Origin: Methanoculleus sp.
GTDB lineage: Archaea > Halobacteriota > Methanomicrobia > Methanomicrobiales > Methanomicrobiaceae
Length of the DNA stretch: 58,817 bases
Direction: 5' to 3'
NCBI GenBank assembly: GCA_011048835.1
Contig: DSDF01000089.1
Location: 1-58,817, forward strand
The translations under genes and the position numbers were made by a program. Below, in pieces: positions 1-58,817 of this stretch (position 1 is its first letter; each line of letters opens with the position of its first letter). The notes beneath the pieces were generated by a model. That model had not been told where the DNA came from. It searched no databases and saw only the letters and a list, made by a program, of their open reading frames with translations.

Positions 1-270
1 ACTCTCGCCGGAAAGGTGGCCTTTCACCTCGGTACCGCAGGCAATCACAAACCGGATGTTCGGATTCGAGATGATGTTTGCGATGATCTTCTCAAGGCCG
101 AGGTTCTCGGTCTTGCACGACCCACAGATGGCCGCTCCCGCATCGCAAATTCCCTGCTCGTCGAGGTGGGAACCCATCGTGACCACGGCCACGGGGCTCT
201 GCGGATCGCCGGAGTGGAAGTCACCCTGGACAATCGGCCATCCGCTTGCCGGAGATTTCTTATCTGCCAT
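1..270 (-). CDS. mtrA: Tetrahydromethanopterin S-methyltransferase subunit A (partial, C-terminus off window)
   Basis: Only the first 90 codons are present; the gene runs off the left edge. MtrA is the corrinoid-carrying subunit of the membrane Mtr complex, which moves a methyl group from methyl-H4MPT to coenzyme M while exporting sodium ions. The translation starts [18 protein letters not shown] and ends at the edge in [12 protein letters not shown], where the His of KGHLSG matches the family's lower axial cobalt ligand. It lies 10 bases after mtrB in the usual mtrEDCBA order. mtrF, mtrG and mtrH are expected further left but cannot be seen. Confidence 0.95.
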
Positions 271-280
271 TCATATCACC

Positions 281-568
281 TCAGATCAATCCAAACACGA
301 CAATTCCCGCGATAAAGAGTCCGATAACCATACCGTACCAGAATGCCGTGATACCACCGGCGATGCCGAGCACACCCTCACGGTTCGCAAACGAAGCGAG
401 GAAATTGCCTTCCGATGAGAGCATGCCGACGATATCGTCCGCGATCGCTTCGAGTTCCGCCACCTGGTCGATGACCGGTGCCAGGGACTCGCCCATGGTC
501 GTAACAACCCCGAGGAACGGATCGGCTACAAGACCAAATTCGGGTAATACTTCAATGAATCCCATCAT
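281..568 (-). CDS. mtrB: Tetrahydromethanopterin S-methyltransferase subunit B
   Basis: A 95-aa protein of normal length for MtrB. It has a soluble N-terminal part (about residues 1-70) and one hydrophobic C-terminal segment rich in Gly and Ile, consistent with a single membrane anchor. It belongs to the sodium-pumping Mtr complex. Its start overlaps the mtrC stop by four bases (ATGA). Two consecutive ATG codons (568 and 565) could serve; a GGTGG stretch just upstream fits either. Identity rests mainly on its position between mtrC and mtrA and on its size. Confidence 0.92.
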   Translation of the reverse strand: MMGFIEVLPEFGLVADPFLGVVTTMGESLAPVIDQVAELEAIADDIVGMLSSEGNFLASFANREGVLGIAGGITAFWYGMVIGLFIAGIVVFGLI

Positions 569-1416
569 GCACCACCCTTTGGTTCACGAATCGGCTTTGC
601 ATCCAGCCAGTCGTAGGCATCACGCTTGGAGAGCTTGATGTACTCATTGTACGTGTAGATCCATCCGATGAATGCCACCAGCAGGCCGAGCATCGCCGCG
701 CTGACGGAGAGGAATGCAAACGACATGACCGCAACGGCGATCATGCTCAAAAACCCGCACTCCGCCGCACACATCTGGGTCCTGTCCTGCGACTCGTTGG
801 GGCCGAGGCAGGCGTTGAACGGGTGCTGGATGGCGATACCGCCGAGCATGAAGATGACGGCAATGATGCTGCCGCCGATGAGCGAGGCGGAATAGGTCGC
901 GACCTCGATGCCGAAGAACGTGGTCGTTCCGGTGATCATGTCAATGAACGCAAACGAACCGGTTGCCATCGACGCGAATCCCAGCAGGATCAGCGCACCG
1001 ACAATGGTCAGTTCGGTCAGCTGGCGGATCATCACCGGGATGTTCATGTTCAGGACTTTGTCCGAGAGGAACCCGAGAATGACACCGAGAACCGCGGCGA
1101 TGATCACCAGGCCGATCGGGGCGGCAACGCCCAGCTTGGTTGCGAGGAGCATTGCGATGACACCCGACCCGAGCGAGATCATACCGGCCGACGGGACACC
1201 GGTTCCGATACCATAGCTGCAGAGGGTCTTGATGGAATCGGTCCCCCACCAGATTGCGAACACCGCGCCGATACCCCCGAAGAAGGAGAAGATCTGCGTC
1301 CCGGTGAGAACGTTCAGGTAGGTCAGGTAAATGGCCACGAGAGAACCGACGATGCCGATCGCCATGATCCTGTCATGCGGCACACCACCTTCTGAAACTT
1401 CAACTTTAACCGACAT
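565..1416 (-). CDS. mtrC: Tetrahydromethanopterin S-methyltransferase subunit C
   Basis: A 283-aa polytopic membrane protein with about seven or eight hydrophobic segments, starting MSVKVEVSEGGVPHDRIMAI. MtrC is one of the integral membrane subunits (with MtrD and MtrE) that form the sodium path of the methyltransferase. It lies nine bases after the mtrD stop and overlaps mtrB by four bases, so it is translated as part of the mtr message. Length and position are normal for the family. Confidence 0.93.
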   Translation of the reverse strand: MSVKVEVSEGGVPHDRIMAIGIVGSLVAIYLTYLNVLTGTQIFSFFGGIGAVFAIWWGTDSIKTLCSYGIGTGVPSAGMISLGSGVIAMLLATKLGVAAPIGLVIIAAVLGVILGFLSDKVLNMNIPVMIRQLTELTIVGALILLGFASMATGSFAFIDMITGTTTFFGIEVATYSASLIGGSIIAVIFMLGGIAIQHPFNACLGPNESQDRTQMCAAECGFLSMIAVAVMSFAFLSVSAAMLGLLVAFIGWIYTYNEYIKLSKRDAYDWLDAKPIREPKGGA

Positions 1417-1425
1417 TTTTCCACC

Positions 1426-2259
1426 TCAGAGTGCAACCACCATGATTGCCACCATTCCGCAGACAGCCGAGGCAACGGCCGACGCGATGATTGCCCGCGG
1501 GAACCGCTTGAACTTGGGGTCGTGCGGTCCTTCGATGGTACCGGTGATGTTATATGCGGTCAGCACCGCGTTGACGAGGAACATGCCCACGGCAAAGATA
1601 CCGGCCAGCGAGACTGCCACCGGCAGGATCTCCTCGAGCGGAGCGTTGTAGATCACCGGGAGCGCCGCCTCGTAGACTGCGAGCAGCTCGACGTAGATGA
1701 GCGTTCCGCCGAGACCGCCGAGCGTCCCCCCGATCACGCCTCCCACGTAGGAGATGAACGGCAGGCCGTGCCCCTCGGTTCCCTGTGATTTGTATTCAGG
1801 GAACGTGTCGCCGGTGATGGGGTCCTTGTCGACCTTCCCGGATGCGGACGGAATTCCCATGCCGAAGACGTAGATGACGTTCACCATCATACAGGTGATT
1901 GCCATCATCAGGCCGCCACCGACCGCGCCTGCGCCGAGCGCCACGGCAAAGCCGAGTTCAGCAGCCCACGCACCGCCGAAGAGACCGGCGAGACCGGCAC
2001 CGGCGGCGAGCATTGCCACACCGGTAGCAATACCGGGCGCCTGCCCCATTGCTGCCGGCGCGCCGCCCACCGGGACGAAGTGCACGCCGAACCCGATGAG
2101 GGCTCCGCCGATGATAATGCCGATGAGGGCGATAGCACCGCCCGTCGAGGCGATGAAGAACGTAATGCCGAGGGCAACGAGAAGGATCACGATGCCGATA
2201 ACCGATGCGGTCGGGTTGATCCCTTCACCGCCGGCAGCTGCTCCACCGAGTGCGCTCAT
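1426..2259 (-). CDS. mtrD: Tetrahydromethanopterin S-methyltransferase subunit D
   Basis: A 277-aa integral membrane subunit of Mtr, rich in Gly and Ala with several transmembrane stretches. I place the start at MSALGGAAAGGEG (position 2259). This ATG overlaps the mtrE stop as ATGA, whereas a longer frame would run 66 bases back into mtrE with non-family sequence. It acts in the membrane with MtrC and MtrE to couple methyl transfer to sodium export. Operon position and size are both as expected. Confidence 0.93.
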   Translation of the reverse strand: MSALGGAAAGGEGINPTASVIGIVILLVALGITFFIASTGGAIALIGIIIGGALIGFGVHFVPVGGAPAAMGQAPGIATGVAMLAAGAGLAGLFGGAWAAELGFAVALGAGAVGGGLMMAITCMMVNVIYVFGMGIPSASGKVDKDPITGDTFPEYKSQGTEGHGLPFISYVGGVIGGTLGGLGGTLIYVELLAVYEAALPVIYNAPLEEILPVAVSLAGIFAVGMFLVNAVLTAYNITGTIEGPHDPKFKRFPRAIIASAVASAVCGMVAIMVVAL

Positions 2260-3173
2260 GATGTCGCCTCCTCTGGTTCTGCTGCCGCAGCTTCGGTGTA
2301 CGGACCGAAGGTGGTGCGCGCCCACGTCTCAATAAACCGGTCGATGACCATGAAGATGAGAATCACCACGACACCGGCGATGACCGCACCCCATCCTCCT
2401 GCGAACGGCTCGAAGAGCACGGTGCGCCAGAGTTCAAAGAACACGATCAGGCCGAAACAAAGCCCTGATGCCGGACCGGCGAGCTTGGATGTAAACCAGC
2501 CGTTGTCGAGCGAACTGCGCTCACCGGCTTCCGCGTAGCGGACGATGTTGCCGGATGCGGAAATCGGTACGCCAGCGCCGAACTTCTGCTCCTGGTACTG
2601 CCGCTCCTTCCCATAGAACGGGTTTCCGGTTGCAGATCCTGCTGCACCGAGCGCGATACCCCAGACCAGGCCCAGCAGGGGCAGCGGGAAGGGGTGGCCG
2701 AGTGCGGCGACCATCAGGTAGCACATCGAAATCGTGGTGAAGATCGCCACAAATGCGTGTGCCATGGTCACGGTCGTCACCGATTTCAGGATATCGATGT
2801 AGACCGGCTGTTCAAATTTTGCGAGACTCGCCGTTCGTCCCAGGTATGCCGTCGTAGCATAGACACCCTGGACAAAGACTGCAACCGCAGCACCAACGAT
2901 GAGGGCAAGAATCGCATTCAGATTAATCGCCATGAACGCCCACGCGACGCCGGCGCCGAGTGCGCACCAGAGGCCATATGCGGGGGGTTCGCCGGATACT
3001 GCTTTGTTGAATATCCGGTGAATGTACCCCATCTGCGGAGCGAGCTGAACCTGCGAGTTCGGGTCACCCTGTGATCCGATATCAGATTCAGTATCTTCCG
3101 CTGCACCAGCCACGGTGGCAAGGGCTCCAGCTAATGCGGTAACGCCAATGCCGAGTACTAGGTTTTCAACCAT
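2256..3173 (-). CDS. mtrE: Tetrahydromethanopterin S-methyltransferase subunit E
   Basis: A 305-aa polytopic membrane protein starting MVENLVLGIGVTALAGALAT. It is the first gene of the mtrEDCBA operon. MtrE contributes to the sodium-translocating membrane core. The start has a strong Shine-Dalgarno GGAGGA eight bases upstream, and a BRE/TATA element lies about 75 bases upstream. Position as first gene, length and hydrophobic profile all fit the family. The end overlaps the mtrD start by four bases. Confidence 0.95.
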   Translation of the reverse strand: MVENLVLGIGVTALAGALATVAGAAEDTESDIGSQGDPNSQVQLAPQMGYIHRIFNKAVSGEPPAYGLWCALGAGVAWAFMAINLNAILALIVGAAVAVFVQGVYATTAYLGRTASLAKFEQPVYIDILKSVTTVTMAHAFVAIFTTISMCYLMVAALGHPFPLPLLGLVWGIALGAAGSATGNPFYGKERQYQEQKFGAGVPISASGNIVRYAEAGERSSLDNGWFTSKLAGPASGLCFGLIVFFELWRTVLFEPFAGGWGAVIAGVVVILIFMVIDRFIETWARTTFGPYTEAAAAEPEEATS

Positions 3174-3248
3174 TTAGGCATCCTCCTGCGTGCCACATGC
3201 ACAAGTAATACAAACCCTTTTTGGTTCAATTAACAGTGGGTAACGGCT

Positions 3249-3263
3249 TTATTAAAGGTTTCG
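3249..3263 (-). promoter_or_regulatory. Predicted mtr operon promoter (BRE + TATA)
   Basis: On the minus strand this reads CGAAACCTTTAATAA, close to the archaeal BRE/TATA pattern (CGAAA, two bases, then a TTTATATA-like box). A start about 25 bases downstream (near 3225) would leave a leader of roughly 50 nt before mtrE. The element sits in the AT-rich 190-base gap between mcrA and mtrE. Inferred from the motif only. Confidence 0.6.
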
Positions 3264-3343
3264 AAAAGATGGCCGTGATTTGTGGGATTTTCTGAAAAAT
3301 GCGGCAGAATTTAAGATTTACGCTACCGAGATTTGAGTTAGTG

Positions 3344-3352
3344 AAAAAAAAA
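3344..3352 (-). terminator. T-run terminator after mcrA
   Basis: Nine consecutive T on the minus strand, starting 12 bases after the mcrA stop, fit an archaeal U-run terminator for the mcr operon. The mtr operon has its own promoter further downstream, so the two operons are probably separate transcription units with possible read-through. Confidence 0.6.
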
Positions 3353-3363
3353 TTGTGTTGAGG

Positions 3364-5070
3364 TTAGCGGGCCGGGATGATGAGCGAACGCTCGCCAGCC
3401 GGGCTGAACTCGCGGATTGCACCCTTTGCGAACTCGCGGCGGGGCTCGGCGAAGTCGAACTTGAGCGAGGGGTCGGCGAAGCAGACCGCCACACGCGGGT
3501 CGTAGCAGAACGCGTCGCCGCGTCCGTAGTGGGCGCCGCCGACGATAGCGGCGTACTCGCCCTGGTGACCGACGTTCATCGCGTAGTTCGGGTAGTTCGG
3601 TCCGCGCAGTTCTCCGATCAGGCCCTCGTCAGGCCGGATGGCCAGCGAGTTTGCGGAACCGCACTGGTCCTGCAGGTCGTAGCCGAAGAAGCCGAGACGC
3701 GACCAGCCCTCCTTGTGCAGGAGCATGGAGAGGTACCATCCGTTCAGACCGGCGTTGGAGTTTCCGGTACCGATGGAACAGGTCAGACCGGATGCGGCGG
3801 CGATGACGCCTGCACGCTGGGAACCGCCAAAGTGGTCCTCCATCAGGGTCGGGAACTGCTCGTACTGCTCCATGGCGTTGAGGGTGACCTCGGTGGCGAG
3901 GTCGTTGACAACCTCCTGCGATGCCTTGACGCGGTCGCCGGGGCTCGGGTTTGCCCAGTCGACACCGTACTTGTCCTTCACGTAGTCCATACCGTAGTAG
4001 GTGTATTCGTCAAGGATGTTGTCGGTGTAGGCTGCGGTGGCATACTGGGTGAAGCCGACACCGCCGGACATGTAGGATCCGAGCCAGATCTGGTCGAAGA
4101 GCATCGTTCCGGCACCGACGACCTCGAGGGAGGCGCGGGCGGGGTCCTTCGGGTATTTCCGGTTGGCCTGGATGATATCGGAGAAGAGACCGAACTTGAT
4201 ACCACCGGGCTCGTTCGGACCGCGGGCGCGGCGAGCGGGCAGGATGGAGGCCATCTGGATGACACCGGCGTGCTTCGCGGCGTAGGACAGGTCAGCGACT
4301 GCCGCCTCTCCGGCGCACATGCGGTAGGCACCGATGTAGGACATACCGATCTGCATGGCAGACCAGCGGCTGGTGGTTCCACCGTCACAGGTCCTCGATA
4401 CAATGGTCGGGATGTGGATTGCCTGCCAGAGTCCCTTGCCGATGGCCGCCTTGAGTGAGGCGCCCTGGTCGGCGGGGAAGAGCTTGTCGATGTTGAGCAG
4501 GAACTGGGGCTCGATGTCGTCGGCGATGGCGTCGTCACCGGTAAAGACCTTGACGTAACAGTCATCGACCACACCGGGGTGGGTCTCCACCATGTGCTCC
4601 TGGACCACAGCTGCACCGGGCATGGCGTGGTTCAGGACGTGGAGGTACTCGTTGATGGTCTCGGGAGTGACCTCTTTTCCGAGGCGCTTCTGCAGGGTCT
4701 GGTGGGCGAGGTCCATGCCGACGATAACCGTCCTGCGGATGTCGTCCCAGAACTGCTGCATGGCAGAGTTGTTGACGAAGTGCAGGTCGTCGCCCTCGAC
4801 AAAGACGCCGGACTGGCTGACCTGGTAGGTCATCAGCTGGCGCTGGCCGAGCGGGATACCGCCGAGGTGGCAGCGTACGGGCTCGTACATGGAGATGCCG
4901 CGCTGCATTTCAACAGCCTTGCTTGCCTTGATGAATTCCTGCTTGCGGGGGGACTGGGCAAGCCCGCCAAAGCGATAGAAGGCGGTGTTCACTGCCTCGG
5001 GATCCTCACCCTGGAACTTCTCTTTCAGCGAGTCAAGGAACAGTTTTTGTGCTCTCTCAATTTTTGCCAT
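3364..5070 (-). CDS. mcrA: Methyl-coenzyme M reductase alpha subunit
   Basis: A 568-aa alpha subunit of methyl-coenzyme M reductase, the Ni-F430 enzyme that forms methane from methyl-CoM and coenzyme B. The diagnostic region [15 protein letters not shown] is present, covering the Gly that is usually thio-modified and the Cys that may be S-methylated, followed by [20 protein letters not shown] start at [11 protein letters not shown] (5070). GGAG lies just upstream, and the GTG nine bases earlier gives no better family match. It is the last gene of mcrBDCGA, with its ATG five bases after the mcrG stop. It is a complete and normal marker gene. Confidence 0.99.
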
Positions 5071-5075
5071 CTCAA

Positions 5076-5837
5076 TCACTCCTTGGGCATGAATCCATAT
5101 TTGGTCCTCAGCGAGTGAATACGCTGGACATATTCGACGTATTCCTGATCATCACGGTAGGGGACACCGACGAGCGAGTGGAAGATGGTCGAGTGCGCCT
5201 TGAGCCATCCCTCATCCATCGGCTTGCCGACGTTGACTTCACGGTCGAGGGGCTCGCCGATCTGGTTCTTGACATACTTGACGTTGCCGTCGCCCGTGAG
5301 CAGACAGCGCTGGAGCATGTCGAACATCATCCCGTCCTCTGCGAGGCGGAGCGAGTGCCCGTGCACGGTCGCACCGCGGACGCTGCAGCGTGCGGGGTCG
5401 AACATCTCGGTCTCGAGGAGGAACTTGGAGTACGCCTCGAGGTCGCGCTCGCGGCACTCCACGATCTGGCGGCCGGAGAGCGTCCCGGGGTCGATGCCGC
5501 GGAAGCGGTAGCTGTAGCTATACGTCCTCTGGTAGGGCTGGCTCGGCGCGTTGAACATCGAGTCTGCGAACTGGATGTAGCGGACGCGGTCGCCTGCCTT
5601 GGCGCCCTCGGTCGGGGTGACGATCTTGCGGATCGGACAGTCGGGCTCGCCTGCCTCGGCAAGCGGCGGGTGCGCGGTTGGGTATGCCGCACCCGGAGCA
5701 CGGTGCCCGAGAATCAGCACGACGTCCTCGTCGGTGACATCCCGAACTTTCTCAAGCTTGTTGTTGGGGTTCATCTGTTTGCGCCGGTTTTCGGCGACAG
5801 TCGAAGTCCCCGGTCCATATTGGGGTGTATATGCCAT
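5076..5837 (-). CDS. mcrG: Methyl-coenzyme M reductase gamma subunit
   Basis: A 253-aa gamma subunit of methyl-coenzyme M reductase, starting [20 protein letters not shown], which is typical of McrG. It assembles with McrA and McrB as a dimer of heterotrimers and lines part of the active-site channel. A GAGGTGA ribosome-binding site precedes the ATG. It lies 12 bases after mcrC and ends just before the mcrA start. Length and sequence are normal. Confidence 0.98.
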
Positions 5838-5849
5838 TTACAATTCACC

Positions 5850-6473
5850 TCATTGCTTCATTTTCATAACACGATTAACTGCAGTAATGACGTCTGCCAG
5901 TTTTTCACGGGTCGGGGTCTGCCCGCGGGTGATGCCGCTCACGATCTCCACGACCGTCCCCTTCGTTTTGATGTCCCCGGGGGCGGGCATGACCGTGGCG
6001 GTTTTGACGCCCACTCTGGCGAGATCCTCATAATCGATCGGTACCTGCGTGACCACCACTGCATCGACATCGCAGTGTTCCAGGATGAACCTGACCTTGG
6101 CAACCACATGGGAGCGGACGTTACCGTGATGGAGAATCGCCACTTTGTGCTGTTCGATCTGGCGAATTTCCCTATCGGTAAGGCCGAAATATGCTCCGGT
6201 CACCGCGGCCGCCGTGGCCGTGCCCGGGGGAACTCCTGCACCGGCATTGAGCACCAGCGTGCTGACGCTGAACTCGACGCCTTCCCGGCGAAGGCCGGAG
6301 GTGATGTCGCAGACCGGTTTGGTCACGTGGCGTCGCCCCGGCGACATGGCCACCACGATCACATCGGGATACCGGCACTCGGAGATCGTGCCCCGCTGTG
6401 CAAGGCCCCCTCCTTTGCCCATCCCCATGGACTCGCGGCAGTCGACCACCTGGGTAACGCGTCCGATCGGCAT
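5850..6473 (-). CDS. mcrC: Methyl-coenzyme M reductase operon protein C
   Basis: A 207-aa accessory protein of the mcr operon, starting MPIGRVTQVVDCRESMGMGK, with the conserved GKGGGLAQRGT segment. McrC is known as a component linked to ATP-dependent reductive activation of methyl-coenzyme M reductase. Its ATG directly abuts the mcrD stop. Presence between mcrD and mcrG matches the full five-gene operon of methanogens that grow on hydrogen and CO2. Confidence 0.95.
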   Translation of the reverse strand: MPIGRVTQVVDCRESMGMGKGGGLAQRGTISECRYPDVIVVAMSPGRRHVTKPVCDITSGLRREGVEFSVSTLVLNAGAGVPPGTATAAAVTGAYFGLTDREIRQIEQHKVAILHHGNVRSHVVAKVRFILEHCDVDAVVVTQVPIDYEDLARVGVKTATVMPAPGDIKTKGTVVEIVSGITRGQTPTREKLADVITAVNRVMKMKQ

Positions 6474-6944
6474 TTACTTCAATCCCTGTAAGATAACAAG
6501 ACCGCCTTTTTTTCCGGGATCCGTGAGCCCGATCACCGATTCATCCGCACCAGGCCCGTATTTGGCATAGTCGACGAGCGAAGGCTTCGTCTTCATGAAT
6601 ATGCCTTCCTGAAGCGTGTACGGGATTTCCGTAAAGAACTCGTCGCAGACGCTTCTTACTTCCTCGATGACCCCCCTGTCCTCGACTTCGAGGACGACCT
6701 GCCCGACCTGCACCTGGAGTTCCACCTCGGTGTCGCCCACCGTGATGACTCTCCGTGCCGAATGGGGGTTGGGTTTCCCCCTGGCCGGGCCATAGGGGAC
6801 GGTCGCGGGGAGGCGGGGGCCGTTGACGAGCATCCTGCGGATACCGCACACCTTCACGATACTGTTGAGAAGGCGTTCGGCCGTCTCGGGTTTGAGCATC
6901 CGGAGAGGGACAATCCTGCACTGGGGATAGCTGGCTTCGGTCAT
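6474..6944 (-). CDS. mcrD: Methyl-coenzyme M reductase operon protein D
   Basis: A 156-aa McrD, a small accessory protein thought to help assemble or activate methyl-coenzyme M reductase or deliver its F430 cofactor. I use the ATG at 6944 (MTEASYPQCRIVPLRMLKP). A GTG 12 bases upstream would add four residues and cannot be excluded. It lies about 20 bases after mcrB and abuts mcrC. The segment AERLLNSIVKVCGIRRM is typical of the family. Confidence 0.93.
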   Translation of the reverse strand: MTEASYPQCRIVPLRMLKPETAERLLNSIVKVCGIRRMLVNGPRLPATVPYGPARGKPNPHSARRVITVGDTEVELQVQVGQVVLEVEDRGVIEEVRSVCDEFFTEIPYTLQEGIFMKTKPSLVDYAKYGPGADESVIGLTDPGKKGGLVILQGLK

Positions 6945-6964
6945 TGATATCGACACTCAGTTGT

Positions 6965-8269
6965 TCAGACGCCCTTTGCGATTTCCTGGATGGGCTTTGC
7001 GAACACGTCGATCTGTCCGAAGGTGTCCTGGTAGACCTTGGAGGTACCCTCCGGAGAGAACATCTGCGTGCCCGCATCGAGGGCGGCTGCGGCGACCACA
7101 CACGGGATTGCCACACCGGCAGCGTGCCGGGTCACGACGTGGTTGCCGTTGAACACGCCGGGGCCACCGCCACCATAGATGGAGTGGCTGAAGAACGAGA
7201 ACCCGACTGCAGTTCCCATCACACGGCCGTAGTCACAGCCGGGCAGACCGGTCTCGTGCTCGATCAGGTCGTTGAAGTAGAGCAGCGTCGAGGAGACCGC
7301 CTGGGCGAACCGACCGGCACCACAGTTGACCATGGTCGCGGCCATGGTGCCTGCGGAGGTGTAGGCGTTCCAGAGCATGGGGTCCTTGGTGTCGTAGAAC
7401 TGGAAGTATCCGCCCTTCTTGCCGGGCGCGATAACCTTGTCCTCGATGGCGCGCTCGACGAGCGACTGGACGACGGTTCCGATGGTTCCGGTTGCGCCGT
7501 TCGCTTTCACCAGGTCGTACACCAGGTTGTTGGCGTTGAGGCCCTGGTACGCGTAGGCGAGCAGCTGGGCACGCTCGAAGGGACCGATCGCGGCTCCCAT
7601 CTCGAACTCTCCTGCCTGCTCGAGAGTCGAGGAGAGTGCTGCTCCCTGCATGGCGTTCCTGTTGGTCATCATGACCACGTGGTTGACCGGGATGTTCCGG
7701 AGCGCATACCCCAGACCTTCGTTGTTCTGGGGGATGGTGAGCACGGATGCGACATTTGCGCCCTCGAGGTCCATGGTGTGCGGGTAGCCGCCCCAGACGG
7801 CCGCCTTGACCATGGATCCGTCGTAGGCGCCGACGTTGAACTGGTCGATGATCGCGTACGTGGTTGCGGACGCCACCGAGGTAATTGCTGCGTCGTAGGT
7901 CGATGCCGCTTCGATACGGGCCTTGGGGACCTCGACAAGGAGCAGCTTGCCACCGGCGAACTCCTTGATTGTGGTGTCGTCGCCTTCCTCGACCGACACC
8001 ATCTCCTTGATCTTGGCCACGATCGCGTCCTTGTTGCCCATGATGTCGAGGTCGAGCTCACGGCCGATGATCTTGCCCTTTCCGACCGATCCGGTCTTCA
8101 GGCCGTCTTCGATCTTGCCGAGCTGGACGGCAATCTGCCGCTTGCAGCTGTCGATGATCTTCTTGGTCGCAGGGTTGACGAGGGGGCTGATCTTCTCGAG
8201 CGCAACACCGCTCTTGAGGAGCTTGCCCTCATCGTCATAGAGGTCGATAGTTTCCGAATATTTTGCCAT
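6965..8269 (-). CDS. mcrB: Methyl-coenzyme M reductase beta subunit
   Basis: A 434-aa beta subunit of methyl-coenzyme M reductase and first gene of mcrBDCGA. It starts MAKYSETIDLYDDEGKLLKS and carries the typical SIYGGGGPGVFNGNHVVTRH segment near the C-terminus. A strong GGAGGA ribosome-binding site lies about eight bases before the ATG. The transcript probably begins near 8380, giving a leader of about 110 nt with inverted repeats. It is complete and of standard length. Confidence 0.98.
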   Translation of the reverse strand: MAKYSETIDLYDDEGKLLKSGVALEKISPLVNPATKKIIDSCKRQIAVQLGKIEDGLKTGSVGKGKIIGRELDLDIMGNKDAIVAKIKEMVSVEEGDDTTIKEFAGGKLLLVEVPKARIEAASTYDAAITSVASATTYAIIDQFNVGAYDGSMVKAAVWGGYPHTMDLEGANVASVLTIPQNNEGLGYALRNIPVNHVVMMTNRNAMQGAALSSTLEQAGEFEMGAAIGPFERAQLLAYAYQGLNANNLVYDLVKANGATGTIGTVVQSLVERAIEDKVIAPGKKGGYFQFYDTKDPMLWNAYTSAGTMAATMVNCGAGRFAQAVSSTLLYFNDLIEHETGLPGCDYGRVMGTAVGFSFFSHSIYGGGGPGVFNGNHVVTRHAAGVAIPCVVAAAALDAGTQMFSPEGTSKVYQDTFGQIDVFAKPIQEIAKGV

Positions 8270-8321
8270 AATTTTCCTCCTTTACTCATAGTTGCAATTC
8301 ATTGTGGTCCCTGAACGCTGT

Positions 8322-8337
8322 CATGCACATGTGCATG
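8322..8337. repeat. 16-bp perfect palindrome in the mcr leader
   Basis: CATGCACATGTGCATG is a perfect 16-bp palindrome within the predicted mcrB leader, about 50 bases before the mcrB start codon. As DNA it could bind a dimeric regulator; as RNA it could only form a short hairpin. No gene covers it. Confidence 0.7.
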
Positions 8338-8365
8338 TCGAAAATCTATGCTAGTCACTATGCAC

Positions 8366-8380
8366 GTCCCCGCTTGGGAC
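8366..8380. repeat. Short stem-loop GTCCC/GGGAC at the predicted mcr transcript start
   Basis: GTCCC and GGGAC flank a five-base loop. If transcription starts near 8380, this 5-bp stem would form at the very 5' end of the mcr message, where it could protect the transcript or affect initiation. Confidence 0.45.
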
Positions 8381-8381
8381 A

Positions 8382-8398
8382 ATTGAATAGTATTCAAT
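8382..8398. promoter_or_regulatory. 17-bp inverted repeat between mcr TATA box and start site
   Basis: ATTGAATAGTATTCAAT is a perfect inverted repeat around a central G. It lies between the predicted mcr TATA box (8403-8411) and the predicted start near 8380, the usual place for an archaeal repressor operator. A bound protein there would block RNA polymerase recruitment. Confidence 0.5.
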
Positions 8399-8402
8399 CT
8401 CG

Positions 8403-8411
8403 GTATTTAAG
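8403..8411 (-). promoter_or_regulatory. Predicted mcr operon TATA box
   Basis: The minus strand reads CTTAAATAC within GCTTAAATACCG, in the AT-rich 328-base gap between fwdC and mcrB. It is the best TATA-like element upstream of mcrB and would start a message with a leader of about 110 nt. Confidence 0.55.
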
Positions 8412-8587
8412 CATTGCCAATATTTTCCTCTATAGGGGCCCCAAAATAAAATTCAAAATGAGTGATAATCAAGTGAGAAAGTGCGTATCTGTGGGTTTAG
8501 TGAAAATGTGCTAAAAATTCACCATAAAAGTGTTACGGAATGCGTCGTATGACTGAGATTAATGAGAATGGGCGTGTGCGCCCCTGC

Positions 8588-8594
8588 AAAAAAA
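8588..8594 (-). terminator. T-run terminator after fwdC
   Basis: Seven T on the minus strand lie immediately after the fwdC stop, flanked by CCC and GGG that could pair weakly. This fits the end of the fwd/hdr transcript. The remaining bases to the mcr promoter show no gene. Confidence 0.6.
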
Positions 8595-8597
8595 GGG

Positions 8598-9398
8598 TTA
8601 ATACTTGAGATAGAGCTTGCCGTAGATGGTTTCGCCCTTTCTCCGGGGGTGGCGCTCGCCCATGTCGCCCTTGTAGCAGGCGAACCTGCCGCTCACGCCA
8701 TCCACCGCAACATCGACATCCCCGATGTGCTGGAAACCGGGCATCATGACCTCGATATCACCGAAGACATAGATCTCGCCTTCCACCATCTGACCGCCGA
8801 CCTTGCTCTTGGCATCGCCCTTGACAATGATTGTGCCGCCTTCCTGGTGCGTGCCCACGTGGACATCCACATTGCCGTTGACGATGATCTCGCCGCCCCG
8901 CATGAAAGTGCCGATATCGCTGCCGGCATCGCCGGCAACACGGATGACGCCTCCCTGCATGCCGCGCCAGTCGCCGCGGTAGGCTGCGCCGAGATAGTTG
9001 CCGGCGTTGCCCAGCACATTGATCTCGCCGCCGGTCATCCCCATGCCGGCGAATGCATCGGTATCGCCGTTCACGGTGATCGTGCCGCCTTCCATCCAGG
9101 CACCGACATACATGTCGGCATTGCCCTTGACGAGCACGGAGCCTGCGGTCATCTTCATGCCGATGTACTTGACCCGGGAGACGTCGCCGTCGATCACGAC
9201 CTCCGTCTCGGCGGCGGTCGCGCCGCCCTCGCCGGCGACCTCGAAGAACTCACCGAGCGGGTACTGGCTGTTGCCGCAATAGACATGAAGGTCGGCAATC
9301 TCGGCCGCCTTCTTCCCGGCAAATGCATCGGGTTTGATGTTGTCTGCCTCGAGGCGGAGATCGGGAACTTTGATTGGTTTTAAGGTAACTGTCGCCAT
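8598..9398 (-). CDS. fwdC: Formylmethanofuran dehydrogenase subunit C
   Basis: A 266-aa subunit C of formylmethanofuran dehydrogenase, the enzyme that reduces CO2 onto methanofuran in the first step of methanogenesis. The middle is a row of Gly-rich repeats of the form GGxIxVxGDA, the beta-helix fold shared with the glutamate synthase C-terminal domain. It starts MATVTLKPIKVPDL after a GAGGTGA ribosome-binding site. It is the last gene of the ten-gene fwd/hdr operon and is followed by a T7 run. Whether the metal is tungsten (Fwd) or molybdenum (Fmd) cannot be told from this gene. Confidence 0.95.
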   Translation of the reverse strand: MATVTLKPIKVPDLRLEADNIKPDAFAGKKAAEIADLHVYCGNSQYPLGEFFEVAGEGGATAAETEVVIDGDVSRVKYIGMKMTAGSVLVKGNADMYVGAWMEGGTITVNGDTDAFAGMGMTGGEINVLGNAGNYLGAAYRGDWRGMQGGVIRVAGDAGSDIGTFMRGGEIIVNGNVDVHVGTHQEGGTIIVKGDAKSKVGGQMVEGEIYVFGDIEVMMPGFQHIGDVDVAVDGVSGRFACYKGDMGERHPRRKGETIYGKLYLKY

Positions 9399-9410
9399 AT
9401 CTCGTTCACC

Positions 9411-11129
9411 TCACTGGGTTGCGTCCACCTCGATCACGTACGGGTTCGGCACGTAGTGGTGTGCGTACACCTCGTAGTTGGCCAGATTCACGGAATAGTA
9501 CCGCTTGAACTTCTCGGCGATGTCGCGCTCCACCTGCGGGTTCTCGTTGACCTTGCAGTCCACCCAGAAGGTGCGCTTGTTGCCGTTGCTGACGACCTGG
9601 CCGTCTTTGACCACGATCTCGCCGCCCTTGATGAGGTACCGGGCGTTGGAGAACGCACGCTCAATGTCTTCGGGATCCTCCGATGTCTCGGGGTTGTACG
9701 GGTACACCGCCACATCGCCCTCCATACCGGGCTTGAGCGATCCGAACATGTTTGCAAGACCGAGCGCTTTGGCCGGTCCGGCACGGGTCATCTGGGCGAG
9801 CTCGAAGAGGGTGATCTCGCGGTCGATCTCGCCGATGTAGCAGCGGTCACGGACACTGTCGCCGTACTTGAGCACATTGTCGAGCATGTCCTCGCGTGCC
9901 GCCTTGCTCATCAGCCACTTGTACACCCGCGGGTAGCGGATGAACGGTCCCGCGTTCGGGTGGTCGGTGGTGATGAAGGTCCGCATGGGGTCCTTGGAAA
10001 AGAGACCGAGTTCGATGCCGATCGCCCACTGCGCCCCTGCGATGAAGGTCTTGGGGCTGTAGATGTAGGGCACGACACCTGCTGCCGTCTCCAGCTCCAC
10101 ATCGGTGTTGACCCATTTCAAGTGGTTCAGCTCGGTGAGGTGGTGCTCGAACGGCCCGTCCGCCGTCATGGTGGTGGTCTCATCGAGGGTCACCACGCCG
10201 AGGTCGAAGGTGATGTTGTCCTGTGAGTTGACGTACTCCGCCACTTCCTTCGATTTGGACTCGAAGCTCTTGGAGGCATACGACTCCCCCCCGTAGGAGT
10301 GGAACTGCAGGTGGGTGTGGTGCAGCACCTGCTCGCGGCCGAACTCATTGCGCGGCGCAATGCCCTCCGCCTGTTTGAGCGTATCGAGCGTCACCGTATA
10401 GTTGCCGGGCTCGCCGAGCGAGTTGGAGTGCACGTGCATGCAGTGCGGCAGCCCGAGGTACTCGTTTGCCTCGATGAGGCCCCGCACGATCTGGGCGGGG
10501 GTAACGTCGAAGTAGGGCACCGGGTCGTTGACCGTGGGACAGTTCAGCCCCCAGCCCCATGCTTCGGTGCCGCCGGGGTTGACGACTTTGACGCCGTACC
10601 CGCGGGTCATCCGCATCAGCCAGGCAATGTAGGATGCGGTGTTCTCGATCTCCTTGTTCTTGAGGTACTCAAGGACAAACCAGTTGTTGCCGAACACCGG
10701 GAGCGCTCCCTCATCGATGATGGGGGTGTCGCGGATCTCCTCGTGGACGTGGCGTGCGTAGAGCGGAGGCATCGCGGCCTCCATCACGAACCCGAATCCC
10801 ATCCGGGCATAGTCATAGCCGGTTCTCAGGACGGTCGGGACGGAGAACCCGCCTTCCATCCTCTTGATGCCAGCCTGCGGCGTTGCCCGGAAGAGCTTGT
10901 CCTCGGGCCGGAAGTTCCTGCCCACGCAGACCTTCGGTCCGGCAACATGGGCATGGATATCGACCGCACCGGCCATGACCGTCATGCCGGACGCGTCGAT
11001 CTCGGCGGGGTTGCTCAGGGCGGAGGTCTCGACCATCTTGCCGTCCTTGACGGCGACATCGGTCCTGTCGCCCTTGATTCCGAGGACGGGATCGTAGACG
11101 AACCCGTTCTTGATGAGATATTCTGCCAT
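9411..11129 (-). CDS. fwdA: Formylmethanofuran dehydrogenase subunit A
   Basis: A 572-aa amidohydrolase-family subunit that condenses formate, passed through an internal tunnel, with methanofuran at a dinuclear zinc site. The metal-binding HAH of VDIHAHVAGPKVC lies near residue 58. The segment CMHVHSNSLGEPGNY supplies further His ligands. Start MAEYLIKNGFVYDP is typical. It lies four bases after fwdB and 12 bases before fwdC, in the order D-B-A-C seen in many methanogens. Length is normal. Confidence 0.97.
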   Translation of the reverse strand: MAEYLIKNGFVYDPVLGIKGDRTDVAVKDGKMVETSALSNPAEIDASGMTVMAGAVDIHAHVAGPKVCVGRNFRPEDKLFRATPQAGIKRMEGGFSVPTVLRTGYDYARMGFGFVMEAAMPPLYARHVHEEIRDTPIIDEGALPVFGNNWFVLEYLKNKEIENTASYIAWLMRMTRGYGVKVVNPGGTEAWGWGLNCPTVNDPVPYFDVTPAQIVRGLIEANEYLGLPHCMHVHSNSLGEPGNYTVTLDTLKQAEGIAPRNEFGREQVLHHTHLQFHSYGGESYASKSFESKSKEVAEYVNSQDNITFDLGVVTLDETTTMTADGPFEHHLTELNHLKWVNTDVELETAAGVVPYIYSPKTFIAGAQWAIGIELGLFSKDPMRTFITTDHPNAGPFIRYPRVYKWLMSKAAREDMLDNVLKYGDSVRDRCYIGEIDREITLFELAQMTRAGPAKALGLANMFGSLKPGMEGDVAVYPYNPETSEDPEDIERAFSNARYLIKGGEIVVKDGQVVSNGNKRTFWVDCKVNENPQVERDIAEKFKRYYSVNLANYEVYAHHYVPNPYVIEVDATQ

Positions 11130-11133
11130 TGTA

Positions 11134-12447
11134 TCACGCCCCCTTCAGTTCCCTGACGCGTGCGGTCACGCGCTCGAGGAATTCGAGATCCGTCAGCATT
11201 CCCTCGGGCGGGTCGACCACCTTGCGGCACTCGATCGGCACATTGTCCATACGGTAGGCGCAGCCGCCCGTCTCGACGCCCACAAATGCGACCGGGACGT
11301 GCAGCTTGCACACCGCCGTCGTCGGGGTGAGGTGCGGGTCGATACAGATGGACGGCAGGTCCCAGATCTTTTTCACCGAACTGTTCGGGAAGTGTGCGCC
11401 GGGGTCGCTGCCGATCACGAAGACCGCATCCACCTCGTCCCGGACCAGCAGGTCGTTGGAGGTGGTGTCGCCGGGGTTGTAGCGTGCAAAGCCCCGGGAG
11501 AGGTCGAGTGCGAACGGGAACCCGTGCAGCCATCCCCAGACCTCGCCCGAGCCGGTCACGTTGTAGTGGCCCCGCATGGGCATAATGTTCCATTTCGTGT
11601 ATTCGTTCAGGTCCCGGGTCACGCAAATGGCCTGGTCGATGTTGTGGTTCTTCGAGAGCGACTGGGTAACGCCCATCCCGAAGAAAATGATCCCGAAGCG
11701 GCCTGATTTCATGATATCGGCAACCTCGTAGATGGTTTTCTTCGGAATGCCCGCAACGGTGTCGGGGAGCCATTCGCCCTTGAACGCCACGCGCAGCGCC
11801 GTCAGGAGTTCGTAGTCGCGGCCCTGCTCGACCTGCAGGTGAATGTCCGCGGTCTTTGCGGTATCGGTGACCCTCGGGTCAACGACGACCATTTTGCGTC
11901 CCTTCGCTCCCTTCCCGGTAAAGAAGCCGCGGGGGAAGATGGAGTAGCGGGACATGTGCCGCGGGTGGGCATGCGCAGGGTTGCAACCCCAGAACACGAT
12001 GCGGTCCGCACGGTTCAGGATTTCGCCGAGCGTACACGAGGGCACGCCGACGTCCTGCACCGCAATGAGGGTCGTACCGTGGCAGACCGTGGCGGTGTTG
12101 TCCATCACGGCGCCCACCATCTCGCCGATCTCCGTGCCGATGGCCTGCGCCTCGCAGTTCGTGGAACTCCACCCGTACATCAGTGGTTTTCGTGCGGCGG
12201 CAAGCGTTGTTGCGGTATACTCCACCGCTTCATCGTAGGAGATCTCCTTCCAGCTGCCGTCTTCCTGCTTCATGCGCGGGCGGGTCACCCGGTCTTTGGC
12301 CTGGGAATGAAGGAACTTCTCGGCACCGATGGCACAGGCGTTGTACACCTCGAGGATCTTCGTGCCGTCGTCACTCACGCCCACCTCAAGGTCGTCACAG
12401 AGCGTTCCGCAGAACGGGCAGACGACGTCCGTTACAAGTTTTGCCAT
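11134..12447 (-). CDS. fwdB: Formylmethanofuran dehydrogenase subunit B (molybdopterin catalytic subunit)
   Basis: A 437-aa catalytic subunit that reduces CO2 to formate at a bis-pyranopterin tungsten or molybdenum centre. An N-terminal 4Fe-4S motif, VVCPFCGTLCDDLEV, precedes the molybdopterin fold. The metal-ligand position reads DNTATVCHGTT, and the codon is TGC, so this is the cysteine form and not a selenocysteine form. Its start shares one base with the fwdD stop (TAATG), indicating coupled translation. Size is standard. Confidence 0.97.
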   Translation of the reverse strand: MAKLVTDVVCPFCGTLCDDLEVGVSDDGTKILEVYNACAIGAEKFLHSQAKDRVTRPRMKQEDGSWKEISYDEAVEYTATTLAAARKPLMYGWSSTNCEAQAIGTEIGEMVGAVMDNTATVCHGTTLIAVQDVGVPSCTLGEILNRADRIVFWGCNPAHAHPRHMSRYSIFPRGFFTGKGAKGRKMVVVDPRVTDTAKTADIHLQVEQGRDYELLTALRVAFKGEWLPDTVAGIPKKTIYEVADIMKSGRFGIIFFGMGVTQSLSKNHNIDQAICVTRDLNEYTKWNIMPMRGHYNVTGSGEVWGWLHGFPFALDLSRGFARYNPGDTTSNDLLVRDEVDAVFVIGSDPGAHFPNSSVKKIWDLPSICIDPHLTPTTAVCKLHVPVAFVGVETGGCAYRMDNVPIECRKVVDPPEGMLTDLEFLERVTARVRELKGA

Positions 12448-12848
12448 TACAATTCACCCCGGCATGCTTTCGTAACAAGCGTCAGGGAATCCCATATGGG
12501 CTCGCCTTTCGCCTCTTCAACCTCAACGGGGGTGCCTTTGAACGTAGGCATCCCGGTGGAATACGTATTCGGATTCACCACCATGTTTGCCCATGGACCC
12601 ATGGGAATCCACCCGAGGCCCGGGTGCGGGCCCTGGGTAGCATCCACCGCTTTCACCACAACGCTCCCGTACTCGCTGGTCACACGAACGTTCGTGTTCC
12701 GGTAGACTCCAAGTTTTTTAAAGTCTTCGGGGTCCAGCTCAATAATCCCGCAGGCGGCGGTGTAGGCGGGTTTTTCCTTCCCGCCTTCCATGGACACCCC
12801 CTGCTGGATGGTGCGCCCGGTGATCAGGTTCAACTTAATTTTTGGCAC
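12447..12848 (-). CDS. fwdD: Formylmethanofuran dehydrogenase subunit D
   Basis: A 133-aa protein with the molybdopterin-dinucleotide-binding fold; in Fwd it completes the metal cofactor site with FwdB. It starts MPKIKLNLITGRTIQQGVSM, matching the family's N-terminus. It lies between mvhD and fwdB and overlaps fwdB by one base. Length is normal. Confidence 0.94.
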   Translation of the reverse strand: MPKIKLNLITGRTIQQGVSMEGGKEKPAYTAACGIIELDPEDFKKLGVYRNTNVRVTSEYGSVVVKAVDATQGPHPGLGWIPMGPWANMVVNPNTYSTGMPTFKGTPVEVEEAKGEPIWDSLTLVTKACRGEL

Positions 12849-12862
12849 CGTCTCAACTCCGG

Positions 12863-13285
12863 TTATTTCTCAAATTGTTTGAGCGGGCTCGGGCCAAGTT
12901 CTTTGACGGTCTTGACAACGTCCTCGACCACTCCTGCCCACTTGGCACCCTCTGACGCGGACACGAAGGTCATCCTGATGCGTTTGTCGTCAAATCCGAT
13001 GTTTTTGAGGATGTTCTTGACAAGGAACATGCGTTTTGCAGCCTTGTAGTTGCCCTCAAGGTAGTGGCAGTCACCGAAGTGACAACCGGAGATGAGCACG
13101 CCGTCGGCGCCGTCCTGGAACGCTTTCATGATGAAGAGCGGGTCAATACGGCCGGTGCACATCACACGGACAGTACGGATGTCGGGCGGGTACTGCATGC
13201 GGGCTCCGCCTGCGAGGTCGGCTCCTGCGTAACTGCACCAGTTACAGATGATTGCAATGATTTTCGGGTTCCACTCTTCTGCCAT
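12863..13285 (-). CDS. mvhD: F420-non-reducing hydrogenase iron-sulfur subunit D
   Basis: A 140-aa MvhD with the 2Fe-2S cysteine pattern: ICNWCSYAGADLAGGAR near the N-terminus, a central VMCTGRIDP and GCHFGDCHYLEGN. MvhD passes electrons from an electron donor enzyme to HdrA for flavin-based bifurcation. Its start overlaps the hdrA stop by one base. No mvhA or mvhG hydrogenase genes lie beside it, so the electron donor must be encoded elsewhere; known alternatives in this order are formate dehydrogenase and F420-reducing hydrogenase. Confidence 0.95.
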   Translation of the reverse strand: MAEEWNPKIIAIICNWCSYAGADLAGGARMQYPPDIRTVRVMCTGRIDPLFIMKAFQDGADGVLISGCHFGDCHYLEGNYKAAKRMFLVKNILKNIGFDDKRIRMTFVSASEGAKWAGVVEDVVKTVKELGPSPLKQFEK

Positions 13286-15297
13286 TACTGTTCACCTCCA
13301 AGGAGGAACGCATCGATCTGTGCGACGATCTGCGGGGTGGTGAAGTGCTGCATGTGAATTGCGCCGCCCGGACAGAATCCGCCGCAGGTGCCGCAGCCCT
13401 TACACTTGGCCTCGGTGACCTCCATGACCTTCCTGCCGTCCTTCTCGACCAGCGCAAGGGCCGAGTACGGGCAGAGGTTCACGCACATGCCGCAACCGGC
13501 ACACAGTTCTTCATTGCACTGCGCAAAGTAGGGCTCCAGCTCCACTTCTCCCCGGTGAATGGGGATGCTGGCTGCGGATGCCGCTCCTTCGGCCTGCGCA
13601 ACAGTGTCCGGAATATCTTTCGGACCCTGGCAGACACCGGCGAGGAATACACCGGCAGTGGTGGTCCCGCAGGGGTTGAGCTTCGGGTGCGCCTCGAGCA
13701 TCCAGCCGTCCTGCGAACAGGAGACACCGAAGAGCTTGCGCACGGCGTCCGCACCGGTAGTGGGCTGCACCGCGGAGGCGAGCACGACCATGTCGACCTC
13801 GAGGTCGATGGGACGTTGCAGGAGCGTGTCCTCGGTGAAGACGTGCAGGTTCTTGGTGACCGGGTCCTCGAGGATGTTGGCGACCCTGCCGCGGATGAAC
13901 TTTGCCCCCTCATCCTGGATACGGTAGTAGAACTCCTCGTACATCTTACCGAAGGAACGGATGTCCATGTAGAGAAGATACGGTTGTGCGCCGGGGATCT
14001 TTTCGATGATCTGGTGGGCGTGCTTGAGCGAGTACATGCAGCAAAACCGGGAACAGTAGGGCTTGCCCACGCCGGTGTTGTCACGCGAACCCGCACAGAG
14101 CACGAACGCGACCTTCTTCGGCGTCTCGCCGTCGGAGGGGCGCACCAGGTGGCCGCCGGTCGGGCCGGAGGCACAGATGAGGCGCTCGAATTCGAGACCG
14201 GTGATGACGTTCTCGTACTTCTTGTAGCCCCACTCGGTCTTGTTCTCGATGGGGAAGAGGTCGTAGCCGGTTGCGAGGATGGCGGTGCCGACCTTGACCT
14301 TGATGAGCTCGTCGACCATCTCGAGGTCGATTGCCTTCTTCTCGCCGCAGGCCTCCACGCAGAGGCCGCACTTGATGCAGGTGTTGAAGTCGACGGTGTA
14401 GAGGTTGGGCACGACCTGCGGATGGTAGATGTAGATCGCCTTGCGCGGCGCCATCTCAAACTCGAACTCGTTTCCTTTGATGACCGGACACACTTCGACA
14501 CAGTCGCCGCACCCGTTGCACCCGCCGCCGACGATGCCTCGTGCTTCTGCCTCGTCGGGGGTGAGGACGCCGCGTGCCTTTTTCCGGAGCGTGATTTCGA
14601 AGTTGCCGATATATCCCTCGACCTCCGCAACTTCGGTATAGGTCATCAGCTCGATGTTTTCATTCCTGCCCACATCGACCATCTTCGGGGTGAGGATGCA
14701 CTGCGAACAGTCGAGGGTCGGGAAGGTCTTGTCGAGCTGGGACATGCGGCCGCCGATCGTCGGCGAGCGCTCGATGAGGTAGGTCTTGATGCCTGCATTG
14801 CCCAGGTCGAGGGCCGCCTGCATACCGGCGACACCGCCTCCGACCACCATGGCGGCATGCTCCACCGGGACGCTCTTGGGGATGAGGTCCTCGAGGAGCG
14901 AGGCCTTGGCAACAGCAATCCGCACGGCATCCTTGGCCTTTTCGGTCGCTCCCTCGCGGTCATGCATGTGGACCCACGAGTTCTGCTCACGGATATTTGC
15001 CATCTCGAACCGGAACGGGTTCAGTCCGCCCACTTTCGTGGCCATCCTGAAGGTCGGTTCGTGGAGACGGGGGGAGCATGCAGCGACGACCGTACCGGTA
15101 AGATCGTGCTCCTTGATGGCGTCGGTGATCATCGTCTGTCCCGGCGTGGAGCAGACATACTGGTAGTCATCAGCATGCACAACGTTGGGCAGCGTCCTTG
15201 CGTATTCCTTAACGGCCTCTACATCGATAGAGCCTGCAATATTGGTACCGCAGTGGCACACAAACACGCCGATTCTTGCTTCTTTCTTCTCTGCCAT
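13285..15297 (-). CDS. hdrA: Heterodisulfide reductase subunit A (electron-bifurcating flavoprotein)
   Basis: A 670-aa HdrA that splits electron pairs between CoM-S-S-CoB (through HdrBC) and ferredoxin. The order is an N-terminal GVFVCHCGTNIAG region, an FAD-binding VVGGGVAGMQAALDLG at about 151-166, the DCSQCILTPKM Cys motif near 197-207, two internal 4Fe-4S motifs (CNGCGDCVEVCP, CIKCGLCVEACG) and two more near the C-terminus (about 599-645). A GAGGTG site lies five bases before the ATG. It sits between hdrB and mvhD in the fused fwd/hdr operon. Length is standard. Confidence 0.97.
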   Translation of the reverse strand: MAEKKEARIGVFVCHCGTNIAGSIDVEAVKEYARTLPNVVHADDYQYVCSTPGQTMITDAIKEHDLTGTVVAACSPRLHEPTFRMATKVGGLNPFRFEMANIREQNSWVHMHDREGATEKAKDAVRIAVAKASLLEDLIPKSVPVEHAAMVVGGGVAGMQAALDLGNAGIKTYLIERSPTIGGRMSQLDKTFPTLDCSQCILTPKMVDVGRNENIELMTYTEVAEVEGYIGNFEITLRKKARGVLTPDEAEARGIVGGGCNGCGDCVEVCPVIKGNEFEFEMAPRKAIYIYHPQVVPNLYTVDFNTCIKCGLCVEACGEKKAIDLEMVDELIKVKVGTAILATGYDLFPIENKTEWGYKKYENVITGLEFERLICASGPTGGHLVRPSDGETPKKVAFVLCAGSRDNTGVGKPYCSRFCCMYSLKHAHQIIEKIPGAQPYLLYMDIRSFGKMYEEFYYRIQDEGAKFIRGRVANILEDPVTKNLHVFTEDTLLQRPIDLEVDMVVLASAVQPTTGADAVRKLFGVSCSQDGWMLEAHPKLNPCGTTTAGVFLAGVCQGPKDIPDTVAQAEGAASAASIPIHRGEVELEPYFAQCNEELCAGCGMCVNLCPYSALALVEKDGRKVMEVTEAKCKGCGTCGGFCPGGAIHMQHFTTPQIVAQIDAFLLGGEQ

Positions 15298-15308
15298 TTT
15301 TGCACCTC

Positions 15309-16199
15309 TTACAGGATCTTCTCCAGGAACGGGGTAACGTCAACGGCATGCAGATCGAGCGCCAGTTCGTCCGGGCTCATGCCCTGCGCAAGACCGAGCA
15401 GCTCGTTGTAGTGCAGCACGGGCAGGCCGTATTTGATCCCGAACTTCTCCTCGATCTCGATCTGACCGCGGTCGTACTGCAGCTGGCAGAACGGACAGAC
15501 CTCGGTCAGGGCGTCTGCACCGACTTCCTGCAGGTTGATCATCTTTTCGTTGGTGATGTCGAGCGAGTGCTCGAGGTCGAACCCGCGGACACCGCCGCCG
15601 GCACCGCAGCACTGCATCTTGTTCCGGTACTGCACGGGCTCGGCACCGAGCGCCGCGACGAGCTCCTCGATCCACATGGGGTGGTCGGTGTCGCCGAAGT
15701 GGCGCTCTTTGCGCGGCTTCATCAGGTGGCAGCCGTAGTGCACCGCGATCTTGGTGTCGCTGAGCGGGCGGGTGACCGACTCGCGGATCTTGTCCACACC
15801 GCAGATCTTGGGATCGTAGTAGAGCTCGGCAAGGTGCCATACGTCGATCGAGCCCTTGTACTCCATATCGATCTCTTTGAGCACTTCGTTGACGCCGTCA
15901 CGCAGCTCGTCGTTGTGCTTGAGGATGTGGTTGACCTCATAGATGGACTTGTAGCACCCGTTGCAGATGAGAGCGATGTCCCGGTCCATCTGCTCGGCGA
16001 GCACCACGTTGCGTGCCGCCATGGCGTACCAGATGTTTAAGTCGATGGACCCGAACGCACCCGGGGCAGGACAGCAGCTGGCACCCTCAAGCGGAAGGAG
16101 TTTGATGCCCACTTTTTCGCTTGTCTTGATGGATGCAGCCTCACAGCCGGGATAGCGGTTCGGTGCGATGCATCCGAGGAAAAATGCATATTCGTGCAT
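15309..16199 (-). CDS. hdrB: Heterodisulfide reductase subunit B
   Basis: A 296-aa catalytic subunit carrying the two CCG-type domains whose noncubane 4Fe-4S clusters cleave the CoM-CoB heterodisulfide. Visible motifs are GASCCPAPG with CNGCYKS, and MQCCGAGGGVRG with CPFCQLQ. I start at MHEYAFFLGCIAPNRYPG (16199) because the GGTGA ribosome-binding site fits this ATG better than the GTG nine bases upstream, and because family members begin MKYAFFLGC. It follows hdrC almost directly. Confidence 0.96.
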   Translation of the reverse strand: MHEYAFFLGCIAPNRYPGCEAASIKTSEKVGIKLLPLEGASCCPAPGAFGSIDLNIWYAMAARNVVLAEQMDRDIALICNGCYKSIYEVNHILKHNDELRDGVNEVLKEIDMEYKGSIDVWHLAELYYDPKICGVDKIRESVTRPLSDTKIAVHYGCHLMKPRKERHFGDTDHPMWIEELVAALGAEPVQYRNKMQCCGAGGGVRGFDLEHSLDITNEKMINLQEVGADALTEVCPFCQLQYDRGQIEIEEKFGIKYGLPVLHYNELLGLAQGMSPDELALDLHAVDVTPFLEKIL

Positions 16200-16204
16200 T
16201 GTAT

Positions 16205-16786
16205 TCACTCACCTTCCGAAAGGATCTTGTCCGCACGGTCCTTGAGGCCATAGTGGTCGATGATTGCCTTGATCCCCTCGATGTACTCGGGGAACCCGTG
16301 GGTCGTCGGGGGCTCTGCTTCGAGTCCCAGCTTCACGCGTGCCGCCCGGTTGACATCGTTGTTGGGTACACCGTGGCCGGTCGTGTAGATCGCCTGCACG
16401 GTCTTGAGGAAGTTCCTCGGCACGATATCCCTGCGTGCCGCAAGGTTGCGCATTGCCATGATAACGTCGGTCGGTGCGATATCACGCGGACAGCGGTCTG
16501 TACACGAATAACAGGTGGTACAGAGCCAGAGGTCCGGGTCGGTCAGTGCCTCATCCTCGAGTCCGAGCACCGCACGCCGCATGAACAGCCGGATGCGGTA
16601 GGAACTGCGGGGCGCGGAGGGGCACGAGCCGGTGCAGGTCCCGCACTGGTAGCACATGTGGGCGATGGTGCGGCCGATCTTCTCCACCTCTTTGGTGAAG
16701 TCGCGGTTTGTGTCGTCGCTGTAGTAATACCGGTCCTTGAGTTTCGCCTCAAGCGACGGGTTTCCGTAATTCTTTTCCATTGCCAT
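16205..16786 (-). CDS. hdrC: Heterodisulfide reductase subunit C
   Basis: A 193-aa iron-sulfur subunit that passes electrons from HdrA to HdrB. Two 4Fe-4S motifs are seen, CYQCGTCTGSCP and CTTCYSCTDRCP. The start MAMEKNYGNPSLEAK has a GAGGTG site five bases upstream. It stands between fwdF and hdrB. Length and motif spacing are normal for cytosolic HdrC. Confidence 0.96.
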   Translation of the reverse strand: MAMEKNYGNPSLEAKLKDRYYYSDDTNRDFTKEVEKIGRTIAHMCYQCGTCTGSCPSAPRSSYRIRLFMRRAVLGLEDEALTDPDLWLCTTCYSCTDRCPRDIAPTDVIMAMRNLAARRDIVPRNFLKTVQAIYTTGHGVPNNDVNRAARVKLGLEAEPPTTHGFPEYIEGIKAIIDHYGLKDRADKILSEGE

Positions 16787-16795
16787 TTCAACACC

Positions 16796-17962
16796 TCACG
16801 CCTTTTCCTCAACCACTTTGAGTTCGACCTCGCCAGGCGGGACCGCTTCCTTGACCCGGGACGTTCTCGGGGTGCAGAGTTTCTCTTTGATCCGGTTGAA
16901 CAGATCCGTCTCTTTGCCCTTGATGCGGATACCGGTCCGCTTCAGGGTGATGATATCCTCACCCGGGCATGCATTCACGCATGCGCCGCAGAGGATGCAG
17001 AAGTCCTTGTTGACAGCAATCTTCTCCTCGATGGCGCCCTTCATCTCCCCGGCAGGGAGAGGCGACGGGAGATAGATCGCATTCGCGGGGCAGATCTCGA
17101 CACAGGTCGAACAACCTGCAGGACATTTTTCGGCGTCGAATTCGATATCGCCCTCAAAAATCTTCTCAACAGTGATTGCCTCGGTCGGGCAGTTGATCGC
17201 ACACCAGCGGCAGGTGCAGCAGTTCTCGTCCATGATCTCGACGCTGCCGTCGAGTTTCGACGAGGTTACTTCGCGCTCAACGGTGATTGCATCCTCGGGG
17301 CATGCCTCGACGCAGACCTGACAGGCGTCACAGAGTTTCTCGTCCCAGACGACTTCGCCCACGACATTTCCGGACTCCGCCGAAAAGGGCTTGCGGTTGA
17401 CTTCGATTGCAGGACACAGGGCGCCGCAGATGCCGCAGTAGGTACACTTCTCGTCATCGACGACAAACTTCGTCGTGGCGGTCAGGGCTTCCTGCCTCTG
17501 CTTTCCTGCTTCGTCGGTCCCCTCGAACTCGGCGACATTCCTGTCGATCGCGTCGCGGGGGCAGACGTCTTCACAGATGGTACAGCGGACGCATTTTTCG
17601 TCATCCACCTTGGTTACCATATCATACATGGGGAAGCCTTCCTTCTCATGAATGGGAAGGCGCTCTTCACCGTCGATCTTGAGCGTGAGCGCGTTGAAGG
17701 GGCACATGATGACACAGACACCACAGTAGGAACATTTCACCTCGTCAATGTTCACCGGTTCTGCATAATCGATGGCTCCCCTGCGTACGGCTCCCACTGC
17801 TCCAATGGTGATCGCATCTTCAGGGCAGGCTTCCGCGCAAATGCCACATCCAGTACAGGTCTCTGAATTCAGAATCAGATTGTTGGTGTTCTGGAGGAGC
17901 TTCTGCTCCATAATGACATTGACGCCTTCGCGTCTTTTGGAGAATTTTGGGAACAATGCCAT
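16796..17962 (-). CDS. fwdF: Polyferredoxin, formylmethanofuran dehydrogenase subunit F
   Basis: A 388-aa polyferredoxin with eight 4Fe-4S motifs: CTGCGICAEACP, CSYCGVCVIMCP, CVRCTICEDVCP, CTYCGICGALCP, CDACQVCVEACP, CCTCRWCAINCP, a spaced variant CPAGCSTCVEICP, and CILCGACVNACP. Eight motifs match FwdF, which wires Fwd subunits to the electron donor. MvhB polyferredoxin is the alternative, but adjacency to fwdG and location in a fwd operon favour FwdF. A clear C-terminal tail of about 50 residues lacks cysteines. Confidence 0.9.
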   Translation of the reverse strand: MALFPKFSKRREGVNVIMEQKLLQNTNNLILNSETCTGCGICAEACPEDAITIGAVGAVRRGAIDYAEPVNIDEVKCSYCGVCVIMCPFNALTLKIDGEERLPIHEKEGFPMYDMVTKVDDEKCVRCTICEDVCPRDAIDRNVAEFEGTDEAGKQRQEALTATTKFVVDDEKCTYCGICGALCPAIEVNRKPFSAESGNVVGEVVWDEKLCDACQVCVEACPEDAITVEREVTSSKLDGSVEIMDENCCTCRWCAINCPTEAITVEKIFEGDIEFDAEKCPAGCSTCVEICPANAIYLPSPLPAGEMKGAIEEKIAVNKDFCILCGACVNACPGEDIITLKRTGIRIKGKETDLFNRIKEKLCTPRTSRVKEAVPPGEVELKVVEEKA

Positions 17963-17987
17963 AGTTTAACCTCACTCCACTACTACT

Positions 17988-18251
17988 TCAGGCAAGGACC
18001 TTCGTCCTCGTCTCCCACGGTCCGGCGAGCCGTATCACATCCATCGGGCACGCCTCGACACAAACGCCGCAACCGGCGCAAAGCTCTGAATTTACGTCAA
18101 GAACAATTGCTTTGCCGTTCTTGACCCGGTAGATCTTCTCTTTGGTGACGGGATCTACCGTATAGAGCTCCAGTGCATCTACGGGGCATGCTACCACACA
18201 TGCGTTACAACCGGTACACCGTTCCATGTTAATATGCAATGCAAATGCCAT
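17988..18251 (-). CDS. fwdG: Ferredoxin-type subunit of formylmethanofuran dehydrogenase (FwdG-like)
   Basis: An 87-aa ferredoxin with two 4Fe-4S motifs, CTGCNACVVACP and CAGCGVCVEACP, and first gene of the fwd/hdr operon. I start at MAFALHINMERCTG (18251). An upstream in-frame start would add 23 residues rich in Phe and Arg that do not look like the family. FwdG links FwdF to FwdB. It could also serve as a free ferredoxin for HdrA. Confidence 0.85.
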   Translation of the reverse strand: MAFALHINMERCTGCNACVVACPVDALELYTVDPVTKEKIYRVKNGKAIVLDVNSELCAGCGVCVEACPMDVIRLAGPWETRTKVLA

Positions 18252-18275
18252 GGTTTCACGCACCAGTTCGAATTT

Positions 18276-18293
18276 ATCGATTAGAAATCGATT
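18276..18293. repeat. Direct repeat ATCGATT x2, 11-bp spacing, upstream of fwdG
   Basis: ATCGATT occurs at 18276-18282 and 18287-18293, one helical turn apart, and each contains the palindrome ATCGAT. The pair lies 25-42 bases before the fwdG start, close to where the nearer TATA-like box (18316-18325) would start transcription. A role as operator is possible. Confidence 0.45.
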
Positions 18294-18315
18294 GAAAAAG
18301 AGTTGTTGAAGAGAA

Positions 18316-18325
18316 TACATAAACC
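18316..18325 (-). promoter_or_regulatory. Proximal TATA-like box of the fwd/hdr operon
   Basis: The minus strand reads GGTTTATGTA, which would start transcription near 18292 and leave a leader of about 40 nt before fwdG. It is weaker than the distal box at 18463-18473; both may be used. Confidence 0.4.
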
Positions 18326-18363
18326 TTCTGAAGTTAGGGAACCTTTTTTATGCGATGAAACCG

Positions 18364-18374
18364 GCGATAATCGC
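18364..18374. repeat. 11-bp palindrome in the fwd leader
   Basis: GCGATAATCGC is a perfect inverted repeat with one central base, located between the two candidate promoters of the fwd/hdr operon. It may be a regulator-binding site or an RNA hairpin in the longer transcript. Confidence 0.4.
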
Positions 18375-18462
18375 TGCAAAACGTTGATTTTAGACGGTTG
18401 TTAATGGTTGTGTGTTGATAAATCAGCCATTTCCCCCTGCGGAAAAAATCGAATTGGCAAAT

Positions 18463-18473
18463 GGTTATATAGG
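18463..18473 (-). promoter_or_regulatory. Distal, strong TATA box of the fwd/hdr operon
   Basis: The minus strand reads CCTATATAACC, a near-consensus archaeal TATA box. Transcription from near 18440 would give a leader of about 190 nt before fwdG, long enough for RNA-level control. No upstream ORF of credible quality fills that leader. Confidence 0.5.
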
Positions 18474-18505
18474 AAACAGCGGGGACGCAAACCTTCTGCC
18501 CCCCC

Positions 18506-18512
18506 AAAAAAA
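18506..18512 (-). terminator. T7 run downstream of the small minus-strand ORF
   Basis: Seven T on the minus strand begin about ten bases after the stop of the 18521-18832 ORF, after a second T-rich tract near its last codons. This is the pattern seen after fwdC and mcrA and suggests that a minus-strand transcript ends here, upstream of the fwd promoter. Confidence 0.4.
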
Positions 18513-18520
18513 TCCATTTT

Positions 18521-18832
18521 TTATTCTTGATCGGCATATAGATCTGCCGGAGATATTTCCTCCCTCATGCATTTCGCGGGACGTATGAACAGGTACGCTC
18601 TCTGCACCATGCATCTGCACCATGGCAACCGGACACACCCCGCAGGGAACCCACCCATAATCCTCCGGAATGCCGTGGTTTCGCCGCACACCACGGGCAA
18701 CCGGCTCTCGTCCACGCCCTGCACCCGATCCTCTGCCGTGAATCGCGGCCGGCACCACCGGCACCGGATGCTGCCCTCCGCACCACCACCCTGCAAAAAA
18801 CGTGAACCGCCGGGGAGGGGATCCGGCTGCAT
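18521..18832 (-). CDS. Possible small cysteine-rich protein (unrecognised)
   Basis: A 103-aa reading frame, MQPDPLPGGSRFLQGG onward, in the roughly 600-base gap between fwdG and ftr. The central part has G or C at most third codon positions, as in neighbouring genes, and carries clustered cysteines: CRWC, a single VVCG, GCVRLPWCRC and AKCM. This could be a zinc-binding protein. A T7 run follows the stop. Against it, I recognise no family, the start is uncertain, and overlapping frames are also open. I treat it as a candidate only. Confidence 0.3.
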   Translation of the reverse strand: MQPDPLPGGSRFLQGGGAEGSIRCRWCRPRFTAEDRVQGVDESRLPVVCGETTAFRRIMGGFPAGCVRLPWCRCMVQRAYLFIRPAKCMREEISPADLYADQE

Positions 18833-18938
18833 GGAAGCGGAGAGCCGACCGAACCCTTCCCGCAGGGTTCGGGAGACCGCAAAAAAGAAACATTATTCTG
18901 ATATTCCTTCATGACATACGTACCACGAGGTATACTGT

Positions 18939-19826
18939 ATGGAATTGAATGGAGTTACCATCGACGACACCTATGCAGAAGCATTTCCCACCTGGATTGC
19001 CCGCGTGATCATCACCGCGGTCACCGAAGAATGGGCGTACAAAGCAGCGGTCGAGGCAACAGGGTTCGCCACCTCGGCAATCGGGTGCCCCTGTGAAGCG
19101 GGCATCGAGACCTTCCTCTCGGGCGACGAGACCCCTGACTGCCGGCCTGGCTGCGCCATCCTCATCTGCGCAAGCGGCAAGAAGAAACTCAAAGAGCAGC
19201 TCATCGAGCGGATCGGCGAGTGCATCCTGACCGCACCCACCACCGCGGTCTTCGACGGCCTTCCCGACGCCGAAGAGAGGATCCCGGTCAAGCTCCACTT
19301 CTTCGGCGACGGCTACGAGTACCAGGCCGAAGTGGGCGGACGCAGCGTCTGGAAGATCCCCATCATGAACGGCGAGTTCGTCGGTGAAGAGGAGTTCGGC
19401 GCAGTCAAGGGCGTTGCCGGCGGCAATTTCTTTGTCATGGGCGAAAACCAGATGGCCGCCCTCATGGGGGCACAGGCGGCGGTGGATGCCATCAACGGCG
19501 TCTGCGGTGTCATCACGTCGTTCCCCGGCGGCATCGTGGCAAGCGGGTCGAAGGTGGGCAGCGCGAAGTACAAGTTCATGACGGCGAGCACCAACGAGAA
19601 GTACTGCCCCACCCTCCGCGAGCAGGTCGAGGGAAGCGAGGTGCCCGAGGGTGTTGCGGCCGTCTACGAGATCGTCATCGATGGCATCGACGAAGCGTCG
19701 GTTGCCGAGGCGATGGCGGAGGGCATCAGGGCGGCCACCACGGTGCCCGGCGTGGTCTACATCACCGCGGGGAACTTCGGCGGCAACCTCGGCCCCTTCA
19801 AGATCAACCTCTCCGACATCCTCTAA
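18939..19826 (+). CDS. ftr: Formylmethanofuran--tetrahydromethanopterin N-formyltransferase
   Basis: A 295-aa Ftr, the second enzyme of CO2 reduction, which moves the formyl group from formylmethanofuran to tetrahydromethanopterin in the cytoplasm. It starts MELNGVTIDDTYAEAFPTWIARVIITA, typical of the family, and ends NLGPFKINLSDIL. A GAGGT site precedes the ATG by seven bases. It faces away from the fwd operon across the 18.3-18.9 kb gap and is followed by a T6 run, so it appears to be monocistronic. Confidence 0.97.
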   Translation: MELNGVTIDDTYAEAFPTWIARVIITAVTEEWAYKAAVEATGFATSAIGCPCEAGIETFLSGDETPDCRPGCAILICASGKKKLKEQLIERIGECILTAPTTAVFDGLPDAEERIPVKLHFFGDGYEYQAEVGGRSVWKIPIMNGEFVGEEEFGAVKGVAGGNFFVMGENQMAALMGAQAAVDAINGVCGVITSFPGGIVASGSKVGSAKYKFMTASTNEKYCPTLREQVEGSEVPEGVAAVYEIVIDGIDEASVAEAMAEGIRAATTVPGVVYITAGNFGGNLGPFKINLSDIL

Positions 19827-19831
19827 CCCTC

Positions 19832-19837
19832 TTTTTT
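19832..19837 (+). terminator. T6 terminator after ftr
   Basis: Six T lie just after the ftr stop, before the TATA box of the next operon. This is a short U-run terminator by archaeal standards. Confidence 0.45.
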
Positions 19838-19850
19838 CACCGGACCGATC

Positions 19851-19861
19851 AGTATAAATAC
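19851..19861 (+). promoter_or_regulatory. Promoter of the marker-11/radical SAM/TPP/aks operon
   Basis: AGTATAAATAC is a near-consensus TATA box. Predicted start is near 19885, giving a leader of about 20 nt that contains the GGTGA ribosome-binding site of the first gene. All nine following genes overlap, so this is the likely single promoter of the operon. Confidence 0.6.
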
Positions 19862-19904
19862 CTTTGTTGCCGACAATCCTGTTAACGATTATTTCGGTGA
19901 CAAA

Positions 19905-20864
19905 ATGATAGTGCTCACTCCCGACGAAATCAGGCAGCGATACGGCGCACTCTTCTCCAAGAAGTTTCTGGTCATGGCCGATGAGGCCGCGGGCATCGCA
20001 GAGATCATCGAGCACTGCAGCCATCGCGGCACCATCGAATGGGATGCCATGAACCGCAGGCGTGCGGGCGGTGCCGCCCGGTCGATTTCCGTCGAGGGAA
20101 CGGCCATGTCGATCGTCGCCGCCATCGGCTCCTACCCCGTCCACTTCGGTGCAGCCGGATCGGAGATCGGCGGACAGGCCCTCGAAGGCGTCGAGATCCT
20201 CGGCGAGGACGAGGTCGCCACCACGTGGGCGGGCATCGCCGGGGCGGGAGTGGGCGTCGCCGCCTGCCTCCCGCAGGCGCCGGGCGTGCTCAGGGCCGAG
20301 TACCCCTCCGAAGAGGACATGAAGATCGGCGGGGCGCGGACCAACCGGGTGCGGATCATCTCGCCCCGGTACGAAAAGATCACCATCGGCATCGACGACA
20401 CCGACACGAAGGAGGAGGGGGCGACCTGGGTGCTGGCGCTGCAGTGCGCCGAACAGTGTCCGGTGGAGGGCGTGGAGTATCTCAACATGCGCCTCATCCA
20501 GCTCAACCCGGCGGTCCCAAAAAAGACCACCAACTGCGTCGGCTCCGCCCTCAACTTCGCGGTCCGCCCGGGATCGGTGGACGCCCTGCTGGACTACGTG
20601 CGGGAGTACATCGAGACCAATGCGGTGAGCGACGATACCGGCATCGCCGTGTACCGGGGCATCGCCCTGCCGGACGAATCCCCCTATCTCAAACGCATCA
20701 AGACCGATATCGTCAGCATCGAAGAGGCGGAAGCCGAGGCGTCGCGGCTCGGGATCCGGTACATCGACTCGGCAGCGAGAAAAGGGCGTATAGGAGCCCT
20801 CGGGTCGGTGCTCTGGGGCAACCGCGGCATCGAAGCGGCAGGACTCTATGGAGAACATACCTGA
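19905..20864 (+). CDS. GIDDTD-motif protein, methanogenesis-marker-11-like paralog 1
   Basis: A 319-aa protein, first gene of the coenzyme B operon. The C-terminal half has GIDDTDTKEEGATW, PKKTTNCVGSALNFAV, SDDTGIAVYRG and KGRIGALGSVLW, the layout of the TiaS-like ATP-using fold. The N-terminal half (about 1-150) is Gly- and Ala-rich and unrecognised. It shares motif order with the next gene, so the two are tandem paralogs. One or both belong to the methanogen-only family called methanogenesis marker 11; I cannot tell which label fits better. Function is unknown. ATP-dependent chemistry is an inference from the fold. Confidence 0.75.
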   Translation: MIVLTPDEIRQRYGALFSKKFLVMADEAAGIAEIIEHCSHRGTIEWDAMNRRRAGGAARSISVEGTAMSIVAAIGSYPVHFGAAGSEIGGQALEGVEILGEDEVATTWAGIAGAGVGVAACLPQAPGVLRAEYPSEEDMKIGGARTNRVRIISPRYEKITIGIDDTDTKEEGATWVLALQCAEQCPVEGVEYLNMRLIQLNPAVPKKTTNCVGSALNFAVRPGSVDALLDYVREYIETNAVSDDTGIAVYRGIALPDESPYLKRIKTDIVSIEEAEAEASRLGIRYIDSAARKGRIGALGSVLWGNRGIEAAGLYGEHT

Positions 20865-21723
20865 ACCCTACACGATCCGGTACCCCGAGATCGTTGCCAT
20901 TGCGGCGGAGGACGCCACCCGCGTGGAGCTGGTCGAGCAGTTCGACTGCGTCGGCGGGGCGATGTGGGCGAAGTATCACTACAAAAAAAGCCCGCTCGTC
21001 CGGTCGGTGCGGACGGTCGGGGCGACCTCCCGCTACCTCCTCGACCCCGGGGAGGAAGACCTCGCCCTCGTGGGCTCCCATTTCCCGGCGGGGATCTCCG
21101 GGGTGCGCGTCACGGACGACGAGGTCGTGGTCTCCTACCGCGGGATGGGGGGAGGGGGCGTCGGCGCGAGCATCTGCCGGTCGCTCGCACAAGGCGTGCT
21201 GCGCTGCGAGACCGACCCGTCGGGCGGCGGCAGGGTCGCGGGATCGACGGTCTGGCTCCCCCGCCGGCAGCGGGTGCTCATCGGCATCGACGATACCGAC
21301 ACGCCCGAGGAGGGAGCGACATGGACACTCGCCCACAACATCGCCCGGGCGGTGGAGGACGACCGCTCCCGCTACCTCTCCCACACCATCGTCCAGCTCT
21401 TCCCCGTCGCCTTCAGGACCAAAAACTGTGTCGCCATCGTCTGCGAATTCGCCTCCACCCGGCCCGATCGGCTGGCCGACCGCTTCCAGGCGTACCTCGA
21501 GCGCTACACCCTCTCGGAGGACACCGGCATGGCGGTCTTCTGCGGCTTCGACCCGTCGGCGCTCGACGGGTTCGGGTGGTCGGTCAAGCAGGGCGAAGTG
21601 GATCCCGCCTCGATCGACCAGGTGAAAGGCCTCGTGGATATCCGCATTGCGGGACGGGGCGCGGTCGGGGCGATCGCGGCCATCCCCTTCTATACCCGCT
21701 ACGAAGAGGCGCTCTCGCTATGA
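20848..21723 (+). CDS. Methanogenesis marker protein 11 (GIDDTD paralog 2)
   Basis: A 291-aa protein with GIDDTDTPEEGATWTLAH, FRTKNCVAIVCEFAS, SEDTGMAVFCG and GRGAVGAIAAIPFY, matching the methanogenesis marker 11 family in length and motifs. It overlaps the preceding paralog by 17 bases and the radical SAM gene by four. The family is restricted to methanogens and its function is unknown to me. A GGGGVGA segment in the N-terminal half could bind a phosphate. Location ahead of the aks genes suggests a link to coenzyme B assembly. Confidence 0.8.
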   Translation: MENIPEPYTIRYPEIVAIAAEDATRVELVEQFDCVGGAMWAKYHYKKSPLVRSVRTVGATSRYLLDPGEEDLALVGSHFPAGISGVRVTDDEVVVSYRGMGGGGVGASICRSLAQGVLRCETDPSGGGRVAGSTVWLPRRQRVLIGIDDTDTPEEGATWTLAHNIARAVEDDRSRYLSHTIVQLFPVAFRTKNCVAIVCEFASTRPDRLADRFQAYLERYTLSEDTGMAVFCGFDPSALDGFGWSVKQGEVDPASIDQVKGLVDIRIAGRGAVGAIAAIPFYTRYEEALSL

Positions 21724-22691
21724 ACTGGACACACCTCAAAGCACGCCTTCTCTCCGCCGGCACGGTCCGGCTCACCGGGGAGCCCGCGGACCGCTTCGTG
21801 GAGCGGTCCCGTGCGGGACCGGGTGCGGGAGGCGAAGGCTCGGTCTTTTTTACCCCGGGAGACCGCCGCAGGGTCAGGCTTTCCCTCGATCCGGCGAGCG
21901 ACATCGAGCTGGTGCACCGGGGTGAAGGGAGGGCAGAGCTCCGCATCCGCGGCGAGGTCGTCGCGGGAAGGTTCGAGGCGATCGGCCTCCACTGCCCCCG
22001 GCAGGCCTACATCACCGTCAGCGAAGGCTGCATCTTCCGGTGCAGCTACTGCCCGGTCCCCTTGCAGGAGGCGCGGGTGAAGACGCCGGACGAGGTTGCG
22101 GCGCTGGTGGAGCGCGTCCTCCCCGAAATCGACGCCATCTCGCTCACCAGCGGCGTGGTGGGAAGCGTCGAGGAGGACGAGAGGCGTGTGCTCGAGGTGG
22201 TCCGGCGCGTGGCCTCCTTTGGCAAACCCGTCGGGGTGTCGATCTACCCGCTCGCAGAAACACCCCGGCGCCTCCACGCCCTCGGTGTGGCGGAGGTGAA
22301 GTTCAACGTGGAGACGGCCACCGAAGCGCTGTTCAGGCGGCACTGCCCGGGGCTCGACCGCGAGGCGCTCATGGACGCCCTGCGGGATTCGGTGGACCTC
22401 TTCGGCAGGAACCACGTCTTTTCCAACGTGATCCTCGGCCTCGGGGAGACGGACGAGGAGCTGGAGCAGTGTATCGAAGAGCTCTGCGCCGCCGGGGTGA
22501 TCCCGGTGGTGCGCCCGCTCACGCCGTCGGCCGGATGCGCAGGCTTCGAACGGCCGTCGGCGGCGCGGATCGAAACAATCTGCGCTGTCCACGCACGCCA
22601 CCTTGCGCAGGCGGGGCTCGACCCCGCACAGGCGCTGACCATGTGCCCCGCCTGCACGGGCTGCGATCTGGTACCGGGGAGGGATGCATGA
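21720..22691 (+). CDS. Radical SAM protein with C-terminal CxxCxxC
   Basis: A 323-aa radical SAM enzyme. The core motif CIFRCSYC (Cx3Cx2C) sits near residue 103-110 and is followed by a TIM-barrel-type sequence with ISLTSGVVGS, VKFNVETATEALF and VILGLGETDEE, most like biotin-synthase-type barrels. The C-terminus has MCPACTGCDL, a CxxCxxC that could hold a second cluster. The first 90 residues are not recognised. Start is the ATG overlapping the upstream stop (ATGA). Substrate is unknown. The aks context suggests coenzyme B chemistry, possibly sulfur insertion, but this is inference only. Confidence 0.8.
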   Translation: MNWTHLKARLLSAGTVRLTGEPADRFVERSRAGPGAGGEGSVFFTPGDRRRVRLSLDPASDIELVHRGEGRAELRIRGEVVAGRFEAIGLHCPRQAYITVSEGCIFRCSYCPVPLQEARVKTPDEVAALVERVLPEIDAISLTSGVVGSVEEDERRVLEVVRRVASFGKPVGVSIYPLAETPRRLHALGVAEVKFNVETATEALFRRHCPGLDREALMDALRDSVDLFGRNHVFSNVILGLGETDEELEQCIEELCAAGVIPVVRPLTPSAGCAGFERPSAARIETICAVHARHLAQAGLDPAQALTMCPACTGCDLVPGRDA

Positions 22692-23962
22692 ACGGCGAAG
22701 AGATCCTCATCACGGCCCTGCAGCGGGCGGCGGACCGTGCGTATGCCGTCCCCGGTTACCCGGTGACCCGCATCGCCGGGGGCGTGGCCGCGGCGATCAC
22801 GGTGAACGAAAAGGTGGCCCTCGAGTACGCCCTCGGCGACTCCCTTGCCCTCCGCCGGGCGGCGGTGATCGTGAAGAACGTCGGCGTCAACGCCCTCGCC
22901 GATCCCCTCGTCAATGCCACCACGCAGGGGCTCCGGGCCGGGGTGGTGGTGGTGGCCGGCGACGATATCGAGGTCGCCGCCTCCCAGAACGCACAGGACA
23001 CCCGTTTTTATGGCGAACTCGCCGAGGTTCCCGTGATCGAGCCGTCCGCGGCGACCATGGGGGCGGCGGTGGAGGCGGCGTTCCGGGCGTCGGAGGAATT
23101 CTCCCGCGTCGCCCTGCTCCGTATCACCCCCGCAGCGCTTGCCGGTGAAGCGGACGCCGCCTTCGCGCCGCCGTCCCGCGGCACCGGCACCCTCGCCGCC
23201 CCCTCGCTCACCATGCGGGGACGGGTGGCGGCGGCGGCGCGGCGGACGAGGGCAATGTTCGCGTGGGCCCGCGCCTCGTCCCTCAACACCATCGCCGGCG
23301 GGACGGCGGGGGTGGGCGCCTGCCCCGGCGACTCGAGGGTGGTCACGGTCTACCCGCCCCCGGGCGACCGCTTCGGGGACGTGGCCGAACTCGGGCGCCC
23401 CTTTTTCGCCGACCACCGCCGGCTGCGGCCGCCGGCGGCGGACCGGGAGCCGGAGACCATGGCCGGGCGGGGCTACTACCGCACGCTCTGCCCCACCTGC
23501 CCCTACGCCCTCCTCTTTGCCCGCATGCAGGAGAAGGGCATGACTGCGGTCTGCGACATCGGGTGCTCCCTGCTCGCCATGAACCCCCCCTACGGGGTGG
23601 GCATCGCCAGCTACGGTCTCGGCTCCTCGGTGGCCGTCGCCGCGACGAGCACGCGCGTGTCCCTCACCGGCGACTACGCCATGCTGCATTCGGGCATCAA
23701 CGCCCTCATCGACATCACGGAAAAAGGGCTGCCCCTGCTCTGTATCGTGTTGAAGAACAAAAAAATGGGGATGACCGGCGGGCATCCGGCCCCGGACGTC
23801 GCCCGCTACCTCAGGTGGGCGGACCCGGTCGTGATCCCGGCGGAGGACGCGGAGGCGCTCGACCGGCATCTCGCCGTCCCCGGCCACCCCCGTGTACTGA
23901 TAATCGAGGGCTGCTGCCCCGAAGGAGAAGAGCATGAAACCGTGGAATGTGGAAATCTGTGA
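22688..23962 (+). CDS. IorA-like thiamine-diphosphate enzyme, candidate 2-oxoacid decarboxylase
   Basis: A 424-aa protein. The N-terminal half resembles the pyrimidine-binding domain of indolepyruvate ferredoxin oxidoreductase alpha (VPGYPVTRI, NEKVALEYALGDSLA, SQNAQDTRFYGEL). The C-terminal half has CPTCPY near 267, TPP-binding GDYAMLHSGINAL near 328 and a distal LKNKKMGMTGGHP. IorA is normally about 600 aa and ends in ferredoxin motifs; these are absent and no IorB partner is adjacent. That fits a non-oxidative decarboxylase, and the aks genes that follow point to 2-oxosuberate as substrate. This substrate is inferred. It overlaps aksA by 29 bases. Confidence 0.75.
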   Translation: MNGEEILITALQRAADRAYAVPGYPVTRIAGGVAAAITVNEKVALEYALGDSLALRRAAVIVKNVGVNALADPLVNATTQGLRAGVVVVAGDDIEVAASQNAQDTRFYGELAEVPVIEPSAATMGAAVEAAFRASEEFSRVALLRITPAALAGEADAAFAPPSRGTGTLAAPSLTMRGRVAAAARRTRAMFAWARASSLNTIAGGTAGVGACPGDSRVVTVYPPPGDRFGDVAELGRPFFADHRRLRPPAADREPETMAGRGYYRTLCPTCPYALLFARMQEKGMTAVCDIGCSLLAMNPPYGVGIASYGLGSSVAVAATSTRVSLTGDYAMLHSGINALIDITEKGLPLLCIVLKNKKMGMTGGHPAPDVARYLRWADPVVIPAEDAEALDRHLAVPGHPRVLIIEGCCPEGEEHETVECGNL

Positions 23963-25064
23963 CGTCACCCTGCGTGACGGGGAACAGACACCCGGCGTGT
24001 CGTTCACCTGTGTGGAGAAAATGGACATCGCCTCCGCACTCGACGAGATCGGTGTCGAGGTGATCGAGGCGGGCTTTCCGGTGGTCTCAGAAAACGAAAA
24101 GGAATGCGTGCAGAATATCGCCCGGATGGGGCTCGACGCCAGGGTCTGCTGCCTCGCCCGCGCACGGCGCGAGGATGTCGAGTGCGCCATCGACTGTGAT
24201 GTCGACATGGTGAGCATCTTCATCGCAACCTCGGACCTGCACATACGCCACAAGTACCGCCGCCCGCGGGAGGAGGTGCTCGAGGGGGCGCTGGCAATGG
24301 TGCAATTCGCCGCGGACCACGGCCTGCAGGTGCGGTTTGCGGCTGAAGACGCCTCCCGCACCGACATCGCCTTCCTCAAAGAGGTCTACACCCGCGGCGC
24401 AGAGCACGGCGCATCGTACGCCAGCTTCGCGGATACGGTGGGCTGCCTGACCCCGCTCGAGATCGCCGCCGTCACCGGAGACCTCTGCCGCAGCACCCCC
24501 CTCCCCCTCTGTATCCACTGCCACAACGACATGGGGTGCGCCAGCGCCAACACCATCACCGCCGCGGCGTCCGGCGCCTTCCAGCTGCACACCACCGTCA
24601 ACGGCATCGGGGAGCGGGCGGGCAATGCCGCCCTTGAAGAGGTGATCGTCGCCCTCCACATGAAAGGCGGTGTCGACCGCTACGATCTCTCCCACCTGCA
24701 CGGCATCTCGGCGATGGTCAGCCAATACTCGGGGATCCAGGTCGCCAAGACCAAGGCGGTGGTCGGCGACCACGCCTTCGCCCACGAAAGCGGCATCCAC
24801 ATCGCCGCCATCCTCGAAGACCCCGCAACCTACGAGTACATCCCCCCGGCCCTCGTGGGCGGCGAGCAGTGCTTTATCCTGGGCAAACACACGGGACGGC
24901 GGGCGCTGGAGCACATCGCCCGGAACATGGGCGTCGACCTCACCGATGCCCAGATCCGCTGGGTGCTCCACCGGGTCAAGGAGATTTCCGAGGGGAAGTG
25001 CTGCATCACCCCCGAGATGTTCCTCGGGATCATCAGGCAGGCACAGGAAGCCGTGGTGGCATGA
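23934..25064 (+). CDS. aksA: Homocitrate synthase of coenzyme B biosynthesis
   Basis: A 376-aa member of the isopropylmalate/homocitrate synthase family. CDVTLRDGEQTPGVSF carries the catalytic metal-binding region, and CIHCHNDMGCA supplies the His-x-His pair. It lacks the C-terminal leucine-binding regulatory domain of LeuA. AksA condenses acetyl-CoA with 2-oxoglutarate and then with the longer 2-oxoacids to extend the chain to 2-oxosuberate. The downstream large and small hydratase and dehydrogenase genes support AksA over citramalate synthase. GGAG lies eight bases before the ATG. Confidence 0.85.
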   Translation: MKPWNVEICDVTLRDGEQTPGVSFTCVEKMDIASALDEIGVEVIEAGFPVVSENEKECVQNIARMGLDARVCCLARARREDVECAIDCDVDMVSIFIATSDLHIRHKYRRPREEVLEGALAMVQFAADHGLQVRFAAEDASRTDIAFLKEVYTRGAEHGASYASFADTVGCLTPLEIAAVTGDLCRSTPLPLCIHCHNDMGCASANTITAAASGAFQLHTTVNGIGERAGNAALEEVIVALHMKGGVDRYDLSHLHGISAMVSQYSGIQVAKTKAVVGDHAFAHESGIHIAAILEDPATYEYIPPALVGGEQCFILGKHTGRRALEHIARNMGVDLTDAQIRWVLHRVKEISEGKCCITPEMFLGIIRQAQEAVVA

Positions 25065-26275
25065 GCACGCTTGCGGAGCGGATCCTCGGCGCACCTGCGG
25101 GCAGCTTCGTCGACCGTCCCGTGGACCGGGCCTTCGTGCACGACGGGACCGGGGTGCTGACCCTCGAGGCATGGCGGCGCATGGAACGCGACCGCCTCGC
25201 CTGCCCGGAGCGCCTCTCCATCCTCTTCGACCACATCGCCCCGGCAAACAACAGCACGACCGCGGCCCTGCAGGCGGAGCTGCGCACCTTTGCCGCCGAA
25301 CAGGGGGTGCACTTCTCCGATGTCGGGAGCGGGATCTGCCACCAGCTGATGAGCGAGGGGATCGTGCGCCCCGGCGAGGTGGTCGTCGGCGCCGATTCGC
25401 ACACCTGCACCCTCGGCGCGTTCGGCGCGTTCGCCACCGGCGTCGGTGCGACGGACATGGCGGCGATATGGGCCAGCGGGTCGACGTGGTTCCGGGTCCC
25501 CGCAACCATCGGCGTCCACCTCGACGGAACCCTGCGGGGTGCTGCCGAGGCAAAAGATATCGCTCTCGACTACGTCCGCAGGCTCGGCATGGACGGCGGG
25601 ACTTATATGGCGCTCGAGTTTCTCGGCGAGAGGGCGCGGGACCTCTCCATGGAGAGCCGGCTCACCATCGCCAATATGGCGGTGGAGACCGGGGCGAAGG
25701 CCGGATTGTTCTATGCCGACGATACGACGGTACGCTTCCTCGCCGACTACGGCATCCAGACCGCACCGCAGGCCATCGAGGCGGGTTCCTATCGTCGGGA
25801 GATCACCCTCGACCTCGACGACCTCGTCCCCCTCGTCGCCGCCCCGCACCGGGTTGACAACGCACGACCCGTCGAGGATTTCGAGGGCATCGCCCTCGAC
25901 GAGGTGTTCGTGGGCACCTGCACCAACGGCCGGTACGGCGATCTCGCGAGGGTTGCCGCGATCGTCGCGGGCAGCAAGGTCGCCGTGCGAACCATCGTCG
26001 TGCCCGCCTCGCGCTCGGTGCTCCTGGCAGCGGCGCGGAGCGGGGTGCTCTCCACCCTGATCGCGGCGGGGTGCACGATCGGGCCCCCCGGGTGCGGGCC
26101 CTGCCTCGGCGCCCACATGGGCGTGCTGGGGGAGGGCGAGGTGGGGCTCTCCACCGCGAACCGCAACTTCCGCAACCGCATGGGGGTGGGCGCGGAGTAC
26201 TACCTCTGCTCGCCCGCCACCGCCGCCGCCAGCGCTCTTGCGGGCGCCATCACCGCACCGGAGGGAACCGCATGA
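25061..26275 (+). CDS. aksD: Homoaconitase large subunit
   Basis: A 404-aa large subunit of an isopropylmalate-isomerase-type hydratase. The 4Fe-4S ligands are seen in VGTCTNGRYG and GPPGCGPCLG, and DHIAPANNSTT and ADSHTCTLGAFG match the active-site region. It starts MSTLAERILGA at the ATG that overlaps the aksA stop. With AksE it dehydrates and rehydrates homocitrate and its longer homologs to homoisocitrates. Specificity is set by the small subunit. Confidence 0.87.
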   Translation: MSTLAERILGAPAGSFVDRPVDRAFVHDGTGVLTLEAWRRMERDRLACPERLSILFDHIAPANNSTTAALQAELRTFAAEQGVHFSDVGSGICHQLMSEGIVRPGEVVVGADSHTCTLGAFGAFATGVGATDMAAIWASGSTWFRVPATIGVHLDGTLRGAAEAKDIALDYVRRLGMDGGTYMALEFLGERARDLSMESRLTIANMAVETGAKAGLFYADDTTVRFLADYGIQTAPQAIEAGSYRREITLDLDDLVPLVAAPHRVDNARPVEDFEGIALDEVFVGTCTNGRYGDLARVAAIVAGSKVAVRTIVVPASRSVLLAAARSGVLSTLIAAGCTIGPPGCGPCLGAHMGVLGEGEVGLSTANRNFRNRMGVGAEYYLCSPATAAASALAGAITAPEGTA

Positions 26276-26745
26276 TCCTGTCCGGCAAAGCCGTCTGCCT
26301 GGGCGCCGATATCGACACCGACCTGATCATCGCGGGGCGCTACCTGCGGACCAAGGACCGCCGCGTCTGGGCCGAGCACGTCTTCGAGGACCTCGATCCC
26401 GTCCTTGCAGCGAGAATGAAAGGGGCGGTCATTCTCGCCGGCACCAACTTCGGGTGCGGATCGTCGCGGGAACAGGCGCCGGTCGCCCTCGAAGAGGCCG
26501 GCGTGGTGGGGGTGATCGCGCCTTCGTTCGCCCGCATTTTTTTCCGCAACGCCATCAATGTCGGCCTGCCGCTGATGGAGTGCGCAGACGTCCGGTGCAG
26601 CAACGACGCCCCCGTCTCCTTCTCTCCCGACGAAGGCTGGGTGGAGGCGGACGGGGAGCGCTGCGCCGCAACGCCGCTTTCCGGCCGCATGCTCGACATC
26701 CTCGCCCACGGCGGCCTCGTGGAGTACTGGAGATCGCAGCAATGA
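26272..26745 (+). CDS. aksE: Homoaconitase small subunit
   Basis: A 157-aa small subunit with NFGCGSSREQAP, the conserved substrate-binding motif of the family. The loop after DIDTDLIIAGR reads YLRT (residues 24-27), the sequence associated with homoaconitase specificity in methanogens; isopropylmalate isomerases have a more hydrophobic loop. This supports a coenzyme B role over leucine biosynthesis. It overlaps aksD and the next gene by four bases each. Confidence 0.88.
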   Translation: MILSGKAVCLGADIDTDLIIAGRYLRTKDRRVWAEHVFEDLDPVLAARMKGAVILAGTNFGCGSSREQAPVALEEAGVVGVIAPSFARIFFRNAINVGLPLMECADVRCSNDAPVSFSPDEGWVEADGERCAATPLSGRMLDILAHGGLVEYWRSQQ

Positions 26746-27545
26746 TAGTTCCCGCACACTGCAAGGAGGTGGGCTACGCGTCGTCGAAACCGCTGGGAGA
26801 CAGGGTCTATTTCCTGAGCAGGTACCTGATCCACGAGACCGGCGGCGGCTTTGAGGTCCTTGCGGTGCAGGCGGGCGAGGGCGACGGGGGCATGATGCGC
26901 CCGGTCCGAAAGACACGGGTGCTTGCCCGCGAAGGCGAGGTGGCGGTGCACCCCGAACCGGTCAACCTCTTCAACCGGGCCGATCTCGTGCTGCGTGCGG
27001 CGCAGAGCGGGAAGAGGTGCACGATTTTCCGGGGCCCGGACGAGCACATGACCTTCGTGCTCGACCCCGCGCCGGAGGCGCTCTGCCGCATCCACGTCTA
27101 CGACGCGGCCCCCCCCTACCCCTCCCTGTCGCGCACCATCGCAGCCCTCGAGGCGACCGGGCTGTTCGGCGAGCTTATGATCGTCTTCGACCATCATGTG
27201 GCCGACATCGCCGCACTGGACGCGGACGTCTTTCCCTGTCGAGCCTCCGGCTACGCCCGCACCCTCGATATGGACCGCCCCTCCCCCGGCGAGCGGATTG
27301 CCGGGTGCCTGACGGCCCGGCAGCTTGCCGGCGAAAACTACAAAGATAGGTACTCATTTGTCAACATCTGCCCCCTCGATGCCGCCGACAGCGAGCCCTT
27401 CATCGCACGGTGCTGCCGCAGCGAGCGGTGCGGGGTGGGCACCCACAACGGGCTCTTCGGCGCCGCCGTCCACTGGGGGGCGAGCCCGAAGGAGATCGCC
27501 GATGCGGTGGTCGCCCTCGTGGCGCAGTGGGGGGACCGGGCATGA
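26742..27545 (+). CDS. Unrecognised 267-aa protein in the aks operon
   Basis: I do not recognise this protein. It is 267 aa, soluble, and sits between aksE and aksF with ATGA overlaps on both sides, so it is almost certainly co-expressed with coenzyme B genes. Visible features are MIVFDHHVADIAALDADVF in the middle, with adjacent His and several Asp, and a cysteine-rich C-terminal stretch, NICPLDAADS then ARCCRSERCGVGTHNG. The cysteines could bind a metal or act as thiols. An enzyme or sulfur carrier of coenzyme B synthesis is one idea, unsupported by homology. Confidence 0.85.
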   Translation: MIVPAHCKEVGYASSKPLGDRVYFLSRYLIHETGGGFEVLAVQAGEGDGGMMRPVRKTRVLAREGEVAVHPEPVNLFNRADLVLRAAQSGKRCTIFRGPDEHMTFVLDPAPEALCRIHVYDAAPPYPSLSRTIAALEATGLFGELMIVFDHHVADIAALDADVFPCRASGYARTLDMDRPSPGERIAGCLTARQLAGENYKDRYSFVNICPLDAADSEPFIARCCRSERCGVGTHNGLFGAAVHWGASPKEIADAVVALVAQWGDRA

Positions 27546-28504
27546 AGGTCGCTGTGGTGGAAGGCGACGGCATCGGCCGCGAGGTGATCCCGGTCGCCCG
27601 CGACGTGCTCGCATGCGTCCGCCCCGACATCGAGTTCTTCGAGGTGGAGCTCGGCTACGCCCGGTGGGAGCGGACCGGAACCGCGTACGACGATGCCGAC
27701 CTCCACGACCTGAAATCAGCCGACGCCATCCTCTTCGGGGCCGTCACCACGCCCCCCGACCCCGACTACCGGAGCGTCCTCCTGCAGCTGCGAAAAGGCC
27801 TCGATCTCTACGCGAACCTCAGGCCGGTGAAGGGGGAGGGCTTCGACATCCTCATCGTGCGGGAGAACACCGAGGGGCTCTATTCGGGGATCGAGTGGAC
27901 GGAAGCGGACCGGGCCTGCACGCTCAGGGTGATCACCCGCCGGGGCAGCCGCCGGATCGCGCGGTTCGCCTGCGCCCGCACACGCTCGCACCTGACCGTC
28001 GGCAACAAGGCCAACGTGCTCAAGTCCGACGTGCTGTTCCGGGACATCTGCCTCGAAGAGGCGGCACGGGCGGGCGTGCCCTGCACCACCCAGTTTATCG
28101 ATTCCTTTGCGCTCGACATCCTCATGCACCCCTCCCGCTACGACTGCATCGTCACCACCAACATCTTCGGCGACATTCTCAGCGACGTGGCGGCGTTCCT
28201 CGTGGGCGGCCTCGGGCTGCTGCCGTCTGCGAACATCGGCGACCGGCACGCCCTCTTCGAGCCGGTCCACGGCAGCGCCCCCGATATCGCGGGGAGGAAC
28301 ATCGCCAACCCCATCGCCGCCGTCCGGAGCGCAGCCCTCCTGCTCGAGCATATCGGCGAGCCGGAGGCGGCGGCGCAGGTCGAGGGGGCCATCAAAAAGA
28401 CCATCGCCGCGGGCATCACAACGCCCGACATGGGCGGCTCTGCAACCACCGGTTCGTTCGGGAGCGCGCTCCTTGCCAACCTGCGCACGCCGGGGAGGGG
28501 CTAA
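27542..28504 (+). CDS. aksF: Homoisocitrate dehydrogenase
   Basis: A 320-aa beta-decarboxylating dehydrogenase. It starts MKVAVVEGDGIGREVIP, with IVRENTEGLYSGIEW and the substrate and metal region VTTNIFGDILSDVAAFL. NAD-type recognition is suggested by the SANIGDRHALFEPVHGSAPD segment. AksF oxidises the homoisocitrates to the next-longer 2-oxoacid, up to 2-oxosuberate. It closes the operon. Isopropylmalate dehydrogenase is the main alternative, but the company of AksA and the YLRT AksE favours AksF. Confidence 0.85.
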   Translation: MKVAVVEGDGIGREVIPVARDVLACVRPDIEFFEVELGYARWERTGTAYDDADLHDLKSADAILFGAVTTPPDPDYRSVLLQLRKGLDLYANLRPVKGEGFDILIVRENTEGLYSGIEWTEADRACTLRVITRRGSRRIARFACARTRSHLTVGNKANVLKSDVLFRDICLEEAARAGVPCTTQFIDSFALDILMHPSRYDCIVTTNIFGDILSDVAAFLVGGLGLLPSANIGDRHALFEPVHGSAPDIAGRNIANPIAAVRSAALLLEHIGEPEAAAQVEGAIKKTIAAGITTPDMGGSATTGSFGSALLANLRTPGRG

Positions 28505-28511
28505 CCAAACC

Positions 28512-29357
28512 ATGGTGCGCGTCGGGTGCCATGTCTCCATCGCGGGGTCGGTCGACCGGGCGATCGAACGGGCAATCGAGCGGGACTGCGACACCTTCCA
28601 GATCTTCTCCTCGAACCCCCGCGGCTGGAAGAGCAGGGAGCTGAAACCGGCCGAGATCGACGCGTTCCGCACGAGCGTCCGGGAATCAGGACTCGACCCG
28701 GCGGTGGCCCACATGCCGTACCTGCCCAACCTCGCCACGCCGAAACCCGACATCTACCAGCGCTCGGTCGAGACGCTCGCACGCGAGCTCTCCCGCTGCC
28801 GGTTGCTCGGCATCCCCTACCTCGTGACCCACCTGGGAAGCCATCTCGGCGAAGGGCGCGAAGGAGGCATTGCGCGGTTCGTCAGCGGAATGGACCGTGC
28901 CCTTGCGGAAGCGGGCGGCACCACCATGCTGCTGCTGGAAAACACCGCGGGCACCGCCCACAGCATCGGGGGGACCTTCGAGGACATCGCCGCCATCCTC
29001 ACGGGATCGGACCATTCCGACCGGCTGGGCGTCTGTTTCGACACCTGCCATGCGTTCGCCGCGGGCTACGACATCGCCACGCCCGCGGGCCTTGCCGCGA
29101 CCCTCGAGGCGCTCGACGCGTCTATCGGAAACGACCGGGTCAGGCTTGTCCACTGCAACGACGCAAAAGGGGCATGCGGCAGCCGCCTCGACCGGCACGA
29201 GCACATCGGGCTCGGGGCAATCGGCGAGGAGGGGTTCCGGCGCATCCTGCACACCCCCCTCTTCCGTGGCCTGCCCCTCATCTGCGAAACACCGGTCGAT
29301 GAACGCAGAAGCGATACGGACAATATCAGGGTGGTGCGAGACCTCGCAGAAAAGTGA
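28512..29357 (+). CDS. nfo: Endonuclease IV (AP endonuclease)
   Basis: A 281-aa endonuclease IV that cuts DNA 5' to abasic sites in base-excision repair using three zinc ions. Metal-binding segments are visible: VGCHVSIAGS, LVTHLGSHLG, LLLENTAG, CFDTCHAFAAGYD, VHCNDAKG and HEHIGLG. It begins eight bases after aksF on the same strand and may be read through from that operon. Length and motifs are normal. Confidence 0.95.
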   Translation: MVRVGCHVSIAGSVDRAIERAIERDCDTFQIFSSNPRGWKSRELKPAEIDAFRTSVRESGLDPAVAHMPYLPNLATPKPDIYQRSVETLARELSRCRLLGIPYLVTHLGSHLGEGREGGIARFVSGMDRALAEAGGTTMLLLENTAGTAHSIGGTFEDIAAILTGSDHSDRLGVCFDTCHAFAAGYDIATPAGLAATLEALDASIGNDRVRLVHCNDAKGACGSRLDRHEHIGLGAIGEEGFRRILHTPLFRGLPLICETPVDERRSDTDNIRVVRDLAEK

Positions 29358-29362
29358 GTGAA

Positions 29363-30625
29363 TCAGGGGTTTTTGCCCCGGACCAGCACGAGCAGCGCCA
29401 CGGCCGCGCAGGCACCCGCCACGGTCAAGCCGGGCACCTGCGCCGGCGATTCCTGCGGCCCGGAGGAGGGCAGCGCGGCGAACTTGACCGCCCAGCCCTC
29501 CGCCCGGTCATCTGCAAGCGACCAGCCCGAGGCCACCACACCCCCGTCGGCGGTCGCCGCCACGGCGCTCAGGCGGCCGTTGCGTTCGTTCCAGATCTCC
29601 CCGTCCACCACGTCGCCCGCTTCATCGATGATCTGCACCTGCGGCGAGTCGCCCCACCGTCCGGCAAGCGCATACCCGACCCCGGGCACTGCGTCGATGG
29701 CGGCGATGACCAGCCCAGGCACCTCCCGCTCCCAGACCACCGATCCATCCTCACCGATCTTTGCCACCCACGCGCCGGTGGCATACGCGTCCGGCCCCCA
29801 TCGGGGTTGGGATTCATACCGCGATCCGCCAAGGACATACCCGCCGTCCGCGGCCGGACTGCAGACCAGACAGGAACGGTCGATCAGCTCCGTCATCCAG
29901 ACCCCGGCGCCCGATCCGTCGGTCTTCCTCACCCACGAATCGGCGGGCGCCTCCCCGCCGGGCCGGTCGGTCCCCCCGAGGACGAACCCGCCCTCGGCGG
30001 CGAGAGCGAGGCTGCGGGCCGCTCCCCCGACGTAGGTCTCCGTCCACAGTTCCGTCCCGCCGGCATCGTAGAGGCGCAGGAACGAATCCGCCCCGCCGTC
30101 CGGCTTCCACAGCCAGCCCGCAACCGCGATCTCCCCGGAGGGGAGGGCGGCGAGGTCGGTCACGCGTGCCCCCTCGATCACGGCGCTCCACTGCGAGGCA
30201 CCCGCGTCGTCCGTCCTGACGATTGTCGAGGACCCGATCGTGTCGTTCCAGTCGGCCTTCGCCAGGAAATCACCTTCGACGGCGTACAGCCCCACCACCG
30301 CACCCCCGTCGTCCATGGGAGCGAGGGCAACGACACTGTCCCCTTCGAGGACGGTGGACCAGCGTTCGCTCCCCCCGGCGTCGGTCCTGACGAGAAGGGC
30401 GCTGTCGGATCCCGGTGCATACCCGAACCCCCCGAGAAGGAACCCGCCATCAGCCGACTGTGCAACCGCAAAGAGGTCGGTATAGACCCCCTTGTCGAAC
30501 GTGGCATTCCATTCCTCGAGCTCCCCCAATGCGACCGCCCCCGCCGGCGCAGCGAGCAGGGCGCCGAGCACGAGTGCGGCAATCACCCGGCTACGGCAAT
30601 CTGGTTTTCGCAGCAACGCATTCAT
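29363..30625 (-). CDS. Secreted beta-propeller-like protein with C-terminal sorting-type tail
   Basis: A 420-aa exported protein. The N-terminus MNALLRKPDC has basic residues followed by a hydrophobic stretch and an Ala-rich cleavage region. The body is a series of repeats of the type ADGGFLLGG, SGEIAVAGW, EGGFVLGG and DGGYVLGG, about 45-50 residues apart, typical of beta-propeller blades. The end, VPGLTVAGACAAVALLVLVR then GKNP, has a PG motif, a hydrophobic span and a basic tail, like archaeosortase substrates. Ligand unknown. I prefer the second ATG (30625) because GGAGG then has better spacing. Confidence 0.75.
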   Translation of the reverse strand: MNALLRKPDCRSRVIAALVLGALLAAPAGAVALGELEEWNATFDKGVYTDLFAVAQSADGGFLLGGFGYAPGSDSALLVRTDAGGSERWSTVLEGDSVVALAPMDDGGAVVGLYAVEGDFLAKADWNDTIGSSTIVRTDDAGASQWSAVIEGARVTDLAALPSGEIAVAGWLWKPDGGADSFLRLYDAGGTELWTETYVGGAARSLALAAEGGFVLGGTDRPGGEAPADSWVRKTDGSGAGVWMTELIDRSCLVCSPAADGGYVLGGSRYESQPRWGPDAYATGAWVAKIGEDGSVVWEREVPGLVIAAIDAVPGVGYALAGRWGDSPQVQIIDEAGDVVDGEIWNERNGRLSAVAATADGGVVASGWSLADDRAEGWAVKFAALPSSGPQESPAQVPGLTVAGACAAVALLVLVRGKNP

Positions 30626-30689
30626 CATATACCTCCGACCCATCCCTCGGGTCTATGGATGGCTCTGCTATAGTGGTTTTCCCGGCACG

Positions 30690-30700
30690 GTATAAATGCA
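30690..30700 (-). promoter_or_regulatory. TATA box of the secreted beta-propeller gene
   Basis: The minus strand reads GCATTTATACC. A start near 30668 gives a leader of about 40 nt. The same element read on the plus strand (GGTATAAATGC) is also TATA-like and could help drive the divergent endA. Confidence 0.45.
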
Positions 30701-30730
30701 GGGGCCAGCCGGAACCCTGCAGCGACGAGC

Positions 30731-30761
30731 CCCATTAATATGGGTTCGTTACCAATATTGG
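30731..30761. repeat. Two palindromes directly upstream of endA
   Basis: CCCATTAATATGGG (5-bp arms around TAAT, 30731-30744) and CCAATATTGG (perfect, 30752-30761) lie directly before the GTG start of endA. The TTAATAT inside the first could be its TATA box, which would give a leaderless message. Confidence 0.4.
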
Positions 30762-30765
30762 TGCA

Positions 30766-31767
30766 GTGATTGCGACATTTGACGGCTCGTCGGTGAACCT
30801 TGGCAGGGAGGGAAAGGTCCTCTACGACCAGAGCGGGTTCGGGCGGCCTGGTGCGGGAGGCCTCACCCTCTCCCCCGAAGAGGCTCTCTACCTCCTCCAC
30901 AGGAACAAAATCGAGATCGAGGGGTATACCTTCGATTCATTTCTCGCCGAATGTGCCGCATCGCCGGGATTTTTCCGCTGCTACCTCGTCTACCGCGACA
31001 TCCGGGAGCGCGGCTACGTCATCCAGCCGGGGCCCCACGATTTCAGGGTCTACCGGCGGGGCCAGAGACCCGCAACCGGCCAGTCGCACTATGTGCTCCG
31101 CGTCCTCCCCGAACGGGAGCTCATCAGGTTCGAGGCGATCGTCGGCGACGTCCGCTCGGCGCTGCACATGCGAAAGCACTACGTGCTCGCCGTGGTCGAC
31201 GACGAGGACGAGCTCACCTACTACGAGGTGAAACTGCCCCGGCTCGAAAAGGCGGCCGATTGTGCGGGTGCGGGAATCATTGATGCGAAGGTTTTCGGCA
31301 CCACCGTCATCGCCGAGCACGATGCGGCAGCGGCCCTCGAGCAGGCATGGTTCGGGACGCGCCTCGATGCGGAGCGGCTGATGCTCTCCCCCACCGAGAC
31401 GGTCTTCCTGGCAGGCAGGGGCATGCTCCGGTGCGGCGGGGGGCCGGCCTCCCTCGACACCTATATCGAGGCCAGCATGGCGAGTGATGCCGACCTCAGG
31501 GCCAAGTTGGCCGCCTACACCCACCTGCGGGACCTCGGCTACATCCCCCGGACCGGCTACAAGTTCGGCCACCATTTCAGGGTCTACTCAGGGAAAAGCA
31601 CGCACTCCGAGATGCTGGTCCACGCGCTGGACGCCGACGCCGGCATGCCCATGAGCGTGATCTCCCGGTCGGTGCGGCTGGCGCACAGCGTCAGAAAGAA
31701 GATGCTTTTTGCCTGCACGCACGAAAATACTGTTTGTTACATTGAATTTGCCAGAATCAAACTGTGA
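30766..31767 (+). CDS. endA: tRNA-splicing endonuclease (two-domain form)
   Basis: A 333-aa EndA built from two tandem repeats of the splicing endonuclease unit; the N-terminal copy lacks the catalytic set and the C-terminal copy has it. The catalytic part reads GYIPRTGYKFGHHFRVYSG followed by HSEMLVHAL and SVRLAHSVRKKM, supplying Tyr, His and Lys. This is the homodimeric 330-340 aa form that cuts introns from archaeal tRNA. The start is GTG (30766). Its stop overlaps the frame leading into trpS. Confidence 0.93.
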   Translation: MIATFDGSSVNLGREGKVLYDQSGFGRPGAGGLTLSPEEALYLLHRNKIEIEGYTFDSFLAECAASPGFFRCYLVYRDIRERGYVIQPGPHDFRVYRRGQRPATGQSHYVLRVLPERELIRFEAIVGDVRSALHMRKHYVLAVVDDEDELTYYEVKLPRLEKAADCAGAGIIDAKVFGTTVIAEHDAAAALEQAWFGTRLDAERLMLSPTETVFLAGRGMLRCGGGPASLDTYIEASMASDADLRAKLAAYTHLRDLGYIPRTGYKFGHHFRVYSGKSTHSEMLVHALDADAGMPMSVISRSVRLAHSVRKKMLFACTHENTVCYIEFARIKL

Positions 31768-31775
31768 GAGATCGC

Positions 31776-33029
31776 ATGCCCGAAGACATCAATCCCTGGT
31801 CGAATCATCGTGCCGTCGATACCGAAAAAGTGTTCTCCGAGTTCGGCATCGAACCCATCGGTTCCCTCGTGGACAAAATCCCCGACCCCCCGGCCTTTTT
31901 CCGCCGCGGCATCGTGGTGGGGCACCGGGACTACGACCGCATCGTCGACGCCATGGTCCATCACACCCCCTTCCACGTCCTCTCGGGCTTCATGCCCTCA
32001 GGCCACCCCCACCTCGGCCACCTGCTGGTCATGCAGGAGATCGTCTGGCACGTGCGGCGGGGGGGCTGCGGCTACGTGGCGATCGCCGACCGGGAGGCGC
32101 ATGCGGTGCGCAATATCTCGTGGGAGAAGTGCCGGGAGCATGCCGCCGAGTACCTGCGGTGCCTCTACGCCCTCGGCTTTGAGGGCACCACCTATGCCCA
32201 GAGCACCAACGACGTGCTCAAGGATCTCGCCTTCGAGGCCGCGACCAGGGTGAACTTCTCCGATCTCTCCGCCATTTACGGTTTTTCGCAGGAGACCGGG
32301 CTCGCCCACGCCATGAGCGTCATCACGCAGGTCGCCGACATCCTCTACCCCCAGGTGGACGCAGGGCCCGCCCCGACCATCGTGCCGGTGGGCATCGACC
32401 AGGACCCCCACATCAGGCTGACCCGGGACGTCGCCCACAAGATGCGGATGTTTACGGTCGAGCAGCGCGAGGGCTACGTGAGCGTGCGGTCGAAAAACGC
32501 CCCGCCGGAAGCGCTCGACGCGATCCACCGCACCTATCCGGGCTCGAAGAAGTACGAGGGGCACGTGGATATCAGGGAGGCTGCCCTCGACGCGGTCAAG
32601 GACCGCATCCGGTGCATCGAGCGCGAGTTCGGGGGCTACGGGTTCGTCACGCCCTCGTCGACCTATCATACCTTCATGCCCGGGCTGCAGGGGGGCAAGA
32701 TGTCGAGCAGCATCCCCGAGAGCTCGTTCGGCTTTTATGAACCCGAAAAGGACATCAAAAAGAAGGTGATGAGCGCCCTGACCGGCGGCCGCGTCAGTCT
32801 CGAGGAGCAAAAGCGGCTCGGGGGCGAGCCCGACCAGTGCCCGGTCTTTCTGCTGAATCTCTTTTTTTTGGTGGACGACGATGCCGAGCTCGAGGAGATC
32901 CGGCGCGCCTGCCTCGCCGGCGACCTGATGTGCGGCGCATGTAAAAAAGAGACGTTCGAGCGTGTCAAAGAATTTTTGCACGAATTCCATGAAAAAATGG
33001 ATGAAGTGGAGCATCTCGTGGAGGTATGA
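31776..33029 (+). CDS. trpS: Tryptophanyl-tRNA synthetase
   Basis: A 417-aa class I synthetase of the archaeal/eukaryotic type. The HIGH-like motif is PSGHPHLGH and the KMSKS loop is GGKMSSS, both in the expected places, with DQDPHIRLTRDVA for amino-acid binding. I start at MPEDINPWSNH (31776); a GTG 12 bases earlier overlaps the endA stop and is possible. It is co-directional with endA and pheS-pheT, forming a translation-related operon. Confidence 0.95.
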   Translation: MPEDINPWSNHRAVDTEKVFSEFGIEPIGSLVDKIPDPPAFFRRGIVVGHRDYDRIVDAMVHHTPFHVLSGFMPSGHPHLGHLLVMQEIVWHVRRGGCGYVAIADREAHAVRNISWEKCREHAAEYLRCLYALGFEGTTYAQSTNDVLKDLAFEAATRVNFSDLSAIYGFSQETGLAHAMSVITQVADILYPQVDAGPAPTIVPVGIDQDPHIRLTRDVAHKMRMFTVEQREGYVSVRSKNAPPEALDAIHRTYPGSKKYEGHVDIREAALDAVKDRIRCIEREFGGYGFVTPSSTYHTFMPGLQGGKMSSSIPESSFGFYEPEKDIKKKVMSALTGGRVSLEEQKRLGGEPDQCPVFLLNLFFLVDDDAELEEIRRACLAGDLMCGACKKETFERVKEFLHEFHEKMDEVEHLVEV

Positions 33030-33032
33030 AGG

Positions 33033-34505
33033 GTGGGAAAGCAAAATACGCAGACGCTGACACAGACACTCACGTTCAATGAAAAACGGCTGTTAATAGC
33101 ACTGAATACCAAAAAAGAGGCCGGGCCGGGCCAGCTGGCAGAGGAACTGGCGACCATGGAGGAGGCGGTGATCCAGTACGCCCTCTCGTGCGCCGGCAAA
33201 GGCCTCGCGGCGGTGGACCGCGCGGTCGCGGTGGCATACCGCCGCACCCCGGAGGGGGAGACCTATGCCCGCGAGGGGCTCCCCGAGCGCCAGCTGCTCG
33301 ATTCCTTCGAGAGGCGCATCCCCATGAAGGAGCTGCAACAGCACCCCCTCGCCCGCATCGGGATCGGGTGGATGCGCAAAAAAGGCTGGGTCGCCATCAG
33401 GGAGGGAGTCGTGGAAAAGACCGGCGGCGCCCCGCCGGGCGAGGACGAGGCGGCCCTGCAGGACCTTACGGCAAGCGAGAAAGGCCTCGGAATGCTCCTC
33501 AAGCGGGGGCTCGTCGCCGAGGAGGAGTCGGTCGCCCACACCATCCGCATCACCCCCGCCGGCGAGGCGCTGGTGGCCGCCGGGCTCGATCTTTCCGAGG
33601 AGGTGGGCACGCTCACCCGCGAGCAGCTCCTCTCCGGCGAGTGGAAGAACCTCAAACTGCGCCGCTACAGTGTCGCCACCCTTCCCCGAAAGGTGTTTCC
33701 CGGCAAGATCCATCCCTACCAGCAGCTGCTCGGCGAGATGCGCAGGATCCTCCTGAACATGGGGTTTGCAGAGATCTACGGCGATGTGGTGCAGAGCTCC
33801 TTCTGGAACTTCGACGCCCTCTTCCAGCCGCAGGACCACCCGGCGCGGGAGATGCAGGACACCTTCTTCATCGACGTGCGCCGCGCGTGCCCGGAAGGCT
33901 GGGAGACGGTACGGGACATGCACGAGGCAGGGGGCGAGACCTCCTCGACCGGCTGGGGCGGCGCCTGGAGCCGCGACATAGCGGAAGGCTGCGTGCTCCG
34001 CACCCATACCACGGGGCTCACCATCAAGTACCTCCACGACAACCCCGAACCGCCCGTGAAGGCCTTCTCCATCGGCAGGGCCTACCGGCGCGAGGCGATC
34101 GACCCCACCCACACGCCCGAGTTCGAGCAGCTGGAGGGCGTGGTCATGGACGAGGGGGTCACCTTCCGCCACCTCCTCGGGTTCCTGCGGGAGTTCTACC
34201 GGCAGATGGGATTCGAGGACGTACGGTTCCGCCCCGGCTACTTCCCCTACACCGAGCCGAGCGTGGAGCCCGAGGTCTGGGTGGACGGGCTCGGCTGGGT
34301 GGAGCTCGGCGGCGCCGGGGTCTTCCGCGAGGAGGTCACCGCGGCGAACGGGCTTGCGTGCCCGGTGCTGGCGTGGGGGCTCGGGATCTCGCGGCTCGCC
34401 ATGCTCAGGATGAACTTAAAAGACCTGCGCCTGCTCTACCGCAGCGACGTCGACTGGGTGCGCGAATACCCGCTCAGCCGCGCGCAGGCGACCGGAGGGC
34501 GGTGA
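33033..34505 (+). CDS. pheS: Phenylalanyl-tRNA synthetase alpha subunit
   Basis: A 490-aa archaeal/eukaryotic-type PheS with N-terminal winged-helix domains (about 1-200) and a C-terminal class II catalytic domain. Visible motifs include [32 protein letters not shown] and [14 protein letters not shown]. The GTG start (33033) is three bases after trpS and has GGAGGT at good spacing, better than any ATG nearby. It forms the alpha2beta2 enzyme with the next gene. Confidence 0.95.
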
Positions 34506-34510
34506 AGAGC

Positions 34511-36151
34511 ATGCCCATCATCACCCTTCCCTACGCGTACCTGGAAACGCTGGTGGGCACCGACCGCGAGACCATCCTTGCCCGGATCCCGATGTTCGGG
34601 GCGGACATCGAGCGGATCGAGGAGGACCACGTTGACGTCGAATTTTTCGCCAACCGCCCGGACCTTTACTCCACCGAGGGCGTCGCCCGGGCACTGCGCG
34701 GGTTCCTGGACATCGAGACGGATCTACCCGTCTACGAGGTCGCCCCGTCCGCAATCGAATTTTCCGTGGACCCGGGCCTTGCGGGGATACGGCCCTATCT
34801 CGGCTCCGCGGTGATCCGCAACGTGCACCTCGACGAGGACTCCATCGTCAGCCTCATGGGGCTGCAGGAGGCGCTGCACTGGGCGGTAGGCAGGGGGAGA
34901 AAGAAGGTGGCCATCGGGATCCACGACCTCGCCCGCATCGCCCCGCCGTTCCGCTATATCGCCGCCGACCCGAAAACCTCCTTCGTCCCGCTGGATTTCG
35001 ACCGGGAGATGACCATGACGGAGATCCTCGCCGACCACCCCAAGGGGCGGGACTACGCCCATATCGTCGAGCCCTATCCCCGCTACCCCCTGATCGTGGA
35101 TGCGCACGACCGGGCGCTCTCCTTTCCTCCCATCATCAACGGCGAACTGACCCGGGTGACCGAAGCGACCACCGACATCCTGCTCGACACCACCGGCACC
35201 GACCGGCGGGCGGTGATGACCGCGGTCAACATCATCTGCACCGCGTTTGCCGAAACGGGGGCGACCATCGAGAGCGTGCACGTCGACGGCGAGCAGATGC
35301 CCTCGCTTGCGCCGTCCGAGCGCACCGTGAGCGTCGCCGAGTGCCGCAGGCTGCTGGGCATCGACCTTGCCGCGGCCGACCTCGCCGCACTCCTGCAGAG
35401 GATGCGGATCGGCGCGGTTCCCGACGGCACCGACCGTGTGCGCATCCGGATCCCCTGCTACCGGGCGGACATCATGCACGACTGGGACGTGTTCGAGGAC
35501 GCGGCGATCGCGTACGGCTACGATGCGATCGAGCCTGCGCTCCCCCGCACCTTCACCATCGGAAGAGAGCACCCCGTCTCCCGCTGCATGGACCTCGTCC
35601 GCACCCTCATGGTGGGACTCGGGTTCCAGGAGATGATGCCCTTCACGCTCACCAATGAGCGCGTCCTCTTTGCCAACATGCGGCGTGATGCGGACCCGGC
35701 GACCTTGCGGCTGATGCGCCCCATCTCCGAGGAGCAGACCGTGGTCCGGACGACGATCCTGCCGATGCTCGCCGAGATCCTCCAGCTCAACGTGCACCGT
35801 GAGCTCCCCATGCGCCTGTTCGCCGTGGGCGACGTGGTGCAGCACGCCACAACACACCAGCACGCGGCCGCGGTGTCCATGCACCCGGAGGCCGATTTCA
35901 GCGAGATCTACGCTGCCGCCGACGTGCTCTGCAGGGAGCTCGGGCTCGCCTCGACAATTGCGGAATCCGACGACCCCGCCTTTATTCCGGGAAGAAGAGG
36001 GGATATTCTGGTGGGCGACGCCAGGTTTGGCGTCTTCGGGGAACTGCATCCCGGGGTGCTCGGCGCCTTCGAGCTCGACCAGCCCACCGCCGCGCTCGAG
36101 CTCGACCTCAGAGCCGTACTGCAATCCCCTTCGCGGCGAGATACTCCTTGA
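34511..36151 (+). CDS. pheT: Phenylalanyl-tRNA synthetase beta subunit
   Basis: A 546-aa archaeal-type PheT, starting [20 protein letters not shown]. It carries the editing-type middle region and the [15 protein letters not shown] and [12 protein letters not shown] parts of the pseudo-catalytic domain. The last 44 bases overlap the 3' end of hisF on the opposite strand. It follows pheS by five bases. Length is typical of the short archaeal form. Confidence 0.95.
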
Positions 36152-36914
36152 CCTCTCGGACGGTAAACTCGCCGAAATGGAAGACGCTTGCCGCGAGGCA
36201 GGCATCCGCCTTCCCTGCCTCGAACCCCTCGTAGAAGTGTTCGAGCGTGCCCACGCCGCCGCTTGCGATCACCGGGATCCCGACCGCCGCAGAGACGGCG
36301 GCGGTGATGGGGATGTCAAAGCCGTCCTTCGTCCCGTCGGTCTCCATGCTGGTGAGCAGGATCTCCCCCGCCCCGCGGCGCTCGACGTCTCGGGCCCACC
36401 GGATGGCATCGATGCCGGCAGGCTCGCTGCCGCCAAAGATCACCACCTCGTACCAGCAGGTCCGGCCGTCGGGCAGCGCGACGGGCGTGACATCCTCCCG
36501 CATGGTGAAATTGCGCCGCACGTCGATGGCGACGGTGATGCACTGCGTCCCGAATTTCTCCGCACCGCGGCTGATCAGCTCGGGATCCTTGACCGCGCTG
36601 GTGTTGATGCTCACCTTGTCGGCACCGGCGCGGAGGAGCTGCTGCATATCGTCGAGCGAGCGGATCCCGCCGCCCACCGTCAGCGGCAGGAAGAGCTGGT
36701 CGGCGGCGCGCTGGATGACGTCGAGGATCGCCCCCCGCTTCTCCTTCGAGGCGGTGATGTCAAGGAAGACGACCTCGTCGGCCCCTTGCTCGTTGTAGCG
36801 CTGGGCGAGCTCCACCGGGTCGCCGGCATCGCGCAGGTCGACGAAGTGCGTTCCCTTGACCACCCTGCCGTCCTTGAGGTCGAGGCAGGGGATAATGCGT
36901 TTCGTGAGTGTCAT
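36108..36914 (-). CDS. hisF: Imidazole glycerol phosphate synthase subunit HisF
   Basis: A 268-aa TIM-barrel cyclase that forms imidazole glycerol phosphate and AICAR in histidine synthesis, with ammonia from HisH (not in the window). The catalytic Asp residues are in [15 protein letters not shown] and [15 protein letters not shown], and [16 protein letters not shown] binds phosphate. I start at [12 protein letters not shown] (36914), with GGAG eight bases upstream. It is a lone histidine gene here. Its 3' end overlaps pheT. Confidence 0.95.
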
Positions 36915-37058
36915 GGTCCCATGCTCCATGGGAAACGCACCCACATCAGCATTGCGATACGGCCGGAGAAAATGGCAAAAGACTACTAGTATTCCCGTGC
37001 AATAGACTGTGCATTCGAAAATCCCCCATGTATACAACAAGCAGAGGTGAATTTTTTC

Positions 37059-38285
<1,227 letters not shown>

Positions 38286-38292
38286 TATCCGC

Positions 38293-39152
38293 TCACTTTT
38301 TTTGGGCGGCCCTGGCGTCCGCAAACAGGTATTCCTGGGCATATCCCGCGTACTCCCCGAAATACTCCCGTGCAAACCCGGCGATCGCGTCGTACTCACG
38401 GCAGCTGACCCCCCGGTCGGGCCCCCCGCACGGGAGGTAGTGCTCCCGCATCACCCTGCGTATCCAGACATCCACCGGAAAGGACTCGAATTTCTGGAAG
38501 GCGAAGAGGAGGATGCAGTCGGCCACTTTCCGGCCAACGCCCCGGAATGCCATCAGGTCGCGGCGCGCCTCCTCGAACGAACACGCCCCGATGCGCTCCG
38601 CCCACCCCGGGTCTCCGCACACCCGTTGCGCCGCATCGAGGACATACCCTGCCCGGTACCCGAGGGAGCAGCGCCGGAGGTCCGCGAGCTCCCGCAGTGC
38701 GAGCACCTCGGGAGGAGGAAAGGCATACTGCGTCCCCCACGCGGACGGGAGCGGCGCACCGAAGCAGCGGGCCATATTCTCGATCATGCACCGGATAAAG
38801 GGGATGCTGGCGTTCTGGGCGCAGATATACGATACCAGGCACTCTCCCACGGGTCCTGCCGGACGAGCCGCAGGCCGCGATGCCGCACGATGGCGGCGTG
38901 GATGACGGGATCGCGGTCGATGGCGGCGAGGATGGCGGGGAGGTCGAGGTCGAGCTGGAAGTAGCGCTCGATCCGCTGCGCACCGGCGCCTGCGAACCGG
39001 AGGAGGGATCCCTCCTGCCGTGCGCAGATCACCGCGTCGCCGACCACGCCCACCCACGCCCCGTCACGCCGGTGCCACCGGAAGAGCTGCCCGCAGTCGA
39101 GTGTGCAGTCGAGATCGAACGGGCGGGCATCGGAGAGGAGGATCGCCGGCAT
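38293..39152 (-). pseudogene. Ogg1-type 8-oxoguanine DNA glycosylase, interrupted by a 2-base frameshift
   Basis: The N-terminal frame starts MPAILLSDARPFDLDCTLDCGQ (39152) and reads to QDPWE. The rest continues in another frame as CLVSYICAQNASIPFIR, with the helix-hairpin-helix FRGVGRKVADCILLFAFQ and the catalytic region SFPVDVWIRRVM (Lys replaced or displaced; Asp present). Near 38842-38846 an extra AG on the coding strand (GAGAGTGCC where GAGTGCC is expected) splits the gene. Removing two bases restores about 286 aa. It may be a pseudogene, programmed shift or sequencing error. Its role would be removal of oxidised guanine. Confidence 0.8.
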
Positions 39153-39159
39153 CGGCGGA

Positions 39160-41352
39160 TCACCGCTCCTTCTCGATGAGGCCGAACGAGGAGAGCACCT
39201 CGATAACGTCACCGTCGGGCCTGAGCACCTCCGCCTCGCCCGCGAAATGGTAGGAGACCCACCTGACCTGGTCCCCCTCGATCCGGTTGTAGAAGTAGCA
39301 TGCCCGGGCGGGGACCTCCGGCACCTCCATGATCCGGAGCAGCGGAAGGATCTCCACCGGTTTCTTCTGGCCCTTGCTCAGGAGATAGAGTTTGCGGGCG
39401 TCCATCGGGACCACCGTCGCCACCTTCACCCGCCGGAAGGTCATGCGGGAACCCGTGAGCGACTGCGCATCGTAGGAGAAGATCCCCTCGTGATAACTGC
39501 TCGTCTCAGGGGCGATCAGCTGCACCGCCTCGAAGCGGTCGCCGATGATCCCGCGGCCGCGCTGCAGGCACTCCTCCAGCGCTTTCCGGCGCCTCGCCTC
39601 CTCGCCGGGCCCGACCGTGCCCCCGTGGCCCTTCCAGAGGTTGCGCAGGTCCGCCGCCTCGTCGAGCACCGCGAAGAGGCGTTTGCTCGTGATCATGTCG
39701 AGGAACGCGGGGTCCGGGTTGCCGAACTGCGCGAGGCAGAGGTCGCGGGTTGTGGTGCGGCTCAGCAGGCTCCGCGTGTGGTGGGCGAGGCGCCGGCCCA
39801 GCACGTTCCATGCCCGGAAGGTCGCATATCGGTACGAGTCCCTGAAATAAGGGTTATCCTCGAGGAGATCCACGCCCCGCTCCACGCACAGCGGCCCGAG
39901 CGCCGAGAGCATCAGGAGAGCGACGAACTCGCCCAGCGCCTCGAAGAAGTTGAAGAGGTGGTCGACGCAGCGGTCGTCGCTGGTCTCCGCCCGGTAGGCC
40001 CAGAGGATCGAGGCGATGGGAAACGGCAGCGACTCCATCCACCGCTCGAAATCGTCCTCGCCGACCCACCCGGCGATCTCCTTGCCGATCGGTTCCGCGG
40101 CGAACGGGTGCGTCCAGAGCTCCCGCTCGAGGGCATCGAGCCGTGTCCGGGCCTCCTGCAGCGAGGCGGCAACCTCGAGCACCGCCTCCTGCACGTCCGC
40201 CGGGGGGAGGGGGAACGGCGCGTCGGCAAGCGCCTCCAGCACGCCCTGCCGCGCCGCGGCCATTGCGTAGAGCCGCAGCAGGTCGCTGCCGAGAGCTGTT
40301 TCGAAGAACCGGGCAACGTAGGCGGCGGAAACAGCGGGGTCGAGCACCACCTGCACGTACACGTCCGGCGCCTCGGCGCCCGCAACCGATCGCACCACGG
40401 GATGCGCGGCGGTACGGGGGAGGTACACCGCATTGTCCCGGGGAGGAAACCCGGTATCCGGCGCGAAGATCCGCATCTCGCGGGCGATGGCGCGAAGGGG
40501 CACCATCGCGAACCCGCCGTCGCGGCCACGCTCCTCGATTGCCCGGTGCAGGATCACCTCCCGCACCCCCCGGTCGGCCGGGGCGTCGAGGAGGACGCCC
40601 AGTTCCGGGGCCTTGCCGGCCCGCCGGAGCTGGATGTTTTTGGCAAGGATGTCCTGCGAGCTCTGGTCGGGACCGAGTTCCCCGACGAGGAGGCGGTCCG
40701 CGGGAGTCGTTCTGGCGATGATCAGCAGCCCTCCCGGAACGGCCAGGAGGGAATCGACGTGCAGGTGCACGCGGCCAAAACGGTCGGCGATGGCACGGAT
40801 CCCGGCATCCTCCTCGAACATCACGAACGCCGCCCCCTCCTCGCGCATACGGGAGGCGACGGCGCCGAGCACGTCCCCGGCCGCGGGGTCGTGCGGGGCG
40901 AAGCAGGTGGCGATGAGGTCGAATTGCTCATCGGTCGCCTCGAGATAGCGCACCGGGTCCGACGCCACCCACTCGACCCCCGCGCCGGGGTTCAGGAGGG
41001 GGGCGAGCCGACACTCCTCGGGCTCACCACAGATGGCGACCGCACGCGGTGCCTGGAGTTTGCGGGCGAGGGGGGCCGCGACCGAGCCGAGCCCGGCCTG
41101 CGGGTCGAGGAGCGAGGCATGGGGATACTCCTTTCCGGCAAGCGCCAGAAACGACACGATCCAGTCGGGGCATACGGCATACCGCCGCTCGCCGGTCCGT
41201 TCCGCAAAGACCCGCAGCTCCTCGAGGTCGAGCGGGAGCCCCGCCTCCCCCGCCGCTGCAATAAGGCTGCGGATCGACGAGCCCCGCCCGTGCTTGCGTA
41301 CGTCCTCGTAGATTCTGGCCAGTTCCCTGTAGTGCTCCTGCACGAAACCCAC
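39160..41352 (-). CDS. Fusion of degenerate DNA methyltransferase, HsdS-like half and C-terminal Rx5H domain
   Basis: A 730-aa protein of unknown role. Residues 78-215 resemble an N6-adenine DNA methyltransferase: SAM-binding-like LLDPQAGLGSVAAP and a PGGLLIIAR strand. The catalytic NPPY position instead reads FDLIATCFAPHDP, so methylation is doubtful. Residues about 220-420 look like a type I specificity half: RAGKAPELGVLLD and FPLPPADVQEAV, then a helix, SLQEARTRLDALERELW. The C-terminal 300 residues are unrecognised and contain RNLWKGH (R570-H576), matching the HEPN Rx4-6H motif. No HsdR or HsdM is adjacent. It ends seven bases from ogg, so the two may share a transcript. Confidence 0.6.
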   Translation of the reverse strand: MGFVQEHYRELARIYEDVRKHGRGSSIRSLIAAAGEAGLPLDLEELRVFAERTGERRYAVCPDWIVSFLALAGKEYPHASLLDPQAGLGSVAAPLARKLQAPRAVAICGEPEECRLAPLLNPGAGVEWVASDPVRYLEATDEQFDLIATCFAPHDPAAGDVLGAVASRMREEGAAFVMFEEDAGIRAIADRFGRVHLHVDSLLAVPGGLLIIARTTPADRLLVGELGPDQSSQDILAKNIQLRRAGKAPELGVLLDAPADRGVREVILHRAIEERGRDGGFAMVPLRAIAREMRIFAPDTGFPPRDNAVYLPRTAAHPVVRSVAGAEAPDVYVQVVLDPAVSAAYVARFFETALGSDLLRLYAMAAARQGVLEALADAPFPLPPADVQEAVLEVAASLQEARTRLDALERELWTHPFAAEPIGKEIAGWVGEDDFERWMESLPFPIASILWAYRAETSDDRCVDHLFNFFEALGEFVALLMLSALGPLCVERGVDLLEDNPYFRDSYRYATFRAWNVLGRRLAHHTRSLLSRTTTRDLCLAQFGNPDPAFLDMITSKRLFAVLDEAADLRNLWKGHGGTVGPGEEARRRKALEECLQRGRGIIGDRFEAVQLIAPETSSYHEGIFSYDAQSLTGSRMTFRRVKVATVVPMDARKLYLLSKGQKKPVEILPLLRIMEVPEVPARACYFYNRIEGDQVRWVSYHFAGEAEVLRPDGDVIEVLSSFGLIEKER

Positions 41353-41396
41353 CGTACTCCGCCCTGATCAGTACCATCGGTATGGGCCTGCATCAC

Positions 41397-41406
41397 GGAT
41401 AAATCC
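41397..41406 (-). promoter_or_regulatory. TATA box of the 730-aa fusion gene
   Basis: GGATTTATCC on the minus strand, with a predicted start near 41375 and a leader of about 23 nt. It is itself palindromic apart from the centre and lies in the 158-base divergent gap. Confidence 0.4.
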
Positions 41407-41479
41407 AGGGGCAGAAAATACACCATATCACATCCCTTTTTGCAAACACCCCCGGGTTTCGCCCCGCAAAGGGCCATGC

Positions 41480-41487
41480 TTTTTATC
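41480..41487 (+). promoter_or_regulatory. TATA box of the antiporter gene, possibly leaderless message
   Basis: TTTTTATC is centred about 27 bases before the ATG at 41511, so transcription may begin at the start codon itself. No ribosome-binding site is seen, which agrees with leaderless translation. Confidence 0.4.
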
Positions 41488-41510
41488 AGAGGACACCGAT
41501 ACCCCCTCCC

Positions 41511-42674
41511 ATGGACCTCTTCCTCCAGATCCTCCTCCTGCTCGCCACGGCAAAACTCTTCGGGGAGCTTCTGGAGCGGCGCGGGTACCCCTCGCTGGTC
41601 GGGGAGATCGCCGCCGGGATCGTGCTGGGACCCTCGCTGCTTGCCGTCGTCGTCCCGAATCCCACGCTGGAGCTCTTCTCGGACATCGGCGTGGTCGCCC
41701 TGCTGTTTTTGAGCGGGGCGGAGATGAACCCGCATGCATTCCTCGAACGGAAAACCATCGGCGCCGCGACCGCGATCATGGGGGTTGCGGTCCCCTTTGC
41801 CGGGGGCATGCTCCTGGGCGTGCTGCTCGGCCTCCCGTACCCGGAGATGCTGTTTCTCGCCATCGCCCTCTCCATCACCTCGATCGGCGTCTCCATCCGG
41901 ATCCTCGTCGACCTCAAGCAGCTCACCACCCCTGTCGGCACCACCATCGTCAGCGCCGCTGTCCTCGACGACATCATCGGCGTCTTTCTGCTCGGCGTCC
42001 TCTCCGCCGTGACCATGCAGGCCGGGGCACCAGTGCATGCGGTGCTCCTCAGCGTTGCGGGAGGAATCGCCTTTCTCGCCCTCTTCATCGCCATCGGCCC
42101 CCGTCTCCTCCGCGGGTTCTTCGATCGTGCACGGAAGACCGAGACCCACGAGATGGTCTACTCGGTGGCGATCCTGCTGGCGCTGGGCAGTGCGTTTCTC
42201 TCCCATTTCGCAGGGATGCACTATGCAATCGGCGCCTTTCTCGCCGGGCTGATGCTGGGGGAGGGGATCCGGCGCGACCGCGTCCTCTTCGACAGCCTGA
42301 TGGACTTCGGGTTCGGCTTCTTCGTCACGTTTTTTTTCGCGTCGATCGGCCTGCTCTTCAGTTTCAGTGCGGCGACCTTGCTCTTCCCGGTTCTCCTGCC
42401 CGTCATCCTCGTTGCGGTGGCAGCCAAGATCCTGGGCGGGTTTCTGGGCTCCGTTTTCTTCATCACCCGCCGCGAGGCACTTCTCGTCGGGATCGGGATG
42501 ACCCCGCGGGGAGGCATCGAACTGGTCATCGCCAGCGTCGCCCTGACCGCCGGGCTGATCGGCACCGAGCTCTTCTCGGCGGTGACGGTGATGGTGATCG
42601 TGACCATCCTCGCCGCCCCCCTCCTCATGCAAAGGGGATTCTCCACCATACCAGGGGCCGATACGGGCGATTAA
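41511..42674 (+). CDS. CPA2-family cation/proton antiporter
   Basis: A 387-aa membrane protein with about 12 hydrophobic segments, starting MDLFLQILLLLATAKLFGEL. The ion-binding VLDDIIGVFLLG in mid-sequence has the double Asp typical of NapA/KefB-type sodium/proton antiporters, and GYPSLVGEIAAGIVLGP is the conserved N-terminal motif. There is no C-terminal RCK/TrkA-N domain. It likely controls internal pH or sodium. It converges with the CBS gene, and the two stops share TTAA. Confidence 0.9.
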   Translation: MDLFLQILLLLATAKLFGELLERRGYPSLVGEIAAGIVLGPSLLAVVVPNPTLELFSDIGVVALLFLSGAEMNPHAFLERKTIGAATAIMGVAVPFAGGMLLGVLLGLPYPEMLFLAIALSITSIGVSIRILVDLKQLTTPVGTTIVSAAVLDDIIGVFLLGVLSAVTMQAGAPVHAVLLSVAGGIAFLALFIAIGPRLLRGFFDRARKTETHEMVYSVAILLALGSAFLSHFAGMHYAIGAFLAGLMLGEGIRRDRVLFDSLMDFGFGFFVTFFFASIGLLFSFSAATLLFPVLLPVILVAVAAKILGGFLGSVFFITRREALLVGIGMTPRGGIELVIASVALTAGLIGTELFSAVTVMVIVTILAAPLLMQRGFSTIPGADTGD

Positions 42675-43126
42675 AGTGCATCGTGCCGGATGAGGAACGC
42701 AATGACGTCGCACATCTCCACGATCCCCACCGCGAGCCCCTCGTCGTCGACCACGATCACGTCAGGGTGGCGGAACTTCTCCATGGCGATCATTGCCTGG
42801 GCGACCGAGGCGTCCCGCGGCACGGTGATATGCTCGCGGGACATCACCTCGCCCGCTGATTTTGCCCCGCTCTTGATGATGCACTCGAGGCAGCCCATCT
42901 TCCTGCGGCTCCGCACCCCCACGCCGGGAGCGATGGCGGAAAGAAGGTCAAGTTCGGTGACGATCCCCTGGAATTTCCCCGTCTCGTCGCAGACGATGAT
43001 GTCCTTGCACCCCCGCCGCGCAAACGATTGAAAAATCCCGCCGATGGGCGCATCCGGGTGCACGCTCGTAAACTCGGCATGCATGATGTCCACGACGGGA
43101 ATGCCCTCGAGTTCCAGCGCTTCCAT
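42671..43126 (-). CDS. CBS-domain pair protein
   Basis: A 151-aa protein made of two CBS motifs: residues about 10-65, with SVHPDAPIGGIFQSFARR and IIVCDETGKFQGIVTELDLL, and about 88-148, with TVPRDASVAQAMIAMEKF and VIVVDDEGLAVGIVEMCDVI. CBS pairs usually sense adenosine nucleotides or SAM. A GGAGATC ribosome-binding site precedes the start. Target unknown. It stands next to the antiporter on the opposite strand, so regulation of that transporter is possible but unproven. Confidence 0.85.
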   Translation of the reverse strand: MEALELEGIPVVDIMHAEFTSVHPDAPIGGIFQSFARRGCKDIIVCDETGKFQGIVTELDLLSAIAPGVGVRSRRKMGCLECIIKSGAKSAGEVMSREHITVPRDASVAQAMIAMEKFRHPDVIVVDDEGLAVGIVEMCDVIAFLIRHDAL

Positions 43127-43234
43127 AATTTCGATCTCCTCTGCTCGCGGAAGCTATTTCATAGTTTCCTGCCGGTGCCACCATTGATCGCAGGAGTGGT
43201 TTCGGGCTGCATGCGGCAGCGGTGAGCGGTGTGC

Positions 43235-43807
43235 TCAGGCGTTCCCGTCGATCACGCTGCGCAGGGTGCGGAAATCCTCGAGGAGGACGTCCTTCTTGTT
43301 CGGGTCGTAGATGGCCGCCGCAGGGTGGTAGACGGGGATGAGGGCGAGATCCCCGACGCGGTGGACCGTGCCCCGCTCCTCCCCGATGGAGCCCGCCTCC
43401 ACACCGGAGCGCCGGAACATGGCCTGCATGGCAAACCGGCCAAGGGTCACGACCACCGCCGGGGCGATGAGGTCAAGCTGCCGGTCGAGGTAGCCGCTGC
43501 ATGCTTCGATCTCGCCGGCGGCGGGGTCGCGGTTGCCCGGGGGGCGGCACTTGACGATGTTGGTGATGTACACGTCACCCCTCGCAAGGCCGATCGAGGC
43601 GAGGAGCTCATCGAGGATCGCCCCCGCACGCCCCACGAAGGGGCGGCCCTGCCGGTCTTCGTTTTTACCCGGGGCCTCACCGATGAAGAGCACACGGGCA
43701 TCCTCCGGCCCTTCGCCCGGCACCGCATGCGTCCGTGAGGCCGACAGCGGGCATTTCGTGCACTGCCGGACCTCCCGTTTCAGCTGTTCCATCTCACTCT
43801 CGTTCAT
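43235..43807 (-). CDS. Family 4 uracil-DNA glycosylase
   Basis: A 190-aa uracil-DNA glycosylase of the iron-sulfur family 4. Cys pairs are CTKCPL near the start, plus KCRPPGNRDP and EACSGYL. Active-site segments are GEAPGKNEDRQGRPFVGRAG and VYHPAAAIYDP. It removes uracil from DNA. The ATG at 43807 overlaps mutM by 14 bases; an alternative ATG at 43792, giving 185 aa, lies just after the mutM stop, and neither has a clear ribosome-binding site. It is probably co-transcribed with mutM as a base-excision repair pair. Confidence 0.92.
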   Translation of the reverse strand: MNESEMEQLKREVRQCTKCPLSASRTHAVPGEGPEDARVLFIGEAPGKNEDRQGRPFVGRAGAILDELLASIGLARGDVYITNIVKCRPPGNRDPAAGEIEACSGYLDRQLDLIAPAVVVTLGRFAMQAMFRRSGVEAGSIGEERGTVHRVGDLALIPVYHPAAAIYDPNKKDVLLEDFRTLRSVIDGNA

Positions 43808-44594
43808 CGCTCTGGTGTGTGGGGCAGAAATAGGTCCTGCGCCCGGATATGGTAATCGTTTCCAGCGGCGTGCCGTCCAGGGGGCAGACGCCGCCCTCGT
43901 GGCGATGGGGAAGGAGATAGGACCCGGGGAAGTCCTCACACCGCCTTTTTGCGGCAATCGCCGTGTGCAGGACGTCTCCCATCACCGCATGCAGCGTCCC
44001 CAGCGTCTCCTCGTCCAGGGTGTTCACCGGCGTTTTCGGGTGCACCCCCGCCCGGAAGAGGATCTCGTCTGCATAGATATTCCCGATGCCGGCAAGAACC
44101 TTCTGGTTCATGAGGGTCGCCTTCGCACCCCCCCGCCGCTCGCCGAGCCTTACTGCGAACTCCTCCCGGCCGATGGAGAGGGCGTCGGGCCCGAGCCCCT
44201 TCGCCTCCGCAAACGCCTCCGGGCTCATCGCCAGTGCCACGTGCCCGAACTTCCGCTGGTTGACGAACGCCAGAAAATAGCCGTTTTCGAACCCGATGAG
44301 GAAGCGGTCGTGCTTCGGGTCGTCCCCGATATCCTTGAAGTAGGAAAGCCTGCCCGTCATCCCGAAGTGCATGACCAGCCACCCCCCTTCGCCCCCCTCG
44401 ATAGCCGCAAACACGTACTTGCCGTGCCGCCTCGCGGACTGAAACGCACGGCCCGCGAGCACCGATCGCAGCCGTCGCTCGGTGACCCCCTCGAGGATAC
44501 GCGGGGCCCTGACCTCGACCCTCGCGATCGTCTTGTGCAGCGCGGTGGCGGTCAGGTAGATCCGGTAATATTCAACATCGGGCAATTCGGGCAT
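43794..44594 (-). CDS. mutM: Formamidopyrimidine-DNA glycosylase (Fpg/MutM family) with altered zinc finger
   Basis: A 266-aa Fpg-family protein with the catalytic N-terminus PELPDVEYY (Pro and Glu in place after Met removal), LVMHFGMTGRL and LMNQKVLAGIGNIYADE. It removes oxidised purines from DNA. The C-terminal finger is unusual: the usual four Cys read C237, D240, C257 and H260 (CPLDG ... FCPTHQ), so two ligands are replaced by Asp and His. Fpg is uncommon in archaea, and transfer from bacteria is likely. GGTGATT precedes the ATG. Confidence 0.9.
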   Translation of the reverse strand: MPELPDVEYYRIYLTATALHKTIARVEVRAPRILEGVTERRLRSVLAGRAFQSARRHGKYVFAAIEGGEGGWLVMHFGMTGRLSYFKDIGDDPKHDRFLIGFENGYFLAFVNQRKFGHVALAMSPEAFAEAKGLGPDALSIGREEFAVRLGERRGGAKATLMNQKVLAGIGNIYADEILFRAGVHPKTPVNTLDEETLGTLHAVMGDVLHTAIAAKRRCEDFPGSYLLPHRHEGGVCPLDGTPLETITISGRRTYFCPTHQSDERE

Positions 44595-44803
44595 GGAATC
44601 ACCGGTGTCTTCTTATGCCGTGCTTTGATGATGGCTTGTGCGCCGTGGCGGTGCCCGGCCCCGATGCGCGGATGGTGGGTGCACCAGGTGTGGATGCACC
44701 CGACCGCGCCTCCCAAAAAAGTATGCTGGATTAAATTGTTCGTGGTTTTGGCATTGTTCTGTGGGCTGTGGAGCCTGCACTCTTCGCTTCGTACCCCCTA
44801 TTT

Positions 44804-44824
44804 CGGAGTCAAAAAAGGACTCCG
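44804..44824. repeat. Stem-loop with 7-bp arms and A-rich loop upstream of mutM
   Basis: CGGAGTC and GACTCCG are perfect arms around AAAAAAG. The gap 44595-44896 (302 bases) holds no credible gene. A minus-strand TATA-like box (TTATATG, about 44848-44855) would start a message at about this hairpin, 230 bases before mutM. Alternatively the minus-strand T-run ends the upstream 174-aa gene. Confidence 0.5.
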
Positions 44825-44896
44825 GGGAGGGAAATATCATTCCCGGCATATAATGGTTTGCCACTCGCTTGCCGGATCCACCCGCCCCGGCGGGGA

Positions 44897-45421
44897 TCAC
44901 CGGAACGCTTCCAGCGTCTGCTGCCCGGGCATGAGGTCCTCCCCGACCATCCGGCCCCGGAGGGTGTTTCGCTTCGAGCGGTAGAGGCGGGTGCCGTAGT
45001 AGGCCCGGTCGGCCTCCTGGAAGACCTGCAGCAGCACCGGGTCGGCTTCCATCGCCAGCAGGAGCACCGTCGTCCCCTCCTCGTGGGCCCTGTCCCGGCA
45101 GGCGAACACGAACCGCTCCACAAAGGCCGGGCCGTCCCCGAACAGGGCGGGGTCATGCTCGATGCAGAGGCAGGCGCGGTCCGCCTCCTCGATCAAGGCG
45201 AGCAGGTGGCGGCCGTCCTTTGCATGCCGGAAGGTGGCCTGGTGGTGCACCGAAATCAGCCGGGAGAAAATCCCCACCTCCTCCCCGGCAAGGTAGCGGA
45301 CCGGCGGCGTGTTCCTGCGGAATGCCAGCGTCGCCGCAGCGAGGATCTGGTCCAGCGGGGCGATGAGCAGGGTGAAGGAGGCCCGTTCGGTGATGTAGGC
45401 GAAAGGAATGGACGCGTGCAT
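44897..45421 (-). CDS. Unrecognised 174-aa protein
   Basis: I do not recognise this 174-aa protein. It is soluble, starts MHASIPFAYITERASFTLLI and alternates hydrophobic strands with charged helices (LLALIEEADRACLCIEHDP, EEGTTVLLLAMEADPVLL), which suggests a RecA-like alpha/beta fold without a P-loop. Third-position GC content supports coding. No partner is evident: mutM follows about 300 bases downstream after a stem-loop, and LigD-type phosphoesterase lies upstream on the other strand. Confidence 0.65.
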   Translation of the reverse strand: MHASIPFAYITERASFTLLIAPLDQILAAATLAFRRNTPPVRYLAGEEVGIFSRLISVHHQATFRHAKDGRHLLALIEEADRACLCIEHDPALFGDGPAFVERFVFACRDRAHEEGTTVLLLAMEADPVLLQVFQEADRAYYGTRLYRSKRNTLRGRMVGEDLMPGQQTLEAFR

Positions 45422-45647
45422 GGGAGGGGAAGGTGGGCAGGTGGGGAGAAAAGCGTGGTGAGTGTGGGGGGCGTAAGTGAAGGGCCGGTCCCGCCCTCCC
45501 GCACAACCCTTATGAGAGATCGCTCCTCAATCGCAGTCTGGTATCCCCGCGCCTCGCACCCCCCCGAAGTGATTGCACCGCTTCCCCGGTTTCACCGATG
45601 TGGGGGAATGGAGGCAGGAAAGGGGGACGAAGAGAGGGAGCCCAGCC

Positions 45648-46244
45648 ATGACAAAACATCTCAAAGAATACGCAAAAAAGCGGGACTTTGCACAGACGCC
45701 CGAGCCGGGGGATGAAGAGGCCGGTGCACGATCCGGCGGCACCCCGGTCTTCGTCATCCAGAAGCACAAAGCCAGCACGCTTCATTACGATTTCAGGCTC
45801 GAGGTGGGGGGCGTGCTCACATCGTGGGCGGTCCCGAAGGGGCCCTCGCTGGATTCCCGGCACAAACGGCTCGCCGTGCCCACCGAGGACCACCCGCTCG
45901 CCTACGCTGATTTCGAGGGGGTTATCCCCGAAGGCGAGTACGGCGCCGGAACGGTGATCGTCTGGGACCGGGGAACGTACCGGAACCTGCGTGCGGAGAA
46001 AGAGGACGACGGCGCGTCCATGGAGGAGGCCCTTGAGGAGGGGAAGGTGGAGGTCTGGCTGGAAGGCGAGAAGGTGCGGGGCGGGTTCGCCCTCATCAGG
46101 ACCGGCACGGGCGAGGACGCCCGTTGGCTGCTCATCAAGCTGCGCGACGGGGAGGCCGACGCCCGCCGCGATCCGGTGACGACAGAACCCGATTCGGTGC
46201 TCTCCGGCCGGAGCATCGAGGCGGTGCAGGAAGAGGAGGGCTGA
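45648..46244 (+). CDS. Stand-alone LigD-type DNA 3'-phosphoesterase
   Basis: A 198-aa protein equal to the phosphoesterase domain of bacterial ligase D. The signature reads VIQKHKASTLHYDFRLEVGG, then SWAVPKGPS and FEGVIPEGEYGAGTV, with the active-site His and Asp in the first segment. It heals 3' ends by removing phosphates or ribonucleotides. No ligase, polymerase or Ku gene is near. I start at MTKHLKEYAKKRDF (45648); the longer frame adds 25 residues with no family match. The last 30 residues are acidic. Confidence 0.9.
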   Translation: MTKHLKEYAKKRDFAQTPEPGDEEAGARSGGTPVFVIQKHKASTLHYDFRLEVGGVLTSWAVPKGPSLDSRHKRLAVPTEDHPLAYADFEGVIPEGEYGAGTVIVWDRGTYRNLRAEKEDDGASMEEALEEGKVEVWLEGEKVRGGFALIRTGTGEDARWLLIKLRDGEADARRDPVTTEPDSVLSGRSIEAVQEEEG

Positions 46245-46327
46245 AACGGTACCGGAAGGAGGGGAGGCCCGGGGTGATGGAGGAAGCAGAGGGACGACGC
46301 GAGGATCCTTTGCCGGGGTGAGATGAG

Positions 46328-47026
46328 ATGCATATCACCATTCTCGGGACTCGCGGCGAGATCGAACAGTCCGCACCCTCCCACGCGAAGCATTCGGGAG
46401 TGCTCGTCGACGAGACCCTCCTCTTCGACCTGGGGGAGCGCGACTACCTCGACCTCGGGGCCAAGATCGCCTTCATCACCCACCTCCACCCGGACCACGC
46501 GTTCTTTGTCACCGATCCCGCTGCAATCGACATCCCCCTCTACGCCCCGGAGGAGGCCGACGGCGATGTTCAGATCACGGTGATCGAGGAACCGGTCACC
46601 CTCGGCCCCTACACGGTCACGCCGATTCCCACCCACCACAGCGTCAAGGTACAGTCAACCGCCTACTGCATCGAGAAGGGAGAGGAAAAGGTACTCTACA
46701 CCGGCGATATGATCTGGATCAACAAGGAGTACCACCACCTCCTCGAGGGCTGCCGGCTGGTGATCACGGACGGGAGTCTGGTGCGCAAAGGGGGCAGGGT
46801 GATGCGGGATACGGAGACCGGCAAGATCTACGGCCACGCAGGCATCCATGACCTGATCGACCTCTTCGCCCCCTTTACCGAGCATATCCTGTTTTTGCAT
46901 TTCGGAAGCTGGTTTTTCAAGGACGTGGAGGCATCGGCCGAACGCCTGCGGGCCCTCGGGGAGGCAAAGGGCGTCTCCGTCATCGTCGGCCGCGACGGGA
47001 TGGCAATCGAGACCGGGTCGCTGTGA
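46328..47026 (+). CDS. MBL-fold metallohydrolase
   Basis: A 232-aa metallo-beta-lactamase-fold protein. The metal-binding motif is HLHPDH near residue 59. Further ligands are probably PTHHSVKV, YTGDMIW and FLHFGSW. GGTGA lies eight bases before the ATG. The nearest functional types would be RNase Z-like or phosphodiesterase-like enzymes, but I cannot assign a substrate. It stands after the 3'-phosphoesterase and could be co-transcribed with it (83-base gap). Confidence 0.85.
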   Translation: MHITILGTRGEIEQSAPSHAKHSGVLVDETLLFDLGERDYLDLGAKIAFITHLHPDHAFFVTDPAAIDIPLYAPEEADGDVQITVIEEPVTLGPYTVTPIPTHHSVKVQSTAYCIEKGEEKVLYTGDMIWINKEYHHLLEGCRLVITDGSLVRKGGRVMRDTETGKIYGHAGIHDLIDLFAPFTEHILFLHFGSWFFKDVEASAERLRALGEAKGVSVIVGRDGMAIETGSL

Positions 47027-47083
47027 TCCGTGATCTTTGCCGAGGAGATCTTTGTCATTCCTCTCTCCCGGGCCGGTGCGGAC

Positions 47084-47608
47084 TCACTCCACGATGAAAT
47101 CCCCTGTCATCTGTTGCGGGTGAACGTCGCAGCGGAAGAAGTATATACCGGGCTCCCCGGGCGCAGTGAAGGTGTAGGTCATCTGCGCCGGGCCGGAGAA
47201 GATCTCTCCCACGAAGACGGGATTGTCTGCAGACACGGTCTCGTAGACGGCGAGGTTGTGGGGCACCGAGTCCCGGTTGTCGAAGCTCACCGTCACCTCC
47301 GCTCCCGAAGGCACCGTGAGGGTGCCGGTATCGAATGCGACGTTCTCGGCGACGAGATCGATGGTCACGCTCTGGCCTCCACCATTCGTGGGGGAGGGCG
47401 TCGCGGTCTCAGTCACCGGTGCAGAGGTTTCTGTCGGGGCCGGTGTGTCCGTCACCGCCACGGTCGGGGACGCGGTCGCCGGTGCCGCCGTCATCGTCGG
47501 GGAAGCAGCGGGCGTGGTGAGGTTGCCTTCGGGAGAAGCGCACCCCGCGACGAGCATGCAGGCGCCCGTTGCGAGGAGTGCCATGAGAAGAATGCCTCTC
47601 GGTCTCAT
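47084..47608 (-). CDS. Cupredoxin (type 1 copper) lipoprotein
   Basis: A 174-aa lipoprotein. MRPRGILLMALLATGACMLV is the signal peptide, ending in a lipobox VAGC. A Thr/Pro/Ala-rich linker follows (about residues 30-80), then a cupredoxin domain with copper ligands in VPHNLAVY (His), FFRCDVHPQQM (Cys, His, Met). It would sit on the outer face of the membrane and carry electrons or copper. I start at 47608 because a TATA box lies about 27 bases before it. Copper electron carriers are unusual in strict anaerobes. Confidence 0.88.
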   Translation of the reverse strand: MRPRGILLMALLATGACMLVAGCASPEGNLTTPAASPTMTAAPATASPTVAVTDTPAPTETSAPVTETATPSPTNGGGQSVTIDLVAENVAFDTGTLTVPSGAEVTVSFDNRDSVPHNLAVYETVSADNPVFVGEIFSGPAQMTYTFTAPGEPGIYFFRCDVHPQQMTGDFIVE

Positions 47609-47631
47609 GCAGAGACCCGGTACCTGCATAG

Positions 47632-47638
47632 TATATAG
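47632..47638 (-). promoter_or_regulatory. TATA box of the cupredoxin gene, leaderless message predicted
   Basis: CTATATA on the minus strand is centred about 27 bases before the ATG at 47608, so transcription should start at or one base before the start codon. The region 47641-47913 holds no other gene, only the pgk promoter region (TTTTTATG near 47820). Confidence 0.5.
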
Positions 47639-47913
47639 CAATTACGCGGATCTCCCCTCGTACCGGTGCCGCGAACACGCCTCCCTTTTCGATCGCCTGG
47701 CATACGAAAATGCGCCCGCCTTCGCAGCTACCGATCCGGCATGAGGTGCCCGCCCGGGAGCCTTGCAGGATCTTCCCGTGACTGAAGAACGGTTGTATGA
47801 GGGAGGGGTGATCGATACCCTTTTTATGCTCCTCGCACATTGCATCGACGCGCGCTCCCGTATCCCGCATCCTGCCGCCGGGAGACGGAGACCAATGCCG
47901 GGAATGATGAACC

Positions 47914-49104
47914 ATGCGGAAAAAAACCATCCACGATATCGATGTGCGCTCGAGACGGGTGCTGGTCCGGGTCGATTATAATGTGCCGCTGGATGGCGGC
48001 GGCGCCATTGCCGACGATACCCGGATACGGGCGACCCTGCCGACGATACGCTACCTGCAGGAGCAGGGCGCACGGATACTGCTCTGCTCCCACCTCGGCC
48101 GCCCCGGCGGCAGGGTGGCAGAAGACCTGCGGCTTGCGCCGGTCGCCCGGCGCCTCGCCGAACTGCTCGATCACCCGGTGCGAGCGCTCACCGACTGCAT
48201 CGGGCCCGAGGTGGAGGACGCGGCCCTGGAGATGGAGAAAGGAGAGATCGTCCTGCTGGAGAACCTTCGGTTTCACCCCGAAGAGAAGGCAAACGATCCG
48301 GCATTCGCCCAGCAGCTCGCGCGTCCCGCGGAGATCTTCGTCAACGACGCCTTCGGCGCCTGCCACCGGGCGCATGCCTCGGTGGTGGGCGTCCCGCGGC
48401 ACCTGCCGGCGGTTGCGGGCATGCTACTGCACAGGGAGATCGACGTCTTTGCACGCGTGCTGCAGGATCCCGGGAGGCCGTTTGCCATGGTGAGCGGCGG
48501 CGCCAAGGTGAGCGATAAGCTCGGTGTCCTCGACAACATCATCACCACCGTGGACGTGCTGCTCATCGGGGGCGGCATGGCAGCCACCTTCCTCACATCC
48601 CGAGGATGCGCCGTCGGGGCCTCGGCAGTCGAAGACGGCCAGCTGGATTGGGTGCGCCACCTCGAAGCAAAGGCACAATCGCGGTCCGTGAAGCTCCTGC
48701 TGCCCCGCGACGTGGTGATCGCGGAATCGCTGGACGCTGACGCACCCACCCGGACCGTGCCGGTCTCCGAGATCCCGGACGGCTGGACTATCGCGGACAT
48801 CGGGCCGGCGGCAAGAGAGGACTTCGCCCGGGAGATCGCCCGCTGCCGGACGGTCATCTGGAACGGCCCGATGGGCGTCTTCGAGCACCCGCAGTTTGCC
48901 GCGGGCACGCGCCGGATCGCCGCTGCACTGGCATCGCTCGACGGCACGGCGGTGGTCGGCGGCGGGTCGACCGCGGAGGCGGTGGCGGCGTTCGGGTGTG
49001 CCGACCGGATGAGCCACGTCTCCACGGGCGGCGGGGCCACGCTCACCCTGCTGGCGGGGCAACCGCTTCCCGGCGTGGAGGCCCTCCTGGATGCGGAGGG
49101 GTGA
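47914..49104 (+). CDS. pgk: Phosphoglycerate kinase
   Basis: A 396-aa phosphoglycerate kinase, interconverting 1,3-bisphosphoglycerate and 3-phosphoglycerate. Signatures: RVLVRVDYNVPLDGGG near the N-terminus, CSHLGRPGG, GGAKVSDKLGVLDN and the ATP-binding WNGPMGVFEHPQF and GGGSTAEAVAAFG. Start MRKKTIHDIDVRSR. In methanogens it serves mainly gluconeogenesis. It stands alone. The gap after it, 49105-49172, shows nothing. Confidence 0.96.
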   Translation: MRKKTIHDIDVRSRRVLVRVDYNVPLDGGGAIADDTRIRATLPTIRYLQEQGARILLCSHLGRPGGRVAEDLRLAPVARRLAELLDHPVRALTDCIGPEVEDAALEMEKGEIVLLENLRFHPEEKANDPAFAQQLARPAEIFVNDAFGACHRAHASVVGVPRHLPAVAGMLLHREIDVFARVLQDPGRPFAMVSGGAKVSDKLGVLDNIITTVDVLLIGGGMAATFLTSRGCAVGASAVEDGQLDWVRHLEAKAQSRSVKLLLPRDVVIAESLDADAPTRTVPVSEIPDGWTIADIGPAAREDFAREIARCRTVIWNGPMGVFEHPQFAAGTRRIAAALASLDGTAVVGGGSTAEAVAAFGCADRMSHVSTGGGATLTLLAGQPLPGVEALLDAEG

Positions 49105-49172
49105 GGGGCGGGATCTGCCTCCCGCCAACGCCCGGAGAGACAGAATGAAGAGGGGGGCGTGCCCGGCCCCGT

Positions 49173-50465
49173 TCACCGGTACTTCTGTACAGCATCGGAG
49201 AGGTTGAACTCGGGCTCGAATGCACCGAACAGGTCGAGCTCCTGCTCGATGCTCCGGGTGAGCAGGAAATTGCGCCGCACCGATTCCTTCGCCTCCCGGC
49301 CCATCCGGTCGCGAAGGTCGGGGTCGCGGATCAACTGCACGATCCGGTCGGCCGTCTCTTCCACCGACGAGACCAGAAACCCGTTCTCCCCGTCACGGAT
49401 CTGGTGGCGGATGCCCCCCGCATCGCCCCCGATGACCGGGGTCCCCTTCCACATCGCCTCCGCAACCGTCAGCCCGAAGCCTTCCCGGATCGATTTCTGC
49501 ACCACGACCGCCGCCCGGCGCTGCAGGGCATTGACCAGCGCGCTGTCCTGCCTGCTGATAATGATGACGCGGTCGTTGCGGTTCTTCAAAAGCGAGCGGT
49601 ACACCACGGACCCCTCCGGATCGTCGGTCGCCACATTGCCCAGCAAAACAAGCCTGCAGTCCACCTCCTTTTGGGCGCGCTTGAAGGCCTCGATGACGCC
49701 TTCAGGGTCTTTCCAGCGGTCGAAGCGGGAGATCTGGACCACGAGCGGGAGATCGGTGGGAATGTCATAGTGCTCGAGGCGCTCCTCGATCTCGTCCTCG
49801 GTCAGCTCCTTATTGGTGATGGTGAAGGGGTCGATGCTCGGCATGAAGAAGAGCTGCGGGACGTCCAGGTCCTGCCGGTATTCCCTGCAGCTCAGCACCA
49901 CGGCGTCGTACCGGCGGATGTAGGGGAGGAGGGCGTTCCAGACCTCGCGGTTCGGCCGGCTCAGGTCGATATGGCACCGCCAGATCCAGGGGGCCTCTTT
50001 GCGGTAGTGCGTGACCAGGGGAAGGGGCTGCGGATCGTGCACCATGACGATATCGTGGTCGACATGGTTGCGCAGCGCGTTCTCGCACACGACCTGGCGA
50101 TAGAGATCCATCTTCCGGTCCGTGAGGTGGATCTCTTCGCCCTGCAGCGCGTTGTGGAACTTCTTGGTGACGCTGAAGAAGTCGGGGGGGCCGTGCACCA
50201 CCCGCCACCCCGTCCGGATGCCAAGGCTGTTGAGCAGGAGGGTCGTCGAGGAAAGGAACTGGGACACGCCGCCGCCGTAGTAGGTGGAATTGAAATTCAC
50301 CACGTGGATATCCCGGAGCTTCCGGGCCTTGTCCCGGATACGCCGGACCGTCCCGGCCCCGACATACCGCTCATAGGCTTTAATCCCGACGAGGGGCATC
50401 GCGTCCATCGTCGCTTCAGTAGCCCCGAACTCCACCCCGCCTGTTATTGTATCTCCTGCATCCAT
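49173..50465 (-). CDS. TreT-like family 4 glycosyltransferase (trehalose synthase type)
   Basis: A 430-aa GT-B glycosyltransferase close to trehalose glycosyltransferring synthase: FNSTYYGGGVSQFLSS near the N-terminus, MVHDPQPLPL, then QISRFDRWKDPEGVIEAFK and EGFGLTVAEAMWKGTPVIGG with the acidic donor-binding Glu. TreT makes trehalose from glucose and a nucleotide-glucose, and trehalose is a plausible stress solute here. The exact acceptor cannot be told. ATG 50465 has GGGGAG upstream; later ATGs (50408, 50399) are possible. Confidence 0.8.
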   Translation of the reverse strand: MDAGDTITGGVEFGATEATMDAMPLVGIKAYERYVGAGTVRRIRDKARKLRDIHVVNFNSTYYGGGVSQFLSSTTLLLNSLGIRTGWRVVHGPPDFFSVTKKFHNALQGEEIHLTDRKMDLYRQVVCENALRNHVDHDIVMVHDPQPLPLVTHYRKEAPWIWRCHIDLSRPNREVWNALLPYIRRYDAVVLSCREYRQDLDVPQLFFMPSIDPFTITNKELTEDEIEERLEHYDIPTDLPLVVQISRFDRWKDPEGVIEAFKRAQKEVDCRLVLLGNVATDDPEGSVVYRSLLKNRNDRVIIISRQDSALVNALQRRAAVVVQKSIREGFGLTVAEAMWKGTPVIGGDAGGIRHQIRDGENGFLVSSVEETADRIVQLIRDPDLRDRMGREAKESVRRNFLLTRSIEQELDLFGAFEPEFNLSDAVQKYR

Positions 50466-50657
50466 CGCCTGCTCCCCTCACTCACTGCATCGCTGCCGGA
50501 CCGCCCCTGCCCGTACCCCGGGCTCTTGCCGTCCCGCATCGCTCTACCCCGACATTCTCTGCACGCATCCTTATAGATTCCGGCAAGATGAACAGCGACG
50601 GCCGTCGCCGATACCGGGTCCGACGACCTTCCGGGCCAGGCGGCCGGGGAGACGCGA

Positions 50658-51509
50658 TCACCGGGTCCGGACCCAGAGCGACCGGCCCTGCATCTCGTCG
50701 TCGTCAAGGCGGAGATCGGTGCGGATCGGGGCGAGGATGGCGCTCAGTTCCGCATCCCGGGCCACGCCGTTGCAGGGGAGGACGACGTCCATCTCGCCGG
50801 CACTGATCATCTCCGCGACCAGCACCTGATCAGCATGGGACCCGGCTGACCCGCCCGGTGATGTGCTGGACGGGAGGAAAAGATCCTGCAGCTGCACGTA
50901 GACGCCCGGGCGGATATGCGGGAGGACATACTCGATGATCTCGGAGTACTCCCGGATCCCGGAAACCCCGTAGGTCGCCACCCGGAAGATGTCGCCCTCC
51001 TGCAGTGTTGAGAACATTGTCAGATCGAGCGGGTCGCCCCGCTGTGCCCGGGATTTTTCCTCAAACCAGCCGGACGGAAAGGCAAACGCGGGCATTGAGG
51101 TTATCTCCGTACCGAGTCGGTGGTCCTGCACCGCTCGCCGGGCGAACCGCGTCGACTCGCCCGATCCGATCTCCAGGTAATGCCCGGGATTGTTGATGCA
51201 GAGGAACCCGTACAGGGACAGAGCGTCAAGTACCGGCAGATCGCAGTTTCTCCACGAGGGAGTTTGGGATTGCGCACCCAGGCCTGCCGGATTGGTGGGA
51301 ATCCTCCGGTAGTCGTCACGGTACGCCAGCAGCAGGCGCAGCACCAGCACGTACCATTGCCGGTTCTGTTCCACGAGAGCGTCGAGCACGAGGTGCGGCT
51401 GAATGCCGCCCCGCATGAACGCTTCGGGGATGTCGTATTTGCATACCGGTCGCTGGGACGGAAACAGGCGGCGCATTCCTTCGACAATGTCACCTATCGG
51501 GTCGGGCAT
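50658..51509 (-). CDS. Putative SAM-dependent methyltransferase
   Basis: A 283-aa protein. The segment GHYLEIGSGESTRFARRAV has the look of a class I SAM-binding motif (E/DxGxGxS) and is followed by YVQLQDLFLPSS near the C-terminus. The first 110 residues are helical and unrecognised. I start at MPDPIGDIVEGMRRLFPSQ (51509), with GGAGG five bases upstream; an upstream GTG adds four residues. Substrate is unknown. It is flanked by the glycosyltransferase (192-base gap without a gene), so surface-sugar methylation is possible. Confidence 0.55.
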   Translation of the reverse strand: MPDPIGDIVEGMRRLFPSQRPVCKYDIPEAFMRGGIQPHLVLDALVEQNRQWYVLVLRLLLAYRDDYRRIPTNPAGLGAQSQTPSWRNCDLPVLDALSLYGFLCINNPGHYLEIGSGESTRFARRAVQDHRLGTEITSMPAFAFPSGWFEEKSRAQRGDPLDLTMFSTLQEGDIFRVATYGVSGIREYSEIIEYVLPHIRPGVYVQLQDLFLPSSTSPGGSAGSHADQVLVAEMISAGEMDVVLPCNGVARDAELSAILAPIRTDLRLDDDEMQGRSLWVRTR

Positions 51510-51665
51510 CGACACCTCCACCCTGTCCTCCAGGATCCACCGGAGGGATTACATGACCATGGGTGTGCGGCCATAAAAGGCTGTGGATATCCGTCGGGTT
51601 TCCCCGGCAATCCGGCACCGGACAAGCATTAAGTACTATCCGCCCTTCAGAGGTGCATTACGGCA

Positions 51666-54188
51666 ATGAGCGACGATATACCCCCACATGCGCAGGACAT
51701 CACGTCGGTTCGAGAATCGATCGACACCTCGTTTGAGGGGCTATCCGGGGAGGAAGCGGACAGGAGGCTCGAGCGCTACGGGAAGAACGTCCTCGAGGAA
51801 GAGGAGATCAGCAGGGTTCGCATCTTCATCAAGCAGTTCCAGGACTTCCTGATCTACATCCTGATCGCTGCGGCCATTATCTCGCTGTTCGCTGCGGACT
51901 TCAAGGACTTCGTCGTCATCGTCGCGCTGATCCTGGTCAACGGCATTATCGGCTTCTGGCAGGAGCTGAAGGCGGAGACCTCGATCCGCGCCTTAAAAGA
52001 GCTCACCGAGAGCACGGTCTCGGTGATCAGGGACGGGGAGAAAACCCGGGTACCGTCCCCGGTGATCGTGCCCGGCGACGTCGTCTTCCTTGCCGAAGGG
52101 GATATGGTCACCGCGGATATCCGCCTCTTCGAGAGCGCCGGGCTGGCGGTCAACGAGGCGACACTGACCGGGGAGTCGGTTCCGGTCTCCAAAGACCACA
52201 CGGCGGTCCTCGACCCGGAGACCCCGCTCTACGACCTGTCCAACACCATTCTCTCGGGGACCGCCGTGGTGCGGGGGTCCGGAAAGGGGTTCGTCGTGCG
52301 CACCGGACAGGAGACCTCCCTGTCCGGGATCGCGCAGAGGGCGCAGGAAGCCTCCCCGCAAAGCCCGTTTACCCGTGCGATCCGGCACTTTTCGATGCGC
52401 TACGCCGTTCTGCTGATCATGCTGCTTGTGCTGGTCGGGACGGTGGCATACCTGCAGGGGCGAGACCTGATCAGCATCGCATATCTGCTGGTCGCCCAGC
52501 TGGTCTCCGCAGTGCCGGCGGGCCTGCCGCTGGTGGTCACGCTCGTGATGGTGGTCGGCGCCCTTGCCCTGAGCAGGAAGCAGACCCTGACCCGGCACCT
52601 CCCCTCGGTGGAGACGCTCGGGAGCGCCACGGTGATCGCTTCGGACAAGACCGGGACGATCACCGAAGGGCGGCTGGCGGTGGTGGACGACCACGCCCTG
52701 GATGCCCGGAGCCTCACGCTGGCGGCAGCACTCTGCAACGATGCGGCCGATGATGCCGGCGACCCGATCGACGTCGCCCTCTCGCGGTGGGTCGGGGACA
52801 CCGAAGCACTCCGAGAGCGGCATCCCCGTACCTGGACCTTCCCCTTCGACACCGAAATGAAGCTGATGGCGACCGCGAACGAGGTGGACGGCGAGACCCG
52901 GTTTTTCATTAAGGGTGCGTTTGAGGAGCTCGCGAAGCGTGCGGAGAACCGGGAGGATGTAGACGACCTTGAGGCACAGCAGAACGCGATGGCCGGGGAG
53001 GGACTGCGGGTGCTTGCGTTCGGCGCAGGCGACTGGCAGGGCGAGGATCCGGACCAGTGGCGCTACGATATCGTCGGGCTGGTCGGCTTCCAGGATCCCC
53101 CCAAGGAAGGGGTCCGGGACGCGGTCCTCACCGCCCGTGCGGCGGGCATCCACGTGCTGATGATCACCGGCGACAACCCGCTCACCGCACGGGCGATCGC
53201 CGCCGAGGTGGCGATCTGGAGGGAGGGGGATGCTGTCCTGACCGGGAGCGACATCGGGTCCATGGACGACGACGAACTCGTTGCCACCCTGAAGACGGCC
53301 ACGGTCCTCGCCCGCGTGCTTCCCGATCACAAATACCGGGTGGTGCGTCTGCTGCAGGACCGGGGCGAGATCGTCGCCGTGAGCGGCGACGGCGTGAACG
53401 ACGTGCCGGCTCTCAAGGCGGCGGACCTCGGGATTGCGATGGGTTCGGGGACCGAAGCGGCAAAAAGCGCCGCAAAAATGGTGATCCTGGACAACAACCT
53501 GCGGGTGATCGTCGACGCAATCCGGAACGGGCGGGTGATCGTCGACAACGTGCGCAAGGTGATCTACTACCTGCTCTCCACCTCCATCTCCGAGGTGGTG
53601 CTGATCAGTACCACCATCTTTGCCGGCCTGCCGCTCCCGCTCGTCCCCATCCAGATCCTCTGGATCAACCTCGTCACCGACGGGGTGCAGGACAAGATGT
53701 TTCCGTTCATCAAGGCGGAGGGGGAGGTCATGAACCGCCCCCCCAAACCACCCGCCCGGCAGTTCTTCGAACGCCGGCAGATCACCCGGATCCTGATCTT
53801 CGGGCTGGTCATGGGCGTGGCGAGTTTTCTTGTCTTCGAACACCTTATCGACCGGTTCCCCTACGAAAACGCCAATGCGATTATCTTCACGGCGTTCGTG
53901 GCCTTCCAGTGGGTCAACGGCATTCAGGCCCAGAAGGAGCACGAGCCGTTCTTCAAGAACCTCCGGCGCAGCCTGACCATCAACCCGCTCATCTTCCTCG
54001 GCGTCCTCATCGGGCTCGTCCTGCAGTTGATCGCCATCTACCTCGTCCCCTCGTGGCTCGATGCCGTGCCCCTCGCCCCGGAGCAGTGGGCCTATGTCGG
54101 CCTCCTCTCCCTGGTGGCCTTTGGCCTGGTGGAGACGGTCAAGTGGGTAGAGTACTTCGTGGACAGGAACGACGCGGGTGCAGGCTAA
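51666..54188 (+). CDS. P-type cation-transporting ATPase
   Basis: An 840-aa P-type ATPase of the P2-like (calcium/sodium) layout: N-terminal cation domain, two TM segments (about 55-100), actuator with TLTGESVPV, TM3-4, phosphorylation site SDKTGTIT (D327), nucleotide-binding domain, MITGDNPLTA, GDGVNDVPAL hinge, then six C-terminal TM. The TM4 motif reads VPAGLP (A285), where calcium and sodium pumps have PEGLP, so a key ion-binding Glu is missing. Transported ion is uncertain. GAGGTG lies about ten bases before the ATG. Confidence 0.93.
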   Translation: MSDDIPPHAQDITSVRESIDTSFEGLSGEEADRRLERYGKNVLEEEEISRVRIFIKQFQDFLIYILIAAAIISLFAADFKDFVVIVALILVNGIIGFWQELKAETSIRALKELTESTVSVIRDGEKTRVPSPVIVPGDVVFLAEGDMVTADIRLFESAGLAVNEATLTGESVPVSKDHTAVLDPETPLYDLSNTILSGTAVVRGSGKGFVVRTGQETSLSGIAQRAQEASPQSPFTRAIRHFSMRYAVLLIMLLVLVGTVAYLQGRDLISIAYLLVAQLVSAVPAGLPLVVTLVMVVGALALSRKQTLTRHLPSVETLGSATVIASDKTGTITEGRLAVVDDHALDARSLTLAAALCNDAADDAGDPIDVALSRWVGDTEALRERHPRTWTFPFDTEMKLMATANEVDGETRFFIKGAFEELAKRAENREDVDDLEAQQNAMAGEGLRVLAFGAGDWQGEDPDQWRYDIVGLVGFQDPPKEGVRDAVLTARAAGIHVLMITGDNPLTARAIAAEVAIWREGDAVLTGSDIGSMDDDELVATLKTATVLARVLPDHKYRVVRLLQDRGEIVAVSGDGVNDVPALKAADLGIAMGSGTEAAKSAAKMVILDNNLRVIVDAIRNGRVIVDNVRKVIYYLLSTSISEVVLISTTIFAGLPLPLVPIQILWINLVTDGVQDKMFPFIKAEGEVMNRPPKPPARQFFERRQITRILIFGLVMGVASFLVFEHLIDRFPYENANAIIFTAFVAFQWVNGIQAQKEHEPFFKNLRRSLTINPLIFLGVLIGLVLQLIAIYLVPSWLDAVPLAPEQWAYVGLLSLVAFGLVETVKWVEYFVDRNDAGAG

Positions 54189-54200
54189 GGGAGCGATTCC

Positions 54201-55499
54201 TCAGCCCGCCGGGATCCCGAGGATCCGTGCGACAAGGGTGATGAACAGCACCACCGGGATGCAGTAGCGGACCAGGAGCAGGTACGCCCGCTGCAGCCGG
54301 GGGGTTCCGCCCAGTTCCGCAAACAGCCACTCCGGATCAACGAACCAGCCCGCGACGATGCTCACGATCAGGCCCGAAAAAATGAGGCCGAGGGTGCCAA
54401 AGACGTAGTCCGAGAGATCGAAGAGCGGGGTGCCGAAGAGCTCCAGCCGCAGGCCGGTGTAGCTGAGGGCGGAGGGGAGCCCGAGGAGCACGATGACCCC
54501 GAACACGAGGAGCGTCGCCCGTTTCCGGGGATAGCCGTAACTATCGATGACCGTCGCCACCGGCACCTCCAGCATGGAGACCGCGGAGGTGAGTGCAGCG
54601 AGGAAGAGCATGGCAAAGAAGAGGGTGCCGAGCACCGACCCGAACTGCATGCTGAGGAATACCGAGGGAAGGGTGACGAACGCAAGGTTCACCCCCGCCG
54701 CCGGGTCTACGTTGAAGGCGAAGACGAGGGGAAAGATCATGAGGCCTGCCAGAATGGCGATCGCGATATCGGAGACGGCGATGATCGTCGCGTTCCGGAA
54801 CAGGTTCGCCCGCTCGAGGTAACTGCCGTAGGTGAGCAGGATCCCCATCCCCACCGAGAGGGAGAAGAACGCCTGCCCGAACGCCGCCGCCCAGACCAGC
54901 GGGTCGCCGAGCAGGGAGAAGTCCGGCGTGAGGTAGAACGCCACTCCTTCGGCCGCCCCGGGCTGGGCGAGGGAGAAGACGACGAGGAGCAGGAGGATCA
55001 GCAAGAGCAGCGGGATGACAACCCGGGATATCCGCTCGATCCCCTCACGGACCCCGGAGCGCACGGTAGCGAAGACGATCAGCCCGGAGAGCAGGAAAAA
55101 GACCAGCGGGTAGTAGGAGCCGGTGAAGGCATCGAAGTCCACCGGCCGCTGGAGGGCGAAGAACAGGCTATAGGCGAGGACCCAGCTGCTGACCACCAGA
55201 TAGTAGCTGAGGATAAGGCTGACGATGACCACGAGAACGATGCCGGCGAAAAAGAACCGCTGCCCGATGGCCCGAAAGGCAGGGCCCACGGACGTCTGCA
55301 GGTGCCGCCCGACGGCGAGCTCGAGCATCATCAGGGGGAGGCCGAAGAGGAAGACCGATATCAGGTAGGGGATCAGGAACGCCCCGCCGCCGTTGGTCCC
55401 CACGATATACGGGAACCGCCAGATGTTCCCGATCCCCACCGCAGAGCCGATGCTGGCGAGGATAAAGCCCAGCCCGGTCGACCACCTCTCCCTGCTCAT
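54201..55499 (-). CDS. Sodium-dependent NSS-family transporter
   Basis: A 432-aa membrane symporter of the neurotransmitter:sodium symporter family. The TM1 signature GSAVGIGNIWRFPY is intact, followed by NGGGAFLIPYL in TM2; about 11 hydrophobic segments are visible. Bacterial and archaeal members usually carry amino acids. It converges on the P-type ATPase with a 12-base gap. A TATA box, CCTATATG, at 55549-55556 gives a leader of about 25 nt. Confidence 0.93.
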   Translation of the reverse strand: MSRERWSTGLGFILASIGSAVGIGNIWRFPYIVGTNGGGAFLIPYLISVFLFGLPLMMLELAVGRHLQTSVGPAFRAIGQRFFFAGIVLVVIVSLILSYYLVVSSWVLAYSLFFALQRPVDFDAFTGSYYPLVFFLLSGLIVFATVRSGVREGIERISRVVIPLLLLILLLLVVFSLAQPGAAEGVAFYLTPDFSLLGDPLVWAAAFGQAFFSLSVGMGILLTYGSYLERANLFRNATIIAVSDIAIAILAGLMIFPLVFAFNVDPAAGVNLAFVTLPSVFLSMQFGSVLGTLFFAMLFLAALTSAVSMLEVPVATVIDSYGYPRKRATLLVFGVIVLLGLPSALSYTGLRLELFGTPLFDLSDYVFGTLGLIFSGLIVSIVAGWFVDPEWLFAELGGTPRLQRAYLLLVRYCIPVVLFITLVARILGIPAG

Positions 55500-55548
55500 T
55501 GCACCCCATCCGGTTTCCGGTTACCAGTGAAATAACCACGGGCATCGT

Positions 55549-55556
55549 CATATAGG
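55549..55556 (-). promoter_or_regulatory. TATA box of the NSS transporter gene
   Basis: CCTATATG on the minus strand, with predicted start near 55525. The gap 55500-55738 otherwise shows no gene on either strand that I can support. Confidence 0.4.
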
Positions 55557-55738
55557 TACGCATGCACGGGGCGGATCAGCCCCACCGGGGCATTCCCTCG
55601 CACAATGCCTGCCGGCCCCCGGTCCGGTCCCCCCGGCTGCCCGCCGATCCACGGGCCCGCGAAATGCCCGGACGCGGGGGGTGTACCCATCCGGCGAGAG
55701 ACGAGGAGGGCCCTCCTGCAGGACAAAAAACCCCTCAT

Positions 55739-58700
55739 TCAGCCACATTTCTCCTTCTCCTCGCACAGCGGGCCGTAATCGCAGTACCTGCACCCCTGAT
55801 ACGACGGCGTGGGCCCGAACCGCTCCGCACAGACGGAATCGATCATCCCTGCCAGCGTCTCCTCGAACGCGGCGATGCTCGTCTCGTCCGGGCGGTAGTC
55901 CACCAGTTTGTTGTCGCTGAGGAAGAAGAGCGAGGCACGCCGGGGCAGCGCGCCGTATCGCTCCCGGATGGCGAGGCAGTAGAGGTTGAGCTGGATATGC
56001 TCGCGGACCTTCTGCCGGGTCAGCGATGAGGGCTTCGAGCCGCTCTTGAAGTCGATGACCACGTACTCCCCGCCGGGCGTCTGCTCGATGCGGTCGATGG
56101 CGCCCTTCAGGGTGCGGCCCCGGTAGGTGAACTGGAACCGCTCCTCCACGCCGATGACGCGGTTGTTGTTCATGAAATGCCAGGCAAGGTAGATCTCCAG
56201 CAGGTGCACCGCCCGGTCCCGGTCCTCGCGTTCCTGCTTCCGGGACGCGTAGCCGGCAGGCGACCAGAACTGCTCGAGCAGGGCACGGGCCCGCTCCCGG
56301 GTGGGCGCCACCCCCCGCAGCTCGTCCGCGGCGAGTTTCTCGATGACCCGGTGCACCACCGAACCCAGCCCGAAGAAGGATTTGGGCTCGGTGGGGACCA
56401 TGAGCACGTGCTGGAACTTGTACCGCAGCGGGCAGGTCTCGTAGGTGGCGAGCGATGAGGCGGAGAAAGTGTGATCGGGGCCCACGAGGCAGGCTTGTTC
56501 CCCGCCGCACAATGAGGCGGCGAAGAGCGGGTCTTCGGAGACGGCGAAGAAGGCCTCCCGGTCGAAGGTCGACGAATCCTCCCCCGCTTCCGCACGCCGC
56601 ACCTTCTCGAGATCCATCAGCCGCTGCAGGGCCGTCTGCAGCCGCATCTCGGCGACGGCCCGGATGATCGCCGCCTGCAGGGAGTGCCGGATCACCTCCA
56701 GCTCGCTTTTTGCCTGCACCCGGATCTCCCGGTGCTCGGCCGGCACCTCGACGACCTCGATGAGCGGGTTCTTTCGGTAGTCGAGCTCCTCGAGGAACTG
56801 CGAGGGCTTCGACTCCCGCTTGTTCTCCCCGTACCACTTCGCCCGGGTGAAGTAAAGCCGCTCCTCGGCCCGGGTCATCCCCACATAGCAGAGCCGCCGC
56901 TCCTCCTGCAGGTAGAGGGCTTTCTCATCCTCCTCCCGGCAGAGCCCCCGGGCCAGATCCCGTGGCACATAGAAGGGCTTTTCCTGGTAGCGGAGCGGGA
57001 ACTTGCGCTCGGCGAGGTCCGCCAGAAAGACCACCGGGAACTCCTTGCCCTTGCTCTTGTGCAGGGTGAGCACCTGCACCGCATCGCCGGCCTCGGTATC
57101 GCCGATCTCCACGTCGGCGTCGGCGAGCAGGGCCAGGTACTCGAGGAAGTCGTCCACCCGCGCCTCCCGGGTGAGGGCGGCGTAGTCCTTCGCCAGCGTG
57201 TAGAACTCATTGAGCACCTGCCGGTGGACGCTCGCATCGTCAGCCAGCGCGGCGCGGTAGATGGCGCTCGCACGCATCATGATCTCGTAGACCAGCTCGG
57301 GGAGCGTGGCCCGGTCCCGCAGGTCGATGAGGGCGTCGAGGGCCACCGCCAGCTCCGCCACCTGCGCCCGACAGGCGTCAGGCACGGCCTCCGGATCCCG
57401 CATGGCCTCATAGACGCCGTCGGTGTGATCGGCACCCCAGGTTTGTACGCGGGCCTTCGCGTTGATGGCCTGCACCACCGTCTCCGGCACCCCGGCGACC
57501 TTCATGATCCGGTTGAGGGCGATGCCGGCCGAAAGGGGGTTTCCGACGGCCCGCAGGTAGGCCATCACGTCCCGCACCGCGGGCATGGAAAAGAAGGCCA
57601 CCTCCCCGGTGAACTCGCAGGGGATACCGTGGCTGGTGAGGAACTGGTAGAACTTCACACCCTCGGCCCTTCGGCGGCAGAGAATGGCGAAATCGCCGTG
57701 GCGGAACGCCCGCTCCCGGCCCCCGGTGCGGTCGAAAAAGGTCGTCTGCAGGAGCCGCTCGATCTCGCGGAGGACGTAGAGCGCCTCGGCCTCCTCGTTC
57801 TCGCACTCGGCCACGACGATCGGTTCCCCCTCGGGGTTGCCGGTGAAGAGCGGCTTGTCCTGCCGGCCGGGCACCCCCGCCATCAGCTGCAGGGCCGCCC
57901 GGAGGATGGTGTTCGTGCTGCGGTAGTTCTGGTCGAGCAGGGTCTGGCAGTGACCGGCATAGGTCCGGCGGAAGTCGTCGAAGTTGCCGAAGTAGGCCCC
58001 CCGGAAGCGGTAGATGGTCTGGTCGTCGTCGCCCACCACGCAGAGATGCTCCCCGCAGAGCTGCTTGATCAGGGCCAGCTGGGCGTAATTGGTGTCCTGG
58101 AACTCGTCGACCAGCACGTACGGGGAGCGCCGCCGGTACTGCGCGAGGATGTGCGGTTTTTGCTCGAAGAGACGTACCGTCTCGTGGATCATGTCGTCGT
58201 AGTCGAGCAGCTGTTCGCGCCGCTTGTACGCCTCGTAGGCGACGTAGACCCGCAGGAGATCCTGCAGTTTCCGGCAATAGATCAGTTCCTCGTCGTCGGC
58301 AGAGGGCAGTTTCTTTGTAAGATAGGCCTCCAGCTCGGCAGGGCCGATCAGCTCGTCCCGGAAGCGGCTGATCCCGTCGATGATCGACTCGATCACCCGG
58401 GCGGCGTTGTTGCCCACCTCAATGTGCTCGAACCCGAAGGTGTCGATGGCGCGCAGGCCCCAGACCAGCTGGTTGGCGCGACTGATCAGCCCGGTGGAGA
58501 AGTTGATGCCCGAGTCAAGGACGTTGTCCTCCAGCACCTGCAGGCAGAAGGAGTGGAAGGTCTGCACCGAAAGCTCCGCGCTCGCTGCTCCCAGGCTCTT
58601 CTCCAGCCGCTCCTCCATCTCCCGGGCCGCCTTTTCCGAGAAGGTCAGCGCAAGGATCTCCCCCGGGGCCGCCCCGTTGCCGACGAGGTGGAGGATCTTT

Positions 58701-58798
58701 TCCGTGATCACGCGTGTCTTGCCGGACCCCGGCCCGGCCAGGACGAGCTGGATGCCGGGGGTGGTGACTGCTTCCTGCTGTTGCGGGTTGAGGGGCAT
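55739..58798 (-). CDS. UvrD/Rep-type helicase fused to a RecB-like nuclease domain
   Basis: A 1019-aa superfamily 1 helicase with a C-terminal nuclease. Helicase motifs: LNPQQQEAV (Q), AGPGSGKTRV (Walker A, near residue 20), VDEFQDTNYAQ (II), GDDDQTIYRFRGA (III), VLTLHKSKGKEFPVVF (V) and YVGMTRAEERLY (VI). The nuclease domain has VVIDFKSGSK (PD-(D/E)xK core), and cysteines TCPLRYKF and CRYCDYGPLC that may hold a 4Fe-4S cluster as in AddB and Cas4. It probably resects or repairs double-strand breaks. The ATG is at 58798; the upstream region is cut by the window edge. Confidence 0.93.
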   Translation of the reverse strand: MPLNPQQQEAVTTPGIQLVLAGPGSGKTRVITEKILHLVGNGAAPGEILALTFSEKAAREMEERLEKSLGAASAELSVQTFHSFCLQVLEDNVLDSGINFSTGLISRANQLVWGLRAIDTFGFEHIEVGNNAARVIESIIDGISRFRDELIGPAELEAYLTKKLPSADDEELIYCRKLQDLLRVYVAYEAYKRREQLLDYDDMIHETVRLFEQKPHILAQYRRRSPYVLVDEFQDTNYAQLALIKQLCGEHLCVVGDDDQTIYRFRGAYFGNFDDFRRTYAGHCQTLLDQNYRSTNTILRAALQLMAGVPGRQDKPLFTGNPEGEPIVVAECENEEAEALYVLREIERLLQTTFFDRTGGRERAFRHGDFAILCRRRAEGVKFYQFLTSHGIPCEFTGEVAFFSMPAVRDVMAYLRAVGNPLSAGIALNRIMKVAGVPETVVQAINAKARVQTWGADHTDGVYEAMRDPEAVPDACRAQVAELAVALDALIDLRDRATLPELVYEIMMRASAIYRAALADDASVHRQVLNEFYTLAKDYAALTREARVDDFLEYLALLADADVEIGDTEAGDAVQVLTLHKSKGKEFPVVFLADLAERKFPLRYQEKPFYVPRDLARGLCREEDEKALYLQEERRLCYVGMTRAEERLYFTRAKWYGENKRESKPSQFLEELDYRKNPLIEVVEVPAEHREIRVQAKSELEVIRHSLQAAIIRAVAEMRLQTALQRLMDLEKVRRAEAGEDSSTFDREAFFAVSEDPLFAASLCGGEQACLVGPDHTFSASSLATYETCPLRYKFQHVLMVPTEPKSFFGLGSVVHRVIEKLAADELRGVAPTRERARALLEQFWSPAGYASRKQEREDRDRAVHLLEIYLAWHFMNNNRVIGVEERFQFTYRGRTLKGAIDRIEQTPGGEYVVIDFKSGSKPSSLTRQKVREHIQLNLYCLAIRERYGALPRRASLFFLSDNKLVDYRPDETSIAAFEETLAGMIDSVCAERFGPTPSYQGCRYCDYGPLCEEKEKCG

Positions 58799-58817
58799 GG
58801 AATCAATTAATATTCCG

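Follow-up and report, generated by a model that had tools for sequence, protein, structure and literature searches.

The inverted repeats around the mcr promoter of the window (the whole 58.8-kb stretch of DNA analysed here) probably point to a structured RNA, conserved as the 5' leader of the mcr operon, that would protect the mRNA, bind a regulator, or both. On the basis of the comparisons below, we estimate the probability of this reading at about 0.6. Two of the three repeats, a 5-bp stem and a 16-bp palindrome, appear to be parts of the RNA structure; the third, a 17-bp repeat, appears to be a local sequence quirk. The initial annotation had made conservation in relatives the touchstone of its proposal: it was found for the stem and the palindrome and did not extend beyond two neighbouring genera for the 17-bp repeat. 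Conservation makes the 5-bp stem the most significant repeat.

The mcr locus and its predicted promoter

The window belongs to a 2.0-Mb genome of the order Methanomicrobiales; judged by McrB, the closest named relatives are records labelled Methanomicrobiaceae and Euryarchaeota MAGs. Its mcr genes are arranged in the order mcrBDCGA and are followed by mtrE (NCBIfam equivalogs TIGR03257, 03260, 03264, 03259, 03256 and 01113). The upstream neighbour is a formylmethanofuran dehydrogenase cluster; a terminator-like hairpin, GGGCGCACACGCCC, lies just 3' of fwdC/fmdC (8570-8583, minus strand). A second MCR operon, on another contig of the same genome, is composed of B, G and A genes only (mrtBGA, without D and C), and its McrB homologue is 80 per cent identical. 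The leader is present at both operons. The positions of the features are reported in table 1.

Table 1. Features of the mcr leader region and of the second MCR operon (window coordinates unless stated otherwise).
Feature	Position	Strand	Basis or remarks
TATA-box-like CTTAAATA, mcr promoter	8405..8412	minus	sequence; TTATA/TTAAA spacing to stem
17-bp palindrome ATTGAATA-C-TATTCAAT, between TATA box and predicted start	8382..8398		predicted untranscribed
mcr leader RNA, predicted +1 (G8380) to mcrB	8270..8380	minus	covariance model R1 match 8267-8382
P1 hairpin GUCCC-AAGCG-GGGAC at predicted +1	8366..8380	minus	invariant in 24 family mcr leaders
Sequence-conserved segment GUGCAUAGUGAC	8354..8365	minus	order consensus GUGCARUAGUGAC; first part is the P2 5' arm in most genera
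P3 variable hairpin, window form CAUGCA-CAUG-UGCAUG	8322..8337	minus	covariation in alignment A2
Conserved UUCAG after P3	8311..8315	minus	(nearly) invariant in A2
Place of P2 3' arm, AUUGCAACUAUG	8287..8298	minus	pairing weak, possibly shifted in the window's genus
Shine-Dalgarno GGAGG	8276..8280	minus	predicted mostly unpaired (0.72)
mcrB, first gene of mcrBDCGA	6965..8269	minus	NCBIfam equivalogs; ATG at 8269
Second MCR operon (mrtBGA)	893-4701 of a 12000-20000 stretch on another contig		leader matches R1, E 7e-6

In the 83 of 100 leaders with a recognised TATA motif, 27-31 nt separate it from the first G of the P1 stem; the other 17 had no recognised motif. In Methanosarcina, the distance from the TATA box to the transcription start is about 23 bp (PMC11409679). 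On the basis of these two distances, the 5' end of the transcript is most likely the first G of P1.

The three repeats were all recovered on the minus strand: the perfect 17-bp inverted repeat between the TATA box and the predicted start (8398-8382), the 5-bp stem at that start (GTCCC/GGGAC, 8380-8376 and 8370-8366, loop AAGCG) and the perfect 16-bp palindrome in the leader (CATGCACATGTGCATG, 8337-8322). For comparison with chance, palindromes were counted when perfect, with arms of at least 8 and a spacer of 0-1. Among 4000 dinucleotide shuffles of the region (110 bp), 23 had at least one such palindrome and no shuffle had two. The whole window contains six, four within genes; shuffles of the whole window had 0-5. 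A single palindrome is thus unremarkable, but the pair in one leader stands out. Neither long palindrome is kept as sequence among the leaders of McrB homologues.

Conservation of the predicted 5'-terminal hairpin P1

In GTDB genomes, what these leaders conserve is a short stem together with the stretch that follows it, TGTCCC(loop)GGGGACGTGCARTAGTGAC; this element is common to about 70 mcr and mrt loci whose leaders were compared. The five P1 pairs are kept in 96.9 per cent of cells across 108 distinct leaders, with loops of 2-8 nt, and the arms are identical (GUCCC/GGGAC) in 79 of the 108. Most changes lead to G-U pairs (GUCUC/GGGAC, GUUCC/GGGAC, GUCCC/GGGGC and GUCCC/GGGAU); one pair is compensated, to U-A, in GUCUC/GAGAC. 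GUCUC/GGGAC and GUCUC/GAGAC occur in mrt copies and GUUCC/GGGAC occurs in another genus; 15 Methanoculleus-type leaders lack the fifth pair. The first five nucleotides are predicted to be paired at a probability above 0.9 in most leaders. The earlier suggestion of an mRNA cap formed by a stem at the start gains support from the position of P1 at the predicted +1, at the TATA spacing given above, and from its conservation in the order. P1 was also considered as a DNA dyad, a candidate that was rejected because the spacing of its half-sites varies from 2 to 8 nt.

The sequence directly behind P1 is also conserved: GUGCARUAG is kept over 23 genera. Of 232 genomes in the order, 115 contain the exact pattern GTCCCN{2,8}GGACGTGCARTAG, and none contains its reversed control. 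There is one match per mcr operon, and most genomes of a Methanoculleus-like genus have two, one at each of their operons.

The variable hairpin P3

Evidence for P3 comes from a family alignment of 24 leaders (A2). RNAalifold, run unguided on this alignment, predicts P1 and P3, with double changes at five pairs. When the structure is specified, double changes occur at six of the seven P3 pairs, in 23 cells, and the covariation score is 0.433, a value reached by none of 500 shuffles (0.172 in shuffled alignments). P3 cells are paired in 84 per cent of cases, compared with at most 46 per cent for slid controls, over which the structure has some advantage through having been drawn on A2 itself. 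The hairpin reads CAUGC-UAUCU-GCAUG in a congener, and GACAGC-AUCU-GCUGUC or GGAAAC-GUUUUU-GUUUCC in other genera. P3 is not evident in the Methanoculleus mcr leaders or in Methanospirillum.

Since pairing is kept while the sequence changes, the 16-bp palindrome is better read as RNA than as a protein-binding DNA palindrome, and the alignment points to it being one sequence state of a conserved base-paired hairpin. The structure of P1 and P3 is well supported.

The predicted closing stem P2

In most genera, P2 is predicted to join the 5' end of the leader to a segment that lies 22-40 nt upstream of the start codon. Its arms GUGCAGU/AUUGCAC hardly vary within the A2 family outside the window's genus, which has a weakened stem; P2 is poorly formed there and in several other genera. 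Other versions are UGUACGA/UCGUACA in Methanospirillum and GUGCAAUA/UAUUGUAC in Methanoregula. The formal covariation counts were restricted to A2 because MAFFT misaligned the 3' arm order-wide.

Support for P2 from exchange between genera is moderate. Swapping the 3' regions among genera worsened the pairing in an earlier test (p = 0.005), and permutation of the -40 to -22 region gave p = 0.0004, the best of 18 combinations tried. The Methanospirillum arms pair at -9.1 kcal/mol with each other, against -4 to -5 kcal/mol with the 3' regions of other arm classes. An own-versus-all comparison over a wide 3' region was uninformative, most 5' arms being identical.

We also observed a possible pairing between the stretch that follows the 5' arm of P2 and the region preceding the Shine-Dalgarno sequence (window 8270-8380; p = 0.008, one of 18 tests). 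Such a pairing would form a pseudoknot with P2.

Distribution of the leader

A covariance model (R1) was built from 24 sequences including the window, whose own match (97.6 bits, E 2e-21) is thus a match by construction. With R1, the leader is recognised in 23 of 28 genera and in 101 of the 135 order genomes that are at least 90 per cent complete. The R1 matches extend to families outside the model-building set, with E-values down to 1e-12, and these matches are the independent support. The absence of matches in genera such as Methanocorpusculum reflects the model itself, P1 there preceding an inserted domain, and the stricter filters used.

Comparison by hand with mcrB coordinates places the pattern matches about 90-125 nt upstream of mcrB and the end of the R1 matches at its start codon. 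All matches of either kind that were compared in this way sit at mcrB; a few could not be compared. No other genes sharing the leader were identified, by pattern or by R1, among the order genomes searched. In an even sample of the phylum, exact-pattern matches are confined to Methanomicrobiales. Outside the order there is no exact match, and R1 gives only matches at E 0.05-0.8, none of them convincing; two of these, in genomes with a listed mcrB, are not at mcrB. On these searches, the leader is specific to Methanomicrobiales and attached to the mcr/mrt operons.

Several variants were observed. Some McrB copies of the Methanoregula/Methanolinea type (six loci) are without the leader and have a common upstream block, ATAGTTACTGCATTGCTATAAAGTTTATACTATTAATAAT, instead. 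In Methanocorpusculum (four leaders), a hairpin domain of about 75 nt is inserted behind P1. In Methanoculleus and Methanospirillum, CAG or CAGYGA triplets are repeated in the unpaired part, CAG being enriched about 3-fold over mononucleotide shuffles and 1.5-fold over dinucleotide shuffles. A protein binding CAG at multiple sites was considered and rejected: CAG is not a defining feature, and the window itself has two.

Single-sequence folding of 42 leaders is only slightly more stable than that of shuffled sequences (mean z -0.9). Structured-looking mcrB leaders also occur in other lineages of Halobacteriota outside the order; several have z of -2 to -4, values biased by the choice of 5' ends by eye, and a stem that joins the predicted 5' region to a segment just before the ribosome-binding site.

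Rfam 15 gives no match with E < 1 on the window's leader or on 20 leaders of the order, and our (not exhaustive) search of open-access full-text literature yielded no account of a leader RNA at mcr in Methanomicrobiales. A cis-acting leader RNA at mcr therefore appears to be absent from Rfam 15, for the leaders scanned, and to have no prior description in that literature.

Possible functions of the leader

We propose that the mRNA begins inside the GC-rich hairpin P1, which is followed directly by GUGCARUAGUGAC. The first part of this segment would pair shortly before mcrB to form P2, enclosing P3, so that P1 and P2 would be contiguous and P1 perhaps stacked on P2. P1 would shield the 5' end from 5'-end-dependent decay, allowing high, steady MCR synthesis. 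In the window's family the Shine-Dalgarno sequence is unpaired with a probability of 0.64-1.0; being mostly open in this clade, it would make the resting state on. The predicted fold would suit a message with a shielded 5' end and unhindered translation. P1 and GUGCARUAGUGAC are conserved beyond the needs of pairing, which suggests that a trans factor recognising the leader may also read the element.

The leader might be a pure mRNA stabiliser, its 5'-terminal hairpin blocking 5'-dependent nucleases with no ligand or regulator involved; we consider this possible, if doubtful. The hairpin at the predicted +1, with its firmly paired first nucleotides, and the open Shine-Dalgarno sequence of the window's clade are as expected of such an element, and MCR is in large excess and constitutive in Methanosarcina acetivorans (PMC11267899). 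A clamp needs pairing only, yet the P1 arms are identical in most leaders and GUGCARUAG persists over the 23 genera; furthermore, P1 of the Methanoculleus mcr leaders has only four pairs.

The converse, a regulated leader acting as a riboswitch or as a protein-binding site (for example in feedback by an MCR assembly factor) and altering translation or decay, is likewise tentative. AGUGAC and UUCAG are conserved though unpaired or semi-paired, the leader is attached to mcr/mrt operons only, and it occurs at both isoenzyme operons despite the absence of D and C from mrtBGA; the possible second pairing next to P2 would also suit a switch. Neither a ligand nor a demonstrated alternative fold accompanies these features, however, and the accessibility of the Shine-Dalgarno sequence ranges from 0.01 to 1.0 between genera. 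Transcription of mcr is reported as constitutive in M. acetivorans (PMC11267899), which offers no hint of a regulator. A more ambitious version, which we regard as rather unlikely as a whole, is an mcr-dedicated regulatory RNA of Methanomicrobiales that would sense MCR supply through an assembly factor, a cofactor or the energy state, and would adjust how the mRNAs of both MCR isoenzyme operons are translated or degraded.

It is improbable that the repeats are DNA operators bound by transcription factors. The 17-bp palindrome lies between the TATA box and the predicted start, where the initial annotation likened it to a repressor operator. Its arms pair fully (8/8) in the window and in one congener, and at 7/8 in the second congener and in the next genus; these are four genomes from two genera. 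In the other leaders pairing drops to the background of 3-6 of 8, and only the right half is seen again, as a start-proximal motif. The genome has no other such site within two mismatches; at three mismatches there are five places, compared with two for the reversed control. The operator claim is thus unsupported, the near-perfect repeat being limited to two neighbouring genera and having no further genomic site. A transcription-factor dyad with conserved half-sites and fixed spacing was rejected on this limited range and on the variable spacing of P1; that spacing of 2-8 nt, and the change of P3 sequence with pairing kept, are unlike a dimer operator. As a lineage-specific operator, the 17-bp palindrome is possible but unsupported.

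That the repeats are chance palindromes without function is very improbable: perfect palindromes as long as these are present singly at other places in the window, chiefly within genes, and chance is plausible for the 17-bp repeat, but it leaves P1 conservation and P3 covariation unexplained and is refuted for these two.

Significance and comparison with known leaders

Biological methane formation ends with the reaction catalysed by MCR. A leader RNA in most genera of a major methanogen order would offer a mutable handle on the setting of methane production, and could serve as a marker for mcr transcripts in metatranscriptomes. The control of MCR has barely been studied outside the Methanothermobacter isoenzymes (PMC11267899), and only a handful of archaeal cis-regulatory RNAs have been confirmed or even predicted (PMC7247131).

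The Methanosarcina mcrB 5' UTR, used in expression vectors (PMC11409679, PMC3942078), is also the leader of an orthologous operon and is predicted to be structured; its sequence is unrelated, however, and that lineage yields no convincing R1 match. The long 5' UTRs that stabilise the methanol-methyltransferase mRNAs mtaA and mtaC, as cited in PMC5378194, are likewise structured 5' UTRs of methanogenesis mRNAs in a methanogen, but belong to other genes and another order.

Some bacterial mRNAs, of the ompA type, carry stabilising hairpins at their 5' termini. The mcr leader resembles them in the predicted position of its hairpin at the very 5' end and in the open Shine-Dalgarno sequence of the window's clade; it differs in being strongly conserved in primary sequence as well, and in having P2 and P3. 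The archaeal ribosomal-protein leader RNAs (for example the S15 leader of Methanomicrobia and the eL15 leader; PMC7247131) serve ribosomal-protein operons and often resemble rRNA sites, whereas the mcr leader serves mcr/mrt. Like it, they are order- or class-restricted cis leaders that adjoin the genes they serve and are recognised by covariation.
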